Below, piece by piece: positions 1-64,000 of a stretch of DNA of 64,000 nucleotides. The translations under genes and the position numbers were made by a program. This stretch comes from Pseudorhodobacter ferrugineus DSM 5888 (GTDB taxonomy: Bacteria; Pseudomonadota; Alphaproteobacteria; Rhodobacterales; Rhodobacteraceae), in contig NZ_ATVN01000017.1 of NCBI RefSeq assembly GCF_000420745.1, positions 1 to 64,000 on the forward strand, given 5' to 3'. Each line of letters begins with the position of its first letter. Within the stretch, counting starts at the first letter, position 1. Below the pieces are notes generated by a model that was given only the letters and a program-made list of their open reading frames with translations, did not search any database and had not been told where the DNA came from.

Positions 1-212
1 GCCTTGGCTTGCGCCTCAGCTTCAGCGGCCACCGCAGCTTCGGCATCTGCCTTGGCTTGCGCCTCGGCCTCAGCGGCCACCGCAGCTTCGGCATCCGCTT
101 TAGCCTGCGCCTCAGCTTCAGCGGCCACCGCAGCCTCTCCATCTGCCTTGGCTTGTGCCTCCGCCTCAGCAGCTACCGCAGCTTCGGCATCCGCTTTGGC
201 TTGCGCTTCTGC
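1..212 (-). repeat. 48-bp tandem repeat coding an alanine-rich linker
   Basis: Four near-identical 48-bp units (1-48, 49-96, 97-144, 145-192) and a partial fifth run in frame in the OmpA-like gene. Each encodes a 16-residue unit rich in Ala, Glu, Gln and Lys. The units differ at scattered, mostly third-position bases, so they are old enough to have diverged but are selected as protein. Copy number is likely to vary between strains. The array continues out of the window. Confidence 0.85.
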
Positions 213-443
213 TGCGAGGGCTGCTGCCGCCGCATCCATATCTTCTTGGATCTTTTGGGCTTGCGCGATCACATCGGCGTTCAACGGATCACACACCAAA
301 TCCGCCGTCGGCTCGCACAATACGGTCCCATCTGCCGCGATAATCGTGCCAACATCCGTCAGGGTTTGTGCCATCAACGGCCAAGGATGCACGTTCATCA
401 ATGCCACAGAAATTGCCGCCGTAGAATTCAACACTCGTTTCAT
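1..443 (-). CDS. OmpA-family-like outer-membrane protein, N-terminal part (cut by window edge)
   Basis: Reading the minus strand from the ATG at 443 gives an open frame of about 147 codons that leaves the window. It starts with a signal-peptide-like leader (MKRVLNSTAAISVALMN, then a likely cleavage near PLMAQ), followed by a short TLTDVGTIIAADGTVLCEP segment with two cysteines (C46 and C56). After that comes a long Ala/Glu/Gln/Lys-rich stretch built from 16-residue repeats (ADAEAAVAAEAEAQAK type), predicted helical or coiled coil. This leader plus charged Ala-rich linker is what I know from Roseobacter OmpA-domain proteins, where the linker precedes a peptidoglycan-binding OmpA domain. That domain would lie outside the window and is not seen, so the family name is inference. 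The plus-strand Ala/Ser-rich frame over the same bases is a shadow. Confidence 0.7.
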   Translation of the reverse strand, partial: MKRVLNSTAAISVALMNVHPWPLMAQTLTDVGTIIAADGTVLCEPTADLVCDPLNADVIAQAQKIQEDMDAAAAALAAEAQAKADAEAAVAAEAEAQAKADGEAAVAAEAEAQAKADAEAAVAAEAEAQAKADAEAAVAAEAEAQAK

Positions 444-658
444 CAAGGACCCTTTCAAGATCAACGCGCCACTCCGTACCACGCCATCGGATGCAGAACG
501 ACTCGGGGCGGCTTGGGTTGGCTCTACAGCCAAAGTCCACCAAACCGCTTTGTTATGCGATAGCAATCCAGCCAAAAATAGTCGCTATACCATAGCATCA
601 ACCCAGATCCCCCCGATCAGTTCCACACACTTGGAATTGCACAGGCAAAAAACGGGGG
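444..658. other. Intergenic, promoter side of the OmpA-like gene
   Basis: This stretch lies between the start of the OmpA-like gene and the left inverted repeat of the IS remnant. I see no convincing ORF and no EcfG-type or NNR-type box. It must hold the promoter of the minus-strand gene, but I cannot assign it. Confidence 0.4.
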
Positions 659-1513
659 TGCGGGCGAAAACTTGGACTATCTTGGAGATAGTTCACGTCT
701 CGCTACGAAGAGCGAATGCGCGCGTTTGAGCTTTATATCAAGCGCGTGCGGGCCACCATCCGTGAGGTTGTGTATCCATTGAAGAATACCCCGAAGGGCT
801 GGCATCGAGACTATGAGCGTCGGCAGGATTTGCAGGTCCGTTCAGTGCCGCGCCCGCCTAAATTCTCGGCAGCACAAAGGCGGGTGCCGGTAGAGTATTT
901 TGCCAGCCAAGGGCGCTGCATTTCATGGACACCGCGTGCCTTAGGCTTACTGGCCGGGCTAGGCTGACGGCCGGGCGGCGCGAGGCCTTTCCTGAGGCCG
1001 GGACGGTTTCCACCGGGGCAAATGGAGCAGGAAATCACTCTGACGCCTTGAGACAAGCTGCTGTGGTTGGACTTTATAGCCGTCAAGAAAGTGCGCAGGC
1101 TTTGGCAAAAAAGGTCGGAGTTAGCAGGCCGACGCTCTATGCTTGATGTAGCGGTTGAGACCATCGCAGACCGCGAAGTGCTACCCATAATCCACAGGGA
1201 TCGCGCAAGCCACTATCGCTGGCGCGTCTGGCTGGAACGTATAAAGGCAGCAAAGCTCGTTCGTTCGATGCAACGAAAGGCGAGCTCGCAAGACAATGCC
1301 GCATCTGAAGGCGTCTTCGGTCGCCTGAAGACCAAGCTCTTCTATTCTCGTGATTGGCAGCCCTTCACCGCGGCCCAGTTTATTGACGAGGCTGACGCCT
1401 ACACCCGCTGGTATAACGAAACACGCATCAATATACCCCTTGGTCGAAGCCCAATCGAATACCGTAAAAGCCTCGGCCTTATGCCGTGAAAACAGTCCAA
1501 GTTTTTGTCCGCA
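659..1513 (+). mobile_element. Internally deleted IS3-family insertion sequence
   Basis: The ends are imperfect inverted repeats: TGCGGGCGAAAACTTGGACT at 659-678 and its near complement at 1494-1513 (18 of 20 positions match). They start TG and end CA, as in the IS3 family. Between them lie fragments of both IS3 reading frames. At about 855 bp the element is far shorter than a typical IS3 element of roughly 1.2-1.5 kb, because the middle, including most of the catalytic core of OrfB, is missing. No flanking target duplication is evident (the adjacent triplets differ), which suggests an old insertion or later rearrangement. It cannot be autonomous, but its ends could still be mobilised by a related transposase. 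Confidence 0.8.
716..1489 (+). pseudogene. IS3-family transposase OrfA/OrfB remnants
   Basis: From 716 the frame reads like the helix-turn-helix repeats of IS3 OrfA (MRAFELYIK, then a YERRQDLQV-like stretch). The frame shifts near 960. A second OrfA-like helix-turn-helix (RQAAVVGLYSRQESAQALAK, then VGVSRPTLYA) follows in another frame and stops at 1146. Immediately afterwards, in the first frame, the carboxy-terminal part of the DDE integrase appears: HRDRASHYRW, DNAASEGVFGRLK with the last catalytic Glu region, and WYNETRINIPLGRSPIEYR. The first two catalytic aspartates and roughly 200 residues between OrfA and this tail are absent. The genes are clearly dead through deletion plus frameshift. 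Confidence 0.8.
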
Positions 1514-1777
1514 CAGACGGTAAATCCAGTGTCTGAAACCTTGTCCAACACCGCCCAATCCCAACAACATTTTCCATGTTTAAGGAACGTGCGCCAAGGG
1601 TCAAACGCTTTGTGGCTGGTTCTGCGGGCCAGTGGCGCAACTCTGCTGCATCAAAGGCAACTGCTGGTGGCTGGCTAATGAAATCCAAATGTCACGGGAA
1701 CCGAATGGGATGTCAGGTGTTAGAACCACAAGCAGGCCATCTCTCTCCCACGTTGTTCCCTCGGCGTTATGGCCTAC
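1514..1777. other. Intergenic, no recognisable gene
   Basis: Between the right end of the IS remnant and the flavoprotein pseudogene I find only short overlapping frames without recognisable motifs, for example a minus-strand frame at 1479-1688. It may be eroded insertion or gene debris. Confidence 0.4.
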
Positions 1778-2401
1778 TTATTGCAAAGAACCTGTCCCGT
1801 ATCTTTGCACAACACCCCGCATCTTGACCATCAGGATGCGGGGCACGTGTTTTGTTGCGGCTGTCCTTTTTCCGGTCTTGTCACGCGAACCGCAGCCCTT
1901 AACCCGCGCGGTCCTTGATGTGCGACGAAAACGCCGTCGCTCAATGCCACGCGCAGGCGCCCATGACCCCGGCGGGTCACTATCATCCTGATTTACCGGA
2001 AAGCCGCCGGTGCTCGCTTGGCAAATGGCCCGCAAGGCGGGTTTTAAACCTGCTTCCAAAGTCGGGTAGTAAAAAGGCATCTCCAGCAGGCTGGAAGCTG
2101 TTTCGCCGCGCTGTTTCGCCCATGCCAACAGATGCGCCATGTGATCGCCACCGGGGCAAAACAGCTCTGCCCCGATCAGCTGCCCATCAGGTTTGGCGGC
2201 ATAAAGCCGGACAAACCGGCAATCCCTTGCAGCGTCCCTGCGACAAACCTGTCCCGCTCTGCCCGCAGTGGCACAGACTGTTCCGGCAAATTTATCATCC
2301 ATAAGTAGGGTTTTGGCCCCTTCCGACCGGGCCGCGCGTTCGACCAAAAGCCCGGCAGTGCCTGCACCGATGATTGCAACGTCACATCTATGGATCACCA
2401 T
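1778..2401 (-). pseudogene. Dihydrolipoamide-dehydrogenase-like flavoprotein, internally deleted
   Basis: The first ~45 residues are the FAD-binding Rossmann start of the pyridine nucleotide-disulfide oxidoreductase family (CDVAIIGAGTAGL, later DDKFAGTVCAT). After residue ~60 the frame jumps to the C-terminal dimerisation region (FVRLYAAKPDGQLIGAELF, CPGGDHMAHLLAWA, EMPFYYPTLEAGLKPAL). A normal protein of this family is about 450-480 residues, so some 300, including the NAD domain and most of the active site, are gone. The conserved part ends near 2005. The rest of the frame is low-complexity Arg-rich read-through that runs across a hairpin at 1815-1843, so the native stop also appears lost. 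It lies divergently from the hemerythrin gene. Confidence 0.75.
1815..1843 (-). terminator. Hairpin at the 3' end of the flavoprotein pseudogene
   Basis: A perfect 9-bp stem (CCCCGCATC at 1815-1823 and its complement at 1835-1843) encloses an 11-nt loop. It lies just past the end of recognisable homology in the minus-strand pseudogene, where a Rho-independent terminator would be expected, but inside the read-through reading frame. A clear U-tract is lacking. Confidence 0.5.
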
Positions 2402-2451
2402 GAAAACGCCGTTTTATTCGCAGGGCGTGCGATGGCGTTCCCGCAGTTTTG

Positions 2452-2477
2452 GGAACCATCCGCCCAACGTCCACGTT
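2452..2477 (+). promoter_or_regulatory. EcfG-type general stress promoter of the hemerythrin gene
   Basis: GGAAC at 2452-2456 and CGTT at 2474-2477 are separated by 17 bases. This matches the known alphaproteobacterial EcfG consensus (GGAAC-N16/17-CGTT). It sits about 35 bp upstream of the hemerythrin start. Confidence 0.75.
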
Positions 2478-2511
2478 TGCCCCCGCAAACCCAAATCAAT
2501 CGGAGAAAATT

Positions 2512-2988
2512 ATGCCAACGATTTATGACGCGATAAAAAACGACCACGATGCCCACCGCGATCTTCTTGCCACGATTGCGGACGGTTCCAAAACCAAGGC
2601 CGCGCGCAAAAAAGCGTGGGAAGACTTTTATCACGATGTCAAAGCCCATGCCGCCGCCGAGGAAGAGACATTCTATTCCAAACTGATTTCAAAAACTTGG
2701 GGTCAAGACACCGCGCGCCATTCGGTTCACGAGCATCAACAGCTTGATGATTTGATGGAAGACCTGAACAAAACGGCAATTGATGCCGACGGTTGGTTGG
2801 ATAAATTCAACACGCTGCACCACGATTACAACCACCATATCGACGAAGAAGAAGATGAGGTCTTTACCCGCGCGCGCGACGTGATTTCAACGGACGAACT
2901 CGAAGGCTATGGCAGCCGTTTCTTGAAGCGGAAAGAGGAAGAGGCCGGTCTGATCGACAAGAAAAAGGCCGACAAGCTGGAAGACTGA
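2512..2988 (+). CDS. Hemerythrin HHE domain protein
   Basis: A 158-residue cytoplasmic four-helix protein with the HHE cation-binding pattern. His/Glu residues occur as NDHDAHRD near residue 10, FYHDVKAHAAAEEE near 45, HEHQQLDDL near 75 and HHDYNHHIDEEEDEVF near 107. These are the ligands of a non-heme di-iron site expected to bind O2, NO or to sense iron/oxidative stress. The ATG at 2512 follows a GGAGA ribosome site. The longer frame from 2449 would start inside the promoter and is rejected. An EcfG-type promoter lies directly upstream and a hairpin directly downstream, so it looks monocistronic and stress-induced. The C-terminal Lys/Glu-rich tail is typical. The exact ligand bound cannot be told from sequence. 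Confidence 0.9.
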   Translation: MPTIYDAIKNDHDAHRDLLATIADGSKTKAARKKAWEDFYHDVKAHAAAEEETFYSKLISKTWGQDTARHSVHEHQQLDDLMEDLNKTAIDADGWLDKFNTLHHDYNHHIDEEEDEVFTRARDVISTDELEGYGSRFLKRKEEEAGLIDKKKADKLED

Positions 2989-3001
2989 CGCAATAGACCC
3001 G

Positions 3002-3033
3002 CCCCTTGCACCGCCGCATGGCCATGCAAGGGG
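3002..3033 (+). terminator. Terminator after hemerythrin gene
   Basis: CCCCTTGCA at 3002-3010 pairs perfectly with TGCAAGGGG at 3025-3033 around a 14-nt loop, 13 bp past the hemerythrin stop. It could also serve the converging minus-strand unit. Confidence 0.6.
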
Positions 3034-3062
3034 GCGCGGTTTGGCAAGGATGCCACGCCGTC

Positions 3063-3256
3063 TTAAATCCGCCTGCGCGGTTCACCGTTACCAACATCGA
3101 CCTGTGCGTCCGGTGTCGGATCGGCGCGGTTGCGCTTTTCATCCCAGTCGGGGTCTTGGCGCTTGATCCGCGCCGAAATCATTTTTGCAAGCGGCAGCCC
3201 AAGCCCGAAACCAAAGTCCATGTCATCATAGCAACAAACAAGCTTAATCTATCCAT
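3063..3256 (-). pseudogene. Small membrane protein gene broken by deletion/frameshift
   Basis: From an ATG at 3256 the minus strand reads MDRLSLFVAMMT, the usual start of a ~70-residue Rhodobacteraceae membrane protein I recognise by pattern. It then runs out of frame and stops after about 25 codons. In the next frame the sequence resumes as GFGLGLPLAKMISARIKRQD, then PDWDEKRNRADPT and a stop at 3063; this corresponds to the second half of the same family. The middle, about 25 residues including most of the first membrane helix and loop, appears deleted with loss of frame. Alternatively translation could start at the internal ATG at 3221, giving 52 residues. The family memory is mine and unverified. 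Confidence 0.5.
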
Positions 3257-3277
3257 GAGTAAGGTCTTTTCGTTCTC

Positions 3278-3736
3278 TCAGTCAGCTTGGGACACCGCCG
3301 CCGCAACCTGATGTTCAATCTTGTCGATCGGTTGATTGGTCAGGTGTTTTGGAATTTCGATCACCAATTTATCCGCGACAGTCGAATGGATCGATGCGCG
3401 GAGCACCCCCAGAATTTGCGGTGCGGCGACGATCACCAACTGCTCAAACCGCCCGGCATGGGCGCGGTGGTAAAGCAGGTCCGCCAAATCAATGGCAAAG
3501 CGTTCTTTGGCCAGCTCATGCCAATCGGTATCCGCCATCGCCGACACACCGTGACCTACGCTTTCCTGCACCCGACCGGGGCGGTTCGCGGCCTGCTCTC
3601 GGGTCGGGGGGTTGTCTTGTTCATCCTTACGAATGACGCGCAGGTCAAGGTTGGTCTCATCCCCGTCATTGACAAGAAACAGGGCCTTTTCGCCATCCGC
3701 CACCAATACCCAAGCGCCGTTTTTCAGCTTGGCCAT
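3278..3736 (-). CDS. Host attachment family protein
   Basis: A 152-residue protein matching the host-attachment family (named for an Agrobacterium plant-attachment gene). It opens with KNGAWVLVADGEKALFLVND, has a central Asp-rich strand, then FAIDLADLLYHRAHAGRFEQ and LVIVAAPQILGVLR, and a C-terminal EIPKHLTNQPIDKIEHQV. The architecture resembles the eRF1/Pelota-type domain 2 fold seen in this family; the biochemical role is unknown. It lies 3 bp downstream of a 65-codon gene and shares its EcfG-type promoter at 3970-3994, pointing to a stress-induced role rather than literal attachment. Confidence 0.85.
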   Translation of the reverse strand: MAKLKNGAWVLVADGEKALFLVNDGDETNLDLRVIRKDEQDNPPTREQAANRPGRVQESVGHGVSAMADTDWHELAKERFAIDLADLLYHRAHAGRFEQLVIVAAPQILGVLRASIHSTVADKLVIEIPKHLTNQPIDKIEHQVAAAVSQAD

Positions 3737-3739
3737 CGC

Positions 3740-3937
3740 CTATGACCCCTTTTCTTTTTCATCGGATTTGTTGACACGCGTCGCACCCGCAGGTCGCTCG
3801 GTCGCGCGCTTCAACTCATCTTGCGTGCCGATGTCACGGGCCAAACGCCCGCCATCGCGCCCGCCTTGTGAAACCGTTCCAGTCGCGCCAAACGCGCCGT
3901 TGGGGCTGTCTTTTTTAGGTGTTTTTTCGCTGGCCAT
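3740..3937 (-). CDS. Small charged hypothetical protein
   Basis: A 65-residue, highly charged soluble protein (starts MASEKTPKKDSPNGAFGATG, ends in an Asp/Glu/Lys-rich tail) with no membrane segment or signal peptide. The low hydrophobic content and Gly/Asp/Lys/Arg richness suggest an intrinsically disordered stress peptide. An AGGAG ribosome site lies 7 bp before the ATG. An EcfG-type promoter begins about 33 bp upstream, and the host-attachment gene follows after 3 bp, so the two form an operon. I do not recognise a named family. Confidence 0.75.
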   Translation of the reverse strand: MASEKTPKKDSPNGAFGATGTVSQGGRDGGRLARDIGTQDELKRATERPAGATRVNKSDEKEKGS

Positions 3938-3969
3938 GGTAATTCTCCTGTTTGAGTGGCTATGATACT

Positions 3970-3994
3970 AACGCCTCGGCACGACCAAGGTTCC
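3970..3994 (-). promoter_or_regulatory. EcfG-type promoter of the host-attachment operon
   Basis: On the minus strand GGAAC (3994-3990) and CGTT (3973-3970) are separated by 16 bases. This is an exact match to the EcfG consensus, about 33 bp upstream of the 65-codon gene. Confidence 0.75.
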
Positions 3995-4052
3995 GAAAAT
4001 TCACCCCCTGCCCCACCGGCGGGCGTGGGGTTTCGCACGAAAATGCAGTTTT

Positions 4053-4229
4053 CTAAGCCGGTAGCGGCGGAGGGTCTGGCAACTCGATCGGCGGCAAATC
4101 AGGGGCTTCGACCGGCGGGTCGACAGGGCGTTCCGACGGCGCATTCACAGGCAAGTCAGGTGGCGCGTCATCCGGCACCTCGACGGGCGCGTCAGGCTGA
4201 TAAGGGTCGGGTTTTTGGGGCGTTGTCAT
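4053..4229 (-). CDS. Proline-rich 58-residue peptide
   Basis: An ATG at 4229, preceded by an AAGGAA ribosome site, opens 58 codons to a TAG at 4053. The product (MTTPQKPDPYQPDAPVEVP, then repeated Pro-Asp/Glu/Val runs such as VEAPDLPPIELPDPPPLP) is about one-third proline and acidic, with no hydrophobic segment, so it should be disordered. The repeated D/E-x-P-P pattern and a good ribosome site favour a real gene. It lies between the stress genes and OYE in the same orientation. No function can be assigned. Confidence 0.6.
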   Translation of the reverse strand: MTTPQKPDPYQPDAPVEVPDDAPPDLPVNAPSERPVDPPVEAPDLPPIELPDPPPLPA

Positions 4230-4274
4230 GATATATTCCTTTCGGCCTTGGCAAAAAAAGGGGCGGTGCCGGCC

Positions 4275-5378
4275 TTATTGCGCGCCGTCTTTCGCGCCCA
4301 GAAACGGGTAATCCGTATAGCCGTGTTCATCACCGCCATAGAAGGTATCCTGATCCGGCGTGTTCAACGTTGCGCCCAGCCGGAACCGTTCAGGTAGGTC
4401 GGGATTGGCAAGGAAAGGCCGACCAAAAGCCACAGCATCGGACGCGCCTTCGCCAATCGCTGCTGCGGCTGACTGCGCATCATAGCCGCCATTCGCAATG
4501 TAAAATCCGCCCCATTCCTTGCGAAGCCGGCCCAGCAAGGCTTTGCCATCCTCTACATCCTTGCTGCCCGGAAAAGATTCCACGACATGCAGATAGGCCA
4601 GATTATGGCCGCTCAGCATCTTGTATACGGCACCAAACAGGGCCTCGGGGTCGCTGTCGGAAATATCATTGGCCTGCCCCAAGGGCGACAGGCGCACGCC
4701 AACGCGGCTGCTGGGCCAAACCAGCTTTACCGCATCCAGCACTTCATCTAAAAACCGCATTCGGCTCTTGGCCGCGCCGCCATAATCATCCGTCCGGTCG
4801 TTCACGCCGTCTTGCAAAAACTGGTCAAGCAAATAACCATTGGCACCGTGAACCTCGATCCCGTCGAAATTCGCTTTTCTGGCCCATTCCGCGGCACTGC
4901 GGTAATCCTGCACCGTACGGGCAATTTCTTCGACACTCAACGCGCGGGGTTTGGAACAATCTTCAAAACCCTCGGCTGTAAAGGTCTGGGTGTGCGCCGC
5001 ACGATCCGACGATGATACAGGCCCCGCCCCATCCGGCAGCAAAGACGTGTGGCTGATCCGGCCAACATGCCAAAGCTGGCAAAAGATGCGCCCCCCCTTT
5101 GCGTGAACGGCGTCAGTGATCTTGTGCCAAGCCTCGGCTTGCGCTTCGTTGTAAATCCCAGGCGTGTCCAGATAGCCCTTGCCCATAGCCGAGATCTGGG
5201 TCGCCTCTGACACAATCAACCCCGCCGAAGCGCGCTGTGCATAATAGGTTTGCGCCATGTCCTTTGGCACGCCGTCCGCCCCCGCGCGGTTGCGGGTCAA
5301 TGGCGCCATCAGCACTCGGTTGGGCAGGCTGTGAATCCCCATCTGAACAGGATCAAATAAAATCTGTGTCTTGGTCAT
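4275..5378 (-). CDS. Alkene reductase, Old Yellow Enzyme family
   Basis: A 367-residue FMN-dependent NAD(P)H:alkene oxidoreductase of the N-ethylmaleimide reductase type. Family marks are the N-terminal LPNRVLMAPLTRNRA, the substrate-binding HGANGYLLDQFLQDGVNDRT (His/Asn pair), the DDYGG loop after it, and the C-terminal VAFGRPFLANPDLPERF. It reduces activated C=C bonds and nitro compounds in the cytoplasm, often in detoxification of electrophiles. The start is placed at the ATG at 5378 (MTKTQILFDPVQMG) preceded by GGAG; the frame extends 39 codons further but those residues are not family-like. A weaker EcfG-type promoter candidate lies upstream. Confidence 0.93.
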   Translation of the reverse strand: MTKTQILFDPVQMGIHSLPNRVLMAPLTRNRAGADGVPKDMAQTYYAQRASAGLIVSEATQISAMGKGYLDTPGIYNEAQAEAWHKITDAVHAKGGRIFCQLWHVGRISHTSLLPDGAGPVSSSDRAAHTQTFTAEGFEDCSKPRALSVEEIARTVQDYRSAAEWARKANFDGIEVHGANGYLLDQFLQDGVNDRTDDYGGAAKSRMRFLDEVLDAVKLVWPSSRVGVRLSPLGQANDISDSDPEALFGAVYKMLSGHNLAYLHVVESFPGSKDVEDGKALLGRLRKEWGGFYIANGGYDAQSAAAAIGEGASDAVAFGRPFLANPDLPERFRLGATLNTPDQDTFYGGDEHGYTDYPFLGAKDGAQ

Positions 5379-5409
5379 ATCGCGCTCCGTTCCATTAGGG
5401 TCATGGGTT

Positions 5410-5434
5410 AACCGATAAGGCGCAGAGCAGTTCC
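5410..5434 (-). promoter_or_regulatory. Possible EcfG-type promoter of the alkene reductase
   Basis: Minus-strand GGAAC (5434-5430) is followed after 16 bases by GGTT (5413-5410), one base off the CGTT consensus. Position about 30 bp upstream of the gene and the pattern of neighbouring genes support it, but a single match of this quality could be chance. Confidence 0.4.
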
Positions 5435-5526
5435 ATTCCAATTCGCGATCACACAAGACACCAAAGCCGCGACGCATTGGTGCGCTGACCGCCAAACCGT
5501 TTGCAAAAGCATCTTATAACCGGACA

Positions 5527-7071
5527 TCACAACAGCCACTCAACCGGCAGCCAACCGATAAGCGCTATGGCGATGCGCCTGACAAGGGTGGTTCCAGGTT
5601 CATGCTTACAAACTTCGCCGCTTTCAGGCGCGATCCAAACCAGCCTCAGCCCGCGTTTTTCAACGCGCCATGCAATTCCGGCCAAACCTTGATCAAATGC
5701 GCTGTGCAAACCATTGGCCATGTCTTCGCTTTGGATCAGCAGCCCCATTTCTGTATTCAACGTGGTAGAGCGCGGGTCGAAATTGAACGAGCCGATAAAG
5801 ATGCGCTTGCCATCAACCGCAAAGGTCTTGGCGTGCAAGCTGGACCCGGATGATCCAAACGGGCCGATCTTGGCTTTTGGAATTTTGGTGCCGGGTTGGG
5901 CGTGTAATTCAAAAAGGCCGACACCCCTGCGCAGCATCTGCATCCGCCGCTTGGCATAACCGGCATGGACGGGCAGCATATCCGTGGCATCAAGCGAGTT
6001 CGTCAACATACGCACCGAAACCCCTTTGGCCGTAAGTTTGGCAAAGGCATTGACCCCCGCCCGCCCCGGCACAAGATAGGGTGAAATGCCGTCAAATTTC
6101 GTCTCGATCTTCCCCACAGCTTTCATCAGGCGCACGGCAAGCAGGTCTTCACGCGGAACGGCACCTTCCCCTTTCACAGGGTCATCACTGATCAGCAGCA
6201 CATGCGCCCATTCCAACCCCAGATCACCTTTGGCCAATGCGGATTCAAACTCTGCACTCTCTGTCAGATTGCAATAATCGGCATATTGTGGATCGCCTTC
6301 AAACCGCGCGAGCCCTTTGGCGATTGGATCAGCGCTATGGTTTTGACCCAGAACAAGGCTGGCCAAATGGACACAAGGCGCGGCCCAATATTTGTCGAAA
6401 TCGGCCGAAACTTCACTAACAATCGCGCCGATCGCCAACACGTCAAGATCAAAGAACAACACACTATTGCCAGTGCCATAATATTCATTCCCAACATTAC
6501 GCCCCCCCATGATGGTTGCATGGCCGTCAACGGTAAAGGATTTATTGTGCATCCGCCGGTTCAACCGAAAGAAATCAAACAGATGCGACAGACGCTTGAA
6601 CCGGCGCAGGTTAAAAGGGTTGTAAAGCCGTACCTCGATATTGGGATGGGCATTAAGCGCGGCCAGTTCCGGGTCGAGCCCCGTTGTGCCACTATCATCC
6701 AAAAGCAAGCGCACACGCACCCCTCGGTTTGCCGCACGCTGCAACGCATCAAGCAGCAAGTAGCCGGTCAAATCCGCGCGCCACGCATAATACTGCACAT
6801 CAATGGAAGAGACTGCCACATTGGCCAGAACGATGCGCGCCGCAAAGGCGGATTTCCCATGCTGCAACTGGGCCACCCCTGTTTTGCCTTGCGTCGGGTG
6901 ATCCATTGCCTGACCGGCCGCACGGGCCAAAGTACCGGTGGCTGATGGTGGCAAGGCCGCGCTGTTATCGCGCTGTTTTGCGACCGGCGGCGGAAAGGCC
7001 CTGCGGGCAAGCATGACCGCAGCCGCACAAGCAACGACCAACCCGATCACATATGCAAGCAAGACCAGCAT
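5527..7071 (-). CDS. Phospholipase D-like / cardiolipin synthase-type protein
   Basis: A 514-residue protein with one N-terminal membrane helix (residues about 1-22) and two PLD catalytic HKD motifs: HNKSFTVD at 175-182 and HAKTFAVD at 413-420, each with the following Gly/Ser-rich strand (MGGRN, GSFNFDPRS). Two HKD motifs on one chain form the phosphatidyl-transfer active site. The family includes ClsC-type cardiolipin synthases and other phospholipid-processing enzymes, so membrane phospholipid remodelling is likely. It lies 9 bp downstream of the endonuclease/phosphatase-like gene, apparently in one operon. Pairing of these two families also occurs elsewhere (inference from memory). Confidence 0.88.
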   Translation of the reverse strand: MLVLLAYVIGLVVACAAAVMLARRAFPPPVAKQRDNSAALPPSATGTLARAAGQAMDHPTQGKTGVAQLQHGKSAFAARIVLANVAVSSIDVQYYAWRADLTGYLLLDALQRAANRGVRVRLLLDDSGTTGLDPELAALNAHPNIEVRLYNPFNLRRFKRLSHLFDFFRLNRRMHNKSFTVDGHATIMGGRNVGNEYYGTGNSVLFFDLDVLAIGAIVSEVSADFDKYWAAPCVHLASLVLGQNHSADPIAKGLARFEGDPQYADYCNLTESAEFESALAKGDLGLEWAHVLLISDDPVKGEGAVPREDLLAVRLMKAVGKIETKFDGISPYLVPGRAGVNAFAKLTAKGVSVRMLTNSLDATDMLPVHAGYAKRRMQMLRRGVGLFELHAQPGTKIPKAKIGPFGSSGSSLHAKTFAVDGKRIFIGSFNFDPRSTTLNTEMGLLIQSEDMANGLHSAFDQGLAGIAWRVEKRGLRLVWIAPESGEVCKHEPGTTLVRRIAIALIGWLPVEWLL

Positions 7072-7080
7072 TCTGTACCC

Positions 7081-7824
7081 TTATCCTTTCGCTCCGTTAG
7101 GGGTGGTCTTTTGCAGCCCAGCCCCCTTGCCCTCCAAAAGGTGAAACAGCGCCCGCACAGGCCGATGATCTGACGCCATCGCGGCATGTCGGTCGCCAAT
7201 CACCCCGCTTTCCAACAATTCGAATTCGTTGCTGAACGCCAACCTGTCCAAATGCAGAATTGGCCGCCCCGCCGGGAAACTGGGGCCGGGGCTATGAACA
7301 TGTAACCAGGCCGGCATCGTCTCAAACCCAAAGCGGTCGCGCCATTCATTATAATCGCCTGCGATGATGACGGGCCTGCGGTCAAATTTCAGCAGCTGTT
7401 CCGCGATAAAGGCGATTTGCTTGCGCCGGTTGCCCCGTAACAGGCCAAGATGAACTCCGACGATCCGCACCTGCTTGCCCGAAAGGGTCAAATCCACGAC
7501 AACCGCCCCGCGCGGTTCAAGTGCCGGAAGGTCATAGCGATAGATCGCATCAACTTGAATGCCGGGGCGTTTCAGCACCGCAATCCCGTGCCAGCCAAGC
7601 CCTACACCGGTCGGGGTCAGGTCAACCACCTCAAACGGCCCGACACGGCCATGCGCGCTTGGCAACGCGGCAGGGCGCGGGTGCATGCGGAAATCGGCCT
7701 CTTGCAGCACCACGACATCCGCATCAAACGCCGAAATCGTGTCAATCGTGCGCAATGGTCGGCGCCGAAAATCCCGGCCAAGGCCCGCGCGAATATTCCA
7801 ACTGACAAGCTTTAATTCCACCAC
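7081..7824 (-). CDS. Endonuclease/exonuclease/phosphatase family protein
   Basis: An EEP-fold metal-dependent phosphodiesterase. It opens with KLVSWNIRAGLGRD, has VVVLQEAD (catalytic Glu), later VIIAGDYNEWRDR (Asp/Asn pair), and a terminal AMASDHRPVRA (Asp-His pair). These are the expected metal and catalytic residues. I place the start at the GTG at 7824 (VVELKLVSWN) because an AAAGGGG ribosome site lies 12 bp upstream and homology starts there; an open frame reaches an ATG at 7968 but those 48 residues look non-coding. Substrate could be a nucleic acid, phosphoinositide or other phosphodiester. Adjacency to the PLD-like gene suggests phospholipid or envelope work. Confidence 0.85.
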   Translation of the reverse strand: MVELKLVSWNIRAGLGRDFRRRPLRTIDTISAFDADVVVLQEADFRMHPRPAALPSAHGRVGPFEVVDLTPTGVGLGWHGIAVLKRPGIQVDAIYRYDLPALEPRGAVVVDLTLSGKQVRIVGVHLGLLRGNRRKQIAFIAEQLLKFDRRPVIIAGDYNEWRDRFGFETMPAWLHVHSPGPSFPAGRPILHLDRLAFSNEFELLESGVIGDRHAAMASDHRPVRALFHLLEGKGAGLQKTTPNGAKG

Positions 7825-7996
7825 GGTGTGCTGCCCCTTTTTGGTGCGGCAGGACCTGCGCACCGTCAATAACCCAAGGTGGCACAATGCTTTGCCCAAA
7901 GCAAAGGACACACATCTCAAAGTGCGCACATCACCATAAGGTTCCCCGCGCTGCACCATCCGCGCCAAGTTTATCGCAGTCCGTCACTGCACCGCC

Positions 7997-8021
7997 GGAA
8001 CTGTTTGCAGCGTGCCACGTT
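7997..8021 (+). promoter_or_regulatory. EcfG-type promoter of the first PRC-barrel gene
   Basis: GGAAC at 7997-8001, 16-base spacer, CGTT at 8018-8021; exact consensus match, 33 bp before the ATG at 8054. Confidence 0.75.
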
Positions 8022-8053
8022 GACAGGGGCAACCCAAACCACAGGAGGCTGAT

Positions 8054-8350
8054 ATGGACCATTCGCAACACCCTCGGCTTGACCCCGCCGAATTGAACGG
8101 CGCCAATCTTGATGGCATCAAGGTCTATGACCGCAATGACGACACCGTCGGCACAATCTCGCACGTGCACGGCATTGGCCAGAATGCACAAGCCATCATA
8201 GACGTTGGCGGTTTCCTTGGGATCGGGGCAAAACCGGTTGCCCTTTCTCTGGCGCAATTGGATGTGATGCGGGATGAAGTCGGCGCAATTCACGCGGTCA
8301 CGCAGTTGACCCGGGACGAAGTCGAAACGCTCCCCGAGCACCATCATTGA
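8054..8350 (+). CDS. PRC-barrel domain protein (short, cytoplasmic)
   Basis: A 98-residue protein that is essentially one PRC barrel: LDGIKVYDRNDDTVGTISHV, then AIIDVGGFLGIGAKPVALSL and a closing DVMRDEVGAIHAVTQLT. The VGGFLGIG/K-P-V core is the stress-linked PRC subfamily common in Rhizobiales and Rhodobacterales. A GGAGG ribosome site and an EcfG-type promoter lie upstream. The C-terminal His cluster (PEHHH) might bind metal. It has no signal peptide, unlike the two-barrel paralogue downstream. Role unknown; PRC barrels usually bind protein or RNA partners. Confidence 0.85.
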   Translation: MDHSQHPRLDPAELNGANLDGIKVYDRNDDTVGTISHVHGIGQNAQAIIDVGGFLGIGAKPVALSLAQLDVMRDEVGAIHAVTQLTRDEVETLPEHHH

Positions 8351-8532
8351 CCCCGGTCGATTTGAAATCTGTCAAACCAGCACATCCGGATCGCAAGCGC
8401 GGTCCGGATTGTGCTTGCGCCACACAAGCCGCGGGCGCGTCATCCTCCCAAACACCAATGAAACGATTGAACCTATCCATCCCGCAGCCTCGAAAAAACG
8501 ACCTCTGGTCCTGCAATTTGTCAGATTTCTTA

Positions 8533-8558
8533 GGAACCGACCCTGCATCTGTTGTGTT
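8533..8558 (+). promoter_or_regulatory. Possible EcfG-type promoter of the second PRC-barrel gene
   Basis: GGAAC at 8533-8537 is followed after 17 bases by TGTT at 8555-8558, one base off consensus, 51 bp before the ATG at 8610. Confidence 0.5.
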
Positions 8559-8609
8559 GATAATATGAGGGCGCAACGCCCCAATAGATTGTAAACCAAG
8601 GAGAAAACC

Positions 8610-9404
8610 ATGCATAAGATTTTGCTTTCAACCGCTGTGGCGGCCGTTTTCGCAGTGCCTGCTCTGGCGCAGGATTCGATGTTTCGCTCAGAGCCGACCG
8701 AAGGTGCCGTTCATGCCTCCGATCTGATTGGCGCCCGTGTCTATGCATCGGAAGGTGCCGTTGATGCCAATTCCTACAACGGCATTCAGCAAGGCTGGGA
8801 AGATATCGGCGAAATCAATGATGTCGTCGTATCCAAGGACGGCCGTGTTGAATCCGTTCTTGTCGATATTGGTGGCTTTCTGGGTATGGGAGAGCGTCAA
8901 ACGGCTGTCGATATGACCGCGCTGCGGTTCGTTTACGATGACGCGACCGCCGACAATCCTGAAGATTGGTTTGTTGTGATGAACGCCAATCGCGCAATGA
9001 TTGAAACGGCACCCGAATGGACCCGGACCGCAATGTATGGCACAGGCATGGCCACAACCACCGCGCCAATGGCCGCCGATGGCACGCCTGCCTCAAATGC
9101 CGAGCGTGACGGGTATGTCTTGGTCCCCGCAGCCGAAATTACCTCCGAGGCACTGACAGGGGCAAATGTCTACGATTCAACCGATAAAGATATCGGCGAG
9201 GTGTCAAACCTGATCTTGTCCACAGATGGCAAAATTGACGGTGTGATTGTCGACGTCGGGGGCTTCCTCGGTATGGGTGAAAAGCCGGTCATGGTAAAAA
9301 TGTCCGAGCTGAACGTCCTGCGCAACGCGGACGGGTCTGATTTGCGGGTCTATGTCACCGCAACCAAAGAAGCGCTTGAGGCGATGCCGACCTACTCCAA
9401 CTAA
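8610..9404 (+). CDS. Secreted two-PRC-barrel protein
   Basis: 264 residues with a cleavable signal peptide (MHKILLSTAVAAVFAVPALA, cut near AQD). Two PRC barrels follow: residues ~30-110 (LIGARVYASEGAVD to VDIGGFLGMGERQTAVDM) and ~175-255 (LTGANVYDSTDKDIGEVSN to VDVGGFLGMGEKPVMVKM). They are related to each other and to the single barrel encoded at 8054-8350, so this locus shows duplication. Export suggests a periplasmic or envelope role. An AGGAG ribosome site precedes the ATG, and a hairpin at 9431-9457 ends the unit. Confidence 0.88.
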   Translation: MHKILLSTAVAAVFAVPALAQDSMFRSEPTEGAVHASDLIGARVYASEGAVDANSYNGIQQGWEDIGEINDVVVSKDGRVESVLVDIGGFLGMGERQTAVDMTALRFVYDDATADNPEDWFVVMNANRAMIETAPEWTRTAMYGTGMATTTAPMAADGTPASNAERDGYVLVPAAEITSEALTGANVYDSTDKDIGEVSNLILSTDGKIDGVIVDVGGFLGMGEKPVMVKMSELNVLRNADGSDLRVYVTATKEALEAMPTYSN

Positions 9405-9430
9405 CGTCTGGTTTTTCATCACAGACCCTA

Positions 9431-9457
9431 AAGGCCCGCGCGTAAAGTGCGGGCCTT
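9431..9457 (+). terminator. Terminator after the two-PRC-barrel gene
   Basis: AAGGCCCGC (9431-9439) and GCGGGCCTT (9449-9457) form a perfect 9-bp stem with a 9-nt loop, 26 bp past the stop codon. Confidence 0.65.
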
Positions 9458-9792
9458 GCCATATGTGCCGCCTAACCCTATCGGCACCATGCGCTTGATT
9501 GCGCCATATTTGGCCGGGCAGGAAAAAATTCCTGAAAGCGTCACGCAGGCTGGATAGGATCGCCGCGACACATATGCAGCCCGCTCAGGTGTCAAAATGC
9601 GCATCAAGGACCGGAAAAATACGTATGCTTGACGCGCCTGCCCAAAGACCGCGCCGACAGGTTTCACACACATCTCTTGCGCAAAAAACTCTCGAATTCC
9701 CGCCCCACTTGGAACCAACCCCGCCACGTCGCGTTGATCTGACATGCTGGCGCTAACCTCCGCCATCCTCATATGTTTGAAAGGGATATCCA
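9458..9792. other. Intergenic with stress promoter, no gene called
   Basis: About 335 bp between the terminator and the 24-codon gene. A minus-strand frame at 9428-9793 covers it but has no family resemblance and overlaps the terminator and the EcfG-type promoter, so it is not called. The only supported feature is the promoter at 9711-9735. Confidence 0.5.
9711..9735 (+). promoter_or_regulatory. EcfG-type promoter of the PhnA-like operon
   Basis: GGAAC at 9711-9715, 16-base spacer, CGTT at 9732-9735; exact consensus, 58 bp upstream of the 24-codon membrane peptide gene. Confidence 0.75.
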
Positions 9793-9867
9793 ATGCACAG
9801 CGTTATTTATCTGGTCGGTCTTATTGTCGTTGTTATGGCCGTTTTGTCATTTGTCGGTCTGGCCTAA
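9793..9867 (+). CDS. 24-residue single-pass membrane peptide
   Basis: The reading frame MHSVIYLVGLIVVVMAVLSF, ending VGLA then stop, is one complete transmembrane helix with almost no flanking residues. Very similar tiny proteins (Met, short polar start, IIYIVG, hydrophobic run, SFxGL) are widespread in Proteobacteria as conserved hypothetical membrane peptides. It lies between an EcfG-type promoter and a PhnA-like gene 27 bp downstream, so it belongs to the stress island. Codon use is ordinary. Function unknown. Confidence 0.65.
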   Translation: MHSVIYLVGLIVVVMAVLSFVGLA

Positions 9868-9894
9868 GGCGTTTCCCGGAAAGGAACCAAACAC

Positions 9895-10752
9895 ATGGAC
9901 TACGTGAAAACGCCCGCAAGGGCACCCGTTTCAGTGATTGAAAGCGACCTGCGGCATGTGGATTGGCCGGCTATCTTTGCGGGCGCATTTCTTGCAACGG
10001 CGCTAACAATCGTACTTTTGTCCTTTGGCGCCGCGCTCGGGTTATCGATGGCCAGCCCCGTGTCTGGCGATGGTGTTTCGCTCCGCTGGATCACGATTAC
10101 AGGTGGTATCTGGATGGTCTGGACAGCCGTTAGCAGCTTTGCGGCGGGTGGGTATCTGACGGGCCGTTTGCGCCGCCGTTTGGGTGATGCCAATAGCGAT
10201 GAAATAGAGGCCCGCGATGGCGCGCACGGCGTTGTTGTTTGGGCTGTCGGTGCCGTGATGGGCGGCTTTCTGGCGGTAAGTGGCGTGACGGGCACTTTGT
10301 CGGCCGTCGGCGACAGTGCCGGTGCGGCCCTTGACGCTGCAAACGCTGGCCTTGCCGATGCGACCAGCTATACAAGCTCCGCCTTGCTGCGCGGCGACGC
10401 AACACAAGGATCCGCCGAAGCAAAAGCAGAGGTCGCAGCCATCCTAGCCAACGGGATCGCTGCGGGCCAAGTGCCGGACGCAGACCGTCAATACCTGACA
10501 AATGTGGTTGTTGCCGAAACCCAACTCAGCACCGAAGCCGCCACAGCGCGCGTCGACACAGCAATAGCAAGCGGGCTTGAAGCACGGGCAGCGACGATCA
10601 AAGCGATCGAGCAGACCCGCATTGCCGGGATGATTGCTGCCTTTGGTCTTGCTGCAACAATGCTCGTCAGCGCTGCGGCCGCCTATTTCGCCTCTGTCAC
10701 CGGCGGAACGCACCGCGACGCCAACAATGGTTTTCGCCGTTTCGGGCGGTAA
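9895..10752 (+). CDS. PhnA-like integral membrane protein
   Basis: 285 residues. Hydrophobic helices lie near residues 22-47 (WPAIFAGAFLATALTIVLLS), 63-90, 112-135 (VVWAVGAVMGGFLAVSG) and 245-268. A long Ala-rich soluble loop separates the last two. The pattern, including FAAGGYLTGRLRRR after the second helix, matches proteins annotated PhnA-like in alphaproteobacteria. These are not the phosphonate enzyme PhnA despite the name. A strong EcfG-type promoter and a membrane peptide precede it. A role in envelope stress is an inference from context; no enzymatic motif is visible. Confidence 0.75.
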   Translation: MDYVKTPARAPVSVIESDLRHVDWPAIFAGAFLATALTIVLLSFGAALGLSMASPVSGDGVSLRWITITGGIWMVWTAVSSFAAGGYLTGRLRRRLGDANSDEIEARDGAHGVVVWAVGAVMGGFLAVSGVTGTLSAVGDSAGAALDAANAGLADATSYTSSALLRGDATQGSAEAKAEVAAILANGIAAGQVPDADRQYLTNVVVAETQLSTEAATARVDTAIASGLEARAATIKAIEQTRIAGMIAAFGLAATMLVSAAAAYFASVTGGTHRDANNGFRRFGR

Positions 10753-10777
10753 TTTCCTCGTACAAGGAGTACCTGTC

Positions 10778-10840
10778 ATTATCGCTTGGTTGCTCGGCGC
10801 ACCTTTGTCAGTCCTGATTATCATCTTGCTGTTGACCTGA
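10778..10840 (+). CDS. Possible 20-residue membrane peptide with ATT start
   Basis: Just after the PhnA-like stop, a strong AAGGAG ribosome site is followed 8 bases later by ATT ATC GCT TGG. Reading from ATT gives IIAWLLGAPLSVLIIILLLT and a stop at 10840, a plausible membrane peptide. No ATG, GTG or TTG start is available at the right distance, so either a rare ATT start is used or this is a relic whose start codon mutated. The terminator directly downstream supports transcription through it. Confidence 0.4.
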   Translation: MIAWLLGAPLSVLIIILLLT

Positions 10841-10854
10841 ACTGCCAAAGCCCG

Positions 10855-10881
10855 ACCCCCGGCGCATCACGCGGCGGGGGT
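10855..10881 (+). terminator. Terminator of the PhnA-like operon
   Basis: ACCCCCG-CGC pairs with GCG-CGGGGGT (one internal mismatch) around a 5-nt loop, followed by TT, 14 bp after the last small frame. Confidence 0.6.
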
Positions 10882-11113
10882 TTCGCGTTGCGCCCTGCTT
10901 TCGACGGTCAGGGCATCCGCTCTATCAAAGGATACCCAAGGCAGCCAAATCCGCAACATCCCCTAGGGCAGTCCATCCTCATGTCATCCTTGGCCGGTAT
11001 TTCGCAGATTGCATTCGTCCGGTTCCTCCCCGCCTGTGCGGGCAACGGGCCTATAGTGCAAGTCGACCATCGTTTGGCCGGCCAAGCCCAGCCTAGATGC
11101 CGACGACCCGAAC

Positions 11114-12367
11114 CTAACCGGCAGTGTCAAACAAGCCCGGTGTCATCTCTTCCCAAAAGTCAAAGATCGCGGCGGCGTTCAACGCGCTGGCCCAGCCATT
11201 GCGGCGGAAATCCTCGCGGTCCAGATCATTGGTCAACCGCCCCATGAACAGCCGCTTGTCAGCGTCGCGCTGCGTGGGGTTTCGCTGCATGACCGCCGCT
11301 TCGACCACCACAAACCGCCGCTTGCGTTCGTCGCGCGCGGCGAAACGGGCGTCTTCCTCGGCATCCTTGCGGGCCTGCGCCTCGGCCCGTTTGCGCGCGG
11401 CCTCCAACGCCTCGGTCGAAGGCGGTATCTGGGGGGCCGGTGCTGCCACCTCGAACCCGCCTTCCAACGCAGCGCGCAAATACCCGACCGGGCTTTTCAC
11501 ATTCTTTTGCCCGCTGACAAAGGTCAGCTTTTGCGTCACCGCCTCCTCGCCATGCTCCTGTATCCACTGCCGCGCCAAACGGTCTGACACCCCCAGCCCG
11601 ATCAGCCGCTTGTACGTCTCACTCGCCCGCACCGCATCCCCATCATCAATATCAAACATCGCAAGCTGCTTGTTCTCGCGGATCAAGAACCGCAATTCCG
11701 TCACCGCCCTGCCCTGCTTTTGAAACTCGGGCGTAATCTCGATGTTCGACGTGCGGTTCACCTCATCCACTGCGGGTTTGATGATCTTGGCATTCAGATG
11801 CTTGAAACTTTCGTAATAGGCGCTGTCCTCTACCCCCATCAACCGGCGAAACACCTCGATCGGCCACCATCCCGTGCTGCCCGTGCGCACAAACCGATAG
11901 CAATTTTCATAAAGCGCAAGCCCATGCCCCGAGGTAAACCGTTTCTGGATGTTCAGATTGATCAGCGCAAACACCTTGGGGTCATGCAGCTTTTCCGCCA
12001 GCGCAGGCGAATAGGCATATTCGCACACCCCCGATTTCAGCTTGGCATAGGACAGCAGGCTGGACACCCCCCACTCCTGCTTGCCCTTTTCGTCCAGCAT
12101 ATCCCATTCGGCCACCGTCTCGGCCAGCCCGCGCAAGGCCGCCCGCAGCGTCTCCATGTCATTAGAATTATAGCCGATCATCAGGCACAGCGTTCGTGCG
12201 TCAATCTGATGTTTGGTCTGGCTGATCAGCGTGTCATAGGCGTTCAGCAACAACACATTCGACAGCTTGCGCTGCAACAACGTCAGCTTGCCACTGACGT
12301 GAATGGCCGCGACATTTTTCTTAACCTCGGCCCGCCGCAGCGACCCTTTCAGCGCCTGTGTCTGCAT
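11114..12367 (-). CDS. repB: Plasmid replication initiator RepB (Rep_3-type)
   Basis: A 417-residue initiator. The N-terminal half carries the double winged-helix replication domain (LRRAEVKKNVAAIHVSGKLT, TLLQRKLSNVLLLNAYDTL, later GHGLALYENCYRF and WWPIEVFRRLMGVE). The C-terminal third is an Ala/Glu/Arg-rich coiled coil near residues 325-365. Proteins of this type bind 22-bp-class iterons and open the origin. Iterons of exactly that spacing lie 260-400 bp upstream of this gene. Divergent from parA-parB, it defines this as a RepB-type replicon as known in Roseobacter plasmids, distinct from RepABC. Full length and apparently intact. Confidence 0.9.
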   Translation of the reverse strand: MQTQALKGSLRRAEVKKNVAAIHVSGKLTLLQRKLSNVLLLNAYDTLISQTKHQIDARTLCLMIGYNSNDMETLRAALRGLAETVAEWDMLDEKGKQEWGVSSLLSYAKLKSGVCEYAYSPALAEKLHDPKVFALINLNIQKRFTSGHGLALYENCYRFVRTGSTGWWPIEVFRRLMGVEDSAYYESFKHLNAKIIKPAVDEVNRTSNIEITPEFQKQGRAVTELRFLIRENKQLAMFDIDDGDAVRASETYKRLIGLGVSDRLARQWIQEHGEEAVTQKLTFVSGQKNVKSPVGYLRAALEGGFEVAAPAPQIPPSTEALEAARKRAEAQARKDAEEDARFAARDERKRRFVVVEAAVMQRNPTQRDADKRLFMGRLTNDLDREDFRRNGWASALNAAAIFDFWEEMTPGLFDTAG

Positions 12368-12622
12368 CTACCCCTGCCAGCCGCACACGGCCGCCTTTTG
12401 CTCTTGCCACATGGTCTTGCCGGTTAGGTCCGGCTTTGCGACTCTTGCCAAAACCATTGCCCATTAGGAACCCAAAGACAAGCCCCCACTTGGCACCTTT
12501 GGCACGCCCCACCCCCAAGACCACCCCATCCCGTAGACGGGTCCCTCACCGTTCGGCCCGTTAACAATCCCGTCCAACCCGCCCCTAATCGGCTGTGCCC
12601 CCTACGGTTTTGCGCTATATTT
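12368..12622. other. repB leader region
   Basis: About 255 bp of C-rich non-coding DNA between repB and the iteron block. It presumably holds the repB promoter and control elements. I see no open reading frame with family features. Confidence 0.5.
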
Positions 12623-12656
12623 GGGGTGTAATCGGGTCAAAACAGGGCTTTTTGCC

Positions 12657-12766
12657 CCCCTGCACACGGGTTCCCCTCCCCACGGATTCGGGTTCCCTTG
12701 GCCCCGCAAACGGGTACCTATACCCCCGTATACTGGTACCGTTCGACCTGTTTTCAGGTCCCCAAC
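12657..12766 (+). repeat. Iterons of the replication origin (22-bp periodicity)
   Basis: Five direct repeats with an exact 22-bp period have cores at 12667 (CGGGTTCCC), 12689 (CGGGTTCCC), 12711 (CGGGTACCT), 12733 (CTGGTACCG) and 12755 (CAGGTCCCC). Two weaker matches lie one and two periods earlier (12645, 12623). A 22-bp step puts each Rep-binding site about two helical turns from the next, the standard arrangement for Rep_3/RepB initiators. The block sits between divergent repB and parA next to an AT-rich stretch, so I call it the vegetative origin. Confidence 0.8.
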
Positions 12767-12880
12767 CACACATAACCCATTGAAAAAAAATTGTTTTTTC
12801 GACGCAAAGTTCTTAAAGACTCTGAAAGAGATTCATACCTTTGTGGATGTTATTTTGACAGATTTATAGGGTTAAGGCGG
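12767..12880. other. AT-rich origin unwinding element with DnaA-box-like site
   Basis: Directly next to the iterons the base composition drops sharply to AT-rich, including an A8 run at about 12783 and several T-rich tracts. TGTGGATGT at 12842-12850 is 7 of 9 to the complement of the DnaA box TTATCCACA. Iterons, AT-rich DNA and a DnaA-like box are the classic plasmid origin layout. The function is inferred from layout. Confidence 0.6.
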
Positions 12881-12885
12881 CCCAT

Positions 12886-12904
12886 AGGTTTCGCCGCGAA
12901 ACCT
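12886..12904. promoter_or_regulatory. parS-like site 1 (upstream of parA)
   Basis: AGGTTTCGCCGCGAAACCT, a perfect palindrome of 9-bp arms around a central C. It lies 112 bp before parA. The same palindrome recurs three more times within 2.6 kb and nowhere else that I noticed in the window. Confidence 0.8.
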
Positions 12905-13015
12905 CCTCGGCCCTTTCACCGCGGCTTGTTTTCTCCAGTTCCCCCTTTTAACTGGATGTGCCATAGTTTCGCGCATAGAAGCCAAAAAGCCGCACATGAC
13001 CAGAAAGTATGAGAC

Positions 13016-14404
13016 ATGAGCAAGAAGCCAGAAATCTCCCTCAACGCCTATCAAAACCTTGATCCGGCAAAGGCCGCCGAAAAACTGGGGCCCTCGGTTG
13101 ATACGACCCGATTCGCCAAAGCCGCCGCCTTTTGCGCCCGTGGCCGCGATGATCTGGCAAAACGCGGCTATGCGCCAGATGGTAAAAAGCGCCTGCGCCA
13201 GTTCTCGATATGGGAGATTACGAAATACCTGATCCCGGTCGCCCCTGCCCATTTCCGCCGCGTCCTTAAGGCCAATGAAAACCTGCCCCAGGGTGAGGGC
13301 ACCGCAGGCGCAAAATGGTTCACATTGGACGAGGTGCTAACTCTGCGTGACCATTTTGCCGCCGAAGGGTCCGCTGCCAAGGAATACAAACCCTACCGCC
13401 CCAAAGGCCAACCGGCCAAAATCTGCGCCGTGGCCAACTTCAAGGGCGGGTCGGGCAAAACCACCACCTGCGCCCATCTGGCGATGGCCGCGGCCCTCGA
13501 TGGGTACAAGGTGCTGGTGATCGACCTCGACAGTCAGGCCTCGATGACGTCGATCCTTGGGGGGCAGGTCGAGGATGAATGGAAAACCGTCTTCCCCCTC
13601 ATCGCCAAGGATTACGCCCTTGCCGTGCAGGCCGAAAACCGGATCCGCGAGGCGGGCGATCTGCCGCCCCTGCCCCTTGACGAAACCCTGACCGAGGCGT
13701 TGACGGTTTCGCCGCGAAACCTCATCCAGAAAACCCACTGGTCAAATATCGACCTGATCGGCGCGCAACTGAACCTCTATTGGGCCGAATTTCAAATCCC
13801 CGTCTGGCGCATGGGCCTGCGCTCTTGGTCGCTGTGGGATGCGCTGGGGAACTTCCTGACCAACGAAGGCATTCTTGACGACTACGACATCGTCTTCCTC
13901 GATACCCCGCCCGCGCTCGGTTATTTGACGATTAATTCACTGGCTGCCGCCGATATTCTGCTGGTGCCGCTCGGCGCGTCCTTTCTTGAATTTGACTCCA
14001 CAGGCCGGTTTTTCGACATGCTCTATTCTACCTTTGCCAGTATCGAGGAAGGCGAAAACGCGCAGCGCCGCGCCTTGGGCCTGACAGAGGTAAAGTTTGA
14101 ATGGGACGTGGTGCGCGCCATCATCACCCGCTTTGATGCCGCCCAGCAAACCGATCTGGCCAATGTGATTCAAGCCTATTTTGGTGATTTTATGACACCA
14201 TACCGGCAGGAATTTACCGCATTGGTGGGGCAGGCGGGCGAACAGGTGAATGGCATCTATGAGGCGGATTACCGCGATTTCAACCGTGACACCTATCTGC
14301 GCGGCCGTGAGGCGTTTGACCGGACCTATGCCGAATTCAAACAGCTTTTGATTGGCGCATGGTGGCGTGATGTACAGGCAGAAAAGGAAAATGCAGATGG
14401 CTAA
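13016..14404 (+). CDS. parA: Partition ATPase ParA
   Basis: A 462-residue Walker-type partition ATPase. Residues 1-135 form an N-terminal DNA-binding/regulatory region typical of large plasmid ParA proteins (RQFSIWEITKYLIP). The deviant Walker A is FKGGSGKTTT at ~142-151, Walker A' is VLVIDLDSQASMT at ~180, and Walker B is IVFLDTPPALG. ATP-dependent ParA gradients move ParB-parS complexes to daughter cells. The gene overlaps parB by 8 bp and contains parS-like site 2 within its coding sequence. The N-terminal extension means it probably also represses its own promoter, close to site 1. Confidence 0.93.
   Translation: MSKKPEISLNAYQNLDPAKAAEKLGPSVDTTRFAKAAAFCARGRDDLAKRGYAPDGKKRLRQFSIWEITKYLIPVAPAHFRRVLKANENLPQGEGTAGAKWFTLDEVLTLRDHFAAEGSAAKEYKPYRPKGQPAKICAVANFKGGSGKTTTCAHLAMAAALDGYKVLVIDLDSQASMTSILGGQVEDEWKTVFPLIAKDYALAVQAENRIREAGDLPPLPLDETLTEALTVSPRNLIQKTHWSNIDLIGAQLNLYWAEFQIPVWRMGLRSWSLWDALGNFLTNEGILDDYDIVFLDTPPALGYLTINSLAAADILLVPLGASFLEFDSTGRFFDMLYSTFASIEEGENAQRRALGLTEVKFEWDVVRAIITRFDAAQQTDLANVIQAYFGDFMTPYRQEFTALVGQAGEQVNGIYEADYRDFNRDTYLRGREAFDRTYAEFKQLLIGAWWRDVQAEKENADG
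13705..13721. promoter_or_regulatory. parS-like site 2 (inside parA)
   Basis: GGTTTCGCCGCGAAACC, 8-bp arms around a central C, within the parA coding sequence (encodes part of the VSPRNL segment). The codons fit the protein, so the palindrome is accommodated by codon choice. Confidence 0.75.
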
Positions 14405-15485
14405 ACGTAAAAAGCTCGAAGCCCCTGACCCGAACGCATTGGCGGAAATGGAGGCAGGTTTCGCGGCGAAACCTATCCCTGACCGGCTGGGCCTGTCCTC
14501 GGCCCCCATCACGCAGGTCGCGGGTGATGCCGCCCGCGCCGCGACCCCGCTGGACACCGAAACCCGCATCACGATGGCCAAGGATGGCCGCGATGCAAGC
14601 GCTTGGCGCAAGGCGTTAGAGGAGGGTCGGGTGCTTTTGGACCTGCCCTTGGATGCGATCGACATGTCGCACCTGATCCGCGACCGCATGGTCGTGAGCC
14701 GAGAAGAGTTGGACGAACTCAAATCCTCGATCCGCAGCAATGGCATGCGCGCCCCGATTGAGGTCGCAGACCTTGGGGCAGGGCGGTACGGCCTGATTTC
14801 GGGTTGGCGGCGGATGACGGTTCTGGGCGAACTTTCTGCCGAAGACGGGGCAGCCTTTTCGACCACCAAGGCGCTTTTGCGTAGCCCCGATCAGATGGGC
14901 GCTGTCTATACCGCGATGGTCGAAGAAAACGAATTGCGCGCCCAGCTTACCCCTTATGAACGCGGCCGCATTGCTGTGGTTTCTGCCGATCAGGGTGCGT
15001 TCAGCTCTGCCGACCACGCGATTGACACGATTTTTGCGGCGGCGTCTAAATCCAAGCGTTCCAAAATCCGCAGCTTTGCCCAGATCCATGAAGAGCTTGG
15101 CGATATGCTGAAACACCCGACCGAGATGTCTGAACGCAACGGTTTGCGCCTTGCCCATGCTTTGCGTCAGGGCATGGTGTCAGACATCCGCACCGCCTTG
15201 ATCCGCGATCAGGGCAGGGGGCCTGCCGCCGAATGGGCACTGATCGAACCCTTTGTCGCCGCGGCCGAGGCGATGGAGCGGGAACCTGAACGCGGGGGCC
15301 GCCCCAAAGCGCCGAAATTTGCCTATTCCGCAGCCAAGCCAAGGCCGCTTGCCAATGGCGTGACGATGGAAATGCTGCGCCATGAAGACGGGTTTTCGGT
15401 GCGTCTGCGCGGCCCCCATGTTGATCGAGAACTGGCCGATCTGATGATGGATGAATTGAACCGCTGGCTGGGTAAGCTGCCCTAG
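14397..15485 (+). CDS. parB: Partition protein ParB
   Basis: 362 residues from the ATG at 14397 (MAKRKKLEAPD), preceded by AAGGAAA; ATGs at 14391 and 14352 are alternatives. A ParB/Spo0J N-terminal nuclease-like domain follows at ~80-170 (DLPLDAIDMSHLIRDRM, IRSNGMRAPIEVADL, GLISGWRRMTVLGEL, VEENELRAQLTPYERGR) and a helix-turn-helix region at ~180-230. The C-terminal part (LANGVTMEMLRHEDGFSVRL) has a strand-helix appearance. ParB binds the centromere, nucleates spreading and stimulates ParA. The GERR/CTP-binding motif of chromosomal ParB is represented by SGWRRM, a plasmid-type variant. parS-like site 3 lies within its first 80 bp. Confidence 0.9.
   Translation: MAKRKKLEAPDPNALAEMEAGFAAKPIPDRLGLSSAPITQVAGDAARAATPLDTETRITMAKDGRDASAWRKALEEGRVLLDLPLDAIDMSHLIRDRMVVSREELDELKSSIRSNGMRAPIEVADLGAGRYGLISGWRRMTVLGELSAEDGAAFSTTKALLRSPDQMGAVYTAMVEENELRAQLTPYERGRIAVVSADQGAFSSADHAIDTIFAAASKSKRSKIRSFAQIHEELGDMLKHPTEMSERNGLRLAHALRQGMVSDIRTALIRDQGRGPAAEWALIEPFVAAAEAMEREPERGGRPKAPKFAYSAAKPRPLANGVTMEMLRHEDGFSVRLRGPHVDRELADLMMDELNRWLGKLP
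14456..14474. promoter_or_regulatory. parS-like site 3 (inside parB)
   Basis: AGGTTTCGCGGCGAAACCT, a perfect palindrome with 9-bp arms, the reverse complement of site 1. It falls in the parB reading frame (GFAAKP). Confidence 0.78.
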
Positions 15486-15502
15486 GGTTTCGCCGCGAAA
15501 CC
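15486..15502. promoter_or_regulatory. parS-like site 4 (after parB stop)
   Basis: GGTTTCGCCGCGAAACC directly overlapping the end of parB, in the 21-bp gap before the converging integrase gene. Confidence 0.78.
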
Positions 15503-15506
15503 GGAG

Positions 15507-16550
15507 TTAGCCCAGCAAATCGGTCGCGGGGTTATCCTCGATTTCTACATCGGCATAGTATTTTTGGGCTTGTATCGCCGAGCGGTGGAGCGACAGTTTC
15601 ATCGCCGCTGCCAGCGGTGCGCCATCCAGTGCGGCCTGCGTCAAAAACCCCGCGCGCAGCCCGTGCGGGGTGGCATAATCCACCGGCAGGTCCGCCAACA
15701 CCAAACGATGCCGCAAAATCACGCGGATCGCATCGGGGGCCAGACGGCGGGGCAGGGCGCGGTCGGATTTGGATACGGGACGAAACAGCGGCCCATCGGT
15801 GATGCCTGCCCCAATAATCCATCCCATAACCGCCCGTGCCGCGCGCCCTTTTAGCGGCAATTTCGGTGCATCATCGCGCTTGGTGGTTTTGGTTTCTAAC
15901 AGGCGGACCCAAAGCAGGCCTTTCGCGGCGAAATCCTTTGTCCCGATATCGTCACGGTAAAGCGCCGTAACCTCGCTGCGCCGCCGCCCGCCAGACCCGA
16001 AAGCCAGCATCAAAACCGCGCGGTCGCGCAGGCCGCGCAAGCTGTCGTCACAGGTCGCCACCAGCTTTTCCAACACCTCGCGGGTGATAGGGCGGGGCGA
16101 TTTCGGCACGCGGGGTTTGGCATTGGCGCGCCGCGCTTTGACCCGTGCTTGGGCAACCAAAGGCGCCGCAAAGGGCGAGGCGAGGTTTTTCATCCGGTGA
16201 AAGGCCCGCCAGCTTGCGATCTTGCGGTCCAAGGTTGCGGGGGCAGGGCAGGCCAGCGTGCGGCGCAGGCCAAGGGTTATTAACCGGCTTGCGGCATCAT
16301 GGGCCGATGTGCCGAACCTGTCTGTCAGATCAATCGCGTGGTCCAGCACAAAGCGCAGGGCGACGCGTTCATCTTCGGGCCAGTGCAATGGCTGGTCAAA
16401 CACTGCGGCCTTCCACGCGGCAATATAGGCCAAGTCGCGTTCCCAAGCGCGCAAAGTGTTGTCTGGCGTACCCCGCCGATAAAGGTCACTTAGCGCGGCT
16501 TCATCCTCTGGGGTTAGGGCAAAGGAAAGGGGTAGGGCAGGGGATTTCAT
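15507..16550 (-). CDS. Tyrosine recombinase (plasmid-type site-specific integrase)
   Basis: A 347-residue phage-integrase-family recombinase. A core-binding N-terminal SAM-like domain (~15-130) precedes the catalytic domain, with Arg in GGRRRSEV (~189-193), HGLR (His296, Arg299), a second His in LHRS (~322) and Tyr nucleophile in QKYYAD (~331). All five catalytic positions are present, so it should be active. Converging on parB, it is likely the replicon's own dimer-resolution or integration enzyme. Two inverted repeats directly upstream are candidate core sites. A degenerate parS-like core (TTTCGCGGCGAAA) lies inside the gene at 15921-15933. Confidence 0.9.
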   Translation of the reverse strand: MKSPALPLSFALTPEDEAALSDLYRRGTPDNTLRAWERDLAYIAAWKAAVFDQPLHWPEDERVALRFVLDHAIDLTDRFGTSAHDAASRLITLGLRRTLACPAPATLDRKIASWRAFHRMKNLASPFAAPLVAQARVKARRANAKPRVPKSPRPITREVLEKLVATCDDSLRGLRDRAVLMLAFGSGGRRRSEVTALYRDDIGTKDFAAKGLLWVRLLETKTTKRDDAPKLPLKGRAARAVMGWIIGAGITDGPLFRPVSKSDRALPRRLAPDAIRVILRHRLVLADLPVDYATPHGLRAGFLTQAALDGAPLAAAMKLSLHRSAIQAQKYYADVEIEDNPATDLLG

Positions 16551-16608
16551 GGCGATTCCAGCGTATTTTCAAGACCATGTTGCCTGCAATGAGCGCATGA
16601 AACAAGAG

Positions 16609-16633
16609 TCACGATAAGGCGGACTTATCGTGA
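16609..16633. repeat. Inverted repeat 1 upstream of the integrase (dif-like)
   Basis: TCACGATAAG and its exact complement flank 5 bp (GCGGA). Read with shorter arms the centre is ATAA-N7-TTAT, reminiscent of Xer dif and other tyrosine recombinase core sites. It lies 59 bp upstream of the integrase start. Confidence 0.55.
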
Positions 16634-16665
16634 GTAAAGGAGCGCAAGACAATGCGCTTCAGTAA

Positions 16666-16691
16666 TCCGCAAATATAAGAAAATTTGCGGA
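16666..16691. repeat. Inverted repeat 2 upstream of the integrase (loxP-like layout)
   Basis: TCCGCAAAT and its exact complement flank an 8-bp AT-rich centre. Arms of this size around a 6-8 bp spacer are the usual tyrosine recombinase core arrangement. It could equally be an operator for the integrase. Confidence 0.5.
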
Positions 16692-17024
16692 CAAACGTGC
16701 CAAAATCTTTGTATATATGCAAATTCCAAACATAGCTTCTGCAAGGATATACTGATGTTTGGCCGCTGATGATTACCCTCTGTTTTTCAGCAAGGTCTTT
16801 ATTGGGTCGGGTGATGCGTGGGAAAGGCTGGGGTCGTGGTGATCATCTTGTCCGGTCGGGTTGTCCGAATGTTCAGCACAGCCGTACCAAATGGCCCCGT
16901 CAGTTTAAAACCAGCCTGGGCAGGGCGGTCTGTGGCGTTCAGGCGCACACGGGGAAAGCGTTAAGTGTTGCTACAACAGTCAAAACCGTGGTTTTTATGA
17001 TTAGTTCGGGGCTTTTGAGGGGTT
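16692..17024. other. Intergenic, nothing recognised
   Basis: About 330 bp between the recombinase upstream repeats and the DUF454 gene. The first part is AT-rich. Short frames are present but none looks coding. Confidence 0.5.
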
Positions 17025-17384
17025 TTATTTGGCCGAACCGGGCCGGCTGAGCACGAAGGTCGCAGCGGCCGCAATGGCCGCCACCTGAACCAGTTTTGCC
17101 GCAAAAGGCATGGCGGAGAACAGGCCAAACGCCAGCGCCGCGGCCATCATCGTCACAGCCAGCACTTTGTAGCGCGCAGAGATAGCGCCTGATACCCGCC
17201 AGTCGCGAATGGCAGGACCGAAAAGACGGCTTTGTTCCAACCTTGTCTGCAAGACTGGGCTGCTTTTCCCAAAGGCGAAAGCCGCGAGGATGACGAAAGG
17301 CGTGGTCGGCAAAAGCGGCAAAATAACGCCCGCTGCGCCGAGTAATAACGCCACAGCCCCGACCAGAAACCACAAGACCCGCAT
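17025..17384 (-). CDS. DUF454 (YbaN-like) small membrane protein
   Basis: 119 residues from the ATG at 17384 (MRVLWFLVGAVALLLGAAGV). Two closely spaced N-terminal helices surround the conserved LPLLPTTPFVILAAFAFGKSSP, a helix-break segment with RDWRVSGAISARYK follows, and two C-terminal helices close the chain. This is the inner-membrane DUF454 family seen next to denitrification and heme genes. The open frame continues upstream to 17540, but those residues overlap the upstream intergenic DNA and are not family-like. Function is unknown. It sits with nnrU and nnrS in the same orientation. Confidence 0.8.
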   Translation of the reverse strand: MRVLWFLVGAVALLLGAAGVILPLLPTTPFVILAAFAFGKSSPVLQTRLEQSRLFGPAIRDWRVSGAISARYKVLAVTMMAAALAFGLFSAMPFAAKLVQVAAIAAAATFVLSRPGSAK

Positions 17385-17532
17385 CGGGCTGTTTTTGATG
17401 TCCCATTTCGTCAAGAATAGCCCTTTCAATGCGTGTGCACCCGTTCTATGGCGGGTCTGTCCGACACGCAAGAAAAGCCATAACGATGCAGCGGTGGCGG
17501 AACGGATGTTGATTTTGACACCGAAAACGGCG

Positions 17533-18192
17533 TTAGCCAAAGGGGTAAACGCCGAATAAAGCCGGATGTGCCCAGATCAAAACGATATAAATTGCAGCCC
17601 CAATAGCTGTGCGCATTATGGCGTTGGTTGAAAGTCGGGGGCGGGGCCAAGGGGTGGTCTGCGCACGCATCGTGACCCACGCCGCCCCCATATTGCGCTT
17701 GCGGCGTCGATCAATCATCACGATCCCCAATAGCGCAAACAGGCAAAAACTGCCAAACATCAACACATGAGCCAGATCGCCGTTTGGGACAATATGTACA
17801 CCTGCCCAAAGGGCCAAAACCACCAAAAGCGGATGTCGCATCCAACCGATGAGCCCCGGTTGTGCGGGATTAAATTCAGCGTTCCGCGCGCCCCCAAAGG
17901 AAAACGGGTTTGGCCTGCCCAGCGTAAGGGCGGCGATCAAACAGACCAACGCCATACCGACTTGTGGCACCCATAATTGCCACGGCGCCCACGCCCACAG
18001 CGCGATATAGGGTGCGCGCCCGGCAGCGATGATCAACCAACCCAATGCGGCAATCGACAGCGCCGAATAAAGCATCAAAAACATCGGCATGCCAATCCGC
18101 AGCTCTATCGGTTGGCGCATCGCAGGCCGCAGCGGAATGGAATGCGTGGCAAGAAAGGCCACCGCTGCAAGGATATACTCTGACCAGCCCAT
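17533..18192 (-). CDS. nnrU: NnrU family membrane protein
   Basis: A 219-residue, six-helix integral membrane protein of the NnrU/MISS family (isoprenylcysteine methyltransferase-like fold). Visible marks are LATHSIPLRP at the N-terminus, the conserved GWMRHPLLVVLALWAGVHIV segment, and FALLGIVMIDRRRKR before the terminal helices. NnrU genes accompany NO and nitrite metabolism in Rhodobacter and Paracoccus; the exact reaction is not established. It starts 3 bp after the nnrS stop, so the two are one operon. The stop overlaps the non-coding side of the DUF454 gene. Confidence 0.85.
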   Translation of the reverse strand: MGWSEYILAAVAFLATHSIPLRPAMRQPIELRIGMPMFLMLYSALSIAALGWLIIAAGRAPYIALWAWAPWQLWVPQVGMALVCLIAALTLGRPNPFSFGGARNAEFNPAQPGLIGWMRHPLLVVLALWAGVHIVPNGDLAHVLMFGSFCLFALLGIVMIDRRRKRNMGAAWVTMRAQTTPWPRPRLSTNAIMRTAIGAAIYIVLIWAHPALFGVYPFG

Positions 18193-18195
18193 TGT

Positions 18196-19392
18196 TTAAC
18201 CTTTGGCCCGAGGGCGCAGCAATGCCGGACCGTAAATGACCGACAGGCCCAAAAAGCCAAGGCACCACAGCCCCCCCGCCAAATCATAAAAGCCCGATGC
18301 CTGCGCCGGAAAAACCCCCGCCAGAAACCGCGCCACAACAGAACCAAGAATGGCGGCATAAATCAGCAGCGTGCCTTTGCCTGCCGTAAGGGCTTGTCCG
18401 GTATGGCCCAAAGTGGCGCGTGTCATCACCGCAACGGTCATGGTGCCAATCGCGCCGGCCATCCAAAGATGCTGGGCTGCAATTGTGCCAAATTGGTCGG
18501 GCCACAGGATCGCCACGCCAATCGCCAGCGCGCCCAAAGGGACAAAGCTGTAGGCCAGATGCAAGATCCAAACCAACGGTTCGCGCCGCGCATGCCAGCC
18601 GCGCCACCGCCACAGCCGTACCGCTTGTAAACCGGCACATAAAATCAGCAGCAAACCTGTCGCAGGCAGGGCCGGAGCCACAACCCACAGCCCAATCGCT
18701 ACGAGCGTGACAAGCACTGCGGCCTTGTCCACGGCCCCCATCGGCGCGGGGCGCGCGGGCAATTGCGCCTTAACCAGCCAGTTGCGGGTAAAAGAGGGTA
18801 CGATCCGCCCGCCGATCAGCACGATCAACATGAGTCCAGCGCCCAAACCAATTCTCAGCCCGGCCCCCGATGCCGCATAAATCCCCTGCGCGGCCTCCCA
18901 ATGAAACACCGCATTGCCAAGGATCAAGACTGACAGGATGGCCAGAACCACCAAGTTTTTCCAATTGCGCCCCAAGATGATTTCGCGCGCAAGATAGCCC
19001 CAGAGTGTGACCATCGCCGCAAGGTCCAAAATGGCAATCACCATAGGCGGCCACCCTGCCGAAAACATCACAGCCCCCCGGCCCATCAGCCAAAGCCCGA
19101 CCAGCCCGGCCAAGGGCCAGCCAACAACGGGCAACCGCCCTGACCAATTCGGCACAGCCGTCAGCAAGAACCCCCCGACAACGGCCGACACATAGCCAAA
19201 CAAAAATTCATGCGCGTGCCAGGATACAGGGTCAAAGGCCGTTGGCAGCGTCAGGCCACCCGCCAGCATCGGCACCCAAAGCACCATTGCCACAAAGGCC
19301 CAGAGGGCCGCGCCCAGAAAGAACGGGCGAAACCCGTAAGTTAAAATTGCGGGGCCGCGCCATGCGCGCATTTGCTCAGCTGTCGTGGTCAT
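18196..19392 (-). CDS. nnrS: NnrS family heme/copper membrane protein
   Basis: 398 residues with about 12 membrane helices. N-terminal LTYGFRPFFLGAALWA, SWHAHEFLFGYVSAVVGGFL (His pair) and NWSGRLPV match NnrS; a later HLWMAGAIGTMTVAVMTRAT also fits, with His residues likely binding heme. NnrS is known to relieve nitrosative stress by protecting against NO-derived dinitrosyl iron complexes, rather than turning over nitrite itself. It heads an nnrS-nnrU operon near the nir-nor genes. I found no full NNR box upstream in the 348-bp gap. Confidence 0.9.
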   Translation of the reverse strand: MTTTAEQMRAWRGPAILTYGFRPFFLGAALWAFVAMVLWVPMLAGGLTLPTAFDPVSWHAHEFLFGYVSAVVGGFLLTAVPNWSGRLPVVGWPLAGLVGLWLMGRGAVMFSAGWPPMVIAILDLAAMVTLWGYLAREIILGRNWKNLVVLAILSVLILGNAVFHWEAAQGIYAASGAGLRIGLGAGLMLIVLIGGRIVPSFTRNWLVKAQLPARPAPMGAVDKAAVLVTLVAIGLWVVAPALPATGLLLILCAGLQAVRLWRWRGWHARREPLVWILHLAYSFVPLGALAIGVAILWPDQFGTIAAQHLWMAGAIGTMTVAVMTRATLGHTGQALTAGKGTLLIYAAILGSVVARFLAGVFPAQASGFYDLAGGLWCLGFLGLSVIYGPALLRPRAKG

Positions 19393-19734
19393 AGGGCCTC
19401 TAAGGATGCTTTTGCGGGTGTGTTCGAGTTTTGTTGATACTGGCGTCGGTCAGGGTCGCGCCCAGTCCTACTGCCCTTCACGATCCACCGGATCATGCCC
19501 CGCAGGGCCAAGGATATGGGCGGTTTGGGGGTCAGTGTCCTTGCCATTTTGGCGCTCTGCGACAATTTTCATTGCATCGAAATCTAAACCTGTTAATTGG
19601 TATTGTAAATACCTATTTAAGGGATGAGACCGCACGCAAGCCTGACCTTTTTACAGATTTTGGATTGCGGATGTTGTGCTTAACCCTAGCCCTGTAAAAA
19701 ATGAATAATTTTCACCAAGATCAAACCACAGGAT
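19393..19734. other. Divergent intergenic region nnrS/HTHP
   Basis: About 340 bp containing the promoters of nnrS and of the HTHP gene. AT-rich DNA around 19590-19640 is a plausible promoter zone. TTCACCAAGATCAA at 19711-19724 resembles half an FNR site but is too close to the HTHP start to be a safe activator site. No gene is evident. Confidence 0.5.
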
Positions 19735-19740
19735 ATGATC

Positions 19741-19974
19741 ATGACAAGCTGGCTTCCGACTTTGATCACCAAGACGCCCGAAGAGGGTTATAACCTTGCT
19801 GTAAAGCTGTCGCGCATGGCGATAAAGCTGACCCAGCCCGATGCCGTGGCGCGCGACCGTATGCGCCCTGAATATGCCGACGATGCCGCCGCCCTGATCG
19901 CTGTAAGCCAGGTCGTCGCTACCCATTTCGCCACCGTGGCCGCAGCAAATGACCATTGGAAACATGTGTCATGA
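19741..19974 (+). CDS. Hexameric tyrosine-coordinated heme protein (HTHP)
   Basis: A 77-residue protein (from the ATG at 19741) that matches HTHP, characterised from Silicibacter (Ruegeria) pomeroyi. Features are the N-terminal SWLPTLITKTPEEGYNLAVK, the heme-ligand tyrosine at position 45 (RPEYADDAA), and VVATHFATVAAANDHWK at the C-terminus. Choosing M at 19741 puts the tyrosine at 45, as in the known protein; an in-frame ATG two codons upstream is less well spaced from AGGA. HTHP has peroxidase and catalase activity in vitro. It overlaps the next gene by ATGA, so they are translationally coupled. Its place beside nnrS and nir genes suggests a role with NO or peroxide. Confidence 0.88.
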   Translation: MTSWLPTLITKTPEEGYNLAVKLSRMAIKLTQPDAVARDRMRPEYADDAAALIAVSQVVATHFATVAAANDHWKHVS

Positions 19975-20228
19975 CGCCGGTTGAACTTGGCGAAAACGGC
20001 TTTGTGGTTGCCGCCGAAAGTATCGCTGACGCATTCGGACTTGCGGCATCGGCTGTTCAAGGTTTGATGCAGTCCAATGCGATCACGTCGCGCTGTGAAA
20101 AGGGTGTGGGCGAGGATGAAGGGCGTTGGCGGTTGACGTTTTATTACAACAACCGCGCCTTTCGCCTGACGGTTGACGGTGCGTCGCAGATCGTTGGCCA
20201 AGCGCGGTTTGACGTTGCCCGCCGCTAA
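19971..20228 (+). CDS. DUF6522 family protein
   Basis: 85 residues, starting at the ATG that overlaps the HTHP stop. The N-terminal half is a small helical domain with a winged-helix look (ESIADAFGLAASAVQGLMQ), followed by GRWRLTFYYNNRAFRLTVDG, two beta strands typical of this family. No heme or metal motif is evident. The tight HTHP-DUF6522 coupling suggests a shared function, perhaps as regulator or assembly partner. I can say no more from sequence. The family number is from memory. Confidence 0.7.
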   Translation: MTPVELGENGFVVAAESIADAFGLAASAVQGLMQSNAITSRCEKGVGEDEGRWRLTFYYNNRAFRLTVDGASQIVGQARFDVARR

Positions 20229-20395
20229 ACAGCCCCCCCGCAGGGCTATGCGTTTCGCGCCGCGTTGACCGCCTTCGCGGCCTTAAGCGTGGTTGTGGCG
20301 CCGACTGGCATACATGACGCCAAAGTGACAGGACAGTAACATCACGTCATCGGGGCAGACTTTTCATGCCTGTTTCCTTGCGATAGACAGTCGCG
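20229..20395. other. Intergenic before pqi operon
   Basis: Contains the end of the HTHP unit and the start of the pqiA promoter region. I do not see a strong terminator or a known operator. Confidence 0.4.
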
Positions 20396-21052
20396 ATGAC
20401 CAAACAAGACCGTCTTAAACACGCTGCCCCCTTTGCTGATCTTCGGGATTTGGTGGCGTGCCCTGTGTGTGACACACTGGCCCGACTTTCGTCGGTGCCG
20501 CTGGGGGGGCAAGGCCGGTGCAAGCGGTGCCACCATGTTTTGGCCATGCCGCGCAGCAATGCCATGACGCGGATCGTGATGTTGGCGGTGACGGGTGCGA
20601 TCCTTATGGTTGGTGCCGTCAGCTTTCCCTTTCTGACGATTGAAACCCATGGTTTGCGCCAACAAGCATCGGTGCTGGATACAATTTTGGCCTATTCAGA
20701 TGGGCTTATGGTGCCGCTTTCGCTGGCAATGGCGGCGCTTATCGTGGTCCTGCCGTTAATGCGCCTTGTGGCCATTTTGTACACGGTTGCGCCGATGGCA
20801 TTGGGGCATCACCCGATCCGCGGGGCCACGCAGGCGTTTCGATTGGCCGAAACCCTAAAGCCTTGGGCAATGGCCGAAGTGTTTATCGTCGGGGTCGCGG
20901 TCGCGCTTGTCAAAGTTGGCGGACTGGCAACCCTGACAATAGGCCCTGCCTTTTGGGCTTTTGCGGCCCTCGTTCTTATCACTGTTGTTAACGACAACCT
21001 CATGAGTAGCTTGATCATATGGAAAACGCTGGAAGCGCGCGGCAGTATCTGA
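20396..21052 (+). CDS. pqiA: PqiA-like inner-membrane protein, first half
   Basis: 218 residues: a zinc-ribbon-like start (CPVCDTLARLS, then CKRCH) followed by four membrane helices (about 60-80, 100-125, 130-150 and 170-200). This is one half of the PqiA/YebS (LetA) fold, which in E. coli is a single protein with two such halves. Here the two halves are separate genes overlapping by 34 bp. PqiA works with the MCE protein PqiB to carry lipids between membranes. The ATG at 20396 is preceded by only a weak ribosome site. Confidence 0.85.
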   Translation: MTKQDRLKHAAPFADLRDLVACPVCDTLARLSSVPLGGQGRCKRCHHVLAMPRSNAMTRIVMLAVTGAILMVGAVSFPFLTIETHGLRQQASVLDTILAYSDGLMVPLSLAMAALIVVLPLMRLVAILYTVAPMALGHHPIRGATQAFRLAETLKPWAMAEVFIVGVAVALVKVGGLATLTIGPAFWAFAALVLITVVNDNLMSSLIIWKTLEARGSI

Positions 21053-21654
21053 CCGCCCGTGATGTGGGTTTGGTCAATTGCACGACATGCGGCAGGGTCA
21101 ATCCGGCTGGCGTGCCGCTATGCGTCCGCTGCGGGGCGACCCTTGCCAGCCGAGACACAAAAAGCCTGCAAAAGGTTTGGGCGTGGTGGGTTGCGGGCGT
21201 CATCGCCTTTGTGCCTGCAAATGTCTACCCGATGCTAAAGACCGCCACGCTGGGCAGCGAAAGCGAAAGCACGCTGTTGGGCGGGATATTAGAGCTGATC
21301 CATCACGGGTCTTTCGGGATTGCGGCCATTGTTTTCTTTGCCAGCATTGTTATCCCCGCCAGCAAATTTCTGGCGATTGCCTATCTTGCTTTGGGTATCG
21401 GCAAACAAAGCCGCATCACCACGCATCGTCGACACCAGATTTATGAGGTGGTCGAATTTGTCGGCCGCTGGTCCATGATCGACGTGTTTGTCGTTGCTAT
21501 TCTGACGGCCTTGGTCCAGCTGGGGTCGGCGGCGAGCATCCATCCTGGAATTGCGGCAGTCAGTTTTGCCCTTTCCGTCGCTTTTACAATGCTCTCGGCC
21601 CAAAGTTTTGATGCAAGGCTGATCTGGGACGCTGACAAGGACCACGCCATATGA
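21019..21654 (+). CDS. pqiA: PqiA-like inner-membrane protein, second half
   Basis: 211 residues with its own CxxC pairs (NCTTCGRVNPAG, then LCVRCGA) and four membrane helices. The second cytoplasmic segment holds EVVEFVGRWSMIDVFVVAIL, a hallmark of the PqiA C-terminal half. It overlaps the first pqiA by 34 bp and pqiB by 4 bp (ATGA), so the three are translationally coupled. The split form is common in alphaproteobacteria. Confidence 0.88.
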   Translation: MENAGSARQYLTARDVGLVNCTTCGRVNPAGVPLCVRCGATLASRDTKSLQKVWAWWVAGVIAFVPANVYPMLKTATLGSESESTLLGGILELIHHGSFGIAAIVFFASIVIPASKFLAIAYLALGIGKQSRITTHRRHQIYEVVEFVGRWSMIDVFVVAILTALVQLGSAASIHPGIAAVSFALSVAFTMLSAQSFDARLIWDADKDHAI

Positions 21655-23735
21655 CACTTCCCGATATTCCTGAAATGGACGTACGTCCGGCCAAACGGTC
21701 GCCTTGGCGCAATTTGTCACTGGTTTGGCTGGTGCCGATCCTTGCGTTGATCGTGTCGATGGGCGTCGCTTGGCAAAGCTATAGCAACAAAGGCACCCTG
21801 ATCACGATCACCTTTAAGGACGCAGCCGGCATTACACCCAAGGATACCACCATCCGGTTCAAAGATGTTATCATCGGTGCGGTCGAGGATGTGAATTTTT
21901 CCAAAGATATGTCGCGTGTCGAAGTTTTGGCACGCATCAATAAGGATGTCGCGGCAACCTTTAATGTGGACACCCTGTTTTGGGTCGTTCGCCCCGAAGT
22001 AAGCGCGCGTGGTATCAGCGGGCTTTCGACGGTTTTGTCCGGTGTCTATATCGACAGCGCTTGGACACCCGTCGAAGATTCAAGCATAGATGCGTTCGAT
22101 GGCCTGTCCGAAACGCCCCTGATCCGGCCTGGCCATGAAGGGACACGCGTCAAGATCCGGTCCAAGAACGGGTCCAGCCTGACACCCGGCGCGCCTGTGT
22201 TCTTTCGCGGTATGGAAGTTGGTCGGCTTGATACACCGCGCCTGTCCGATACAGGGGACAGCACGGATGTCGAGGCCTTTATCAACGCACCGTTTGACAA
22301 ATTCCTAACCACCGACTCGCGGTTTTGGAACGTGTCGGGGTTCTCGGTCACGCTTGGGCCGGCGGGTCTTAACCTGAATGTTGCAAGCCTCGGGTCGTTG
22401 CTGACGGGGGGTGTGGCCTTTGAAAACATCGTTTCGGGTGGCGCGCCCGTGACCAATGACACCATGTTCCGGCTGTTTGCAGATGAATCCGCTGCGCGCG
22501 ATAGTATTTTCACTCAGCTTAGTGCAAATTCTGTGACGATGTCAGTGATTTTCAACGAATCCGTCAGCGGATTGGCATCCGGCGCTCCGGTTGAATTTCG
22601 GGGCCTTAGGGTGGGTCAGGTTTCAAGTATTGGTGCGTTTATCGTAAAAACGCCGGTGGGCCGGACGGTCAACATGCGGGCGCTGGTTTCGATTGATCCG
22701 CAGTCGCTTGGGCTGGAGGCCGACACAAGCGCCGAGGCAACACGGTCGTTTATCGACGGCTTGGTGTCTGAGGGTCTGCGCGCGCGTCTGGCGACAACCA
22801 GTATTTTCAGCGCCGCCCTTAAGATCGAGCTTGCTGATGTGCCGGATGCCACAGCTGCAACTTTACGTGACGATGCCGATGGCACGCCCATTATTCCAAG
22901 CGTTGCCTCTGACCTGCCCGATTTCACTGCAACGGCCGAAGGCGTACTGGAACGCGTGAACAAGCTTCCGATCGAAGACGTAATGAACCAAGCGATTTCG
23001 CTTATGGCCTCAATCGAGGCGATTGCGTCGGCCAAGGGCACGCAACTTGCGCCTGATGCCATTTTGGGGCTGATCGAAGATGCGCGCGGGCTGATCGGCA
23101 AAGAGGATACCCAAGCCATTCCGGGTGAATTGCTGGGCGTCATCGCCGATTTGCGCAGTATCGTTGCCGAGTTGAAAGACCGTGGATTGGTGGACCAATT
23201 GTCCAGCGCTTTGACAAGTCTGGATGTGGCCGCAGGCGATATTGCAACCGCCTCTGGTGACCTGCCAAAGCTGGTCGAAGATCTCCGTGCGATTGCAACC
23301 AAGGTTAATGATCTGAAAGCAGAAGAGCTGATTGCCGCTGTGACGCGGGTGATGGACAGCGCGGATGCCTTGATCAGCACCGACGGCGCCAAAAGCATAC
23401 CGCCCGCGCTTGCATCTGCGTTGACCGAAGTTCAGGCCGCATTGCGCGACTTGCGGAATGGTGGCGCGATTGAAAACACCAATGCAACGCTGGCCTCGGC
23501 GCGCGAAGCCGCGGATGCGGTTGCCGAGGCTGCCAAGACCTTTCCGGATGTAACCGCGCAGCTGGAGAGTGTGATTTCAAAAGCTGATGCGCTTGTGTCA
23601 GCCTATGGCGCGAAATCCACCTTTAATTCCGAAACGCTTGATTTGTTGCGCGAGCTGAAAACGGCGGCACAATCCGTTGCCAAACTGGCCCGCACGATTG
23701 AACGCAACCCAAATTCCCTTATTTTAGGACGTTGA
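21651..23735 (+). CDS. pqiB: PqiB, MCE-domain lipid transport protein
   Basis: 694 residues. A single N-terminal helix (LSLVWLVPILALIVSMGVAW, ~26-45) anchors three MCE domains: about 50-140 (DAAGITPKDTTIRFKDVIIG), 165-260 (GSSLTPGAPVFFRGMEVGRL) and 290-400 (SGLASGAPVEFRGLRVGQV). The remaining ~290 residues are Ala/Leu/Asp-rich helices that form the needle/tube seen in PqiB. This links the inner membrane PqiA to the outer membrane, forming a lipid conduit. The long helical tail contains several imperfect repeats (ADALISTDGAKSIPPAL and ADALVSAYGAKSTFNS), matching repeated helical segments. Confidence 0.9.
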   Translation: MTLPDIPEMDVRPAKRSPWRNLSLVWLVPILALIVSMGVAWQSYSNKGTLITITFKDAAGITPKDTTIRFKDVIIGAVEDVNFSKDMSRVEVLARINKDVAATFNVDTLFWVVRPEVSARGISGLSTVLSGVYIDSAWTPVEDSSIDAFDGLSETPLIRPGHEGTRVKIRSKNGSSLTPGAPVFFRGMEVGRLDTPRLSDTGDSTDVEAFINAPFDKFLTTDSRFWNVSGFSVTLGPAGLNLNVASLGSLLTGGVAFENIVSGGAPVTNDTMFRLFADESAARDSIFTQLSANSVTMSVIFNESVSGLASGAPVEFRGLRVGQVSSIGAFIVKTPVGRTVNMRALVSIDPQSLGLEADTSAEATRSFIDGLVSEGLRARLATTSIFSAALKIELADVPDATAATLRDDADGTPIIPSVASDLPDFTATAEGVLERVNKLPIEDVMNQAISLMASIEAIASAKGTQLAPDAILGLIEDARGLIGKEDTQAIPGELLGVIADLRSIVAELKDRGLVDQLSSALTSLDVAAGDIATASGDLPKLVEDLRAIATKVNDLKAEELIAAVTRVMDSADALISTDGAKSIPPALASALTEVQAALRDLRNGGAIENTNATLASAREAADAVAEAAKTFPDVTAQLESVISKADALVSAYGAKSTFNSETLDLLRELKTAAQSVAKLARTIERNPNSLILGR

Positions 23736-23736
23736 T

Positions 23737-24306
23737 ATGACCCTACGTATCGCTGCCCTCTCGCTTGCAGCCGCATTGCCATTGATTGCCTGTGGCGACA
23801 CAAACGCCCGCTTTCCGATTATGTCTGATGCGGCCCAAGCGTCAAAAGTACGGGTTTCTGTGCGCACCATCGAGGTGCGCGACGTGTCATTGCCAGCCTA
23901 TGCTGCTGCGTCTGAAATTGTGGTGGAACAAGACGGCGGCGCGCTTTTTGTCGTGCCAAAATCGATCTGGGCCGATGATCCTGTGCGTGCTGTTACGGGG
24001 GCCTTGTCGCGCAGCCTTGATGTACGATCGACGGCCTCGGTGGCATCTGAACCGTGGCCCTTGGCCGAACCCGCCGACGTGCGCGTCGAGGTTCGGATTG
24101 ACCGCATGATCGCCAAAACCGACGGTTTGTTTGAACTTAGCGGTCAGTTTGCAATCGCATCGCCCGATGGCATGGTGCGCGAGTCGGTGGAACGCTTTGC
24201 TGTCACCGCACCGATGGCGGATAGCGAACCTGCAACGGTCGCGAGGGCCACGGGCGCTGCGATTGATAGTTTGGCGGATGTGATCGTGACAAAGCTGAAA
24301 CGGTAA
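23737..24306 (+). CDS. pqiC: PqiC-type lipoprotein
   Basis: 189 residues with a lipobox (LPLIACGD, Cys19), so it is an outer-membrane lipoprotein. The remainder matches the ABC-transport auxiliary/PqiC family (VRTIEVRDVSLPAYAAASE, later IDSLADVIVTKLKR). PqiC docks PqiB at the outer membrane. One base separates it from the pqiB stop, completing a four-gene operon. No lipid cargo can be deduced. Confidence 0.85.
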   Translation: MTLRIAALSLAAALPLIACGDTNARFPIMSDAAQASKVRVSVRTIEVRDVSLPAYAAASEIVVEQDGGALFVVPKSIWADDPVRAVTGALSRSLDVRSTASVASEPWPLAEPADVRVEVRIDRMIAKTDGLFELSGQFAIASPDGMVRESVERFAVTAPMADSEPATVARATGAAIDSLADVIVTKLKR

Positions 24307-24357
24307 AAGCGTTTGCAGCAAGGCCGGTTCTGTTGGCCTGTGCCGGGACGCAGGCTG

Positions 24358-24612
24358 TCACGCTTCGGCCTGTGCAATCAATGACCGCACCCATCTTGCC
24401 GACGCATAGGTCGCAGGAAGGCCCAAGGGCAGGCACCACCACAAAGCAGCAATCGGGGATAATGCGGGCAGGCCTATGGCTTGGCCCAAAAGGCCCAGCA
24501 AAAACAGATTGATGGCGACGGCGCCAGTGGCAAAGGGCCACAACAGCAGCCCTAATTTCCACAGGTTTTTAGTGGCTGGTGCCGTCGCTGAAGGTGATTT
24601 TATTCCAGACAT
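24358..24612 (-). CDS. Two-helix membrane protein downstream of nirN
   Basis: 84 residues (ATG at 24612) with two hydrophobic helices: residues ~15-45 (LWKLGLLLWPFATGAVAINL) and 50-72 (LSPIAALWWCLPLGLPATY). It overlaps the nirN 3' end by 44 bp in another frame, so it is probably translationally coupled to it. Similar short membrane proteins sit at the end of heme d1 gene clusters in other roseobacters, from memory. It may aid membrane localisation or export of heme d1 components, but nothing in the sequence proves it. Its end converges on pqiC. Confidence 0.7.
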   Translation of the reverse strand: MSGIKSPSATAPATKNLWKLGLLLWPFATGAVAINLFLLGLLGQAIGLPALSPIAALWWCLPLGLPATYASARWVRSLIAQAEA

Positions 24613-26128
24613 TATACTTTCCCGAAGGTTTGCGCATGGGCAGGCGTTTGACCTCTTCAAAGGTCGCGGCATCATAGACGATCACCGCGCCATTATTTTC
24701 CCAAATCGACACAAGTGCATAGTGGCCATCCTTGGTAAATTCGGTATGCGCCACCGTTTTCCCCGGTGCAGGGTCAAGCGTGCGGACGATTTCCAAGGTT
24801 TCTTTGTCGATGATATGCATCTTGCCCTTGTTCGGGCCAAAGAACACATCGGCCCAGACGTAGCCGGAATTTTCATGGCTGCGCAGAAAAAATCCCGGTC
24901 CTTCCATCTGAATGGTTTTGATCAGCTTGAAGGTTTCAAGGTCTATGACCGACAGCACACCGTCTTGTAAATGCGGGGTCGCCATCACGCGGCGGCCCTG
25001 ACTGGTCCATGTAATCCCTGACCCCAGATGCGGCATACCGGGCAGCGGCAGTTCGGCAATCTCGCGGCCAACATCAAGGTTCACGACCACGCCTTTGTCA
25101 CCTTCGCGGTTGGTGCCAATCAGGTTGCGATAATCTGGGGTGAAAAAGAAGTCATCCAAAGGGGCGTTGATTTTGATCCGGCGGCGGGCAAACAGACCGC
25201 TTTCCGAGACCAGCTTTTCCTCCATACCCGTCTCATGGCTATGGACGAACCCGTCATAGAACGGGCCTGCATCGGGGTCGGTTGCCACTTCCCAAATTTC
25301 GGGCACATCCTTTAGGGCCAGCACAAAACTGCTGCGCTGTGGTGCTTGGTACACCGCCGACACGCGACTTTCGGTGCCATCATGGCCTGCCACATCCATC
25401 ACGCGGGCCACGCGCAAATCGTCGGTGGACAGGATGGTCAGAGTGCGCGGCAGGTAATTGGCAACGGCCAGCCATTTGCCATCATTGCTCATCGCGATGT
25501 TGCGCGAATTGAGGCCGGCCCGCACGCGGCCCACCTGTTGCAGCGACCAGATGTCATATTTCTGCACCCAACCATCACGCGACATGATGAACACATAGCG
25601 CCCATCGGGGCTGAACTTTGGCCCGCCATGTACGGCAAAGGGGGTTTTAAAGCGGTCGAGGACGGCGAACGTATCGCCATCCAGCACTGACACATGATGA
25701 TCGCCGGTTTCCACCACCAAGGTGATATTCATCGGATCGGCGGTAAAAACCGGCGCAGGGGCGGGGGTGTAACCTGTATCCAAACTGCGGGTGGATTCGA
25801 TATCCGTGACAGTCCAGCTTGGCGCCTCGGCCAGCGGCGTCGCAATAAACGCGGCCACTGCGGTGATATCTTCAGCGCTCAAAGTACCCTTGAACGCGGG
25901 CATCTGCGTGGCAACACGCCCGCCCGCAATAATCGCCTCCAGCCCCTCGCCCTTTAGTCGCCCAAGGCTTTCAGGGATCAGCGCGGGGCCAGTGCCGCCC
26001 AAACGGGTTTCGGCATGGCACGATGCGCATTGATCTGCATAGATCATCGCGCCATCCGGTCCCGCATGGGCGGGGCCAGTCAGGGCGCTGGTGGCAAGCA
26101 GGCTATAGAAAACGATGGGCCGGATCAT
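24569..26128 (-). CDS. nirN: NirN, heme d1 biosynthesis/dihydro-heme d1 dehydrogenase
   Basis: 519 residues. A signal peptide (~22 aa) is followed by a cytochrome c domain ([12 protein letters not shown] near residue 34, axial Met candidate in ATQMPAFKG) and an eight-bladed cytochrome cd1-type propeller ([17 protein letters not shown] onward). NirN is a periplasmic paralogue of NirS that catalyses the last step of heme d1 formation and hands over the cofactor. It overlaps nirJ by 26 bp. Intact and of the usual length. Confidence 0.9.
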
Positions 26129-27317
26129 GGCTTTTGCCTCGGAAAGGGGTCACGGTTAGGCGGGCGGCATCGTCGATGCCAATCTCGGCATTCGACAGAT
26201 AGCAGGCGGGGTCTTCGGCCCAGGGATCACCCGTCACTTGCAAGGCGCGAATGCGGGTATTGCCGCCGCAAACCGCCTTGAACGCACAATCGCCACAGCG
26301 ACCTTTCAAGGGCCGCGGGCGCTGGCGCAAGGTGGCAAGCATCGCATCAGACCCTGTCCATAGGGATGAAAACCTGTCCGTTTTCACCGACCCCACAGTG
26401 TAGTCGGACCAATAGGTATCGGGATGAACCTTGCCTTGCGGGTCAATATTGGCCACGCCAAGGCCCGACGAATTGCCCCCCCAAGATTCCAGATGCGCGC
26501 GCACATGGGCGGTTTGTTCAGGTGAGAAATACTCTGTCACCCATTGCAGAAAATAGACAGCATCGGCATCATTATTGCCCGTCACCACTTCTAAATCCTT
26601 GCCGTTTTGAATGGCCTCCCAAGCGCGGGCAATCAGCACATCCATCGCGCGGCGGGTATGGGAATGTTCGGTATCTTCGCCGCGATGCTTGTCGCCCCGT
26701 CCCGCATAAACCAGATGCGACAGGTAGAATTTATCCACCCCCTCGGCCTCGCATAGATCCAGCATTTCGCCCAAGTGATGGCCGTTTTGTTCGGTGATGG
26801 TATAGCGCAAACCAACCTTGACGCCGCGCGATTTGCAGGCGCGCACACCGGCCATCGCCTCGTCAAACGCGCCCTCGACCCCGCGAAACCAGTCGTTCGT
26901 GGCACCGATCCCGTCAATGGAAATGCCGACATAATCAAAGCCCAGATCAACAATCCGGTCGATGTTTTCCGCAATCCGCGTGCCATTGGTTGACAGCGAC
27001 AAATGCCGAAAGTTCAGCGCCTTCGCCCGTTCGGCCAGAGTGAAAAAGTCAAACCGGCTTAACGGTTCGCCGCCCGACAGGATCAGCGCGGGAATGCCAA
27101 AGGCTTTCAGGTCATCCAACACGCCAAGCGCCTGTTCGGTCGAAAGCTCCCCCGGAAAGGGCACATCGGCCGAGGTGGTATAGCAGTGGCGGCATTTCAG
27201 GTTGCAGGTGCGTGTCAGGTTCCAGATTACAACGGGTTTCACACCGCCGGCACTGACGCGTTTGCGTACAGGCGTTGGTGTCACCAACTCGCGCATATAT
27301 TGGGTCAGTCGAAACAT
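26103..27317 (-). CDS. nirJ: NirJ, heme d1 radical SAM enzyme
   Basis: 404 residues. The radical SAM CxxxCxxC motif lies at the N-terminus ([12 protein letters not shown]), then LILSGGEPL and [12 protein letters not shown]-terminal auxiliary Fe-S SPASM-type domain ([14 protein letters not shown], later PACYLSN) binds a second cluster. NirJ removes the two propionate side chains from didecarboxysiroheme to form the ring ketones of heme d1. It lies 3 bp before nirH. Confidence 0.93.
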
Positions 27318-27320
27318 ATC

Positions 27321-27803
27321 TCAGCTTCCTCCGCTAATCCGCATTCCGGTCTTTTTCAGGATGCGCGTGGAATATAAAATGTCATTGGAACGGCAGGCAT
27401 CACCCAAAATCTCGGCTATCAGCTTGCGTTTTTCTTCAACTTCGGCGCGGGTGTTGCCGTGGATCATGGCAAACAGGCAATAGGGCCAACCCGGCGCGCG
27501 TGGCCGCAAATAACTGTGCGAGACAAAGGGCAAAGCGCCGACTTTGTCGCCCAAAGTCTCGGCCTTCGTATCATCCACATCCCAAACGCTCATCCCGTTT
27601 GCAAGCATCCCCAAAGCATAGTGATTGGGCGCAAGCGCAATGCGGCGAATGATACCGCGGGCCTGCATATCGGCCATCCGCGCGATCACCTCATCCTCGG
27701 TCAACCCCAGCTGCCCCGCAACAATCGCATAGGGTGACGCGGTCAACGACAACCCGCTTTGGGTGGCCGCAATAATACGGCGTTCTGTGGCATCTATCGT
27801 CAT
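27321..27803 (-). CDS. nirH: NirH, siroheme decarboxylase subunit (Lrp/AsnC type)
   Basis: 160 residues; Lrp-like winged helix (RRIIAATQSGLSLTASPYAI, EDEVIARMADMQARGIIRRI) and an AsnC-type ligand domain (NGMSVWDVDD, later FVSHSYLRPRAPGWPYCLFA). The Lrp-like fold here is an enzyme: the NirDLGH complex decarboxylates siroheme at C12 and C18. It overlaps nirG by 4 bp. G versus H is assigned by position in the operon. Confidence 0.85.
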   Translation of the reverse strand: MTIDATERRIIAATQSGLSLTASPYAIVAGQLGLTEDEVIARMADMQARGIIRRIALAPNHYALGMLANGMSVWDVDDTKAETLGDKVGALPFVSHSYLRPRAPGWPYCLFAMIHGNTRAEVEEKRKLIAEILGDACRSNDILYSTRILKKTGMRISGGS

Positions 27804-28273
27804 GCCTGCACCCGAAATCCCACAAAAAATTCGCGCAGCTTGGGAAAGCGCAGCACGGCCAGACCTGTTTCTGCCTCTATCTCATCCGCCACGCGGCCAA
27901 TTCCTTTTTCGGTTTCACAGGCCAGCACGAACCACATGTTCAGCGGATGTGTCCGTTCATAATTATGCGCGACCTCGGCGTGCGCATTGACCAAAGTCAC
28001 GGTCGCGTCAAAATCAGCCTGGGGCACGGCCATCGCGCACAAACAGAACGCCCCCCCCATCGCCGCCGCGTCATAGAACGGGCCAAAGCGGGTAATGGCG
28101 CCTATTTCTCGCATATTCCGAATACGCTCGATCAGGTCATCCTCGGTAACGCCAAGCGCAGCACCCGCCTCGGCAAACGGGTGTTTTGAGATTGGAAACC
28201 CGTCTTGTAGTGCGTTCAAAATCGCGCGGTCTGTCGCGTCCAAGGCATCATCGGGCAAGGTTGTGCGGCGCAT
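27800..28273 (-). CDS. nirG: NirG, siroheme decarboxylase subunit (Lrp/AsnC type)
   Basis: 157 residues of the same Lrp/AsnC-derived fold (DATDRAILNALQDGFPISKH, TRFGPFYDAAAMGGAFCLCA). It belongs with NirDL and NirH as the didecarboxysiroheme-forming complex. It shares an ATG/stop junction with nirDL (overlap 1 bp) and with nirH (4 bp). The catalytic histidine/arginine set typical of NirL/H is less clear here, as expected for G-type subunits. Confidence 0.85.
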   Translation of the reverse strand: MRRTTLPDDALDATDRAILNALQDGFPISKHPFAEAGAALGVTEDDLIERIRNMREIGAITRFGPFYDAAAMGGAFCLCAMAVPQADFDATVTLVNAHAEVAHNYERTHPLNMWFVLACETEKGIGRVADEIEAETGLAVLRFPKLREFFVGFRVQA

Positions 28274-29259
28274 CAGGCGGCCCTTTCCTGCATCAATTGC
28301 GCGCTGGTTTGTTTAAAACAGCGCGTTGAAAATAGAACGGAATGCTCCAGCCCTGCCAATTCGGGCAAGGCCTTGGCGGCTTCCAGCACTGTCAGCGCCT
28401 CGGCACGGCTGCGGGCGTGGATCATCGAATAGAGGGCATAGGGCCAAACCCCCGGCACCGTCACGCGGCGGTAACACAGGCTGATCCCCGGCAACGCTGC
28501 AAGGGCAAGACCCGCCGCCTCGATCTGGGCCTCGGGGATATTCCAGACCACCATTGCATTCGATGTCCAGCCAATCGTGCGGTGGCGCACGATGACTCCG
28601 ATGCGGGTTAAAATCTCGGCAGCGGCAAGCGCCTTGATCCGCGCGATCACCTGCGCCTCGGTTTGGCCAAGCGATTGGGCCAGCCGTAAATAGGCTTGCG
28701 GATCCAGCGCCAAGCCCGACGACAAGGCCTGCAAAATTGGCCGGTCATCTGGTTGCAAAACGGTCATATCAGGGGCAGCGCGCGGGGTCATTTGCGCACG
28801 CGGACCTTGCAACGCAAAGCCCAGATCAATGTTGAATGCACGCAGCAACCTCAGGTCCAAAATCTGCAACCCCGTTGCCGCCTCTAACCGCGCAAGTTGC
28901 GCGGCCAAGGCATCGGTGTTTGGCGCAGTCGCCACGAACCAAAGGTTCCAAACATTTTCGCGCAAATAGGAATGGTTCACGCCTGCTTCTGCGTTGACCA
29001 GCTGGGCGACCTCGTCAATTCGGTCCTCGGGCACGGCCATCGCGGCAAGGGTCGATGCCCCCGCGGTATTGGGCCGTACCGTGCCCCCAACCCTAGAAAT
29101 CTGCCCCCGGCTTTGCAACGCTGCCAGCCGCAAGATCACCTCGGCTTCGGTCAAGCCAAGCGCTTGCCCAAGCTGGGCAAAGGGGCGCGGCACCAGTGGA
29201 AAATCGCGCTGGAAATCATCCAGTAAATGCTGATCGATCTTATCCAGCCGATGGGTCAT
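28273..29259 (-). CDS. nirDL: NirD-NirL fusion, siroheme decarboxylase
   Basis: 328 residues made of two Lrp/AsnC-like siroheme decarboxylase domains in tandem: 1-155 (D-like; LDKIDQHLLDDFQRDFPLVP, RVGGTVRPNTAGASTLAAMA) and ~165-328 (L-like; RPILQALSSGLALDPQAYLR, TRIGVIVRHRTIGWTSNAMV). NirD and NirL are separate in Pseudomonas; the fusion is known in Paracoccus and others. ATG at 29259 is preferred, as the TGATG overlap with nirF couples the two; an in-frame GTG lies one codon upstream. Confidence 0.88.
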   Translation of the reverse strand: MTHRLDKIDQHLLDDFQRDFPLVPRPFAQLGQALGLTEAEVILRLAALQSRGQISRVGGTVRPNTAGASTLAAMAVPEDRIDEVAQLVNAEAGVNHSYLRENVWNLWFVATAPNTDALAAQLARLEAATGLQILDLRLLRAFNIDLGFALQGPRAQMTPRAAPDMTVLQPDDRPILQALSSGLALDPQAYLRLAQSLGQTEAQVIARIKALAAAEILTRIGVIVRHRTIGWTSNAMVVWNIPEAQIEAAGLALAALPGISLCYRRVTVPGVWPYALYSMIHARSRAEALTVLEAAKALPELAGLEHSVLFSTRCFKQTSAQLMQERAA

Positions 29260-30419
29260 CACAACCCCGTCCTGTGTGCGCGCGCCGTAAAGAATATGCC
29301 TGACGGGCTTTGTGCCGGAATCTCGGCAATCTTTTCGCGGGTATGCGTGTCATAGATCAGGATCTTTTCATCATCGCGCGACGAAATCCAAACCTCGGCC
29401 CCGCGTGGCGCAAATTCCATGTGCAACACGGCCTTGCCGGGGGTCAGGGTGGCCACAACTTGATGGTTGCGGCTGTCAACGATTTGCACGGTGTCATTCA
29501 ACGGCGTGGCAAAGTTCACCCAGACAAAGGGCGACGCGGGCTGCGCAATAATGAACACGGGCTGGCCATGGGTTGGGGTGCGGTCCACCTCCTCCAGCGT
29601 TTCGCGGTTCACCCACAACAGTTCATGCTGGCCCACGGCGGGCAGTACAAACTGGCCTTCGGTAAAGGCCCAGCCTTGCAGGTGCGGCATCTTGTAAACC
29701 GGCAAGTCATCCTCGGTTTTGCCATAGTCCTGCAAGAACCGCACAGGCGCAGGCACGTCATCCCACAGGTCAATCGCCGTCACGCCCTTTTCGCCAAACA
29801 ACCCGATCAAATAGGTATGGGCATCATCGGTCAGCACAGCATCAAACGGGTTCTTGCCCACATCGCCCAGCTTGGTCACTTTCATGTCCGCGCCCGAAAA
29901 ATCGGCCATAAACGCCTCGCCGCTGTCCCATGTGGACCAGGCAAAACGGCGGCCGGGCACATCAACCAATCCGATGGTTTTCGACGTGCCGGGGATATCG
30001 CCAACCAGCGCCAGGGTGTCGGCATCAAACACCTTGACCCCGCCGGGTTCATAGTTCGACACCGCGATCAGTTTGCCATCATCCGAGATTGCCCCGCCAA
30101 TGGAATTGCCCGCCTGAATGATGCGCGCGGCAATGGTCTGCGTCAGCATATCCACCTTTGTCAGCCCGCCATCGCGGCCAAAGACATAGGCAAAGCGTTC
30201 ATCGGGGCTGAACGTAACCGATGCGTGCGACAGATCACCAAGCCCTTCGACCCGCCCGATTGCCGCATGGTCCGACCGATCCACCAACAGCAGCGACCCC
30301 GTGGCACGTTCGACAACCACCCCCAGATCACCCGTTGCACAGCACGGTGTTTGCGCCATTGCGGGTGCGGTCAGCAGGGGCGCAGCCATCAAGGACAGGC
30401 ACAAAGCAAGAGTTTTCAT
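29259..30419 (-). CDS. nirF: NirF, heme d1 biosynthesis periplasmic protein
   Basis: 386 residues. A signal peptide (to about residue 22, ALLTAPAMAQ type) is followed by a beta-propeller related to the d1 domain of NirS (VVVERATGSLLLVDRSDHAA, FSPDERFAYVFGRDGGLTKV). There is no heme c motif. NirF binds heme d1 precursor in the periplasm and is needed for its dehydrogenation or maturation, partnering NirC and NirN. It overlaps nirC by 4 bp and nirDL by 1 bp. Confidence 0.9.
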   Translation of the reverse strand: MKTLALCLSLMAAPLLTAPAMAQTPCCATGDLGVVVERATGSLLLVDRSDHAAIGRVEGLGDLSHASVTFSPDERFAYVFGRDGGLTKVDMLTQTIAARIIQAGNSIGGAISDDGKLIAVSNYEPGGVKVFDADTLALVGDIPGTSKTIGLVDVPGRRFAWSTWDSGEAFMADFSGADMKVTKLGDVGKNPFDAVLTDDAHTYLIGLFGEKGVTAIDLWDDVPAPVRFLQDYGKTEDDLPVYKMPHLQGWAFTEGQFVLPAVGQHELLWVNRETLEEVDRTPTHGQPVFIIAQPASPFVWVNFATPLNDTVQIVDSRNHQVVATLTPGKAVLHMEFAPRGAEVWISSRDDEKILIYDTHTREKIAEIPAQSPSGIFFTARAHRTGL

Positions 30420-30769
30420 TTCTTATCCTTCAAAAGGTAATGGGCAATCCAGCCTGCCTCTTCTTCGGTCAGCAGCGGGCGCCAAGGTGGCATCGCGGTA
30501 CCGGGAACACCGTCAAGAATGATCTGGGACAGCGCCTCGGGGGCAGCACCGTCAAGGGCTGTGGCCGTCAACGGCTTGCCCAAACCGCCCTTCAATGTCA
30601 GGCCGTGGCACGACCCGCAATCTTGGATGACCATATGTTCCAATGCTTTGGCGCGCTCTGCCGCGACCTCGGCCGTGGCAGGCAAGGCGATTGCAATGGC
30701 CAGCACCACAGCGGTGCCCAGAGCGGCCAGCAGGGCCATGCCAATGACCGCGAGATTACGCATAAGCAT
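30416..30769 (-). CDS. nirC: NirC, small c-type cytochrome
   Basis: 117 residues: N-terminal membrane anchor or signal helix (~4-30), a single heme c motif CGSCH at ~50-54, and a Met ligand candidate in PGTAMPPWRPLLT. NirC is the electron donor/acceptor and heme-handling partner in heme d1 insertion. ATGs at 30769 and 30763 are both possible; the second is better spaced from the GGGA ribosome site. It overlaps the nirE 3' end by 14 bp. Confidence 0.88.
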   Translation of the reverse strand: MLMRNLAVIGMALLAALGTAVVLAIAIALPATAEVAAERAKALEHMVIQDCGSCHGLTLKGGLGKPLTATALDGAAPEALSQIILDGVPGTAMPPWRPLLTEEEAGWIAHYLLKDKK

Positions 30770-31559
30770 CCATTCCCGCGCCTTGGCAGGTCAAGGCGGC
30801 TTGCAGCAACGCAGGGACATACAGCGACACGACATGGCCGATGATGAACAACACCGGCACATGTTTGGGCAAACACGCGGCTTTGTGCACGATGTCATCC
30901 AGCTGCCCGATCACGCGCAATTCCTGCGGGGTGGTCGCACTGGCAATCGCCAGCACCGGCAGGTCGGCGGACATGCCATGTGCGATCAATCGGCTGGAAA
31001 TTTCGGCGATATTGGCCACGCCCATATAGACAACAAGGGTGGTCTGTTCATTGGCAAGGCTGGCCCAGTCCAGATCTAGCGACGCATCCCGCGCACGGTG
31101 ACCGGTGACATAGCGCACACCCGTGGCCAGCCCGCGATGGGTCAGTGGCACACCCGTACTGGCCGCAGCGCCCTGTGCCGCAGTAATGCCGGGCACATAT
31201 TCGACGGCAATTCCGGCCTCGCGCAGCTCTGCCGCTTCTTCGGACCCACGCCCGAAAATTAACGGATCGCCCCCCTTCAGGCGGGCCACCGTTATCCCTT
31301 GCCCTGCCAGATCGACCAGCAAAGCGTTAATCTCGTCTTGTGTCAGCTTGTGGCATTGGGGCAATTTGCCCACATCAATGCAGCGGGTGCCTGCGGGGAT
31401 AAGCGCCATAATCTCGGGGCTGACAAGGCGGTCAAACACCACCACATCGGCGGTCTGGATCAAACGCAACGCCTTGACGGTCAGCAAATCCGGATCCCCC
31501 GGCCCTGCCCCGATCAAAAAGACTTTGCCGACAAGCGCTTTGCGTAAAGTGTCTTTCAT
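30756..31559 (-). CDS. nirE: NirE, uroporphyrinogen-III C-methyltransferase
   Basis: 267 residues from the ATG at 31559, chosen for its GAGAGA ribosome site (an ATG 4 codons upstream at 31571 is the alternative). SUMT fold: KVFLIGAGPGDPDLLTVKAL (SAM-binding start), VVFDRLVSPEIMAL, LKGGDPLIFGRGSEEAAEL (GDP motif) and TGVPLTHRGLA. It makes precorrin-2 from uroporphyrinogen III, the first step of heme d1 synthesis, using two SAM molecules. It follows nirS after a strong hairpin. Confidence 0.92.
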   Translation of the reverse strand: MKDTLRKALVGKVFLIGAGPGDPDLLTVKALRLIQTADVVVFDRLVSPEIMALIPAGTRCIDVGKLPQCHKLTQDEINALLVDLAGQGITVARLKGGDPLIFGRGSEEAAELREAGIAVEYVPGITAAQGAAASTGVPLTHRGLATGVRYVTGHRARDASLDLDWASLANEQTTLVVYMGVANIAEISSRLIAHGMSADLPVLAIASATTPQELRVIGQLDDIVHKAACLPKHVPVLFIIGHVVSLYVPALLQAALTCQGAGMDAYA

Positions 31560-31590
31560 GGCGTCTCTCATCTGCTTGGGGTGGGGGTGG

Positions 31591-31616
31591 TCGGGGCCGC
31601 AAAGGCGCGGCCCCGA
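31591..31616 (-). promoter_or_regulatory. Intercistronic hairpin between nirS and nirE
   Basis: TCGGGGCCGC and its perfect complement (10-bp stem, 6-nt loop) lie between the nirS stop and the nirE start. It is not followed by a U-run on the minus strand. Such a GC-rich stem probably stabilises the nirS mRNA 3' end or attenuates transcription into the d1 genes, allowing much more NirS than biosynthetic enzymes. That is inference. Confidence 0.6.
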
Positions 31617-31626
31617 AACCGTTGGC

Positions 31627-33463
<1,837 letters not shown>

Positions 33464-33519
33464 GGCAATGCGGCGACAGCTTTGGCAGGGTCGCGCAATC
33501 ACGGTGCAAAGGCGTCTCC

Positions 33520-35547
33520 ATGCGATTTTTCTTCGGTTCCCTAGCTGCCTTTGGGCTGCTCTTGGCAAGTTTTGGACACTTGGCTTTGGCAGAACCGCTT
33601 GGCCCCGAATCGTTGCGCCCGACCGCACCTGATAGTGCCTTGGCTGCCCGACTTTTGGGTGTTGGCGGTCCGGTTCAGATTGCCCGCCAAGATGGCGGTG
33701 TGCCGGGGTGGACCATTCGGGGCGATGGGCGCATTGTTGGCTATATCGGCTCTACTTGGGAAATTGCGGGCTCTGTCGGGTATTCGGGCCGCCCCTTGGA
33801 CGTGCTGGTAGCCTTGTCACCTGACGCGGTGATCCGTGGTGCGCAATTGGTCCAGCATAATGAACCTGTGCTGACTCTTGGGATTTCTGACAGCGATATC
33901 GCGGACTATGTCAGTGGTTTTGCGGGCCAAGACCTTGGCGCGTCTGTGCAAACCCGCCAAGACCTGCCCGATGTTATTTCCCGCGCGACCGTATCCACAG
34001 GGGTGATCCGTGACGGCATCATGCGCAGTGCGCGCACCCTTGCCATTGGTCGCGGCTTGATCACCGCAGCGGGCGGCATTGACCGGATCAGCTTTGCCCC
34101 GCAAACATGGCCCGACCTTCTTGCGACGGGTGCCTTGGTCGAAACGCGGGTCTCCATGACCAGCGCCGCCACAGCCCTCAGCGGTTCCACCCCGTCAATC
34201 ACACCGGGCGAGGGTGATTTTTTGCGGATGTGGGTTGGTCTGGCTGATCCACCCAGCATTGGCCAATCACTTTTGGGCCAACAAACCTATACCGCCGCAG
34301 TCGGCAATCTTGGTCCAGGTGAGACGGCTTTGCTGGTCATCTCGTCTGGGCTGTGGTCGCATCGCGGCACCGATTGGCGCAAAACGGGGGTGTTTGACCG
34401 ACTTACGATCACCCAAAACGACACCATCATCCAACCGGGCGCTGACAGCTATCAAATGGTAAAACGCTTGCGCATTGATGGCGCGCCGGATGTAAAAGAA
34501 ATCAGCCTGTTTCGCCTGCCCAACACCATAGATCCGCTTGCGCCGTTTCAGATTACCGTTACGGCAACCCGTCCAACGGCAACCACGCCAGTTACCCTGA
34601 CCATCCCCGTTGATTACCGTTTGCCCGATGCTTATCGCCTTGCGCCGCCCCCTTTGGACGTGCCGCTATGGCAAAGCATCTGGGCGGCAAAAAAGGTGGA
34701 AACGGGCATCGTGATTGTGATGCTGTCGGTCCTAACCCTGATCCTGTTCGCGCAGGAATGGATTACCAAGCGGCCAAAACTGTGGCGTATCGGCCGGATC
34801 ACGTTCCTTGCCACAACGCTTTTTGTTCTGGGCTGGGGCCTGAACGGCCAGCTTTCGGTGGTGCAGGTTGTGGCCTTTCTCCACTCACTTTTGAACGGGT
34901 TTCGCTGGGAAACCTTTTTGATTGACCCCGTGATTTTCCTGCTTTGGAGCTTTACCGCGCTTGGTCTTTTGTTTTGGGGGCGGGGGGTTTATTGCGGCTG
35001 GCTTTGCCCCTTTGGTGCGCTGCAAGAGCTGACAAACACCGCAGCCCAAGCGCTTGGCATCCGCCAAATAGCCGTGCCGCAGGCGTTGCATGAACGGCTT
35101 TGGGCGATCAAATACACCGCCTTTGTCGGTATCATCGCCCTGTCGTTCTATTCCATGCATGACGCGTTGATCGCGGCCGAGTTCGAGCCGTTCAAAACCG
35201 CAATTTCCCTGCGCATGATCCGCGCTTGGCCGTTTCTTGTGTTCGTTGGTGCCATCCTGTTTGCAGGGTTGTTCATCGAGCGGTTCTATTGCCGCTACCT
35301 TTGCCCTTTGGGCGCAGGGATGGCGATTCCGGCCAAGCTTAAGGTATTCGACTGGCTGAAACGCCGCCCCCAATGCGGCCGCGAATGCAGGCTGTGCGAA
35401 ACCAAATGCACGGTTGGCGCGATTGATCCATTGGGCCGTATCAATGCCAATGAATGCGTTTTGTGCCTGCGCTGCCAGATCATCATGAACGACCCCCACA
35501 CCTGCCCCGTCCTGAAACGCCGAAGCCGGACAGGGGATGCCGCATGA
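33520..35547 (+). CDS. nirI: NirI, NosR/NirI-type membrane flavo-Fe-S protein
   Basis: 675 residues. Signal peptide (1-24), periplasmic FMN-binding domain with an ApbE-type flavinylation motif (DVISRATVST, Thr157 the likely FMN attachment site), then about five membrane helices from residue ~380. Two C-terminal ferredoxin-type Cys clusters follow (CRLCETKCTVGAIDP and CVLCLRCQIIMNDPHTC), with CGWLCPF and YCRYLCPLG loops between helices. NirI is needed for nirS expression in Paracoccus and resembles the NosR electron-transfer protein. The flavinyl transferase gene follows immediately, matching that need. Ends overlapping the region before nirX. Confidence 0.92.
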   Translation: MRFFFGSLAAFGLLLASFGHLALAEPLGPESLRPTAPDSALAARLLGVGGPVQIARQDGGVPGWTIRGDGRIVGYIGSTWEIAGSVGYSGRPLDVLVALSPDAVIRGAQLVQHNEPVLTLGISDSDIADYVSGFAGQDLGASVQTRQDLPDVISRATVSTGVIRDGIMRSARTLAIGRGLITAAGGIDRISFAPQTWPDLLATGALVETRVSMTSAATALSGSTPSITPGEGDFLRMWVGLADPPSIGQSLLGQQTYTAAVGNLGPGETALLVISSGLWSHRGTDWRKTGVFDRLTITQNDTIIQPGADSYQMVKRLRIDGAPDVKEISLFRLPNTIDPLAPFQITVTATRPTATTPVTLTIPVDYRLPDAYRLAPPPLDVPLWQSIWAAKKVETGIVIVMLSVLTLILFAQEWITKRPKLWRIGRITFLATTLFVLGWGLNGQLSVVQVVAFLHSLLNGFRWETFLIDPVIFLLWSFTALGLLFWGRGVYCGWLCPFGALQELTNTAAQALGIRQIAVPQALHERLWAIKYTAFVGIIALSFYSMHDALIAAEFEPFKTAISLRMIRAWPFLVFVGAILFAGLFIERFYCRYLCPLGAGMAIPAKLKVFDWLKRRPQCGRECRLCETKCTVGAIDPLGRINANECVLCLRCQIIMNDPHTCPVLKRRSRTGDAA

Positions 35548-35563
35548 CCAAGGAGCCTATTTT

Positions 35564-36430
35564 ATGAACCGCCGCCGTTTCCTGACCATCACCGCCGCCG
35601 CTTTGTGCGCAACCCCTGCTGCGGCCAACCCCGCCACATGGGCAGGCCGCGCCCTTGGGGCCGATGCAAGCATTGCGATTGCTGGCCTGCCCGACAAACG
35701 CGCGGCCCTTTTATGGCCAAAGATCGAGGCGTTGATCGAACAGATCGAGGCTGATTTTTCGCTTTACCGCACCTCAACCTTGACGCGCCTGAACCAGACG
35801 GGGTTTATCGCCAACCCGACCCGCGCGTTGCAAAACATGATGGCGGTCAGTGACCGCGTGCACAAGGCGACGGGCGGCGTGTTTGATCCGTCGATCCAGC
35901 CAGTGTGGCTGGCAACCGCCCAAGGCGGCGACCTGACCGCCGCGCGCCAGAATATCGGCTGGCCACGGGTGCAATGGTCCGAAACAGACATTAAACTTGA
36001 AACCGATATGGCGCTTACCTTTAACGGCGTTGCGCAGGGTTTTGCAGCTGATGTCGTCGCCGAATACCTATATGGCAAAGGGTTTCAAAACGTCTTGGTC
36101 GATATGGGCGAGGTGATGGCCCTTGGCCATAGCGGCACCGACCCGTGGCGCGCAGGCATTGCAGGCCCTGATGGCACACTACTGGCCGAGGCATCGCTGC
36201 AAAACCGTGCGCTTGCCACCTCGTCCCCGCGTGGCACAATTATTGGCGCCGATGCACCGCATATTCTGAGCCCCAATGGCAGCGCGCCGCTTTGGGCGAC
36301 TGTGGCGGTCTCGGGTCCATCCGCCGCCGTTGCCGATGCTTTGTCCACCGCGTTTTGCCTGATGGACCGCGCGGCGATTGATGCAGCGCTGACCCATTTC
36401 CCCAACACCCGGCTCGAACATATTTCCTGA
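35564..36430 (+). CDS. nirX: NirX, ApbE-type FAD:protein FMN transferase
   Basis: 288 residues from the ATG at 35564 (MNRRRFLTIT, with an AAGGAG ribosome site); RRRFL is a twin-arginine-like signal. The ApbE fold shows DFSLYRTSTLTRLNQ, TGGVFDPSIQPVW (metal/flavin loop), FNGVAQGFAADVVAEYL and VDMGEVMALG. It transfers FMN from FAD to a threonine of a target protein, most probably NirI encoded 17 bp upstream. Paracoccus nirX next to nirI supports the name. The longer frame from 35537 adds no homology. Confidence 0.88.
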   Translation: MNRRRFLTITAAALCATPAAANPATWAGRALGADASIAIAGLPDKRAALLWPKIEALIEQIEADFSLYRTSTLTRLNQTGFIANPTRALQNMMAVSDRVHKATGGVFDPSIQPVWLATAQGGDLTAARQNIGWPRVQWSETDIKLETDMALTFNGVAQGFAADVVAEYLYGKGFQNVLVDMGEVMALGHSGTDPWRAGIAGPDGTLLAEASLQNRALATSSPRGTIIGADAPHILSPNGSAPLWATVAVSGPSAAVADALSTAFCLMDRAAIDAALTHFPNTRLEHIS

Positions 36431-36446
36431 CCAATGCGCTTGGCAG

Positions 36447-36460
36447 TTGACTTTGGTTAA
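36447..36460 (+). promoter_or_regulatory. NNR/DNR box upstream of norC
   Basis: TTGACTTTGGTTAA lies 101 bp before norC and differs from the nirS/nirI box by one base. It marks the nor operon as part of the same NO-responsive regulon. Confidence 0.8.
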
Positions 36461-36560
36461 GGCGCCGCCCGCCGCCGCCGTTCACAGATCAGTTACCATC
36501 AACGGCCCCGAACATGCCCCGCGCATTGGTCGGGCACAGCTCCGAAAAGGGGAATGCGCA

Positions 36561-37013
36561 ATGCGCGAAGTCATGACCAAGAGCATGGCCCGCAATATCT
36601 TTTATGGCGGGTCACTGTTCTTTATTCTTATCTTTGTCGGCCTGTCATGGGACAGCCACCGATACATCGTCAATGAATCCACCAATAAGGAAACGCTGAC
36701 ACCTTCGGTGGTGGCGGGCAAACACCTGTGGGAAAAACACGGCTGCATCAACTGCCACACGATTTTGGGCGAAGGTGCGTATTTCGCGCCGGAACTGGGC
36801 AATGTCATGACCCGCTGGGGCGTCAATGGTGATGCCGAGGGCGGATTTGACATGTTGAAAGGCTGGATGGATGCCATGCCCACAGGCATCGAAGGCCGCC
36901 GTCAAATGCCGAACTTCAACCTTACGGATGATGAATACCGCGAATTGTCCGATTTCTTGCAGTGGACCAATACGATCAACACCCAGGGCTGGCCGCCCAA
37001 TGATGCGGGTTAA
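36561..37013 (+). CDS. norC: NorC, nitric oxide reductase cytochrome c subunit
   Basis: 150 residues from the ATG at 36561 (MREVMTKSMARN) after an AAGGGGA ribosome site. An N-terminal uncleaved membrane helix (~15-34) anchors a periplasmic cytochrome c domain with the heme motif CINCHTILGEGAYFAPEL and a Met axial ligand candidate in RRQMPNFNLTD. It donates electrons to NorB. The nor operon continues with norB 11 bp later. Confidence 0.94.
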   Translation: MREVMTKSMARNIFYGGSLFFILIFVGLSWDSHRYIVNESTNKETLTPSVVAGKHLWEKHGCINCHTILGEGAYFAPELGNVMTRWGVNGDAEGGFDMLKGWMDAMPTGIEGRRQMPNFNLTDDEYRELSDFLQWTNTINTQGWPPNDAG

Positions 37014-37024
37014 GGAGATCTGAC

Positions 37025-38422
37025 ATGAAATATCAAACTCAAAAGATCGCTCTGGTCTATTTCGTCGTGGCAATGGCTTTGTTTGCCGTACAAGTCTCAC
37101 TTGGCCTGCTTATGGGCTATGTCTATGTGGACGGCAATTTCCTTGTCGACCTCATGCCCTTCAATATCTTGCGGATGCTGCACACAAACAGCCTTATTGT
37201 CTGGTTGCTTTTGGGCTTTTTCGGGGCTGCCTATTACCTGATCCCCGAAGAATCCGAACGTGAGATCCACTCAACCAAACTGGCCTATCTCCAGCTCGCT
37301 ATTCTGGTGCTGGGGACAGCGGGTGTGGTTGTGACCTATACGTTCAACCTGTTTGAAGGAAACTTCTTTCTGGGAAAAGAAGGCCGCGAGTTTTTGGAAC
37401 AACCCCGCTGGGTTAAGGCCGGTATCGTTGTTGCAGCGCTCATCTTTCTTTACAATATCAGCATGACTGTGCTGGCAGGCAAGAAAACAGCAATCTCGAA
37501 TATCCTTTTGCTCGGGCTTTGGTTACTGGCGCTGCTGTTCCTCTTTGCCTTCGTCAACCCGGCAAACCTTGCGCTTGACAAGATGTACTGGTGGTTCGTG
37601 ATCCACCTGTGGGTTGAAGGTGTTTGGGAATTGGTTTTGGCCGCCATTCTGGCCTTCCTGATGCTGAAGCTGACGGGTGTGGACCGCGAGGTCGTTGAAA
37701 AGTGGCTTTACGTCATCGTCGCCACAGCGCTGTTTTCCGGCATCTTGGGCACTGGCCACCACTTCTTGTGGATCGGCACCCCGGGTTACTGGCAGTGGAT
37801 CGGTTCCGTGTTCTCGACACTTGAGATTGTGCCGTTCTTTGCGATGATGGCGTTCGCCTTTATCATGGTCTGGAAAGGCCGTCGTGACCACCCGAACAAG
37901 GCCGCCTTGCTGTGGGCGCTTGGCTGTGCGGTGCTGGCATTCTTTGGCGCAGGTGTTTGGGGCTTTTTGCACACGCTGCACGGGGTAAACTACTATACCC
38001 ACGGCACGCAAATCACGGCAGCGCATGGTCACCTTGCTTTCTACGGTGCCTATGTCTGCATCAACCTTGCCATCATCAGCTATGCCATGCCGGTGCTGTT
38101 GGGGCGTGACCCCTATAACCAAGTGCTGAACATGGCCTCGTTCTGGCTGATGTCGGGCGGCATGGTGTTCATGACCTTTACGCTGACCTTTGCCGGTACG
38201 GTGCAAACCCACCTGCAACGCGTGATGGGCATGGGCTTTATGGAGGTACAAGACCAGCTTTGGATCTTCTATGCCATGCGCTTTGGCTCGGGTGTTGCGG
38301 TTGTGCTTGGTGCTCTTCTGTTCATCTACTCCATCCTGGTCCCACGTGGCGAAATCGTGAAGCCTGGCCCGGTTGAGCGTGACCGTCTGACACGCGACGC
38401 AGACCACGTAGTAGCGGAGTGA
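37025..38422 (+). CDS. norB: NorB, nitric oxide reductase catalytic subunit
   Basis: 465 residues, about 12 membrane helices, heme-copper oxidase fold adapted for NO. Histidine ligands are visible in RMLHTNSLIVWLLL (heme b), VIHLWVEGVWELVL (FeB/heme His and the conserved Glu pair), HHFLWIGTPGYWQWIGSVFS (FeB His pair) and HGHLAFYGAYV (proximal His region). Reduces two NO to N2O with electrons from NorC; cNorB type since NorC is a separate subunit. It overlaps norQ by TGATG. Confidence 0.95.
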   Translation: MKYQTQKIALVYFVVAMALFAVQVSLGLLMGYVYVDGNFLVDLMPFNILRMLHTNSLIVWLLLGFFGAAYYLIPEESEREIHSTKLAYLQLAILVLGTAGVVVTYTFNLFEGNFFLGKEGREFLEQPRWVKAGIVVAALIFLYNISMTVLAGKKTAISNILLLGLWLLALLFLFAFVNPANLALDKMYWWFVIHLWVEGVWELVLAAILAFLMLKLTGVDREVVEKWLYVIVATALFSGILGTGHHFLWIGTPGYWQWIGSVFSTLEIVPFFAMMAFAFIMVWKGRRDHPNKAALLWALGCAVLAFFGAGVWGFLHTLHGVNYYTHGTQITAAHGHLAFYGAYVCINLAIISYAMPVLLGRDPYNQVLNMASFWLMSGGMVFMTFTLTFAGTVQTHLQRVMGMGFMEVQDQLWIFYAMRFGSGVAVVLGALLFIYSILVPRGEIVKPGPVERDRLTRDADHVVAE

Positions 38423-39234
38423 TGCAGATGGATGGATCCCTGAACCTGAAGGGGGCGGCAAATGCCCCCTTCTACCTGCCCCAAGCCGATGAAATTTCGG
38501 TGTTTCAGGCAGCCTATGACAACCAACTGCCCGTCTTGCTCAAAGGCCCCACAGGCTGCGGCAAAACCCGCTTTGTCGCCCATATGGCCGCAAAACTTGG
38601 CCGCCCGCTGTATACCGTGGCTTGCCATGATGACCTGTCCGCCGCTGACCTGATCGGCCGCTATTTGCTGAAAGGCGGCGAAACCCTATGGGTTGATGGC
38701 CCCTTGACCCGCGCCGTGCGCGAAGGGGCGATTTGCTATCTGGATGAAGTGGTCGAGGCGCGCAAAGACGTGACCGTCGTACTGCACCCGCTGACTGATG
38801 ATCGGCGTATCCTGCCCATCGACCGCACGGGCGAGGAGCTGGAGGCGACCCCCGGCTTCATGCTCGTGGCGTCCTATAACCCCGGTTATCAGAACATCCT
38901 GAAAACCCTGAAACCTTCGACACGTCAGCGATTTGTGTCGATGGAATTCACCTTCCCGAAACCGGAACATGAAATCCCGGTCGTGGTACGCGAATCCGGT
39001 CTGGATGAGGCGCGGGTGAAACCGCTGGTTCGGCTTGCCAACAAGCTGCGCGACCTCAAAGGGCAGGATCTTGAAGAAGGCGTTTCAACCCGCCTTGTCG
39101 TCTATGCCGCGACCCTGATCCGTCAGGGGATGCCGGTTGAACGTGCCATTTTGGCCGCGATGATCGAACCCCTGACCGACGACCGCGACACCAAACGCGG
39201 GCTCCTCGATCTTGTCACTGCTGTTTTCGGGTGA
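38422..39234 (+). CDS. norQ: NorQ, MoxR-type AAA+ ATPase
   Basis: 270 residues (ATG 38422; ATG 38428 is an alternative with better ribosome spacing). Walker A GPTGCGKT near residue 40, Walker B ICYLDEVVEARKDV, sensor 1 region MLVASYNPGY and an arginine-rich sensor 2. The CbbQ/NirQ/NorQ family pairs with a von Willebrand partner (NorD, next gene) to insert the non-heme FeB into NorB. A cytoplasmic protein. Confidence 0.92.
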   Translation: MQMDGSLNLKGAANAPFYLPQADEISVFQAAYDNQLPVLLKGPTGCGKTRFVAHMAAKLGRPLYTVACHDDLSAADLIGRYLLKGGETLWVDGPLTRAVREGAICYLDEVVEARKDVTVVLHPLTDDRRILPIDRTGEELEATPGFMLVASYNPGYQNILKTLKPSTRQRFVSMEFTFPKPEHEIPVVVRESGLDEARVKPLVRLANKLRDLKGQDLEEGVSTRLVVYAATLIRQGMPVERAILAAMIEPLTDDRDTKRGLLDLVTAVFG

Positions 39235-39241
39235 GGCCAGC

Positions 39242-41158
39242 ATGACAAAAATCGAAATCGAGCCATGGGAACCCGAAGAAACAATCGGCAAACTGTGGCA
39301 CGAACTCGCCAGCCGTCTGGATGCACCAAGCAGCCACGACGGAGCCCGTGTCAACCTGAGTGAGGTTGGCGGACGGTTGGCAGTGCTTTTTCGGGGTCTC
39401 GGTGGCAACCCCGCCATCGAGATCAAAGCGGTGGGCGAGGAGATGTCCCGCCACCGTCTGTCCTTCCTGCGCAAACTCGGTACCGCCGAAGAACGCACGC
39501 CCCGCGCCTCATTTGATGGTGAAAGCCTGCGTTTGCCCGAAAGCCTTGCGGTATTTCCGGCGCGCGAGGCGAACGCAGCCCTCTACCTGTGGCTGACGGC
39601 CTGCGCCGCCCATGCCGATTTGACAAAGATGCCCAGCACCGATGACCCGATGCGCGCTGATCTTGCCGCTATCGCCGCCGCCGAAACTATGGTCCGCAAC
39701 ACCCTGTTGCATGCCCCCGGCTTTGCCGCCCTATACCGCGATCTGTGTGCGGCAACCCTTGCCTTGCGCCCCCGCCCCGCCCTGCCCGCCGCCGAGAGCG
39801 CCATCGAGGCCCGTATCCGGCATGCGCTTGGCGATGATACCCACCTGCCTGATTTGCCCGCAACATCTCCGCGCCGCTACAAACCGTTTCGCCCCGTCGC
39901 CTTGTGGCCCGATCTGCGCCATGTGTCGTTTTCGGCCGAAACCCAAGTTGAAACCCGCAGCACAGATGGTCAGGCCGAAGAATCCGAAGGCGCAAAGACC
40001 CACCGCGCCAAACGCAAACGCGCCGATCAGGCCGAACGCAACGACAGCTTTATCCTGCATAAATTCGAGGCAATCCTGTCTTGGGCCGAATTCATCAACC
40101 TGAACCGCCGGGTTGAGGATGATGATGATGACAGCGCCAAAAAGGCCGCCGACGATACCGATGAAATTGGCCTTGGACAAATTTCCAAGGCCCCCGCCAC
40201 CCGCCTGAAACTGCATCTCGATTTGTCGCCCGAAGATGTCGATCGCGAATTGCTTTCCGGCATTTCTACCTATCCTGAATGGGATTGTCGCACGGGGTCT
40301 TACCTGCCTGCTCACACACGCATTTTGTCGTCGCAGGCCACGCCCACTGACCTTTCCCCGTTTCAGGACGACCCCCGCGCGCTGGCCCGTATCCGCGCCG
40401 TCAAGCGCCAGTTCGAGGCTCTGCGTCCCAGCCGAATTTCGACCTCTGGCCACCTTGACGGCGATGAACTTGATACGGACCGAGCTGTGCGCGCGCGGGT
40501 CGATTTTTATGCAACCGGTCAGGGCGATGACCGCATCTGGCGCCAAACCCGCCCGCAAGCACGCAACCTTGCGGTGTCCATTTTGCTGGATGTGTCACGG
40601 TCCACCGAAAGTGCGGTTCCGGGACACGGCCATAACGGCCGCACCGTGATCGGTGTGGAACGCGAGGCCTTGGCCGCCCTTGCATGGGGCCTGAACGCCT
40701 GCGGCGATGATTTCGCGATCCACGCGTTTTCGTCGCTCAAACGCAACCGCGTGTTTGTGCAGGAATGCAAAGGCTTTGCCGAACCGATGGATGAAACCGT
40801 CATCCGCCGCATCGCATCACTGGTCCCTGGCCATTATACCCGCCTTGGTGCAGCCATTCGCCATGTGTCCAAAGGTCTGGAAAGTCAGGCCCGCAAACGG
40901 CGGCTTTTGCTGGTCATCACCGATGGCAAACCCAACGATCTTGACCACTATGAGGGCCGCCACGGTATCGAAGACAGCCGTATGGCCATCCAAGAGGCGC
41001 GCCGCGCAGGCCACGCCGTCTATGGCATAACCGTCGATCGTGACGGCAAAGCGTGGTTCCCGCGCATGTTCGGCCCCGGCGGGTTTTCGGTAATTTCGGA
41101 CCCTGATAAACTGACTCAGGCTTTACCCGAAATTTACCGCCAATTGGTTGGCGCATGA
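39242..41158 (+). CDS. norD: NorD, von Willebrand factor A protein
   Basis: 638 residues from the ATG at 39242. The C-terminal ~200 residues hold a VWA domain with a MIDAS site ([10 protein letters not shown], then later VITDGKPND), followed by [20 protein letters not shown]. The N-terminal two-thirds are helical. NorD forms a complex with NorQ for NorBC activation. The acidic linker [19 protein letters not shown] near residue 300 is unusually charged. The gene overlaps norE by 4 bp. Confidence 0.92.
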
Positions 41159-41712
41159 CCCAGACGCAAACCGACCAGCCGTTTGACCAATTGCCCGGCG
41201 ATTTGATGATGTGGATCCTGATCGTGTCCGAGCTGTTGGTCTTTGGCGCGGGGCTTTTGGCGTTTATGGCCGTCCGCGTCACCGATCCCGCGGGCTTTGC
41301 CTTGGCCCAAGACCAATTGCACCGCAGTGCGGCGGGCATTAACACTGTTGTCCTCGTCACCTCGGGCTATCTTGCGGCCCGCGCTGTGGGCTATGCCAAT
41401 GCTGGCCGCATTGCCGCCACCCGCTGGGCGCTGCTGGCGGCGGGCGGGTTGGGCATGGTGTTTTTAGGGATTAAATTCACCGAATACGCCGAAAAAGCCG
41501 CCCTTGGCATTCGCCCCGAAACCCACCCCTTCTATACGTTCTATTACCTGTTGACCGGGTTTCACGCCGCCCATGTGATCGCGGGTCTTGTGATATTCGC
41601 TTTGCTCGCCCTGCGACCGACACCCCGCAACCTTCAAGTTGGGGCCGCCTTTTGGCACATGGTTGATCTGGTTTGGGTACTGCTATTCCCCGTCATTTAC
41701 TTGCTGCGATAG
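41155..41712 (+). CDS. norE: NorE, cytochrome oxidase subunit III-like protein
   Basis: 185 residues with five membrane helices of the heme-copper oxidase subunit III family ([20 protein letters not shown], later [18 protein letters not shown] with the conserved His pair, and [18 protein letters not shown]). An accessory subunit of the nor operon that improves NO reductase activity in Paracoccus and Rhodobacter. Starts at the norD stop overlap. Confidence 0.9.
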
Positions 41713-41719
41713 ATCCGAC

Positions 41720-41998
41720 ATGCAAACCATCACACGGGCATGGCTGATCCTGCTGGCACTTTCCGCCGCCTCAACTGCCGTATCCTTTAACGTCACACTA
41801 CAGCTCCCCGCGCAAATTCCCTTGCTCGGAGGTATAATCATCTTGCTATTGGCATGGGCAAAGGCGCGCATCATCGCCGCTCGCTACCTCGAACTGGCCC
41901 AAGCCCCGGCCTATTTGCGTGGCTTCAGCCTTGTCTTGGCACTGTTTATGCTAACCTTGTTGGGCTTGTATGTGGCCGCAACGCCCTTTTCCGGCTAA
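41720..41998 (+). CDS. norF: NorF-like membrane protein
   Basis: 92 residues from the ATG at 41720, with three membrane helices (about 8-28, 36-54 and 66-88; LLGGIIILLLAWAKARIIAA, LVLALFMLTLLGLYVAA). Length, position after norE and helix pattern match NorF (cytochrome oxidase subunit IV-like). The upstream residues in the open frame overlap norE and are not used. It ends the operon; the next gene is on the other strand. Confidence 0.85.
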   Translation: MQTITRAWLILLALSAASTAVSFNVTLQLPAQIPLLGGIIILLLAWAKARIIAARYLELAQAPAYLRGFSLVLALFMLTLLGLYVAATPFSG

Positions 41999-42010
41999 GC
42001 GACCAACCAC

Positions 42011-42712
42011 TTAAAGCTTATTCCAAGACGTTGCTGGATCTTCCAAAGAAAAGTCTCGCAGCGCGGCGATATCCGAAATCAATGCATGGTTTTGCTGAAT
42101 TTTCACACCATGCTCCCGCAACTTGCCAAAAGCCCGGCTCAGGCTTTCTGGCTTCATTCCCAATCGACCTGCGATCAGCACTTTGTCATAGGGCAGAGTC
42201 ACCTCGCATTCGCCACTTTCGCAGGACGACAGCTCCAACAAAAACTCGGCAACGCGCTGTGCCCCGGTTTGTGCCTTCAAAGCCTCCACTTGGCTGACCA
42301 AAGATTGTAAATGGACAAACGTTGCAGACAACATAGACACGGCAAAATCAGGGTTCTCGCGAATCTGGCGCAAATAGGCCTCTGCCTCGATCCTGATGAC
42401 CTTGCAATCCGTCACCGCCTCTGCCGCGACCGGATAAACATCACTGCGAAAGGCAACCGCTTCACCAAAACTGCGGCCTTTGGTGAACACACCGACCACG
42501 GCCTCGGCCCCATTTGGCGCCACGCGGTACAGCTTTACCCAGCCTTCAACCACAATATAAATCGCCGTTGCCTTTTCGCCCTGCAAAAAAATGCAAGCGC
42601 CGCGATCAAACGGCCTTAACCGAGAGTTTTTCAGCAAAACTTCCAGCGCCTCGGGCGAGGCTCCAGACAACAGAATGGATTTTGCCGCAATTGTCCGATG
42701 TTCCGGTGTCAT
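42011..42712 (-). CDS. Crp/Fnr family regulator (Dnr/NnrR-like)
   Basis: 233 residues: a cNMP-binding-type sensor domain (LRPFDRGACIFLQGEKATAI, EAVVGVFTKGRSFGEAVAFR), a long dimer helix (~125-150), and a C-terminal winged helix (LIAGRLGMKPESLSRAFGKL). It lacks the N-terminal Cys cluster of Fnr, so it is of the Dnr/NnrR type, which detects NO through heme and activates TTGAC-N4-GTTAA promoters. Two such boxes lie in the window. Its own promoter zone carries the palindrome CGACATCTTGTCG at 42734-42746. Which NO-responsive subgroup it belongs to cannot be told by eye. Confidence 0.85.
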   Translation of the reverse strand: MTPEHRTIAAKSILLSGASPEALEVLLKNSRLRPFDRGACIFLQGEKATAIYIVVEGWVKLYRVAPNGAEAVVGVFTKGRSFGEAVAFRSDVYPVAAEAVTDCKVIRIEAEAYLRQIRENPDFAVSMLSATFVHLQSLVSQVEALKAQTGAQRVAEFLLELSSCESGECEVTLPYDKVLIAGRLGMKPESLSRAFGKLREHGVKIQQNHALISDIAALRDFSLEDPATSWNKL

Positions 42713-43024
42713 GTTCGGCCCTTCTCAAAGCTACGACATCTTGTCGCATATCTGGTCAAAGATGCCAATCGGGCGAATCCGATCTGCTGTGAATGCGGCA
42801 GATGAATTTGGGCTGGTTACTTGGTTTAAACCGACAAAACAAACCGGGAAAATAGGGTTCGGCCTGACTAAATTCAGCACGGACCACAACCCCATCCACC
42901 GCCACGCCATTGCGCAGCACCGTGAGCCTGCCGCATTCAGATTTGCGCGACATGTCCGACCGTCCCACAAGCGGACGCGCGAATCGCATTGCATTGGCGG
43001 CATTCGTTGCGCCAATCTCAACAC
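42713..43024. other. Intergenic regulator/LysR region
   Basis: 312 bp. A perfect 13-bp palindrome CGACA-TCT-TGTCG at 42734-42746 lies 22 bp upstream of the Crp/Fnr gene and may be an operator. Otherwise only short frames; the divergent LysR remnant starts at 43025. Confidence 0.5.
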
Positions 43025-43915
43025 ATGAACGCCCTTGATCCACGCCAAACCGACTGTTTTATTGCTGCCAGCCAAACTGGCGCGATCCGCGCGGCGGCAG
43101 AGCAGCTTGGTTTGGAACCCTCGACCGTCAGCCGGAATATTTCAGCCTTAGAGATGGCGACCGCTATGACATTGCTGGAACGCGGCAGACATGGCGTGCG
43201 CCCAACCGAGGCGGGGGCGCTTCTTTTGGACTACCTTCAAAAACAGGTTATGGGTCTGGAAGTCTTGTAATCTGAGTTTGATGCGCTTGGGAATATGAAG
43301 CGCGGAACCGTGCTGATTGCGGTAGGCGAAGGGTTTGTTGGTGATCTGTTTGATCAGACGATGTGCGCCTTCAATACCCAATATCCCGATATTTCCTTTG
43401 GCTTGACGGTTGGATCGACCGAACACGTCGCGTCGGAACAGGCTCATATCGGGCTAGCCTATAACGTTTCCAGTGATCCGCTTTTGCGTGTCGAACTGTC
43501 GGCGCATCAGCCGCTTGTTGCGCTGTTTCGAAAAGGCGGCAGGTTTGACCACAGTACCGCATTGGATCTGAAAACGCTGGCAAAACTGCCCTGCGCAGTT
43601 CCACCCAAGTCGTTTGGCATAGGCGCGATGATTGCGGCCACTGAGGCCAAACAGGGCATCCGTATGCGCGCGCTTGTTGAAGCCGGGTCTATTGCTGCGC
43701 TCAAAGCCTTTGTGCGCAATGACATGGGTTATACCATCTTGCCGCGATTTGTTGTCGAGGCCGAATTGTCGGATGGGCTGTTCGCAGCCTATCCAATTGC
43801 ACCCGACGCCTTTCCAGGCGGCGTTGCGTCATTGATCCGCAGGGAAGGCCGGCGACTGCCCATTGCTGCGCAATTGTTCCTGCGCCAAATGTCAAAGATG
43901 GCCGCATTTCGTTGA
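43025..43915 (+). pseudogene. LysR family regulator with one in-frame stop
   Basis: From ATG 43025 the N-terminal winged helix is normal (CFIAASQTGAIRAAAEQLGL, LEPSTVSRNISALE, GVRPTEAGALLLDYLQ). The frame hits TAA at 43268-43270, but the same frame goes on directly as SEFDALGNMKRGTVLIAVGE, then the effector-binding domain (FNTQYPDISFGLTVGSTEHV, FVRNDMGYTILPRFVV) to a stop at 43915. The stop replaces a codon that fits CAA (Gln). So a single C-to-T change broke an otherwise complete ~296-residue protein. Alternatively the downstream half could be translated from ATG 43295, but then it would lack DNA binding. Confidence 0.8.
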
Positions 43916-44016
43916 ATTTGGTGTTGCGCCAATTGCAACGATCTTTGCCACGTAACAGCATTCTAGACATTTGAGCGTGATATTATCGAGCAGGCAAAAG
44001 TTTATGGGAGCCAGCG

Positions 44017-44860
44017 ATGCAAATAGGTTTGATTGGATGCGGCAACATGGGCGGCGGCATGGTCCGTCAACTTGTGGCCGCAGGGTTCGCACCCGTTTGC
44101 TTTGATTCAAATGCACAAGCGCTTGTGCGCAGAAACTGCGGTAACGGCATCTGCGCTTGCGGGCATGTCACAGATCATAATTCTGTCACTTCCCAAAGCC
44201 GCCATGGCAGAGATTTGCCCTCATATTCAACCCGATACCATCGTCCTTGACACCTCAACATCTGACCCCGCGACATCTCGGAAAATGGCGGGGTTGGGAA
44301 AGGACAATGGGTTTTCTTTTGTAGATGGGCCCGTAAGCGGGGGCCCTGCAGCCGCGAATGCCGGAACCATGACCATGACCATGCTGCTTGGGGGCGCAGT
44401 TGATGCGATAAACACCCTTCGTCCGGTTTTGGCTGTTTTGAACGCCAAGACTGTCGTTGTCGGCGGATCAGGTGCCGGACATGCGGCCAAAATAGTCAAT
44501 AACATGCTATGCGCGGCAAATCTTGTGCTGGTGGCTGAGGCTTTGCGATTGGGCGAAGCTGCCGGTGTGGCACCCAAAGACTTGCTGCAAGGCATCAATG
44601 CAGGGTCAGGGCGTAGCGGTGTAAGCGAGGTCAATTTCCCGAAATGGGTTTTGAATGGGGCATTCAACTCCGGTTTTACAATGGGTCTTATGCGCAAGGA
44701 TGTGGGCCTCGCATTAGACCTGGCGAAATCGTCGGGCGTTGATCTGCACGGCTTTGCCAATATTGCTGCGATTTGGCGGGATGGCTCTGGGCATATCGCC
44801 GACAGCGCTGATTTTAACGAAATTGTAAATTACGATGGAAAAGGGGTAAAGGATGTCTGA
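44017..44860 (+). pseudogene. 3-hydroxyisobutyrate dehydrogenase-like, frameshifted
   Basis: The start frame at 44017 gives the NAD(P)-binding Rossmann motif MQIGLIGCGNMGGGMVRQL and FDSNAQAL. Soon after (about 44115-44135) the reading continues sensibly only in another frame (AETAVTASALAGMSQIIILS, QPDTIVLDTST). In that frame the substrate loop FVDGPVSGGPAAANAGTMTM, the catalytic-lysine region GAGHAAKIVNNML and the C-terminal helices run to 44860. A one-base change, possibly with loss of a few codons, destroyed the frame. The 3' end overlaps the aldehyde dehydrogenase start by 8 bp, so the pair was an operon. Confidence 0.8.
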
Positions 44861-46361
44861 ACGCGTCAACATGTTGCGCGCGGCGATGGTGGCTGTTGGT
44901 TTGGGGGAAAGGCCCCAAAGTTTGGTGAATGGCCTACTGTGCGACGGCGACGGCGCAGAGATTATACTCGTTGATCCCTTTACCGAACTGCCGGCGTTGA
45001 CCTACCCGGATGCGGGCGCGGTACTGGCGCAACGGGCCTGCGCCGCAGCCCAGAGCGCGCAAACCGCTTGGGCCAAGGGCATGTCAGGGGCCGCGCGTGG
45101 CCAAATCATGCAGGCCATTTCACGCGCCGTTTTGGCCCATGCTGCCCCGCTTGCAACAATCGAAGCAATCATCGCAGGCAAGCCGATCCGCGATTGCCGG
45201 ATCGAAGTGGCCAAGGTGGCCGAAATGTTCGCCTATTACGCGGGCTGGGCCGACAAACTGCATGGCGAGGTGATCCCTGTGCCATCGGGCCATCTGAACT
45301 ACACGTTGCGTGAACCCTTGGGCGTAGTATTTCAGATTACCCCGTGGAATGCGCCTATCTTTACCGGGGGCTGGCAAATCGCACCCGCAATTGCCACCGG
45401 CAATTGTGTGGTTATCAAACCAAGCGAGCTGACCCCGCTGACCACAGTCGCGCTGGCGAAACTGGCCGAGGATGCTGGCCTACCTCGCGGCCTTGTCAAT
45501 GTTTTATGCGGCCTTGGCCCGACATCCGGGCAAGCGGCAATTGAACATGCCGCCGTGCGCAAGGTGATCTTTGTCGGCTCGCCCGAGACGGGCCGCAAGG
45601 TTGCAATGTCAGCGGCCGCGGCGCTAAAGCCTGTGGTGTTGGAGTTGGGTGGAAAATCGGCCAATATCGTTTTCAATGATGCCAAACTTGAACATGCCTG
45701 TCTTGGGGCGCAAGCGGCCATCTTTTCCGGCGCGGGGCAAAGCTGTGTGGCAGGGTCACGCCTGTTGGTTCAAAAATCGGCGCATGCCGCACTTGTGGAC
45801 ATGCTTTCAAAAGGCATGAACTCTATTCGCCTTGGAGACCCGTTGGATGACGCAACCGAAATTGGCCCGATCAGCAACGCAAGGCAATTCGCCCATGTGA
45901 CCGGAATGATTGCACAGGCGAATGCAGCAGGGGCTAACGTCATGTCGCGTGACACAACGCCGCGTCAAGGCTACTTTGTGCGACCAACGATCTTGGACGG
46001 GTTAAACAATTCTGCAAACTGCGCGCAGCATGAAATTTTTGGCCCCGTCGTCACGGTCATCCCGTTTGAGGATGAGTCCGAAGCGATCGCACTTGCAAAT
46101 GACAGCCGGTTCGGACTGGCCGGTGCGGTGTGGACCGCCGATGTTGGTCGCGCCCACCGAATGGCGGATGAGGTCCGCGCGGGTACGTTTTGGATTAACA
46201 GCTACAAGGCTATTCATGTATCCTCACCGTTTGGCGGCTCGCTCAACTCGGGGTTCGGGCGTTCCAGCGGGACAGATGCATTGTTGGAATACACTGCCGC
46301 CAAGAGCATTTGGCTGGATAGTGCGGTCACACCGCGCATAGCCTTTGGGTATGTGTCGTAG
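44853..46361 (+). CDS. NAD-dependent aldehyde dehydrogenase family protein
   Basis: 502 residues. Catalytic residues are in place: the Cys in FSGAGQSCVAGSRL (~295), Glu in LELGGKSANIV (~262) and the NAD-binding FQITPWNAPI and KPSELTPLTTVALAK segments. Residues 1-60 form an extended start (MLRAAMVAVGLGERPQSLVN). Broad-specificity family, so the aldehyde oxidised is unknown. It overlaps the frameshifted dehydrogenase gene, implying a shared pathway for hydroxyacid-to-carboxylate catabolism. The gene itself is intact. Confidence 0.9.
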   Translation: MSERVNMLRAAMVAVGLGERPQSLVNGLLCDGDGAEIILVDPFTELPALTYPDAGAVLAQRACAAAQSAQTAWAKGMSGAARGQIMQAISRAVLAHAAPLATIEAIIAGKPIRDCRIEVAKVAEMFAYYAGWADKLHGEVIPVPSGHLNYTLREPLGVVFQITPWNAPIFTGGWQIAPAIATGNCVVIKPSELTPLTTVALAKLAEDAGLPRGLVNVLCGLGPTSGQAAIEHAAVRKVIFVGSPETGRKVAMSAAAALKPVVLELGGKSANIVFNDAKLEHACLGAQAAIFSGAGQSCVAGSRLLVQKSAHAALVDMLSKGMNSIRLGDPLDDATEIGPISNARQFAHVTGMIAQANAAGANVMSRDTTPRQGYFVRPTILDGLNNSANCAQHEIFGPVVTVIPFEDESEAIALANDSRFGLAGAVWTADVGRAHRMADEVRAGTFWINSYKAIHVSSPFGGSLNSGFGRSSGTDALLEYTAAKSIWLDSAVTPRIAFGYVS

Positions 46362-46370
46362 GAGGGTTGG

Positions 46371-47099
46371 ATGCAGCTTGTGCGCGATGTGCAGGATCTA
46401 TTGATCGCGTCGCCGGATGTCAGGGCGCTGATGGCGTTTGCCCCGTTTGACAGTTTTGACACCTTGGCGGGGGCCTTATTTTCCAGCGTGACAGGCAATG
46501 CGGCGCTTGGCCGGATCGTCGCGTCGGTTTACGCAGCCAATCCTGCCTTGGTCGAGATTTCAACCTATGACATTGCTGAAACCACCCGCAGGAATTTTGA
46601 ACCCGGAGGGGCGCCTGCAACCTTGCTGTTTTCGCGCGGGGTGCAAGCCATAATGGCGCACCGTATCGCGCACAAGCTCTGGCTCGATGGGAACCAAAAC
46701 CTTGCCCTCGCGATCAAAGCATGTTGCGGGCGCGCCTTTGGCACTGACATTCACCGGGCAGCGCGGATTGGTGCAGGGCTGTGGTTGGACCACGGTTTGG
46801 GGTTCGTGGTGGGCGAAACCAGTGTGATCGATGAGGATGTTTCGATCTGGCACAATGTTACATTGGGCAGCACATTGAACGACAAGGGCCCCTTTCGGTA
46901 CCCACATGTCGGGCGCGATGCAGTGATCGGGGCTGGGGCGGTTTTGCTGGGGGGTATAAAAATCGGGGTGGGGGTCAATATCGGCGCAGGTGCAATCGTG
47001 GTGGCAGATGTCGCCGATGGCAGCCTGATCGTCGGACACAAAGCGCAGGCACGTGGCCCGGCACGCATCAGCTTTACCAAACCGGACCTGACAAAATGA
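46371..47099 (+). CDS. Serine O-acetyltransferase-like hexapeptide transferase
   Basis: 242 residues. An N-terminal helical domain (~1-130) precedes a left-handed beta-helix: RIGAGLWLDHGLGFVVGETS (Asp-His pair), WHNVTLGSTLNDKGPFRYPH (conserved His-x-Thr region) and AVIGAGAVLLGGIKIGVGVN. The layout is that of CysE. A good GGAGG ribosome site precedes it. Serine acetyltransferase normally feeds cysteine synthesis; in this catabolic context it could acetylate another substrate. It overlaps the next gene by 4 bp (ATGA). Confidence 0.85.
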   Translation: MQLVRDVQDLLIASPDVRALMAFAPFDSFDTLAGALFSSVTGNAALGRIVASVYAANPALVEISTYDIAETTRRNFEPGGAPATLLFSRGVQAIMAHRIAHKLWLDGNQNLALAIKACCGRAFGTDIHRAARIGAGLWLDHGLGFVVGETSVIDEDVSIWHNVTLGSTLNDKGPFRYPHVGRDAVIGAGAVLLGGIKIGVGVNIGAGAIVVADVADGSLIVGHKAQARGPARISFTKPDLTK

Positions 47100-47986
47100 A
47101 TGCAGTTTTTGGCATCGACCACCCGCTTCTGGCCACCCATGATATCGTCGAATTGCGCCAACGTCTTATCGCGCTCGGTTTTAGTATGACCGCGATCGGT
47201 AAACATCCTTGGGGCACCAGTACCAGCCTTGCGATGTTCGAAGGCTGTTTGCTGGAGATCATGGGCATTTATGACGACAGCTTGATCGACGAAATCCCCG
47301 CAGGCAATTTCCACTTTGGACGACATATCTATGAACACCTGCAACAGCGCGAAGGCGTGGCACTGACAGCCCTACACAGCACAGATTCCCAAAGGGACGC
47401 GGACCGTGCGGCGCAGGCTGGTTTTTATGTTGCGGGTCATCTTGAATTTGGCCGCAATGTCATTTTGCCAGATGGATGCACTGGGCGGACCAAAACAACG
47501 CTTGCCTTGCTGCCAGATCCGACCTTTCTGCGGCTTTCATTCTTTTTGTGCCAGCAACATAGGCCAGACCTGATCTATGTGCCGGAGTGGCTGCAACACC
47601 CCAATACCGTGAACGGCATTGCCGGCATCACTATCGTCGCACATGGCGGCCACCATGCTGTATTGAAATCTCGTTTTGGCGGTCTCTATGGCGGTGGCGC
47701 GGATATTGCGGGTGGCATGGCCTTCAAAACCGCCAATGGCATAGTGCGAATTCTCGAACCGCAGACATTTACGGATACTGTCGGCAGCCTACCCTTCTCT
47801 ATCACTTGTGATAAATTGCCATTTATTGCCGGTATGGATTTCACCCTATCAGACCCAACGGTGTTTCGAACCTTTGCGCTCTCGTCAGGGCTAAAGTTTA
47901 ACGAGCGCGGCGGTTGCCTGACCCTGCTCGACCCTGCTCTGACAGCAAATACCGTTCTTCGTTTCTTTCATCCTGATACTGCATAA
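47096..47986 (+). CDS. VOC / glyoxalase-like domain protein
   Basis: 296 residues of the glyoxalase-like PF13468-type VOC fold: IDHPLLATHDIVELRQRLIA, LGFSMTAIGKHPWGTSTSLA, then internal strand repeats such as HLEFGRNVILPD, and a second module around GIAGITIVAHGGHHAVLKSR. Members bind or modify small molecules at a metal site. Operonic with the acetyltransferase and the aldehyde dehydrogenase. No substrate can be assigned. Confidence 0.8.
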   Translation: MNAVFGIDHPLLATHDIVELRQRLIALGFSMTAIGKHPWGTSTSLAMFEGCLLEIMGIYDDSLIDEIPAGNFHFGRHIYEHLQQREGVALTALHSTDSQRDADRAAQAGFYVAGHLEFGRNVILPDGCTGRTKTTLALLPDPTFLRLSFFLCQQHRPDLIYVPEWLQHPNTVNGIAGITIVAHGGHHAVLKSRFGGLYGGGADIAGGMAFKTANGIVRILEPQTFTDTVGSLPFSITCDKLPFIAGMDFTLSDPTVFRTFALSSGLKFNERGGCLTLLDPALTANTVLRFFHPDTA

Positions 47987-48067
47987 AGGTTGCCTCCACC
48001 AAATCCAGTCGCCAAAAAGGCACGCGTCATGGACCTACAAAAAGGCAACGAGGTGCCGCGCTTTGCC
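47987..48067. other. Convergent intergenic
   Basis: Short gap between converging genes; no clear terminator stem was found. Confidence 0.4.
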
Positions 48068-48670
48068 TTAGCTATTTGCGCCGCCACACCCGCTTTCCGT
48101 TAGGGCGCCGACGGTGACGCGATAGTTTGGCCGCGGGTTCATAATAATCTTGCGTGTACCGGTAATGGAATACATGCAGGCATTTGCGGCACCCGCGCCC
48201 GCGCGCTGCCCATCAACATAGATATCCAACCAAGGAAGGCCGTTCTTACCACGATGGCAGCCTGTCAGATGTGGTTGCGGCCCGTCACCACAAATGTCTT
48301 CCACGATTGCATAACGACGCAAACTTGGGATGTAGAACCTTGTGCCGGCAGGATAGTCAAGCTGCGCGCGCCCGCCAACAAGGCGGTAACCAACTGCAAT
48401 GGTGATGGGGTCATGGTACGTACCGGTTCCAGCGGCCGAGCCGTGCAAAACGGGGCGCGCAATTGCCGCAGATCCTGGGGGCGTATTGTCCCAATAGCTG
48501 TAACCGGTCAGATAGGCCGTGAAGGACACTTCTCTAAAGCTGGCAAGGACGGGTTCGTCGATGGCGCTGTCAGCCAGCGGAACAGCCCTTACATCTGCGA
48601 CCCTATCACCTGCAAGGACCGAACCCGCACAAAGCAAGGCAAAGCTGAAACCGGCGTATACTGCGAGCAT
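48068..48670 (-). CDS. Secreted double-psi-beta-barrel-like protein
   Basis: 200 residues from the ATG at 48670 with an AAGGGGAT ribosome site. Signal peptide (~1-23). The body (FTAYLTGYSYWDNTPPGSAA, GTGTYHDPITIAVGYRLVGG, AGTRFYIPSLRRYAIVEDIC, LPWLDIYVDGQRAG) resembles RlpA/expansin-like double-psi barrels that bind or cleave polysaccharide or peptidoglycan; catalytic Asp candidates are in VEDIC and LDIYVD. Four cysteines near the C-terminal part may form disulfides. Divergent from a polysaccharide synthase gene, so it likely belongs to that exopolysaccharide locus. Fold assignment is by pattern only. Confidence 0.65.
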   Translation of the reverse strand: MLAVYAGFSFALLCAGSVLAGDRVADVRAVPLADSAIDEPVLASFREVSFTAYLTGYSYWDNTPPGSAAIARPVLHGSAAGTGTYHDPITIAVGYRLVGGRAQLDYPAGTRFYIPSLRRYAIVEDICGDGPQPHLTGCHRGKNGLPWLDIYVDGQRAGAGAANACMYSITGTRKIIMNPRPNYRVTVGALTESGCGGANS

Positions 48671-49220
48671 GTCGATTATCCCCTTGGTTGTGTTACTTGA
48701 GTGTTCACACCAAGGGTTTTCAGGCAAATCCGTTACTATAAAGTGAACGGCATAGACCACTCGTGGATTTTAATTTTTATAATATTTCAAGCTTATAATT
48801 TAAATACTAGTCTCCTTTAGATTGAATTGCATCAACAGACAGGTTTCCACACAAGAGTCATTCGAAATATCGAACCTCAGCTGATAACGCCTCGCGCAAG
48901 ATATGCTGATCTTTAAGGCAGACCTAGAATCGTCGTCATCCTGCGGTTTCCCAAAATTTTCCTTGAAATGCGTATAGCTTAGCACAACACTTAGTGACAA
49001 TTGCTGTGTACAGAGTCGGTTGCCAAATTATTGTGGGTCTAACTGTCTGTCGTGTTTTAGTGATTTAATTAATAAAGATTTATAACTATTATTAGATACT
49101 GCAATGGATGGCATGCCCTCAAAGTGAGGACCCATGTTCGCCGTGCCAACACCACCGAACCAAAATGCAATCCAAGATTGTATTTTGCCCCATGATCAAA
49201 AACCGAACGCGTTATGATTC
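48671..49220. other. AT-rich intergenic region upstream of the polysaccharide synthase
   Basis: 550 bp, markedly AT-rich (for example around 48770-48810 and 49060-49100), unlike the surrounding coding DNA. A 66-codon minus-strand frame (48800-49000) is not convincing. This is the likely control region for the divergent secreted protein and GH18/NodB/GT2 genes, and may be a target for silencing proteins. No sigma-factor box was recognised. Confidence 0.5.
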
Positions 49221-52200
49221 ATGACGCCTAGGAAACGCCTGATTGACCCAACGCCACAGCAAAAGGATGCTGTGTTTCATGACCCCCTCGGGGGGCGTTC
49301 CCGGATGCTTGGCAGACTGCTTGCGTTGGCAGCGATTGCCCTGACAATCTGGTGTGTGCTCTTTGTGCAAGCTCTTCTAGAGCCACCCCGTATGAACAGC
49401 CACGGGCAAACCAATACCGTAGCAACAGTGGGCCGCCAAACGGCAAATGCCGCCGCCCCTGACACACACCGCGTAAAGGTGCAAAGGGCGGCCTATGCAC
49501 GGCAATCCGGTCAATTTAACGATCACAGACCCGTTGGCCCACCCCAGAGCGACGGGTGCGCGGCACAGCCCAACTTTTCCGCAACTGCAATCGCAAGCGC
49601 TGCAAATGCTGGACGAACAACGGTCTTTGCACTGCTCCCGGCTGATGACCTGAATGGCTATCTTTCGTTCGCGCGCAATTGCCACAGGGTCAACGTTCTG
49701 GTGCCCGAAATGTTTGAAATCACGGCCAAGGATTTCGTCGTCAAGCCTTTGAAGATTGACGACGAAATGGTTCAGATTATCGAACCCATCCTCCGTGATC
49801 CATCCAAACGCCCAGTCCTCATGCCGTCTATCGCGATTGCGTTTAATGCCAATCTCGGCGACTTTTTAACACGATTGCTGGATGCTGATGCCCGCAAGAC
49901 TCTGGTCGATCAAATGCTTGCCGCCGTGCAGCGGCGCAAAGCCCAAGGGCTGTGCGTCAGCATGGATTTTGGCGCCAGCGTAGATCTACGCGGTCTTACC
50001 TCCCTTTTGCACGAAATGAAGGCCCGGTTTTCCGAGGCCGGTTTTGCCACCTGCATTGTGGTCGCTGAAGACGGGATGCTTTGGCACAACCAGAAAATCG
50101 TTGCCGCATCTGATGTCGTCATCGTCCAGATGTTTCGCACAGTCTGGGCAGGGTCCAAGCCTGCTGCCCTTGCGCCGGACCATAAATTCGCGGCGGTCGC
50201 GCAAGACATTGTTGCTAGTGTCGGCAATACCAAACTTGTCATGGCGCTTGGCAGTCATGCCGTCGATTGGATTTCAGGGCAGGCCCTCCCTGAAACGCTG
50301 GCTATTCCGACGGCTTACAAAAGAATAGCCGATGCAAACGCTGCGCTAGAGTTTGCGGAGCCATCGCTCAATAATTACAGTAGTTTCGTCGATGACGATG
50401 GCAAGCGTCACCAGATATGGATGCTGGATGCCGTATCGACACATAATCAAATGCTGGATTTGGCCACCGCTGGGATCACGAATATTGCCATCGCCAATCT
50501 TGGCTTGGAAGACCCCGCCACTTGGCAGGTTCTAGACGTTGCCAACCCCAAAAGTCGTGAGGCGATAGAGGCGCTTGAGCGGATCAAGCTTGACGATTTT
50601 ATCACCTATGAAGGCGCTGGCCCATTCTATCGTTGGCGACAAGGTGCCCAAACGGGTTTGCGCCAACTTGGGCAAGCGCTTGAAACAGGCAAGGTCACGT
50701 CGCAAGCCCTTGTTCGGATGCCACGTCCAACGGTTATGGAACGCCACGGCGCTACGTCAGATCTGCGAATTGCCCTCACATTTGATGATGGACCAAATGA
50801 AACCGCGACAACCGCCGTACTGGATGCGCTACAAGACGCCGAGGTTCCAGCAACGTTTTTTATCGTCGGAAGTGCGGCCCTGAAATCCCCAGACCTTTTG
50901 CGCAGAATGGTCGATGAAGGCCATCTAATCGGCTCACACACCTTCTTGCACCCACATTTGGAACGCGTTCAGCCTTGGCAAATCAACCTCGAACTTAACG
51001 CCACGCAGAAACTGATCGAGGGGCAAACCGGCCGAAACGTCAGGCTCTTTCGCCCGCCCTATATTCGCGGGTCCGGCCCTATGACGGCCCAAGAGGCTTC
51101 GCTTTTCCCGATGCTTGCAGACCAAGGATATGTCGTTGCAGGCAGCAGTATTGTGCCGCCCGATTGGTCCGGTCTGTCCGCACAAGGCATCGTTGATTAC
51201 GCCATGAACGGGCTAAGAAACGGGCACGGCAACATCATGTTGCTACATGACGGGCGCGCCGAAGGTATGCATACGGTCGCCGCCATCCCGCTCTTGATCG
51301 CTACGCTAAGGTCCGAAGGGTATCAAATCGTCTCACTGGCGGATCTGTTGGGCAGCACGTCCGAAGCGTTGATGCCCGTTGCAGGAAAAACAGGTGCTGC
51401 GTTCAGTTCGGTCTCGTTCGGGGCCATAACCACAGTCTTGCAGGCCCTTTTCGTGCTCTTTTGGGTCTTTATTCTGGCAGGTGTTGCGCGGGCGATAACC
51501 TATCTGGTGCTGGCCCATAAACGCGTGCCGCAATCGCCGACCCACATGCGCAGCCTGCCAAGCGTGACCGTGGTTATTCCGGCCTATAATGAATCCTTGG
51601 TCATTGAGAATTGCGTCCAAAAAGCGCTGGCCGCGAACTACCCCGATTTGCGCGTCATTGTTGTCGATGATGGGTCAACCGATGATACGCTTGGTGTTCT
51701 GCAAGCGGCCTATCAAGGGCATCCCCAAGTCACCATTTTGACACAAGCGAACCAAGGCAAGTGGCAGGCCCTTAACACTGCCTATGAACGGATAGACACG
51801 GAAATTGCGGTTTGTATTGATGCCGATACGCAAATCTGCGCTGACGCCATTCGGCATCTGGTGGCGCCTTTTGCCAACCCCCGCATTGGGGCCGTGGCTG
51901 GGACAATACTCGTTGGGAACAAGCGCAATTTACTAACCAAACTGCAAGCGCTTGAATATTTTACAATGCAAAATATCGGCCGCCGCGCGCAAGAATATAT
52001 CAATGGCATCGTCGTCGTTCCCGGTGCTTTGGGCGCGTGGCGGGTCGAGGCGGTTCGCGACCTTGGCCTGTTGTCGAATGAAACCCTGACCGAAGATACC
52101 GACCTGACAATGTGGATGCTGCGGGGCGGGTATCAAGTCGCCTATGCCGACGAGGCGACGGCCTATACCGAGGCACCCTCCGATGTCCGTTCCCTGCTAA

Positions 52201-52676
52201 AACAACGCTTGCGCTGGAATGTTGGCATTCTGCAATCCCTGTGGAAGCATCGCTATGCCTTCGCGGAAAAGCGGTCCCTTCGCCTGATCTCGGTCTTGGA
52301 CCTCGCCTTTTTCGGCTTTGCCTTACCGTTGCTGGCACCCCTTGTTGATCTGATGATCCTGGCCATTTTGGCCAATGTCATCATCGCACAAATTTCTGGC
52401 GCTATGCCCGATTTCTCGGGTCTGACAACAGCGATTGTTATGGGCTATGTCATTTTGCCGCTCGTAGATTTGGTTACAACGCTTGCGGCCTTCCGGTTTG
52501 ACCGGCGCGAGAAACTGACCTTGCTTTGGGTCGTGCCGTTCCAGAACCTCTTTTTCCGTCAGATCCTTTATATTTCCGTTTGTCGCGCGGTGTTTGCCTC
52601 GCTAACAGGCCGCTTGGCACGCTGGGACAAACTGCGGCGCTTTGGCATGGCGGTTCATCGACGCAGGGCAAGCTGA
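49221..52676 (+). CDS. GH18-like / NodB deacetylase / GT2 fusion polysaccharide synthase
   Basis: A 1151-residue membrane protein with four parts. (1) An N-terminal helix at ~30-52. (2) A GH18-like TIM-barrel region at ~130-500, where the usual catalytic DFE is replaced by MDFGASVD, so it is probably not hydrolytic. (3) A NodB/CE4 deacetylase at ~505-700 with all motifs: TFDDGPN, SHTFLHPHL, RPPYIRG, PPDWSG and MLLHDGR. (4) A processive GT2 at ~780-1010 (VTVVIPAYNES, DADTQI, TEDTDL, QRLRW) with a helix before it and several C-terminal membrane helices. This looks like a self-contained synthase and N-deacetylase for an amino-sugar polymer (poly-GlcNAc or chitosan type). It overlaps the next gene by 1 bp (TGATG). 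Confidence 0.85.
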   Translation: MTPRKRLIDPTPQQKDAVFHDPLGGRSRMLGRLLALAAIALTIWCVLFVQALLEPPRMNSHGQTNTVATVGRQTANAAAPDTHRVKVQRAAYARQSGQFNDHRPVGPPQSDGCAAQPNFSATAIASAANAGRTTVFALLPADDLNGYLSFARNCHRVNVLVPEMFEITAKDFVVKPLKIDDEMVQIIEPILRDPSKRPVLMPSIAIAFNANLGDFLTRLLDADARKTLVDQMLAAVQRRKAQGLCVSMDFGASVDLRGLTSLLHEMKARFSEAGFATCIVVAEDGMLWHNQKIVAASDVVIVQMFRTVWAGSKPAALAPDHKFAAVAQDIVASVGNTKLVMALGSHAVDWISGQALPETLAIPTAYKRIADANAALEFAEPSLNNYSSFVDDDGKRHQIWMLDAVSTHNQMLDLATAGITNIAIANLGLEDPATWQVLDVANPKSREAIEALERIKLDDFITYEGAGPFYRWRQGAQTGLRQLGQALETGKVTSQALVRMPRPTVMERHGATSDLRIALTFDDGPNETATTAVLDALQDAEVPATFFIVGSAALKSPDLLRRMVDEGHLIGSHTFLHPHLERVQPWQINLELNATQKLIEGQTGRNVRLFRPPYIRGSGPMTAQEASLFPMLADQGYVVAGSSIVPPDWSGLSAQGIVDYAMNGLRNGHGNIMLLHDGRAEGMHTVAAIPLLIATLRSEGYQIVSLADLLGSTSEALMPVAGKTGAAFSSVSFGAITTVLQALFVLFWVFILAGVARAITYLVLAHKRVPQSPTHMRSLPSVTVVIPAYNESLVIENCVQKALAANYPDLRVIVVDDGSTDDTLGVLQAAYQGHPQVTILTQANQGKWQALNTAYERIDTEIAVCIDADTQICADAIRHLVAPFANPRIGAVAGTILVGNKRNLLTKLQALEYFTMQNIGRRAQEYINGIVVVPGALGAWRVEAVRDLGLLSNETLTEDTDLTMWMLRGGYQVAYADEATAYTEAPSDVRSLLKQRLRWNVGILQSLWKHRYAFAEKRSLRLISVLDLAFFGFALPLLAPLVDLMILAILANVIIAQISGAMPDFSGLTTAIVMGYVILPLVDLVTTLAAFRFDRREKLTLLWVVPFQNLFFRQILYISVCRAVFASLTGRLARWDKLRRFGMAVHRRRAS

Positions 52677-55252
52677 TGAAGCGGCGATCGTTCCTTAAAA
52701 TCGGGGCAGCCCTAGGTGTCTCTGCCAGCCGATTGCAGGCCGCCAGCCTTTCCCCCAAAAATATCCCGCCGCGGATCATCGTTTTGACCGATATCACTTC
52801 TGAAACCGATTTGGACGGCTTGGCCACAGCCATGACCGTCTTGGCAAAACGCAACATTCCCTTTGCCTGCGCGATTGACCCTTCGGCCAACCATACAACA
52901 GCCTTAATGCCAGACAGTCCCGTAGCGCAGCTATTGCAACGCTTCTTTCTGGGCAATCCCGGCATTATGGAACTCGCGCCCCTAATCCCCGACCTTGAAC
53001 AGCATCGCCCCTACTTTCAGGCAAGGCTGGCAAGCCTTGCAATCGCCCAGCTTTGCGAAACGCTTGGGCTTGATGTGGTTGATGCTTTGCCCCGCTCCAT
53101 TAGCACTGTCAGCTGCCACTCAACCCCAAATCCCCAACTTCTTACGGGTTTGCGCGCGGCGGGGGTCCGTACCGTCTTGGCCCTGCCCCGCGATGATCGC
53201 CAAGCCACCAGCAACCGCCAATCCGAAAACGGAATACTGCACCTAATTGGAGGCCAAAAACTGAACTTTGCAGAAACGGATATCACTCGGTTTTCGCAAA
53301 GCGTTACTCAAAATACAGGCATTTTCAGCGTCTCAGCCCAAAACTTTGGCAGCCTAAAGGCTGCTTCGGCGATCCAATCCCTTGATGCTGAAACGACTGT
53401 GCTGCGCCAAATGGATATCACAGGCCAAGGCGGCCCCGTGCTGCCGCGCGATATCATGATCCGAGATGGCAACAGCTTTGCGCGCCACATTGCCTTGCAT
53501 ATTTTGGATGCAACAGGACCCGACCTCGCGTTTCAAACAGGGGTCGAATTGATGAAATCCCTGCTGGCGCAGCACAATATCGGCTTTAGTGTCAGCGCGC
53601 CGCCATTGCCCAAGCGCGTCACGCTGGACGGACTGGCCTTTTGGATGCCTCTTGTCCCTTCAACCGGCAAGGCACTGGGGCGTAAAGTACAGCTTGAACC
53701 ACCCGTCTGGGCGTCATTTTCAACACTCCGCAATACGCCATTTCCAGACCCCTTACGCCAGTCGCCCGGGCAAGAAATCATATTGCGCACCGAACAGTCG
53801 GCATGGCAGGGCATGGATGCAAAAGGCCGCTACCATCAGCCCCTAGCCTTTGAAGTGACCGATACAGCCGCCATTGCCGCCTTGCCCAATGCCCTGAACC
53901 CCTTATCCGACAGTTTGGTTGTGCTGCATTCTCTCGCCCTGACCAGCCCCGCAAACCGCATGGCGATCCTTCGCGCATTGAACGGGTTTCGCGATGATGC
54001 GGTCACCGAGATCGTCGATCTGAAATGCCTGATCGACCTGTCCGTCCCCCCCGACACGTTGCTGCCGCTTTACCGCCAAACCGAGGCTGGAGCGCCTGCC
54101 GTGCTTCGCCATACACACGCGCCCGACACCGACCACGACGCCCTTATGCAAGATGCACGCGCCGCATGGGGTTATTTCGAAAAGCTGACCAATAAAAACA
54201 CAGGGCTTTGTACCGCATCCAATGATTTTTCCGCCAGTACCGGCAGCCGATATGATCGGGTAACGATGTGGGATATTGGCAGCCATCTCAATGCCCTGAT
54301 CGCGGGCGTTGATCTTGGTCTTTTGTCGCAAGACAGCTTTCAAAACCAAACCAAACGCATTCTCAAGCGCATCTCGGGCCGGAATATCAAGGGCCTCAAC
54401 CTTCCACCCGAAGAGATCAACGTCGCAACCGGCAGCACGACCCGCAATTTCAATGCGTCCGATACATGCCGCCTGCTGGCCTCTTTGGCTAATCTGGCCA
54501 ACCACCCCGCGATTGATGCAGGTTTGGTTCAGAAAGTGGTCAATGGCTGGGCCATCAAAGATGTTATATTAGACGGGCGCCTGCATGCAATTTCTGGCAA
54601 AAATTTGGTGGCCGCCGACTTTTCGCAATATGCGCATTATTCGGCAATGGGCCTAAAACGCTGGGGCTTTGATGCGAAAAGCCCTTATGCCGGTTTTACC
54701 GATATCACCTCGACAGATCAGAAAATCCAGTTTCTTGAGCGTCTACAACTATTGGGACCGGTTGGAACAGAGCCGCTTTTGCTTGATGCGTTGGACAATG
54801 GCTTCAGCCCCTCTGTCACCTATCTTTCTGAGGTTTTGTTCACCGCAATGGCTTCCGAATACCGCACCTCAGGGCGCATTCTTTGCCCTTCGGAAACGCC
54901 CCTGAACCGGTCGCCGTGGTTTGTGTATCAAGGGTATCAGGTGGGTGAAGGCGCGGCCCCATGGAAGGTCAGCATCGTCGAAAAAGACAAGATTACCGCG
55001 ACAGCCGTTGCCGATAGCTTTATGGCAATCAGCTGCAAATCCGCTTACCTTTGGGCCATGATTTTTGACCATCCGTTTGCAGAATTGCTGCTGCGAACAG
55101 TCCGCGAAAAAGCCCGTGACAAGGTTGGTTTCGCGTCCTGCATCTTTGTTGATACGGGCATCGCAAGCACCGACTACACCGACATAAATACCAATGGGAT
55201 AATCTTGCAAAGCATTGCCTACAGGCTCGGGGCTGGTCGCGCCAGGAAATAG
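52676..55252 (+). CDS. NodB-like and DUF3131 polysaccharide protein
   Basis: 858 residues, start at ATG 52676 overlapping the synthase stop. An N-terminal RRRSFLK twin-arginine-like signal sends it to the periplasm. Residues ~40-260 and ~290-450 are degenerate polysaccharide-deacetylase-like barrels (VLTDITSETDLDGLATAMTV, VSCHSTPNPQLLTGLRAAGV). The C-terminal ~350 residues are a DUF3131 domain (DARAAWGYFEKLTNKNTGLC, DRVTMWDIGSHLNALIAGVD, FSQYAHYSAMGLKRWGFDA), a glucoamylase-like (alpha/alpha) fold often in exopolysaccharide loci. Together with the synthase it probably processes the polymer. Catalytic function is not demonstrated. Confidence 0.8.
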   Translation: MKRRSFLKIGAALGVSASRLQAASLSPKNIPPRIIVLTDITSETDLDGLATAMTVLAKRNIPFACAIDPSANHTTALMPDSPVAQLLQRFFLGNPGIMELAPLIPDLEQHRPYFQARLASLAIAQLCETLGLDVVDALPRSISTVSCHSTPNPQLLTGLRAAGVRTVLALPRDDRQATSNRQSENGILHLIGGQKLNFAETDITRFSQSVTQNTGIFSVSAQNFGSLKAASAIQSLDAETTVLRQMDITGQGGPVLPRDIMIRDGNSFARHIALHILDATGPDLAFQTGVELMKSLLAQHNIGFSVSAPPLPKRVTLDGLAFWMPLVPSTGKALGRKVQLEPPVWASFSTLRNTPFPDPLRQSPGQEIILRTEQSAWQGMDAKGRYHQPLAFEVTDTAAIAALPNALNPLSDSLVVLHSLALTSPANRMAILRALNGFRDDAVTEIVDLKCLIDLSVPPDTLLPLYRQTEAGAPAVLRHTHAPDTDHDALMQDARAAWGYFEKLTNKNTGLCTASNDFSASTGSRYDRVTMWDIGSHLNALIAGVDLGLLSQDSFQNQTKRILKRISGRNIKGLNLPPEEINVATGSTTRNFNASDTCRLLASLANLANHPAIDAGLVQKVVNGWAIKDVILDGRLHAISGKNLVAADFSQYAHYSAMGLKRWGFDAKSPYAGFTDITSTDQKIQFLERLQLLGPVGTEPLLLDALDNGFSPSVTYLSEVLFTAMASEYRTSGRILCPSETPLNRSPWFVYQGYQVGEGAAPWKVSIVEKDKITATAVADSFMAISCKSAYLWAMIFDHPFAELLLRTVREKARDKVGFASCIFVDTGIASTDYTDINTNGIILQSIAYRLGAGRARK

Positions 55253-55268
55253 CCTCTATTCTGCGGAC

Positions 55269-56378
55269 ATGGCACGCCAACCCATCATAAAACAAGACAG
55301 CATCGATCCGGATGATCTTTATGCCTCGCCGTATGAGGTGCAGACCCCCGACGAAGATCTATGGTTCCTGCCTGGCCCAAGTGACGATGATTTCGGCACG
55401 CCGTTTAAGGCCCCCGACCAACGCCTGTTGATTGACCCCAGCCATTGGCAAAAGGCTGAAAGCACCCTTGCCCCGCAACTTGCCCGCGCTGCAGCCGCTT
55501 TGGCCACTTTGGATGAACATTGTCGCCAGCTTGGGCCAGGTGCAGGGGAACGATTGGCCTTGATAGAGGTCGAAGCAATGCTTTGGGCACAAGGCACGCG
55601 CCTTCGCCGTGAACAGATCGCGGCCTATCTTTGCGGTGCGGGGGGGGCTTGCGATGCGCGTGGTGACCTTACACAATCCGCTTGGGCCTATCGCCGCCTG
55701 CTGGCACGCCCCGGCCCTTTGCCGGCCATGCGCGCGTTCTTGGGTCTGCATGATGTGGGCCTGTCGGACCTGCCAGAAACCCTAAGCCCGCGCCCGAAAG
55801 GGGCCGAATTTGATTTGGCCGCCGACCTTTTTGCCGATGGCATGGCGGCTATGGCAACATGCCATCCGCTGACACGGGCGGGCTATGGTCTGGCCCTATG
55901 GCGGTTGACCGGATTATCTGCGCCCGATGATTTGCTGGAACCGGCGACCGCTGCCGCACGGATAGCAGCGCAAGAAAACCGGAGCCTTGGCTTTGCACCC
56001 TTGGCGCCCGGGCGGGGCGCTTGGCACTTGGGGGCACAGGTCACCCGCTTGGCAGAATGGTTGACGGCCATTAAGGCAGGCGCTGAAACGGCGACATTGG
56101 AATTGAACCGGCTTAACGCTTGGTCAACCTCGGCGCGCGCTGCGACATCGGGCATAAAGGGCAGCACACCCGCCAAGCTGATAAATGCTTTATCCGCCCG
56201 CCCGATCCTTACGACCGAAGCTGCGGCACTGCTAACGGGCATGTCCCGCGACAGTGCCGAACGCGGCTTGGCCCGTTTGCTCCAAATGAACGTTATCCAC
56301 GAAATTACCGGCGGCAAACGGTTTCGCCTTTGGACTGCCGGTTACGGGGGGGCTTACCGGACAAGCGACAAAAGGTAA
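55269..56378 (+). CDS. DUF1612 / helix-turn-helix protein (RHE_PE00001 family)
   Basis: 369 residues. The N-terminal two-thirds are the DUF1612-like helical domain (WHLGAQVTRLAEWLTAIKAG and RAFLGLHDVGLSDLPETLSP), and the C-terminal ~60 residues are a DNA-binding winged helix (LTTEAAALLTGMSRDSAERG, LARLLQMNVIHEITGGKRFR). This family is common on rhizobial and roseobacter plasmids and is thought to act in plasmid biology, mechanism unknown. It lies 16 bp after the DUF3131 gene and its 3' end overlaps the converging rfbA by 25 bp. It does not fit the polysaccharide genes functionally. Confidence 0.75.
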   Translation: MARQPIIKQDSIDPDDLYASPYEVQTPDEDLWFLPGPSDDDFGTPFKAPDQRLLIDPSHWQKAESTLAPQLARAAAALATLDEHCRQLGPGAGERLALIEVEAMLWAQGTRLRREQIAAYLCGAGGACDARGDLTQSAWAYRRLLARPGPLPAMRAFLGLHDVGLSDLPETLSPRPKGAEFDLAADLFADGMAAMATCHPLTRAGYGLALWRLTGLSAPDDLLEPATAAARIAAQENRSLGFAPLAPGRGAWHLGAQVTRLAEWLTAIKAGAETATLELNRLNAWSTSARAATSGIKGSTPAKLINALSARPILTTEAAALLTGMSRDSAERGLARLLQMNVIHEITGGKRFRLWTAGYGGAYRTSDKR

Positions 56379-57226
56379 CGACCGTACTCATTCTTACTGT
56401 ACTGTTTTGCCAGATCAATCAGGGCGGCTTTATCAATCCAACCTGCTGCAAAGGCTATCTCTTCGGGACAACCCGTTTGCTGGCCCTGCCGCTCTTCAAG
56501 CGTCCGCACAAAGTTTCCGGCATCCAAAAGTGACCCGTGCGTGCCCGTGTCCAACCATGCGTAACCGCGGCCCATGCGTTTCACGTCCAAGGCACCTTCG
56601 TGCAAATAAGTCTCTAACAACGTGGTAATTTCCAATTCGCCCCTCGCCGAAGGGGTGACGTTCCGCGCCCGTGCAGGGGCCGTGCTGTCCAGAAAATACA
56701 GCCCCGTTACCGCGTAATTCGACGGCGGCACCTCGGGCTTTTCAATGATGGAAATCGCCTGCCCCGCCTCGTCAAAACTGACAATACCATAGCGCTGCGG
56801 GTCCGCCACACGGTATCCAAACACCGTGCCCCCCACCGCTTTGGCATCCGCCTCGGCCAGCATTTCCGGCAAACCGTGCCCGTAAAAAATGTTGTCGCCC
56901 AACACCAAGGCCGAAGGCGCGCCATCCAAAAATGCCTCGGCCAGAATGAAGGCCTGCGCCAGTCCATCCGGGCTGGGCTGGACCACATAGGTCAGCGAAA
57001 CACCCCACTGACTGCCATCCCCCAAGGTCCGCTTGAACTGATCTTGATCTTGCGGCGTGGTGATGATGCAAATCTCGCGGATATTTGCCAGCATCAGCAC
57101 AGACAACGGATAGTAAATCATCGGCTTGTCATAAATCGGCAGCAACTGCTTGGAAACGCCCAACGTCACCGGATAAAGCCGCGTGCCAGAGCCACCTGCA
57201 AGGATGATGCCTTTACGATTGGTCAT
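56354..57226 (-). CDS. rfbA: Glucose-1-phosphate thymidylyltransferase RfbA
   Basis: 290 residues with the full nucleotidyltransferase signature KGIILAGGSGTRLYPVTLGV at the N-terminus, plus SALVLGDNIFYGHGLPEML, YRVADPQRYGIV and GYAWLDTGTHGSLLDAGNF. It converts glucose-1-phosphate and dTTP to dTDP-glucose, the first step towards dTDP-rhamnose. rfbB, rfbC and rfbD are not in the window. It may serve the nearby glycosyltransferases. The stop overlaps the converging DUF1612 gene. Confidence 0.94.
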   Translation of the reverse strand: MTNRKGIILAGGSGTRLYPVTLGVSKQLLPIYDKPMIYYPLSVLMLANIREICIITTPQDQDQFKRTLGDGSQWGVSLTYVVQPSPDGLAQAFILAEAFLDGAPSALVLGDNIFYGHGLPEMLAEADAKAVGGTVFGYRVADPQRYGIVSFDEAGQAISIIEKPEVPPSNYAVTGLYFLDSTAPARARNVTPSARGELEITTLLETYLHEGALDVKRMGRGYAWLDTGTHGSLLDAGNFVRTLEERQGQQTGCPEEIAFAAGWIDKAALIDLAKQYSKNEYGRYLLSLVR

Positions 57227-57323
57227 ACAACAGATCCTCGCTCACCGGTTTCAACGCACACAGCAGGCCACGTGGCCCAAAGCCTGATTGCGGGTGTAAG
57301 CCACACCAAACCGAACATAAAGA

Positions 57324-58493
57324 TTATTCTTTGATACAGTCCCGCTGAACCACACAATCCGCCGGCGATAATACCCTGTCTGCGGCCTTCGCCTCAATGG
57401 CGCGCAGCCGTTCCAGACAGGCCATGCCAAACGCCTTTGGCCCATGCCGGTCGCGCATCATTTTGGCTGCTATTGCGCCTTTTCTGGCCGCCGCCTGCGG
57501 ATCCGCGGCAAGCGCTGTCATCGCAGCCACCAAAGACTCCAGTTCAACCTCGACCCAGCTGAATCCGGGCTTTGTGTCACCAAAGGCCTCTGCGCCCACA
57601 TGGCTCGCGTAAAAGTCCAGCGGATAGCTCCATTCCAGGTCCAGAAACTGCGCAGGCCCCGAATATTTCGTTGCCGCCACCGCCTTGCCGCGCATCATCG
57701 CCTCGATAATCCCGCGCCCCAGCCCCTCGGCGCGGTGCGGCGATACATAGGCGTCAAAACTTTGCATCAACGCGGCCATCTGTTCGGTCGAATAGGCATC
57801 GGGGATCAGTTTTATCCGCGGGTCCAGCGCTGCCAACCGCAAGAAATCCTCGACCCGAGCCGGATTGATCCAACGCGACTTTTCCATGCTGTATTTCAGC
57901 ACCAATTCAACCGGCGCTTCCGGCGTGGCCCCGAAACACTCTAGAAACGCAAGGATAAGCACGGTGGGATCTTTGCGTGACGCCATCGAATTAAAGTCGA
58001 ACACATAGCCGAAAACAAAGGCATCCCCTCCGTCAAGCGCGGGTTGGTCCGTGTCCTGCGGAAACGGTAAATGCAGCGGCATTTCGATAATAGGCACATC
58101 CGCCACAGGCCTGAAACAGTCGGTCAAAAAGCTGTTCGATGTCCAAATTTCGTCCAGCGCATCGAATCCGGGCAGATGGTTTCCCGGAATTTCGGGGTAT
58201 TCCCAATACGGAGCACCGATGTTGTAGCGGCCATCCAACAATTCGGGGTTTTTCCGCTGGATCAAATGCGTGGCGGGCAGGTTGTGGCAAATCAGGTTGA
58301 CCGGATAAACCGGCTTTGCCGACAGCAACGCCTCGATATCCGGCTCGACAATTCGGCGGCGCAGCGAACTGTAATTCTGCTCCAACACGCAAACATCAAT
58401 GCCCACCGACCTCAACGCCCGAACCTTGTCGCGCAATTCCTGCCCAAGGCCATGCATGCCAAACGGCATACCAATCACATTTATGCCAACCAA
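57324..58493 (-). CDS. GT4-type glycosyltransferase
   Basis: 389 residues. The C-terminal half carries a GT-B/GT4 donor-binding pattern (YVSPHRAEGLGRGIIEAMMR, then AATKYSGPAQFLDLEW). The N-terminal part (INVIGMPFGMHGLGQELRDK) is the acceptor Rossmann domain. The best start is the TTG at 58493, 3 bp after the previous stop, suggesting translational coupling; in-frame ATGs further in would delete the first strand. It likely adds a sugar in capsule or lipopolysaccharide assembly; the sugar cannot be told. Confidence 0.83.
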   Translation of the reverse strand: MVGINVIGMPFGMHGLGQELRDKVRALRSVGIDVCVLEQNYSSLRRRIVEPDIEALLSAKPVYPVNLICHNLPATHLIQRKNPELLDGRYNIGAPYWEYPEIPGNHLPGFDALDEIWTSNSFLTDCFRPVADVPIIEMPLHLPFPQDTDQPALDGGDAFVFGYVFDFNSMASRKDPTVLILAFLECFGATPEAPVELVLKYSMEKSRWINPARVEDFLRLAALDPRIKLIPDAYSTEQMAALMQSFDAYVSPHRAEGLGRGIIEAMMRGKAVAATKYSGPAQFLDLEWSYPLDFYASHVGAEAFGDTKPGFSWVEVELESLVAAMTALAADPQAAARKGAIAAKMMRDRHGPKAFGMACLERLRAIEAKAADRVLSPADCVVQRDCIKE

Positions 58494-58496
58494 ATT

Positions 58497-61400
58497 TCAG
58501 CCCTCATGAATACGCAAAAGACGCGCCAACAGTTTGCGGCCAACCGCCTCATGCGAAAATTCCGTGTGAATGCTGCGTTTGCCCGCTCGTGCAATCTGCT
58601 CTCGAAACCGAACATCCTCAAACACCCGCACCATATGACGCGCGGCATCATAAACATCCGGCTCGGCCCAGTGCTGCACCTGATTGTGGTACGCCTCCGC
58701 CTCCATCTCGACTTTGGTAAACGCCACCAAACAGGAATTTTCGGGCGTCATGAAATCAAGGTTGCCGGAATAGCCCGTGCCAATGGTCGGCTTGCCATAG
58801 CCCATCGCCTCGGCCATCGTCAGGCCAAACCCTTCGGCGCGGTGCAATGAGATATAGGCATCGCAATTCATATAGAGCGATGCGTTTTCATCGCGGCTAA
58901 GTGTTTCTTCGATCAGCACGACACGTGGATCATTCTTTGCCCGCAGCTTGAACCGCGCATAGTCTTCGCGGTTTTGAGCCGAGGCTTGTTTGGCCATGCT
59001 TTTGATCACCAGACACACGGGCACCTGCATGTCGGGAAACGCAATCTGAAACGCGTCCAAAACAGCCTGCGGGTTCTTGCGCGCCATCGTGGAATCGATG
59101 CTGAAGGTGAACAGGAACACAAAGCGGTCATCGGGAATATTGAACTTGGATCGCGGCGCAAGGGTTTCGGGGTAATGCAAATCCACCGGAATAGGAAAGG
59201 CCATCACCGGAACATCCATCCGCTTTTTCGCGGCCTCTGCGATAAAGGTCGAAAGCCCCCAGAATTCGTTGATATAACGGGTGTCGGCCAAATAGGTCGG
59301 CAGTTGCTCCAATTCCCACGCGCCATAGACGATATTGTAGCGGTCTTGCAAAAACGCGGTGCCGTTGCGTTTTACCATCCGTTCAATCCGCGTCACATCG
59401 CCGACAAACAGATTCACCTTTGACCCTGTGCCACCGGCTTTGACAAAACCGGTATCCTCGTCCAGATGCAGCGAGTTGTTGAAATTCACCGCTCGCGGCC
59501 CCAAAAGCGCACCCGTATTTTGCACCATCGCCGTGGATAGCGCCATTGCGGTGCTGCGCGCCATCACCGCCAATCCGGTGTGAATGCCGAATGGCCCGAT
59601 CACATTGGCAATATGGCCTTGCCCCTGCGCCGCCAATGCCCCGATGGCTGACCGCAGATGGACTGATTGGATCATAATCCCGATATCGCGCGTGTCCTTG
59701 GACACCCCGGCCATTGCAGGCGAATGGCTGCCAACAAGGTTGATATCAACATCCACAGCCCCAAGGTTATTTTGCAAAAACCGGCGCGGAAGCGGGACAA
59801 CAAGGTCGACCCCCACATTATTGACCTTATCAAAACTATGCCGGTGCAACACCTCGCCATTCACCGATACAACCATTGCATTGCTTGGCATCACATCCGA
59901 CAGGAACGCATGCACATTGCCCAAAACCAGCTCGATATCTTCATCCGGCGTACGCCCCAAAACAAGGGACAGCACCGAATGTCGGCCACTTGACCACACA
60001 AAACGCGGCTCCGGCTTGGTCCAACCCCGCTGCAACAGCGCATCGGTCGCCGCCCCTTCTGCAATATGAACCGTCTGCCCGATCCCGATAAACTGGCTTC
60101 TCTTTGGCGACGACACCTTCAGGGTGTAAAACGCCAGTGACAGCATCCGATTGTCCGGCGCATCCCCGATAACCTTGGGCGAATTGCCGGTATTGCAATT
60201 GACCTCTAGCACAATATCGCCAAGCGCCGAGATGTGGCGCTGTGGCACGACAAGTTTGATGGTCCGGCGCGCGCGGTCTTTGAACACCTCTTGCGCCAGA
60301 ATGGCCGTGCCGCACATAACATAACACGTCACCGGAAACGCTTCAGACGCCATAGCGCCGATGTCCAATTCAATCAGGCAGGGCATCACATCGCCGCTGG
60401 GCACCCGAAACGACACAAACGCAGACCCTTTGCCCATCCAGCGATGGTCTTTTGAATAGCTCTCCCACTGCCCGTCAAAACTCAGCGGTGTTTCACCGTC
60501 GGGCTTGCCGAACGACGTTTTAATATCAAACGGCAGTATTGCACCGGCAGGTTCCGTGGTCGCGCGGCCAAAATCTTCCCACGACACTTTCAACAACGCT
60601 TTCAGCGTGACACCGTGAAAACGCGGCTCTGGTTTGGCATTGATCCCGTTGTCGCCCGTGATCTGTCGCCAAAAGGCGCGCGACAAAATGCCAAGATCAT
60701 AGGCAGGCGTTTTGGAATGATCCGTCCAGCCATCCGACAAGGGGCGCACCGCTTTGTTGAACAGCAAAGCCTCGGACAAAACACTCGATGTGATGGCTGA
60801 TACCACCGCAATCTCGGGCGCGGCCAACAGCTTGTACGGGTTGGTGGTCAAAAACGCGACATTGCCGTAACGGTTCAGAAACTGAACCTGCGCCGAGGCG
60901 GCATTTTGATACGGATGCGGTTTGAAATAGACCGTTTCATGCTGCGAAAACAGGGCATCCAACGCTTGGGGATGGTCTTGCAAGCTCAGGAAACTACCCC
61001 AAGGGTCAAGCAAGGCCGCATCAACATCAACCTGCCCGAACAAAACCGCCGAACCCGCTTTCAAACGCGGCCCCGGCATCGCTGCCACCTCGGCCTGTTT
61101 CAACTGGGCCGCAAACTTGATGTCACCTGTCGCAATTTCAAACGCGGCCAAATCGCTGACCGTCACGAAATTGCTGTCCACCATAAACACATAATCAGAC
61201 ATGAACCGCAGTGGATGAATAGCATAGGAAATGTACGGCACATCCAGCGCGTCACAGATTTTCTTCTGATAGGGCGAAAGTTCAAACCCGATCAGCAAAG
61301 CGCCTTTCAGCAACGGGGCCAAAAGCGAAACGGCCTCGTCGCTTGGCGTTCGCGCATAAATCTTTCTCCATCCCGCTGTCGATGGATCAAGGTTCTCGGC

Positions 61401-61625
61401 GGCATAAACCGCCTCTGTCGGTACATTGCCGTCTGGCCCCCAAAGCGCTGCCTCGGGCGGTTGTCCGAACACATCCAACAGCGCAGGCCCCAGCCAGTTC
61501 ACCATCCGCTGCGTGATCGTATTTTGCATCCCGCTGCTTGCGTTTTGCATCCGTGGTAAGGGCCTTAAAAAGTCGGCGGCCACAACAGGGCGAAGCGTTG
61601 CCAACCTGACTTTTTCAAAGCGCAT
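58497..61625 (-). CDS. Large multidomain glycosyltransferase (capsule/surface polysaccharide)
   Basis: 1042 residues. Residues ~1-350 resemble capsule-type transferases (HETVYFKPHPYQNA, then VVSAITSSVLSEALLFNKAV). A middle section (~390-660) has two similar beta-sandwich-like modules (LEVNCNTGNSPKVIG and VDINLVGSHSPAMAG). Residues ~700-1035 are a GT4-like domain (NRYI-less start, then LHRAEGFGLTMAEAMGYGKP, TIGTGYSGNLDFMTPENSC). Two catalytic transferase-like units in one chain suggest it adds successive sugars or builds and anchors a repeating unit. It lies in one run with the GT and the kds genes. Substrate unknown. Confidence 0.75.
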   Translation of the reverse strand: MRFEKVRLATLRPVVAADFLRPLPRMQNASSGMQNTITQRMVNWLGPALLDVFGQPPEAALWGPDGNVPTEAVYAAENLDPSTAGWRKIYARTPSDEAVSLLAPLLKGALLIGFELSPYQKKICDALDVPYISYAIHPLRFMSDYVFMVDSNFVTVSDLAAFEIATGDIKFAAQLKQAEVAAMPGPRLKAGSAVLFGQVDVDAALLDPWGSFLSLQDHPQALDALFSQHETVYFKPHPYQNAASAQVQFLNRYGNVAFLTTNPYKLLAAPEIAVVSAITSSVLSEALLFNKAVRPLSDGWTDHSKTPAYDLGILSRAFWRQITGDNGINAKPEPRFHGVTLKALLKVSWEDFGRATTEPAGAILPFDIKTSFGKPDGETPLSFDGQWESYSKDHRWMGKGSAFVSFRVPSGDVMPCLIELDIGAMASEAFPVTCYVMCGTAILAQEVFKDRARRTIKLVVPQRHISALGDIVLEVNCNTGNSPKVIGDAPDNRMLSLAFYTLKVSSPKRSQFIGIGQTVHIAEGAATDALLQRGWTKPEPRFVWSSGRHSVLSLVLGRTPDEDIELVLGNVHAFLSDVMPSNAMVVSVNGEVLHRHSFDKVNNVGVDLVVPLPRRFLQNNLGAVDVDINLVGSHSPAMAGVSKDTRDIGIMIQSVHLRSAIGALAAQGQGHIANVIGPFGIHTGLAVMARSTAMALSTAMVQNTGALLGPRAVNFNNSLHLDEDTGFVKAGGTGSKVNLFVGDVTRIERMVKRNGTAFLQDRYNIVYGAWELEQLPTYLADTRYINEFWGLSTFIAEAAKKRMDVPVMAFPIPVDLHYPETLAPRSKFNIPDDRFVFLFTFSIDSTMARKNPQAVLDAFQIAFPDMQVPVCLVIKSMAKQASAQNREDYARFKLRAKNDPRVVLIEETLSRDENASLYMNCDAYISLHRAEGFGLTMAEAMGYGKPTIGTGYSGNLDFMTPENSCLVAFTKVEMEAEAYHNQVQHWAEPDVYDAARHMVRVFEDVRFREQIARAGKRSIHTEFSHEAVGRKLLARLLRIHEG

Positions 61626-61700
61626 ATCTACAGCCTTCGCAAATTGCAGGGCTTAAAAGCCGTGTGATGGGCAAGGGAAAATTGTATCGCAACCAAAGCC

Positions 61701-62543
61701 TTAGAATACCTCTGCTTGGGATTTGGTCAGATCGTCCAAGGCCCGCAACTGGCCGATCAACAGCTTCATCTTGTCAATCGGAATCATATTCGGCCCATCT
61801 GATGGGGCATTGTCGGGGTCTTCATGCGTTTCGATAAACAAGGCCGAAACCCCAACGGCCACGGCCGCCCGCGCCAGCACTGGCGCAAATTCGCGCTGCC
61901 CGCCCGATGTTGCCCCCTGTCCGCCCGGTTGCTGCACCGAATGGGTCGCGTCAAATACAACGGGGTATCCGGTGCGCGCCATCGTCGGCAGGCCGCGAAA
62001 ATCGCTGACCAGCGTGTTATAGCCAAAGGACGTGCCACGATCGCACAGCATGATATTTGTGTTGCCTGTCGACGCCACTTTCTCGGCCACATGCGCCATA
62101 TCCCAAGGCGCCAAAAACTGCCCCTTTTTGATATTGATCGCGCGGCCCGTTTCGCCTGCCGCCAGCAGCAAATCGGTTTGGCGGCACAAAAATGCAGGGA
62201 TCTGGATCACATCACACACTTGCCCCGCAGGCGCGCATTGCCGCGCATCATGCACGTCGGTCAGGATCGGGCAGCCAAATTCCTCGCGGATACGCCCCAA
62301 AACCTCCAACCCCGCCTCAAGCCCCATCCCACGCTCGGTGCTAATGGACGATCGGTTCGCCTTGTCATAACTCGCCTTGAAAATGAACCGCGTGCCGGTG
62401 GGCGCACAGGCCTCGGCAATCCGGCTTGCCATCATCCGCGCGTGGTCAAGGCTTTCCAACTGGCACGGCCCAGTGATCAGCGCAAAGGGTTCCATCCCCC
62501 CGATCCGGATATCGCCAACGGTGACTATTTTCGTCTCAATCAT
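61701..62543 (-). CDS. kdsA: 3-deoxy-8-phosphooctulonate synthase KdsA
   Basis: 280 residues. TIM-barrel KDO8P synthase signatures ITGPCQLES, FKASYDKANRSS, MGLEAGLEVLGRIREEFGCP, VHDARQCAPAGQVCDVIQIP, CDRGTSFGYNTL and VFDATHSVQQPGG are all present. Condenses arabinose-5-phosphate with PEP to Kdo-8-phosphate. It overlaps kdsB by 4 bp and forms the Kdo pathway with kdsB and kdsD. Confidence 0.95.
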   Translation of the reverse strand: MIETKIVTVGDIRIGGMEPFALITGPCQLESLDHARMMASRIAEACAPTGTRFIFKASYDKANRSSISTERGMGLEAGLEVLGRIREEFGCPILTDVHDARQCAPAGQVCDVIQIPAFLCRQTDLLLAAGETGRAINIKKGQFLAPWDMAHVAEKVASTGNTNIMLCDRGTSFGYNTLVSDFRGLPTMARTGYPVVFDATHSVQQPGGQGATSGGQREFAPVLARAAVAVGVSALFIETHEDPDNAPSDGPNMIPIDKMKLLIGQLRALDDLTKSQAEVF

Positions 62544-63328
62544 TTCGCCTCCAGCGCCGCTTCAATGCGGGCAACATCTGTGGGGTTGTTCAGCTCCCAA
62601 AACAACCTGCCGCGCGCATCCACTTCGACGCAGCGCACCGGTGTTCCGTTGTGCAAAAACCGCAATTGCTCTAGCCCTTCCAGCAGTTCCAGCTGGCAAA
62701 CGGGGCTTTGGGTATAGGCCCGCAGCGCATCGGGGCGGTAGGCGTAAACACCCACATGGTGAAACACAGGGATAGGGTTGGGCAGCTTGCCTGGGTCGAT
62801 AAACGGCAGCACCTCTTTGGAAAAATAAAGCGCCCGCATATCGCGGTCAAACACCGCAGTCGTGCCCCCCACGCGGCCATTCCGGCGGTCTTCGGTAAAA
62901 TTGTCATAGGTCAGGCGATCACAGCGCAGCACTGGTGTGGCCATACCGATAGACGGGTCCGCCTGCATTGCGGCAATCAGACCTTCCACAAACCACGGTG
63001 GTGTCAGCGGCGCATCGCCTTGGAAATTCACCACCAAATCAGGCTCACCCCCCAGCCGCGCCAAGGCATCGGCACAGCGCGCGGTCCCGTTTTCACAGGC
63101 CTCGCTGGTCATCACCACATCCGCGCCAAACCCCCGCGCCGCCGTCGCAATCCGCTCATCATCCGTGGCGACATAGACGGCATCGACACCCTTTATCTGC
63201 ATTGCCGCGTCCCAACTCATCTCGATCAGGGTTTTCACGCTGCCATCGGGCTGGCGGAGTGCGGCCAACGGCTTGCCCGGATAGCGGGTAGATGCATAAC
63301 GGGCCGGAATAAAAAGAACTGTTTTCAC
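62540..63328 (-). CDS. kdsB: CMP-Kdo synthetase KdsB
   Basis: 262 residues, GTG start at 63328 overlapping the kdsD end. FIPARYASTRYPGKPLA at the start (nucleotide-binding), YVATDDERI, MTSEACENGTARCADALARL and VVNFQGDAPL (metal site), EVLPFIDP and FHHVGVYAYRPDAL are KdsB marks. Activates Kdo with CTP. One of two possible copies in a genome of this type, since the core lipopolysaccharide copy is usually chromosomal, so this one probably serves capsule. Confidence 0.93.
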   Translation of the reverse strand: MKTVLFIPARYASTRYPGKPLAALRQPDGSVKTLIEMSWDAAMQIKGVDAVYVATDDERIATAARGFGADVVMTSEACENGTARCADALARLGGEPDLVVNFQGDAPLTPPWFVEGLIAAMQADPSIGMATPVLRCDRLTYDNFTEDRRNGRVGGTTAVFDRDMRALYFSKEVLPFIDPGKLPNPIPVFHHVGVYAYRPDALRAYTQSPVCQLELLEGLEQLRFLHNGTPVRCVEVDARGRLFWELNNPTDVARIEAALEAK

Positions 63329-64000
63329 ATTACACCTGCGCGCAAAAGATCATGAACATGCACAACACCCACGGGCCTGCGGCCTTCATCCACCACCAAC
63401 AGGGCGGTTACCTTGCGGTCATTGGCAATGGCAAGCGCTTTGGGCAACAAGCAATCGGGGGCAATTGTGATCGGGTCGGCATTGGCAATCTCGCTGGGGT
63501 TGCTTTGCATCAACGTATCAATGTTGCGCCGAATGTCGCCATCGGTCAGCACGCCTGCCAACACACCATCCCGCACCAAAACCGCAATGCCAAACCCTTT
63601 GGATGTCATGGTCAGCAAAACCTGCTTCATATCAGCGCCGACCTCGACCAGCGGCATCGCCTCGCCCTTATGCATAATCTCGCGCGCGGTCATCATCTGC
63701 GCCCCCAGCTTGCCGCCCGGATGGAACACGCTGAAGTCTTCGGGCTTGAACCCGCGCTGCTCCATCAAGGCCACGGCCAGCGCGTCGCCCAAGGCCAAGG
63801 TCAGCGTGGTTGATGTCGTCGGCGCCATGCCGATCGGGCAGGCTTCGGGCCGTTGCGGCAAGCATAAGGCGTAATCGGCGGCCCGCATCAAGGTGCTGTC
63901 AGCCTTGGACGAAATCCCGATCAACGGGATAGAAAAGCGGCGGACATGATAGAGCAAATCGCGCAATTCCGCCGTTTCACCGGAATTGGATATCAGCAGG
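63325..64000 (-). CDS. kdsD: Arabinose-5-phosphate isomerase KdsD/KpsF, C-terminal part (cut by window edge)
   Basis: The minus-strand frame enters from beyond the window (begins LLISNSGETAELRDLLYHVR) and ends at 63325. It shows the SIS domain end (SNSGETAELR, then ACPIGMAPTTSTTLTLALGD with the catalytic region) and two CBS domains (MPLVEVGADMKQVLLTMTSK, GVLTDGDIRRNIDTLMQ, VTALLVVDEGRRPVG). Supplies arabinose-5-phosphate for KdsA. The frame reaches the window edge without a native start; a TTG at 63966 inside the SIS domain is not the start. 3' overlap with kdsB. Confidence 0.92.
   Translation of the reverse strand, partial: LLISNSGETAELRDLLYHVRRFSIPLIGISSKADSTLMRAADYALCLPQRPEACPIGMAPTTSTTLTLALGDALAVALMEQRGFKPEDFSVFHPGGKLGAQMMTAREIMHKGEAMPLVEVGADMKQVLLTMTSKGFGIAVLVRDGVLAGVLTDGDIRRNIDTLMQSNPSEIANADPITIAPDCLLPKALAIANDRKVTALLVVDEGRRPVGVVHVHDLLRAGVM

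Follow-up and report, generated by a model that had tools for sequence, protein, structure and literature searches.

The chromosomal ParB-parS consensus, TGTTTCACGTGAAACA, is an even site of 16 bp, and in B. subtilis a parS lies inside spo0J. The repABC plasmids of Rhodobacterales and Rhizobiales carry parS as several palindromes near the module, some of them in coding sequence, i.e., at the 5' end of repB, in later ORFs and in cas genes, according to the passages of PMC9040568 on these sites, and the corresponding part of PMC5613091 tells Rhodobacterales repABC compatibility groups apart by palindrome bases. KorB of RK2 is a ParB-family CTP-dependent clamp and a long-range repressor acting with KorA, and its operator OB is represented in the relevant passages of PMC11790492 by an oligonucleotide with an odd, G-centred dyad, TTTAGC-G-GCTAAA. 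For SCP2, ChIP-seq located parS within the coding sequence of parT, as described in the ParT passages of PMC12260392. Intragenic parS and odd operators of ParB-family proteins both have precedents.

We analysed a 64,000-nucleotide stretch of Pseudorhodobacter ferrugineus DNA (hereafter the window), which is part of a 78-kb contig. In order, it carries a minus-strand Rep3 initiator gene, the plus-strand pair parA and parB, and a minus-strand tyrosine recombinase gene. Four perfect odd dyads of the form GGTTTCGC-N-GCGAAACC lie within 2.6 kb: 5' of parA, in parA, in parB and 3' of parB. The features are as follows.

11114..12367, minus strand: rep, Rep3-type (RepB-type) initiator (Pfam Rep3_N 1.9e-19, Rep3_C 7.1e-15)
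12886..12904: site 1, dyad AGGTTTCGC-C-GCGAAACCT, 9-bp arms, centre C, 111 bp before the parA start codon
12955..12997, no strand: second conserved upstream element (ATGT ... ACAT), from the consensus of 35 parA upstream regions
13016..14404, plus strand: parA, Walker ATPase of 462 aa with an N-terminal extension (Pfam AAA_31 2.3e-30)
13705..13721: site 2, 8-bp arms, centre C, in frame within parA, codons for VSPRN
14397..15485, plus strand: parB, predicted CTPase-fold ParB of 362 aa (ParB_N 1.3e-6, AF2 model, Foldseek)
14456..14474: site 3, 9-bp arms, centre G, in frame within parB, codons for GFAAKP
15486..15502: site 4, 8-bp arms, centre C, first base directly after the parB stop codon
15507-16550, minus strand: tyrosine recombinase (integrase), 4 bp from the end of site 4

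The ParA translation contains the Walker-type motif FKGGSGKTT and further matches CbiA (7.9e-18) and, under the curated cut-off, NCBIfam partition_RepA (5e-63). The start of parB overlaps the stop of parA by 8 bp (ATGGCTAA). The AF2 model of ParB (pLDDT 87) matches Noc, ParB and KorB (Foldseek, VIA), G-x-R-R and E-N-x-x-R are invariant across 58 aligned ParBs, and the protein is predicted to have a CTPase-type N-terminal domain and a helix-turn-helix domain. The ParA model was poor (pLDDT 59) and no conclusion draws on it. The Rep3 initiator is divergent from parAB, as in RepB-type (Rep3) replicons; the name RepB-type is that given to Rhodobacterales replicons in passages of PMC9025767, and equating it with Rep3 is our own step. 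A repABC replicon was considered and rejected, the replicase being Rep3-type and on the opposite strand, with ParA and ParB both below the RepA / RepB equivalog cut-offs.

The dyads have the half-site GTTTC/GAAAC in common with chromosomal parS, but the gap between GTTTC and GAAAC is 4 bp there, 5 bp here and 6 bp in a sister class described below. Like repABC, the locus has an alphaproteobacterial plasmid ParAB (RepAB) and several palindromic, putative parS sites near the module, some intragenic. The palindromes quoted for repABC, however, are even (14 nt), the two groups compared there differing by an arm base, whereas the present locus has a Rep3-type replicase, an odd dyad, variable half-site spacing, and sites also deep in parA and, in relatives, in rep. 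The core TTTCGC-S-GCGAAA is close in form to the KorB oligonucleotide quoted above, and the predicted ParB fold matches KorB; the arms nevertheless differ, being TTTCGC here and TTTAGC there, and no dyad here has TTTAGC arms. Like parS of SCP2, a putative centromere site here sits in the gene of its own predicted DNA-binding protein; in the SCP2 passages parT holds just one inverted repeat, of 18 bp, and ParT acts independently of CTP, in contrast to the several sites, also in parA and rep, and the predicted CTPase-fold ParB found here. An earlier note on this DNA was right that such sites lie in coding sequence, but it overstated their rarity, given the parT site of SCP2 (PMC12260392) and the repABC sites (PMC9040568); likewise it correctly described an odd dyad with a C/G centre, a form already known for the ParB-family protein KorB, at least from the OB oligonucleotide of PMC11790492.

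All four dyads reported in the earlier note proved perfect and correctly positioned. It also gave sites 1 and 3 as reverse complements of each other, which holds but means only that the central base of site 3 is G and not C. Allowing up to two mismatches, GTTTCGCNGCGAAAC has 6 matches in the 64-kb window (4 exact) against 0.54 expected, and 0 of 100 dinucleotide shuffles of the window attained 6. The exact core has five copies in the 3.43-Mb assembly, i.e., the four module sites and one on another contig (C5:88882) that begins on the base after a stop codon; the earlier note had named a dyad common across the host chromosome as the outcome that would tell against a centromere, and with just one further copy this outcome did not occur. 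A reversed-pattern control of the core gave 0 matches in the assembly, and the palindrome with spacer 2 has no exact copy in the host genome. The chromosomal parS consensus occurs separately in the host, as two exact copies and one with 1 mismatch on contig C6. The window's own rep contains no site at one mismatch or fewer.

Close ParA homologues (E up to 1e-150) were found in 147 of 394 sampled genomes of the family, and 162 cassettes were oriented, comprising the window, 14 from named plasmids and 147 from other genomes. Five rows were left out: L037 and L038, replicons that neighbour a DnaA-like gene, have a ParA at 35% and show either other palindromes or no palindrome, and L039, L045 and L095, which duplicate the window, L025 and L035; near-copies were kept (e.g., L023/L041 and L030/L053), so the cassette counts are not independent. 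A cut at 70.6% ParA identity separates the window's own group (RepB-type), in which a Rep3 homologue was found beside 72/81 cassettes, from a sister group (ParA identity ~66-70%), in which one was found beside 0/81; the cut misplaces L140, of the sister clade, in the codon and flank, mutual-information and co-residence counts.

Scanned with GTTTCGC-N(0 to 8)-GCGAAAC at no more than one mismatch, the 162 cassettes held 219 sites with spacer 1 (161 exact, in 83 cassettes) and 168 with spacer 2 (159 exact, in 84 cassettes), here called odd and even, the remaining spacers between 0 and 8 giving just 0 to 2 each; a reversed-arm control gave 6 (spacer 1) and 0 (spacer 2). By this definition 10 cassettes had no site, 4 were ties and 15 had both spacings. 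A second scan, by ParB relatives, kept 80 loci, of which a Pseudorhodobacter MAG has the most similar ParB (79% identity); 62 were not in the first set, meaning that they had no identical parA stretch, and near-identical strains may remain. This set held 236 spacer-1 and 33 spacer-2 sites, 0 at spacers 0 and 3 to 6, and 2 control matches for spacers 1 and 2 together, with seven loci mixed and one without an exact site. Its odd sites lay at parB nt ~58 (53), after parB (44), at parA nt ~690 (43), in or within 250 bp of rep (31), upstream of parA (30), elsewhere in parB (4) and parA (1), and in other places (30).

In the 14 whole plasmid records, exact odd sites numbered 35 when tallied by hand; 34 belong to the rep-parAB module, and the remaining one lies between two genes of a Haematobacter plasmid. 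Of the five exact even sites in these records, two are close to the module in the only sister-clade plasmid, and the remaining three, on two large plasmids, are a long way from the module. Since the spacer-2 palindrome is also scattered on contigs away from parAB in a subset of genomes, the even class is not exclusively centromeric, and in some genomes a similar palindrome may serve a protein or element unrelated to ParB. In one case the scattered even sites have an asymmetric conserved flank. Their recurrence marks the dyads as a DNA element conserved in a RepB-type (Rep3) family of Rhodobacterales replicons.

Four site classes result when the outer base (G..C or T..A) is combined with a spacing of 1 or 2 bp between the half-sites. 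Most exact odd sites of the window's group have G..C or A..C as outer bases, and most even ones there have G..C; in the sister group T..A predominates at even sites and is found at 8/10 odd ones. These tallies indicate that the outer base follows the clade and that both spacings occur in both clades. A tree of 219 ParBs was built with the site-bearing N-terminal stretch left out, and odd versus even requires 8 changes on it; odd versus even plus mixed rows also requires 8, of which well-supported branches enforce at least 5, whereas shuffling gives 67.5 on average and 0/500 shuffles are as low. The 7 changes on a 74-ParB tree were set aside, this tree containing one sister-clade row (L140). 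On the evidence of the larger tree, site class follows ParB, yet has switched several times. Within the window's clade, single ParB residues carry low mutual information with spacing (best 0.34 bits). The odd ParBs of the sister clade (L125, L127 and L136) have H at residue 186, in PRARRSK, and the five even sister-clade ParBs compared have Y there, in SRAKRSK or a close form; H186 is only a lead, because it is also found in 14/68 even ParBs.

The positions and classes of the sites bear on what they are for. They might be operators of a transcriptional regulator, either a KorB-like repressor ParB or an unrelated repressor, and not centromeres. Site 1, judged by eye, is the best conserved block in the 260 bp upstream of parA across 35 relatives, and KorB, in the passages of PMC11790492, is a ParB-family silencer working from such operators. 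Sites deep in parA (nt 690), within parB, toward the 3' end of rep and beyond the end of parB are, however, not placed as promoters would be, and the site classes track ParB phylogeny; we consider operators alone improbable. The palindromes cluster at the par locus in the 162 cassettes, the 80 loci and the 14 plasmid records, as expected of ParABS sites, and the dyads are very probably parS (centromere) sites of the plasmid's own ParABS, acting as putative ParB loading sites. The centromere role proposed in the earlier note is thus strongly backed by comparison, i.e., by module confinement, fixed positions in relatives and classes that follow ParB phylogeny. Repression of the operon by ParB is plausible in addition, because site 1 is that best conserved block and has a second conserved element beside it; this element (12955..12997) is possibly an operator for ParA. 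A promoter scan upstream of parA gave no sigma-70-like and no terminator-like match.

REP elements and Rickettsia palindromic elements are mobile palindromic repeats, and a similar repeat inserting into genes could account for a short palindrome in both coding and non-coding DNA. The orthologous positions, one stray exact copy in 3.43 Mb, the 34/35 odd sites in the module and a spacing that follows ParB make this very unlikely, and it was rejected for the odd form, which module confinement contradicts. The dyads could also be a core or accessory site of the adjoining tyrosine recombinase, site 4 ending 4 bp before its gene (15507-16550). Yet integrase homologues were found in 8/298 loci (many too short to reach the gene), whereas sites are present in nearly all cassettes; such rare adjacency beside nearly universal sites led us to reject this explanation too, which is just as unlikely. 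The degenerate fifth core that the earlier note saw in the integrase (15920-15934, 2 mismatches) did not hold up and is probably chance: in the seven homologue loci covering the position, of which two are copies of one sequence and one has just 28% identity, the closest match inside 30 nt still differs at 5 to 7 positions.

Codon usage indicates what is conserved at the intragenic sites. Residues 231-235 are VSxRN in 44 parA genes of the 162 cassettes, and in all 44 the Arg codon is CGA, against 77/1361 (5.7%) elsewhere in those genes; Val is GTT in 44/44 (12.6% elsewhere) and Ser is TCG in 43/44 (34.6% elsewhere). Where the last residue is Asp instead of Asn, Arg is CGA in 0/20 parA genes. 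Site-less parA genes mostly have other residues at that position, and two (L047 and L064) have retained VSSRN, their DNA differing from the site at two positions. The parB site near codon 20 occurs in two reading frames, a GFAAKP type (31 cassettes, Phe TTC in 31/31) and an EFRRET type (28 cassettes, Phe TTT in 27/27, one having Tyr), with a 16-bp GFARET form in 8 cassettes; a switch between the two odd frames is required once on the ParB tree. Of 43 homologous rep genes whose 3' end is complete, 13 also contain a site, which there encodes VSRRN, VSPRN or GFAAKP. By these codon and frame counts, the conserved thing is the DNA and not the protein. That VSPRN and GFAAKP are conserved peptide motifs, and the repeats a result of protein constraint, would explain why both peptides recur at fixed positions but is scarcely credible and was rejected, since one DNA is read in two parB frames and as different peptides in rep, rare codons are fixed, and parA genes lacking the site mostly carry other residues.

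Co-resident replicons provide a further comparison. Two or more ParA matches occur in 35 genomes, and 22 were examined, those with the second match among the matches listed, which stop short of the weakest; 149 cassettes were assigned to genomes for the count. All 22 pairs comprised one cassette of each group, same-group pairs numbering 0 against 11.0 expected, a value as low in 0/20000 label permutations; with 22 of 35 genomes covered, a sister-sister pair could be missed. By spacing, 16/22 pairs were odd and even, three even and even, one odd and odd, one even and mixed, and one included a site-less cassette. None of the 22 pairs (21 comparable) shared a site including its outer base. The pattern fits incompatibility within a class; site differences between co-residents are partly a matter of descent, because clade and spacing are confounded (RepB-type mostly odd, sister mostly even).

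A change of spacing would affect the intragenic sites unequally. No even site was seen within parA in either set (162 cassettes; 80 loci). L252, L255, L256 and L258 keep an odd site in parA while their other sites are even, which fits a one-base insertion there breaking the frame. In L278 and L283 an odd site is kept in parB too, beside even ones, so that relics are not limited to parA. We tentatively propose, at slightly less than an even chance, a two-bit code in which ParB-parS specificity shifts by the outer base and by a one-base insertion or deletion between half-sites (15 to 16 bp), making co-residents compatible. The spacer change would shift, in helical phase, the contacts that ParB makes with the two half-sites, and this shift would render co-resident replicons compatible. 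Intragenic sites would constrain such changes: the parB site, in a variable N-terminal stretch, may have followed in several lineages, and at the parA site +1 would be a frameshift, the site being lost or left as an odd relic.

From these comparisons we infer ParB binding, CTP loading, autoregulation and a function in compatibility. In the proposed centromere mechanism, ParB, probably a clamp of the CTP-dependent type, would load at each 15-bp site and slide outward, and with four loading sites in 2.6 kb the parAB module would become the partition complex moved by ParA. Two loading sites would be written into parA and parB, and another into rep in some relatives; ParB spreading over rep-parAB would make the module the centromere. 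From site 1 and the intragenic sites ParB would presumably dampen transcription of its own operon, and several sites would raise loading and may hold the complex in place during operon transcription. Specificity would depend on two features, the outer base (G..C here, for the most part T..A in the sister family) and whether 1 or 2 bp separate the GTTTCGC half-sites, and distinct combinations would keep co-resident replicons apart.

In the open-licence literature searched, we did not find this palindrome as parS, joint sites in rep, parA and parB, or spacing as a changing feature; an earlier description in the subscription papers of Petersen is possible. Those passages of PMC4148953, PMC4572655 and PMC4511512 that mention 'palindrom' contain no parS statement. 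The present sites thus offer candidate parS sequences for a replicon type with none found in that literature.

A large family of bacterial plasmids carries, inside its replication and segregation genes, copies of a sequence that is very probably its own centromere, and, in the genomes compared, plasmid types sharing a cell differ in the spacing and edge bases of this sequence. The four site classes, the repeated spacing changes and the relics form a natural set for studying how ParB specificity changes through spacing, and the same cassettes allow a direct test of how plasmids sharing a cell stay compatible. Should ParB load at these sites, a widespread plasmid family would have its replication and partition genes themselves as centromere, and partition-complex assembly, module transcription and replication control would be physically coupled.

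Upstream of parA there is a second element, kept in 35 relatives and lying between the parA gene and site 1 (the odd dyad on its 5' side), which is a candidate ParA operator:
12955-12997, conserved block ATGT...ACAT

Beyond the window's module, the sole exact odd core (GTTTCGC-N-GCGAAAC) of the host assembly is found on another contig, at C5:88882 (locus L001:1501-1515), where its first base comes directly after a stop codon, just as site 4 follows that of parB. The window's own contig also carries denitrification-related genes, at 17533-35547:
NnrU and NnrS, denitrification-related
NirJ heme d1 maturase, scoring above the cut-off
NosR-like regulator, scoring below the cut-off

The even form of the site, the 16-bp palindrome GTTTCGC-RY-GCGAAAC, was found as dispersed copies in a subset of the 394 family genomes scanned, reaching a maximum of 22 copies per genome, while reversed-pattern controls gave 0 or 1. 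In genome G043 one 3.8-Mb contig holds 17 copies, of which 14, as judged by eye, share a one-sided flank resembling CCAGAGATTT. The loci examined were:
L191-L210, even-palindrome loci of genomes G043 and G140

Three sister-clade cassettes (L117, L148 and L154) combine odd or near-odd sites with a single even one immediately downstream of parB, and the genomes housing them are rich in scattered even sites (G043, 19; G419, 17; G271, 6). Several genomes with scattered even palindromes, among them G265, G327 and G351, do not belong to the 147 in which close homologues of ParA occur. The scattered 16-bp palindrome is possibly a separate dispersed element, or the site of a chromosome-binding protein.
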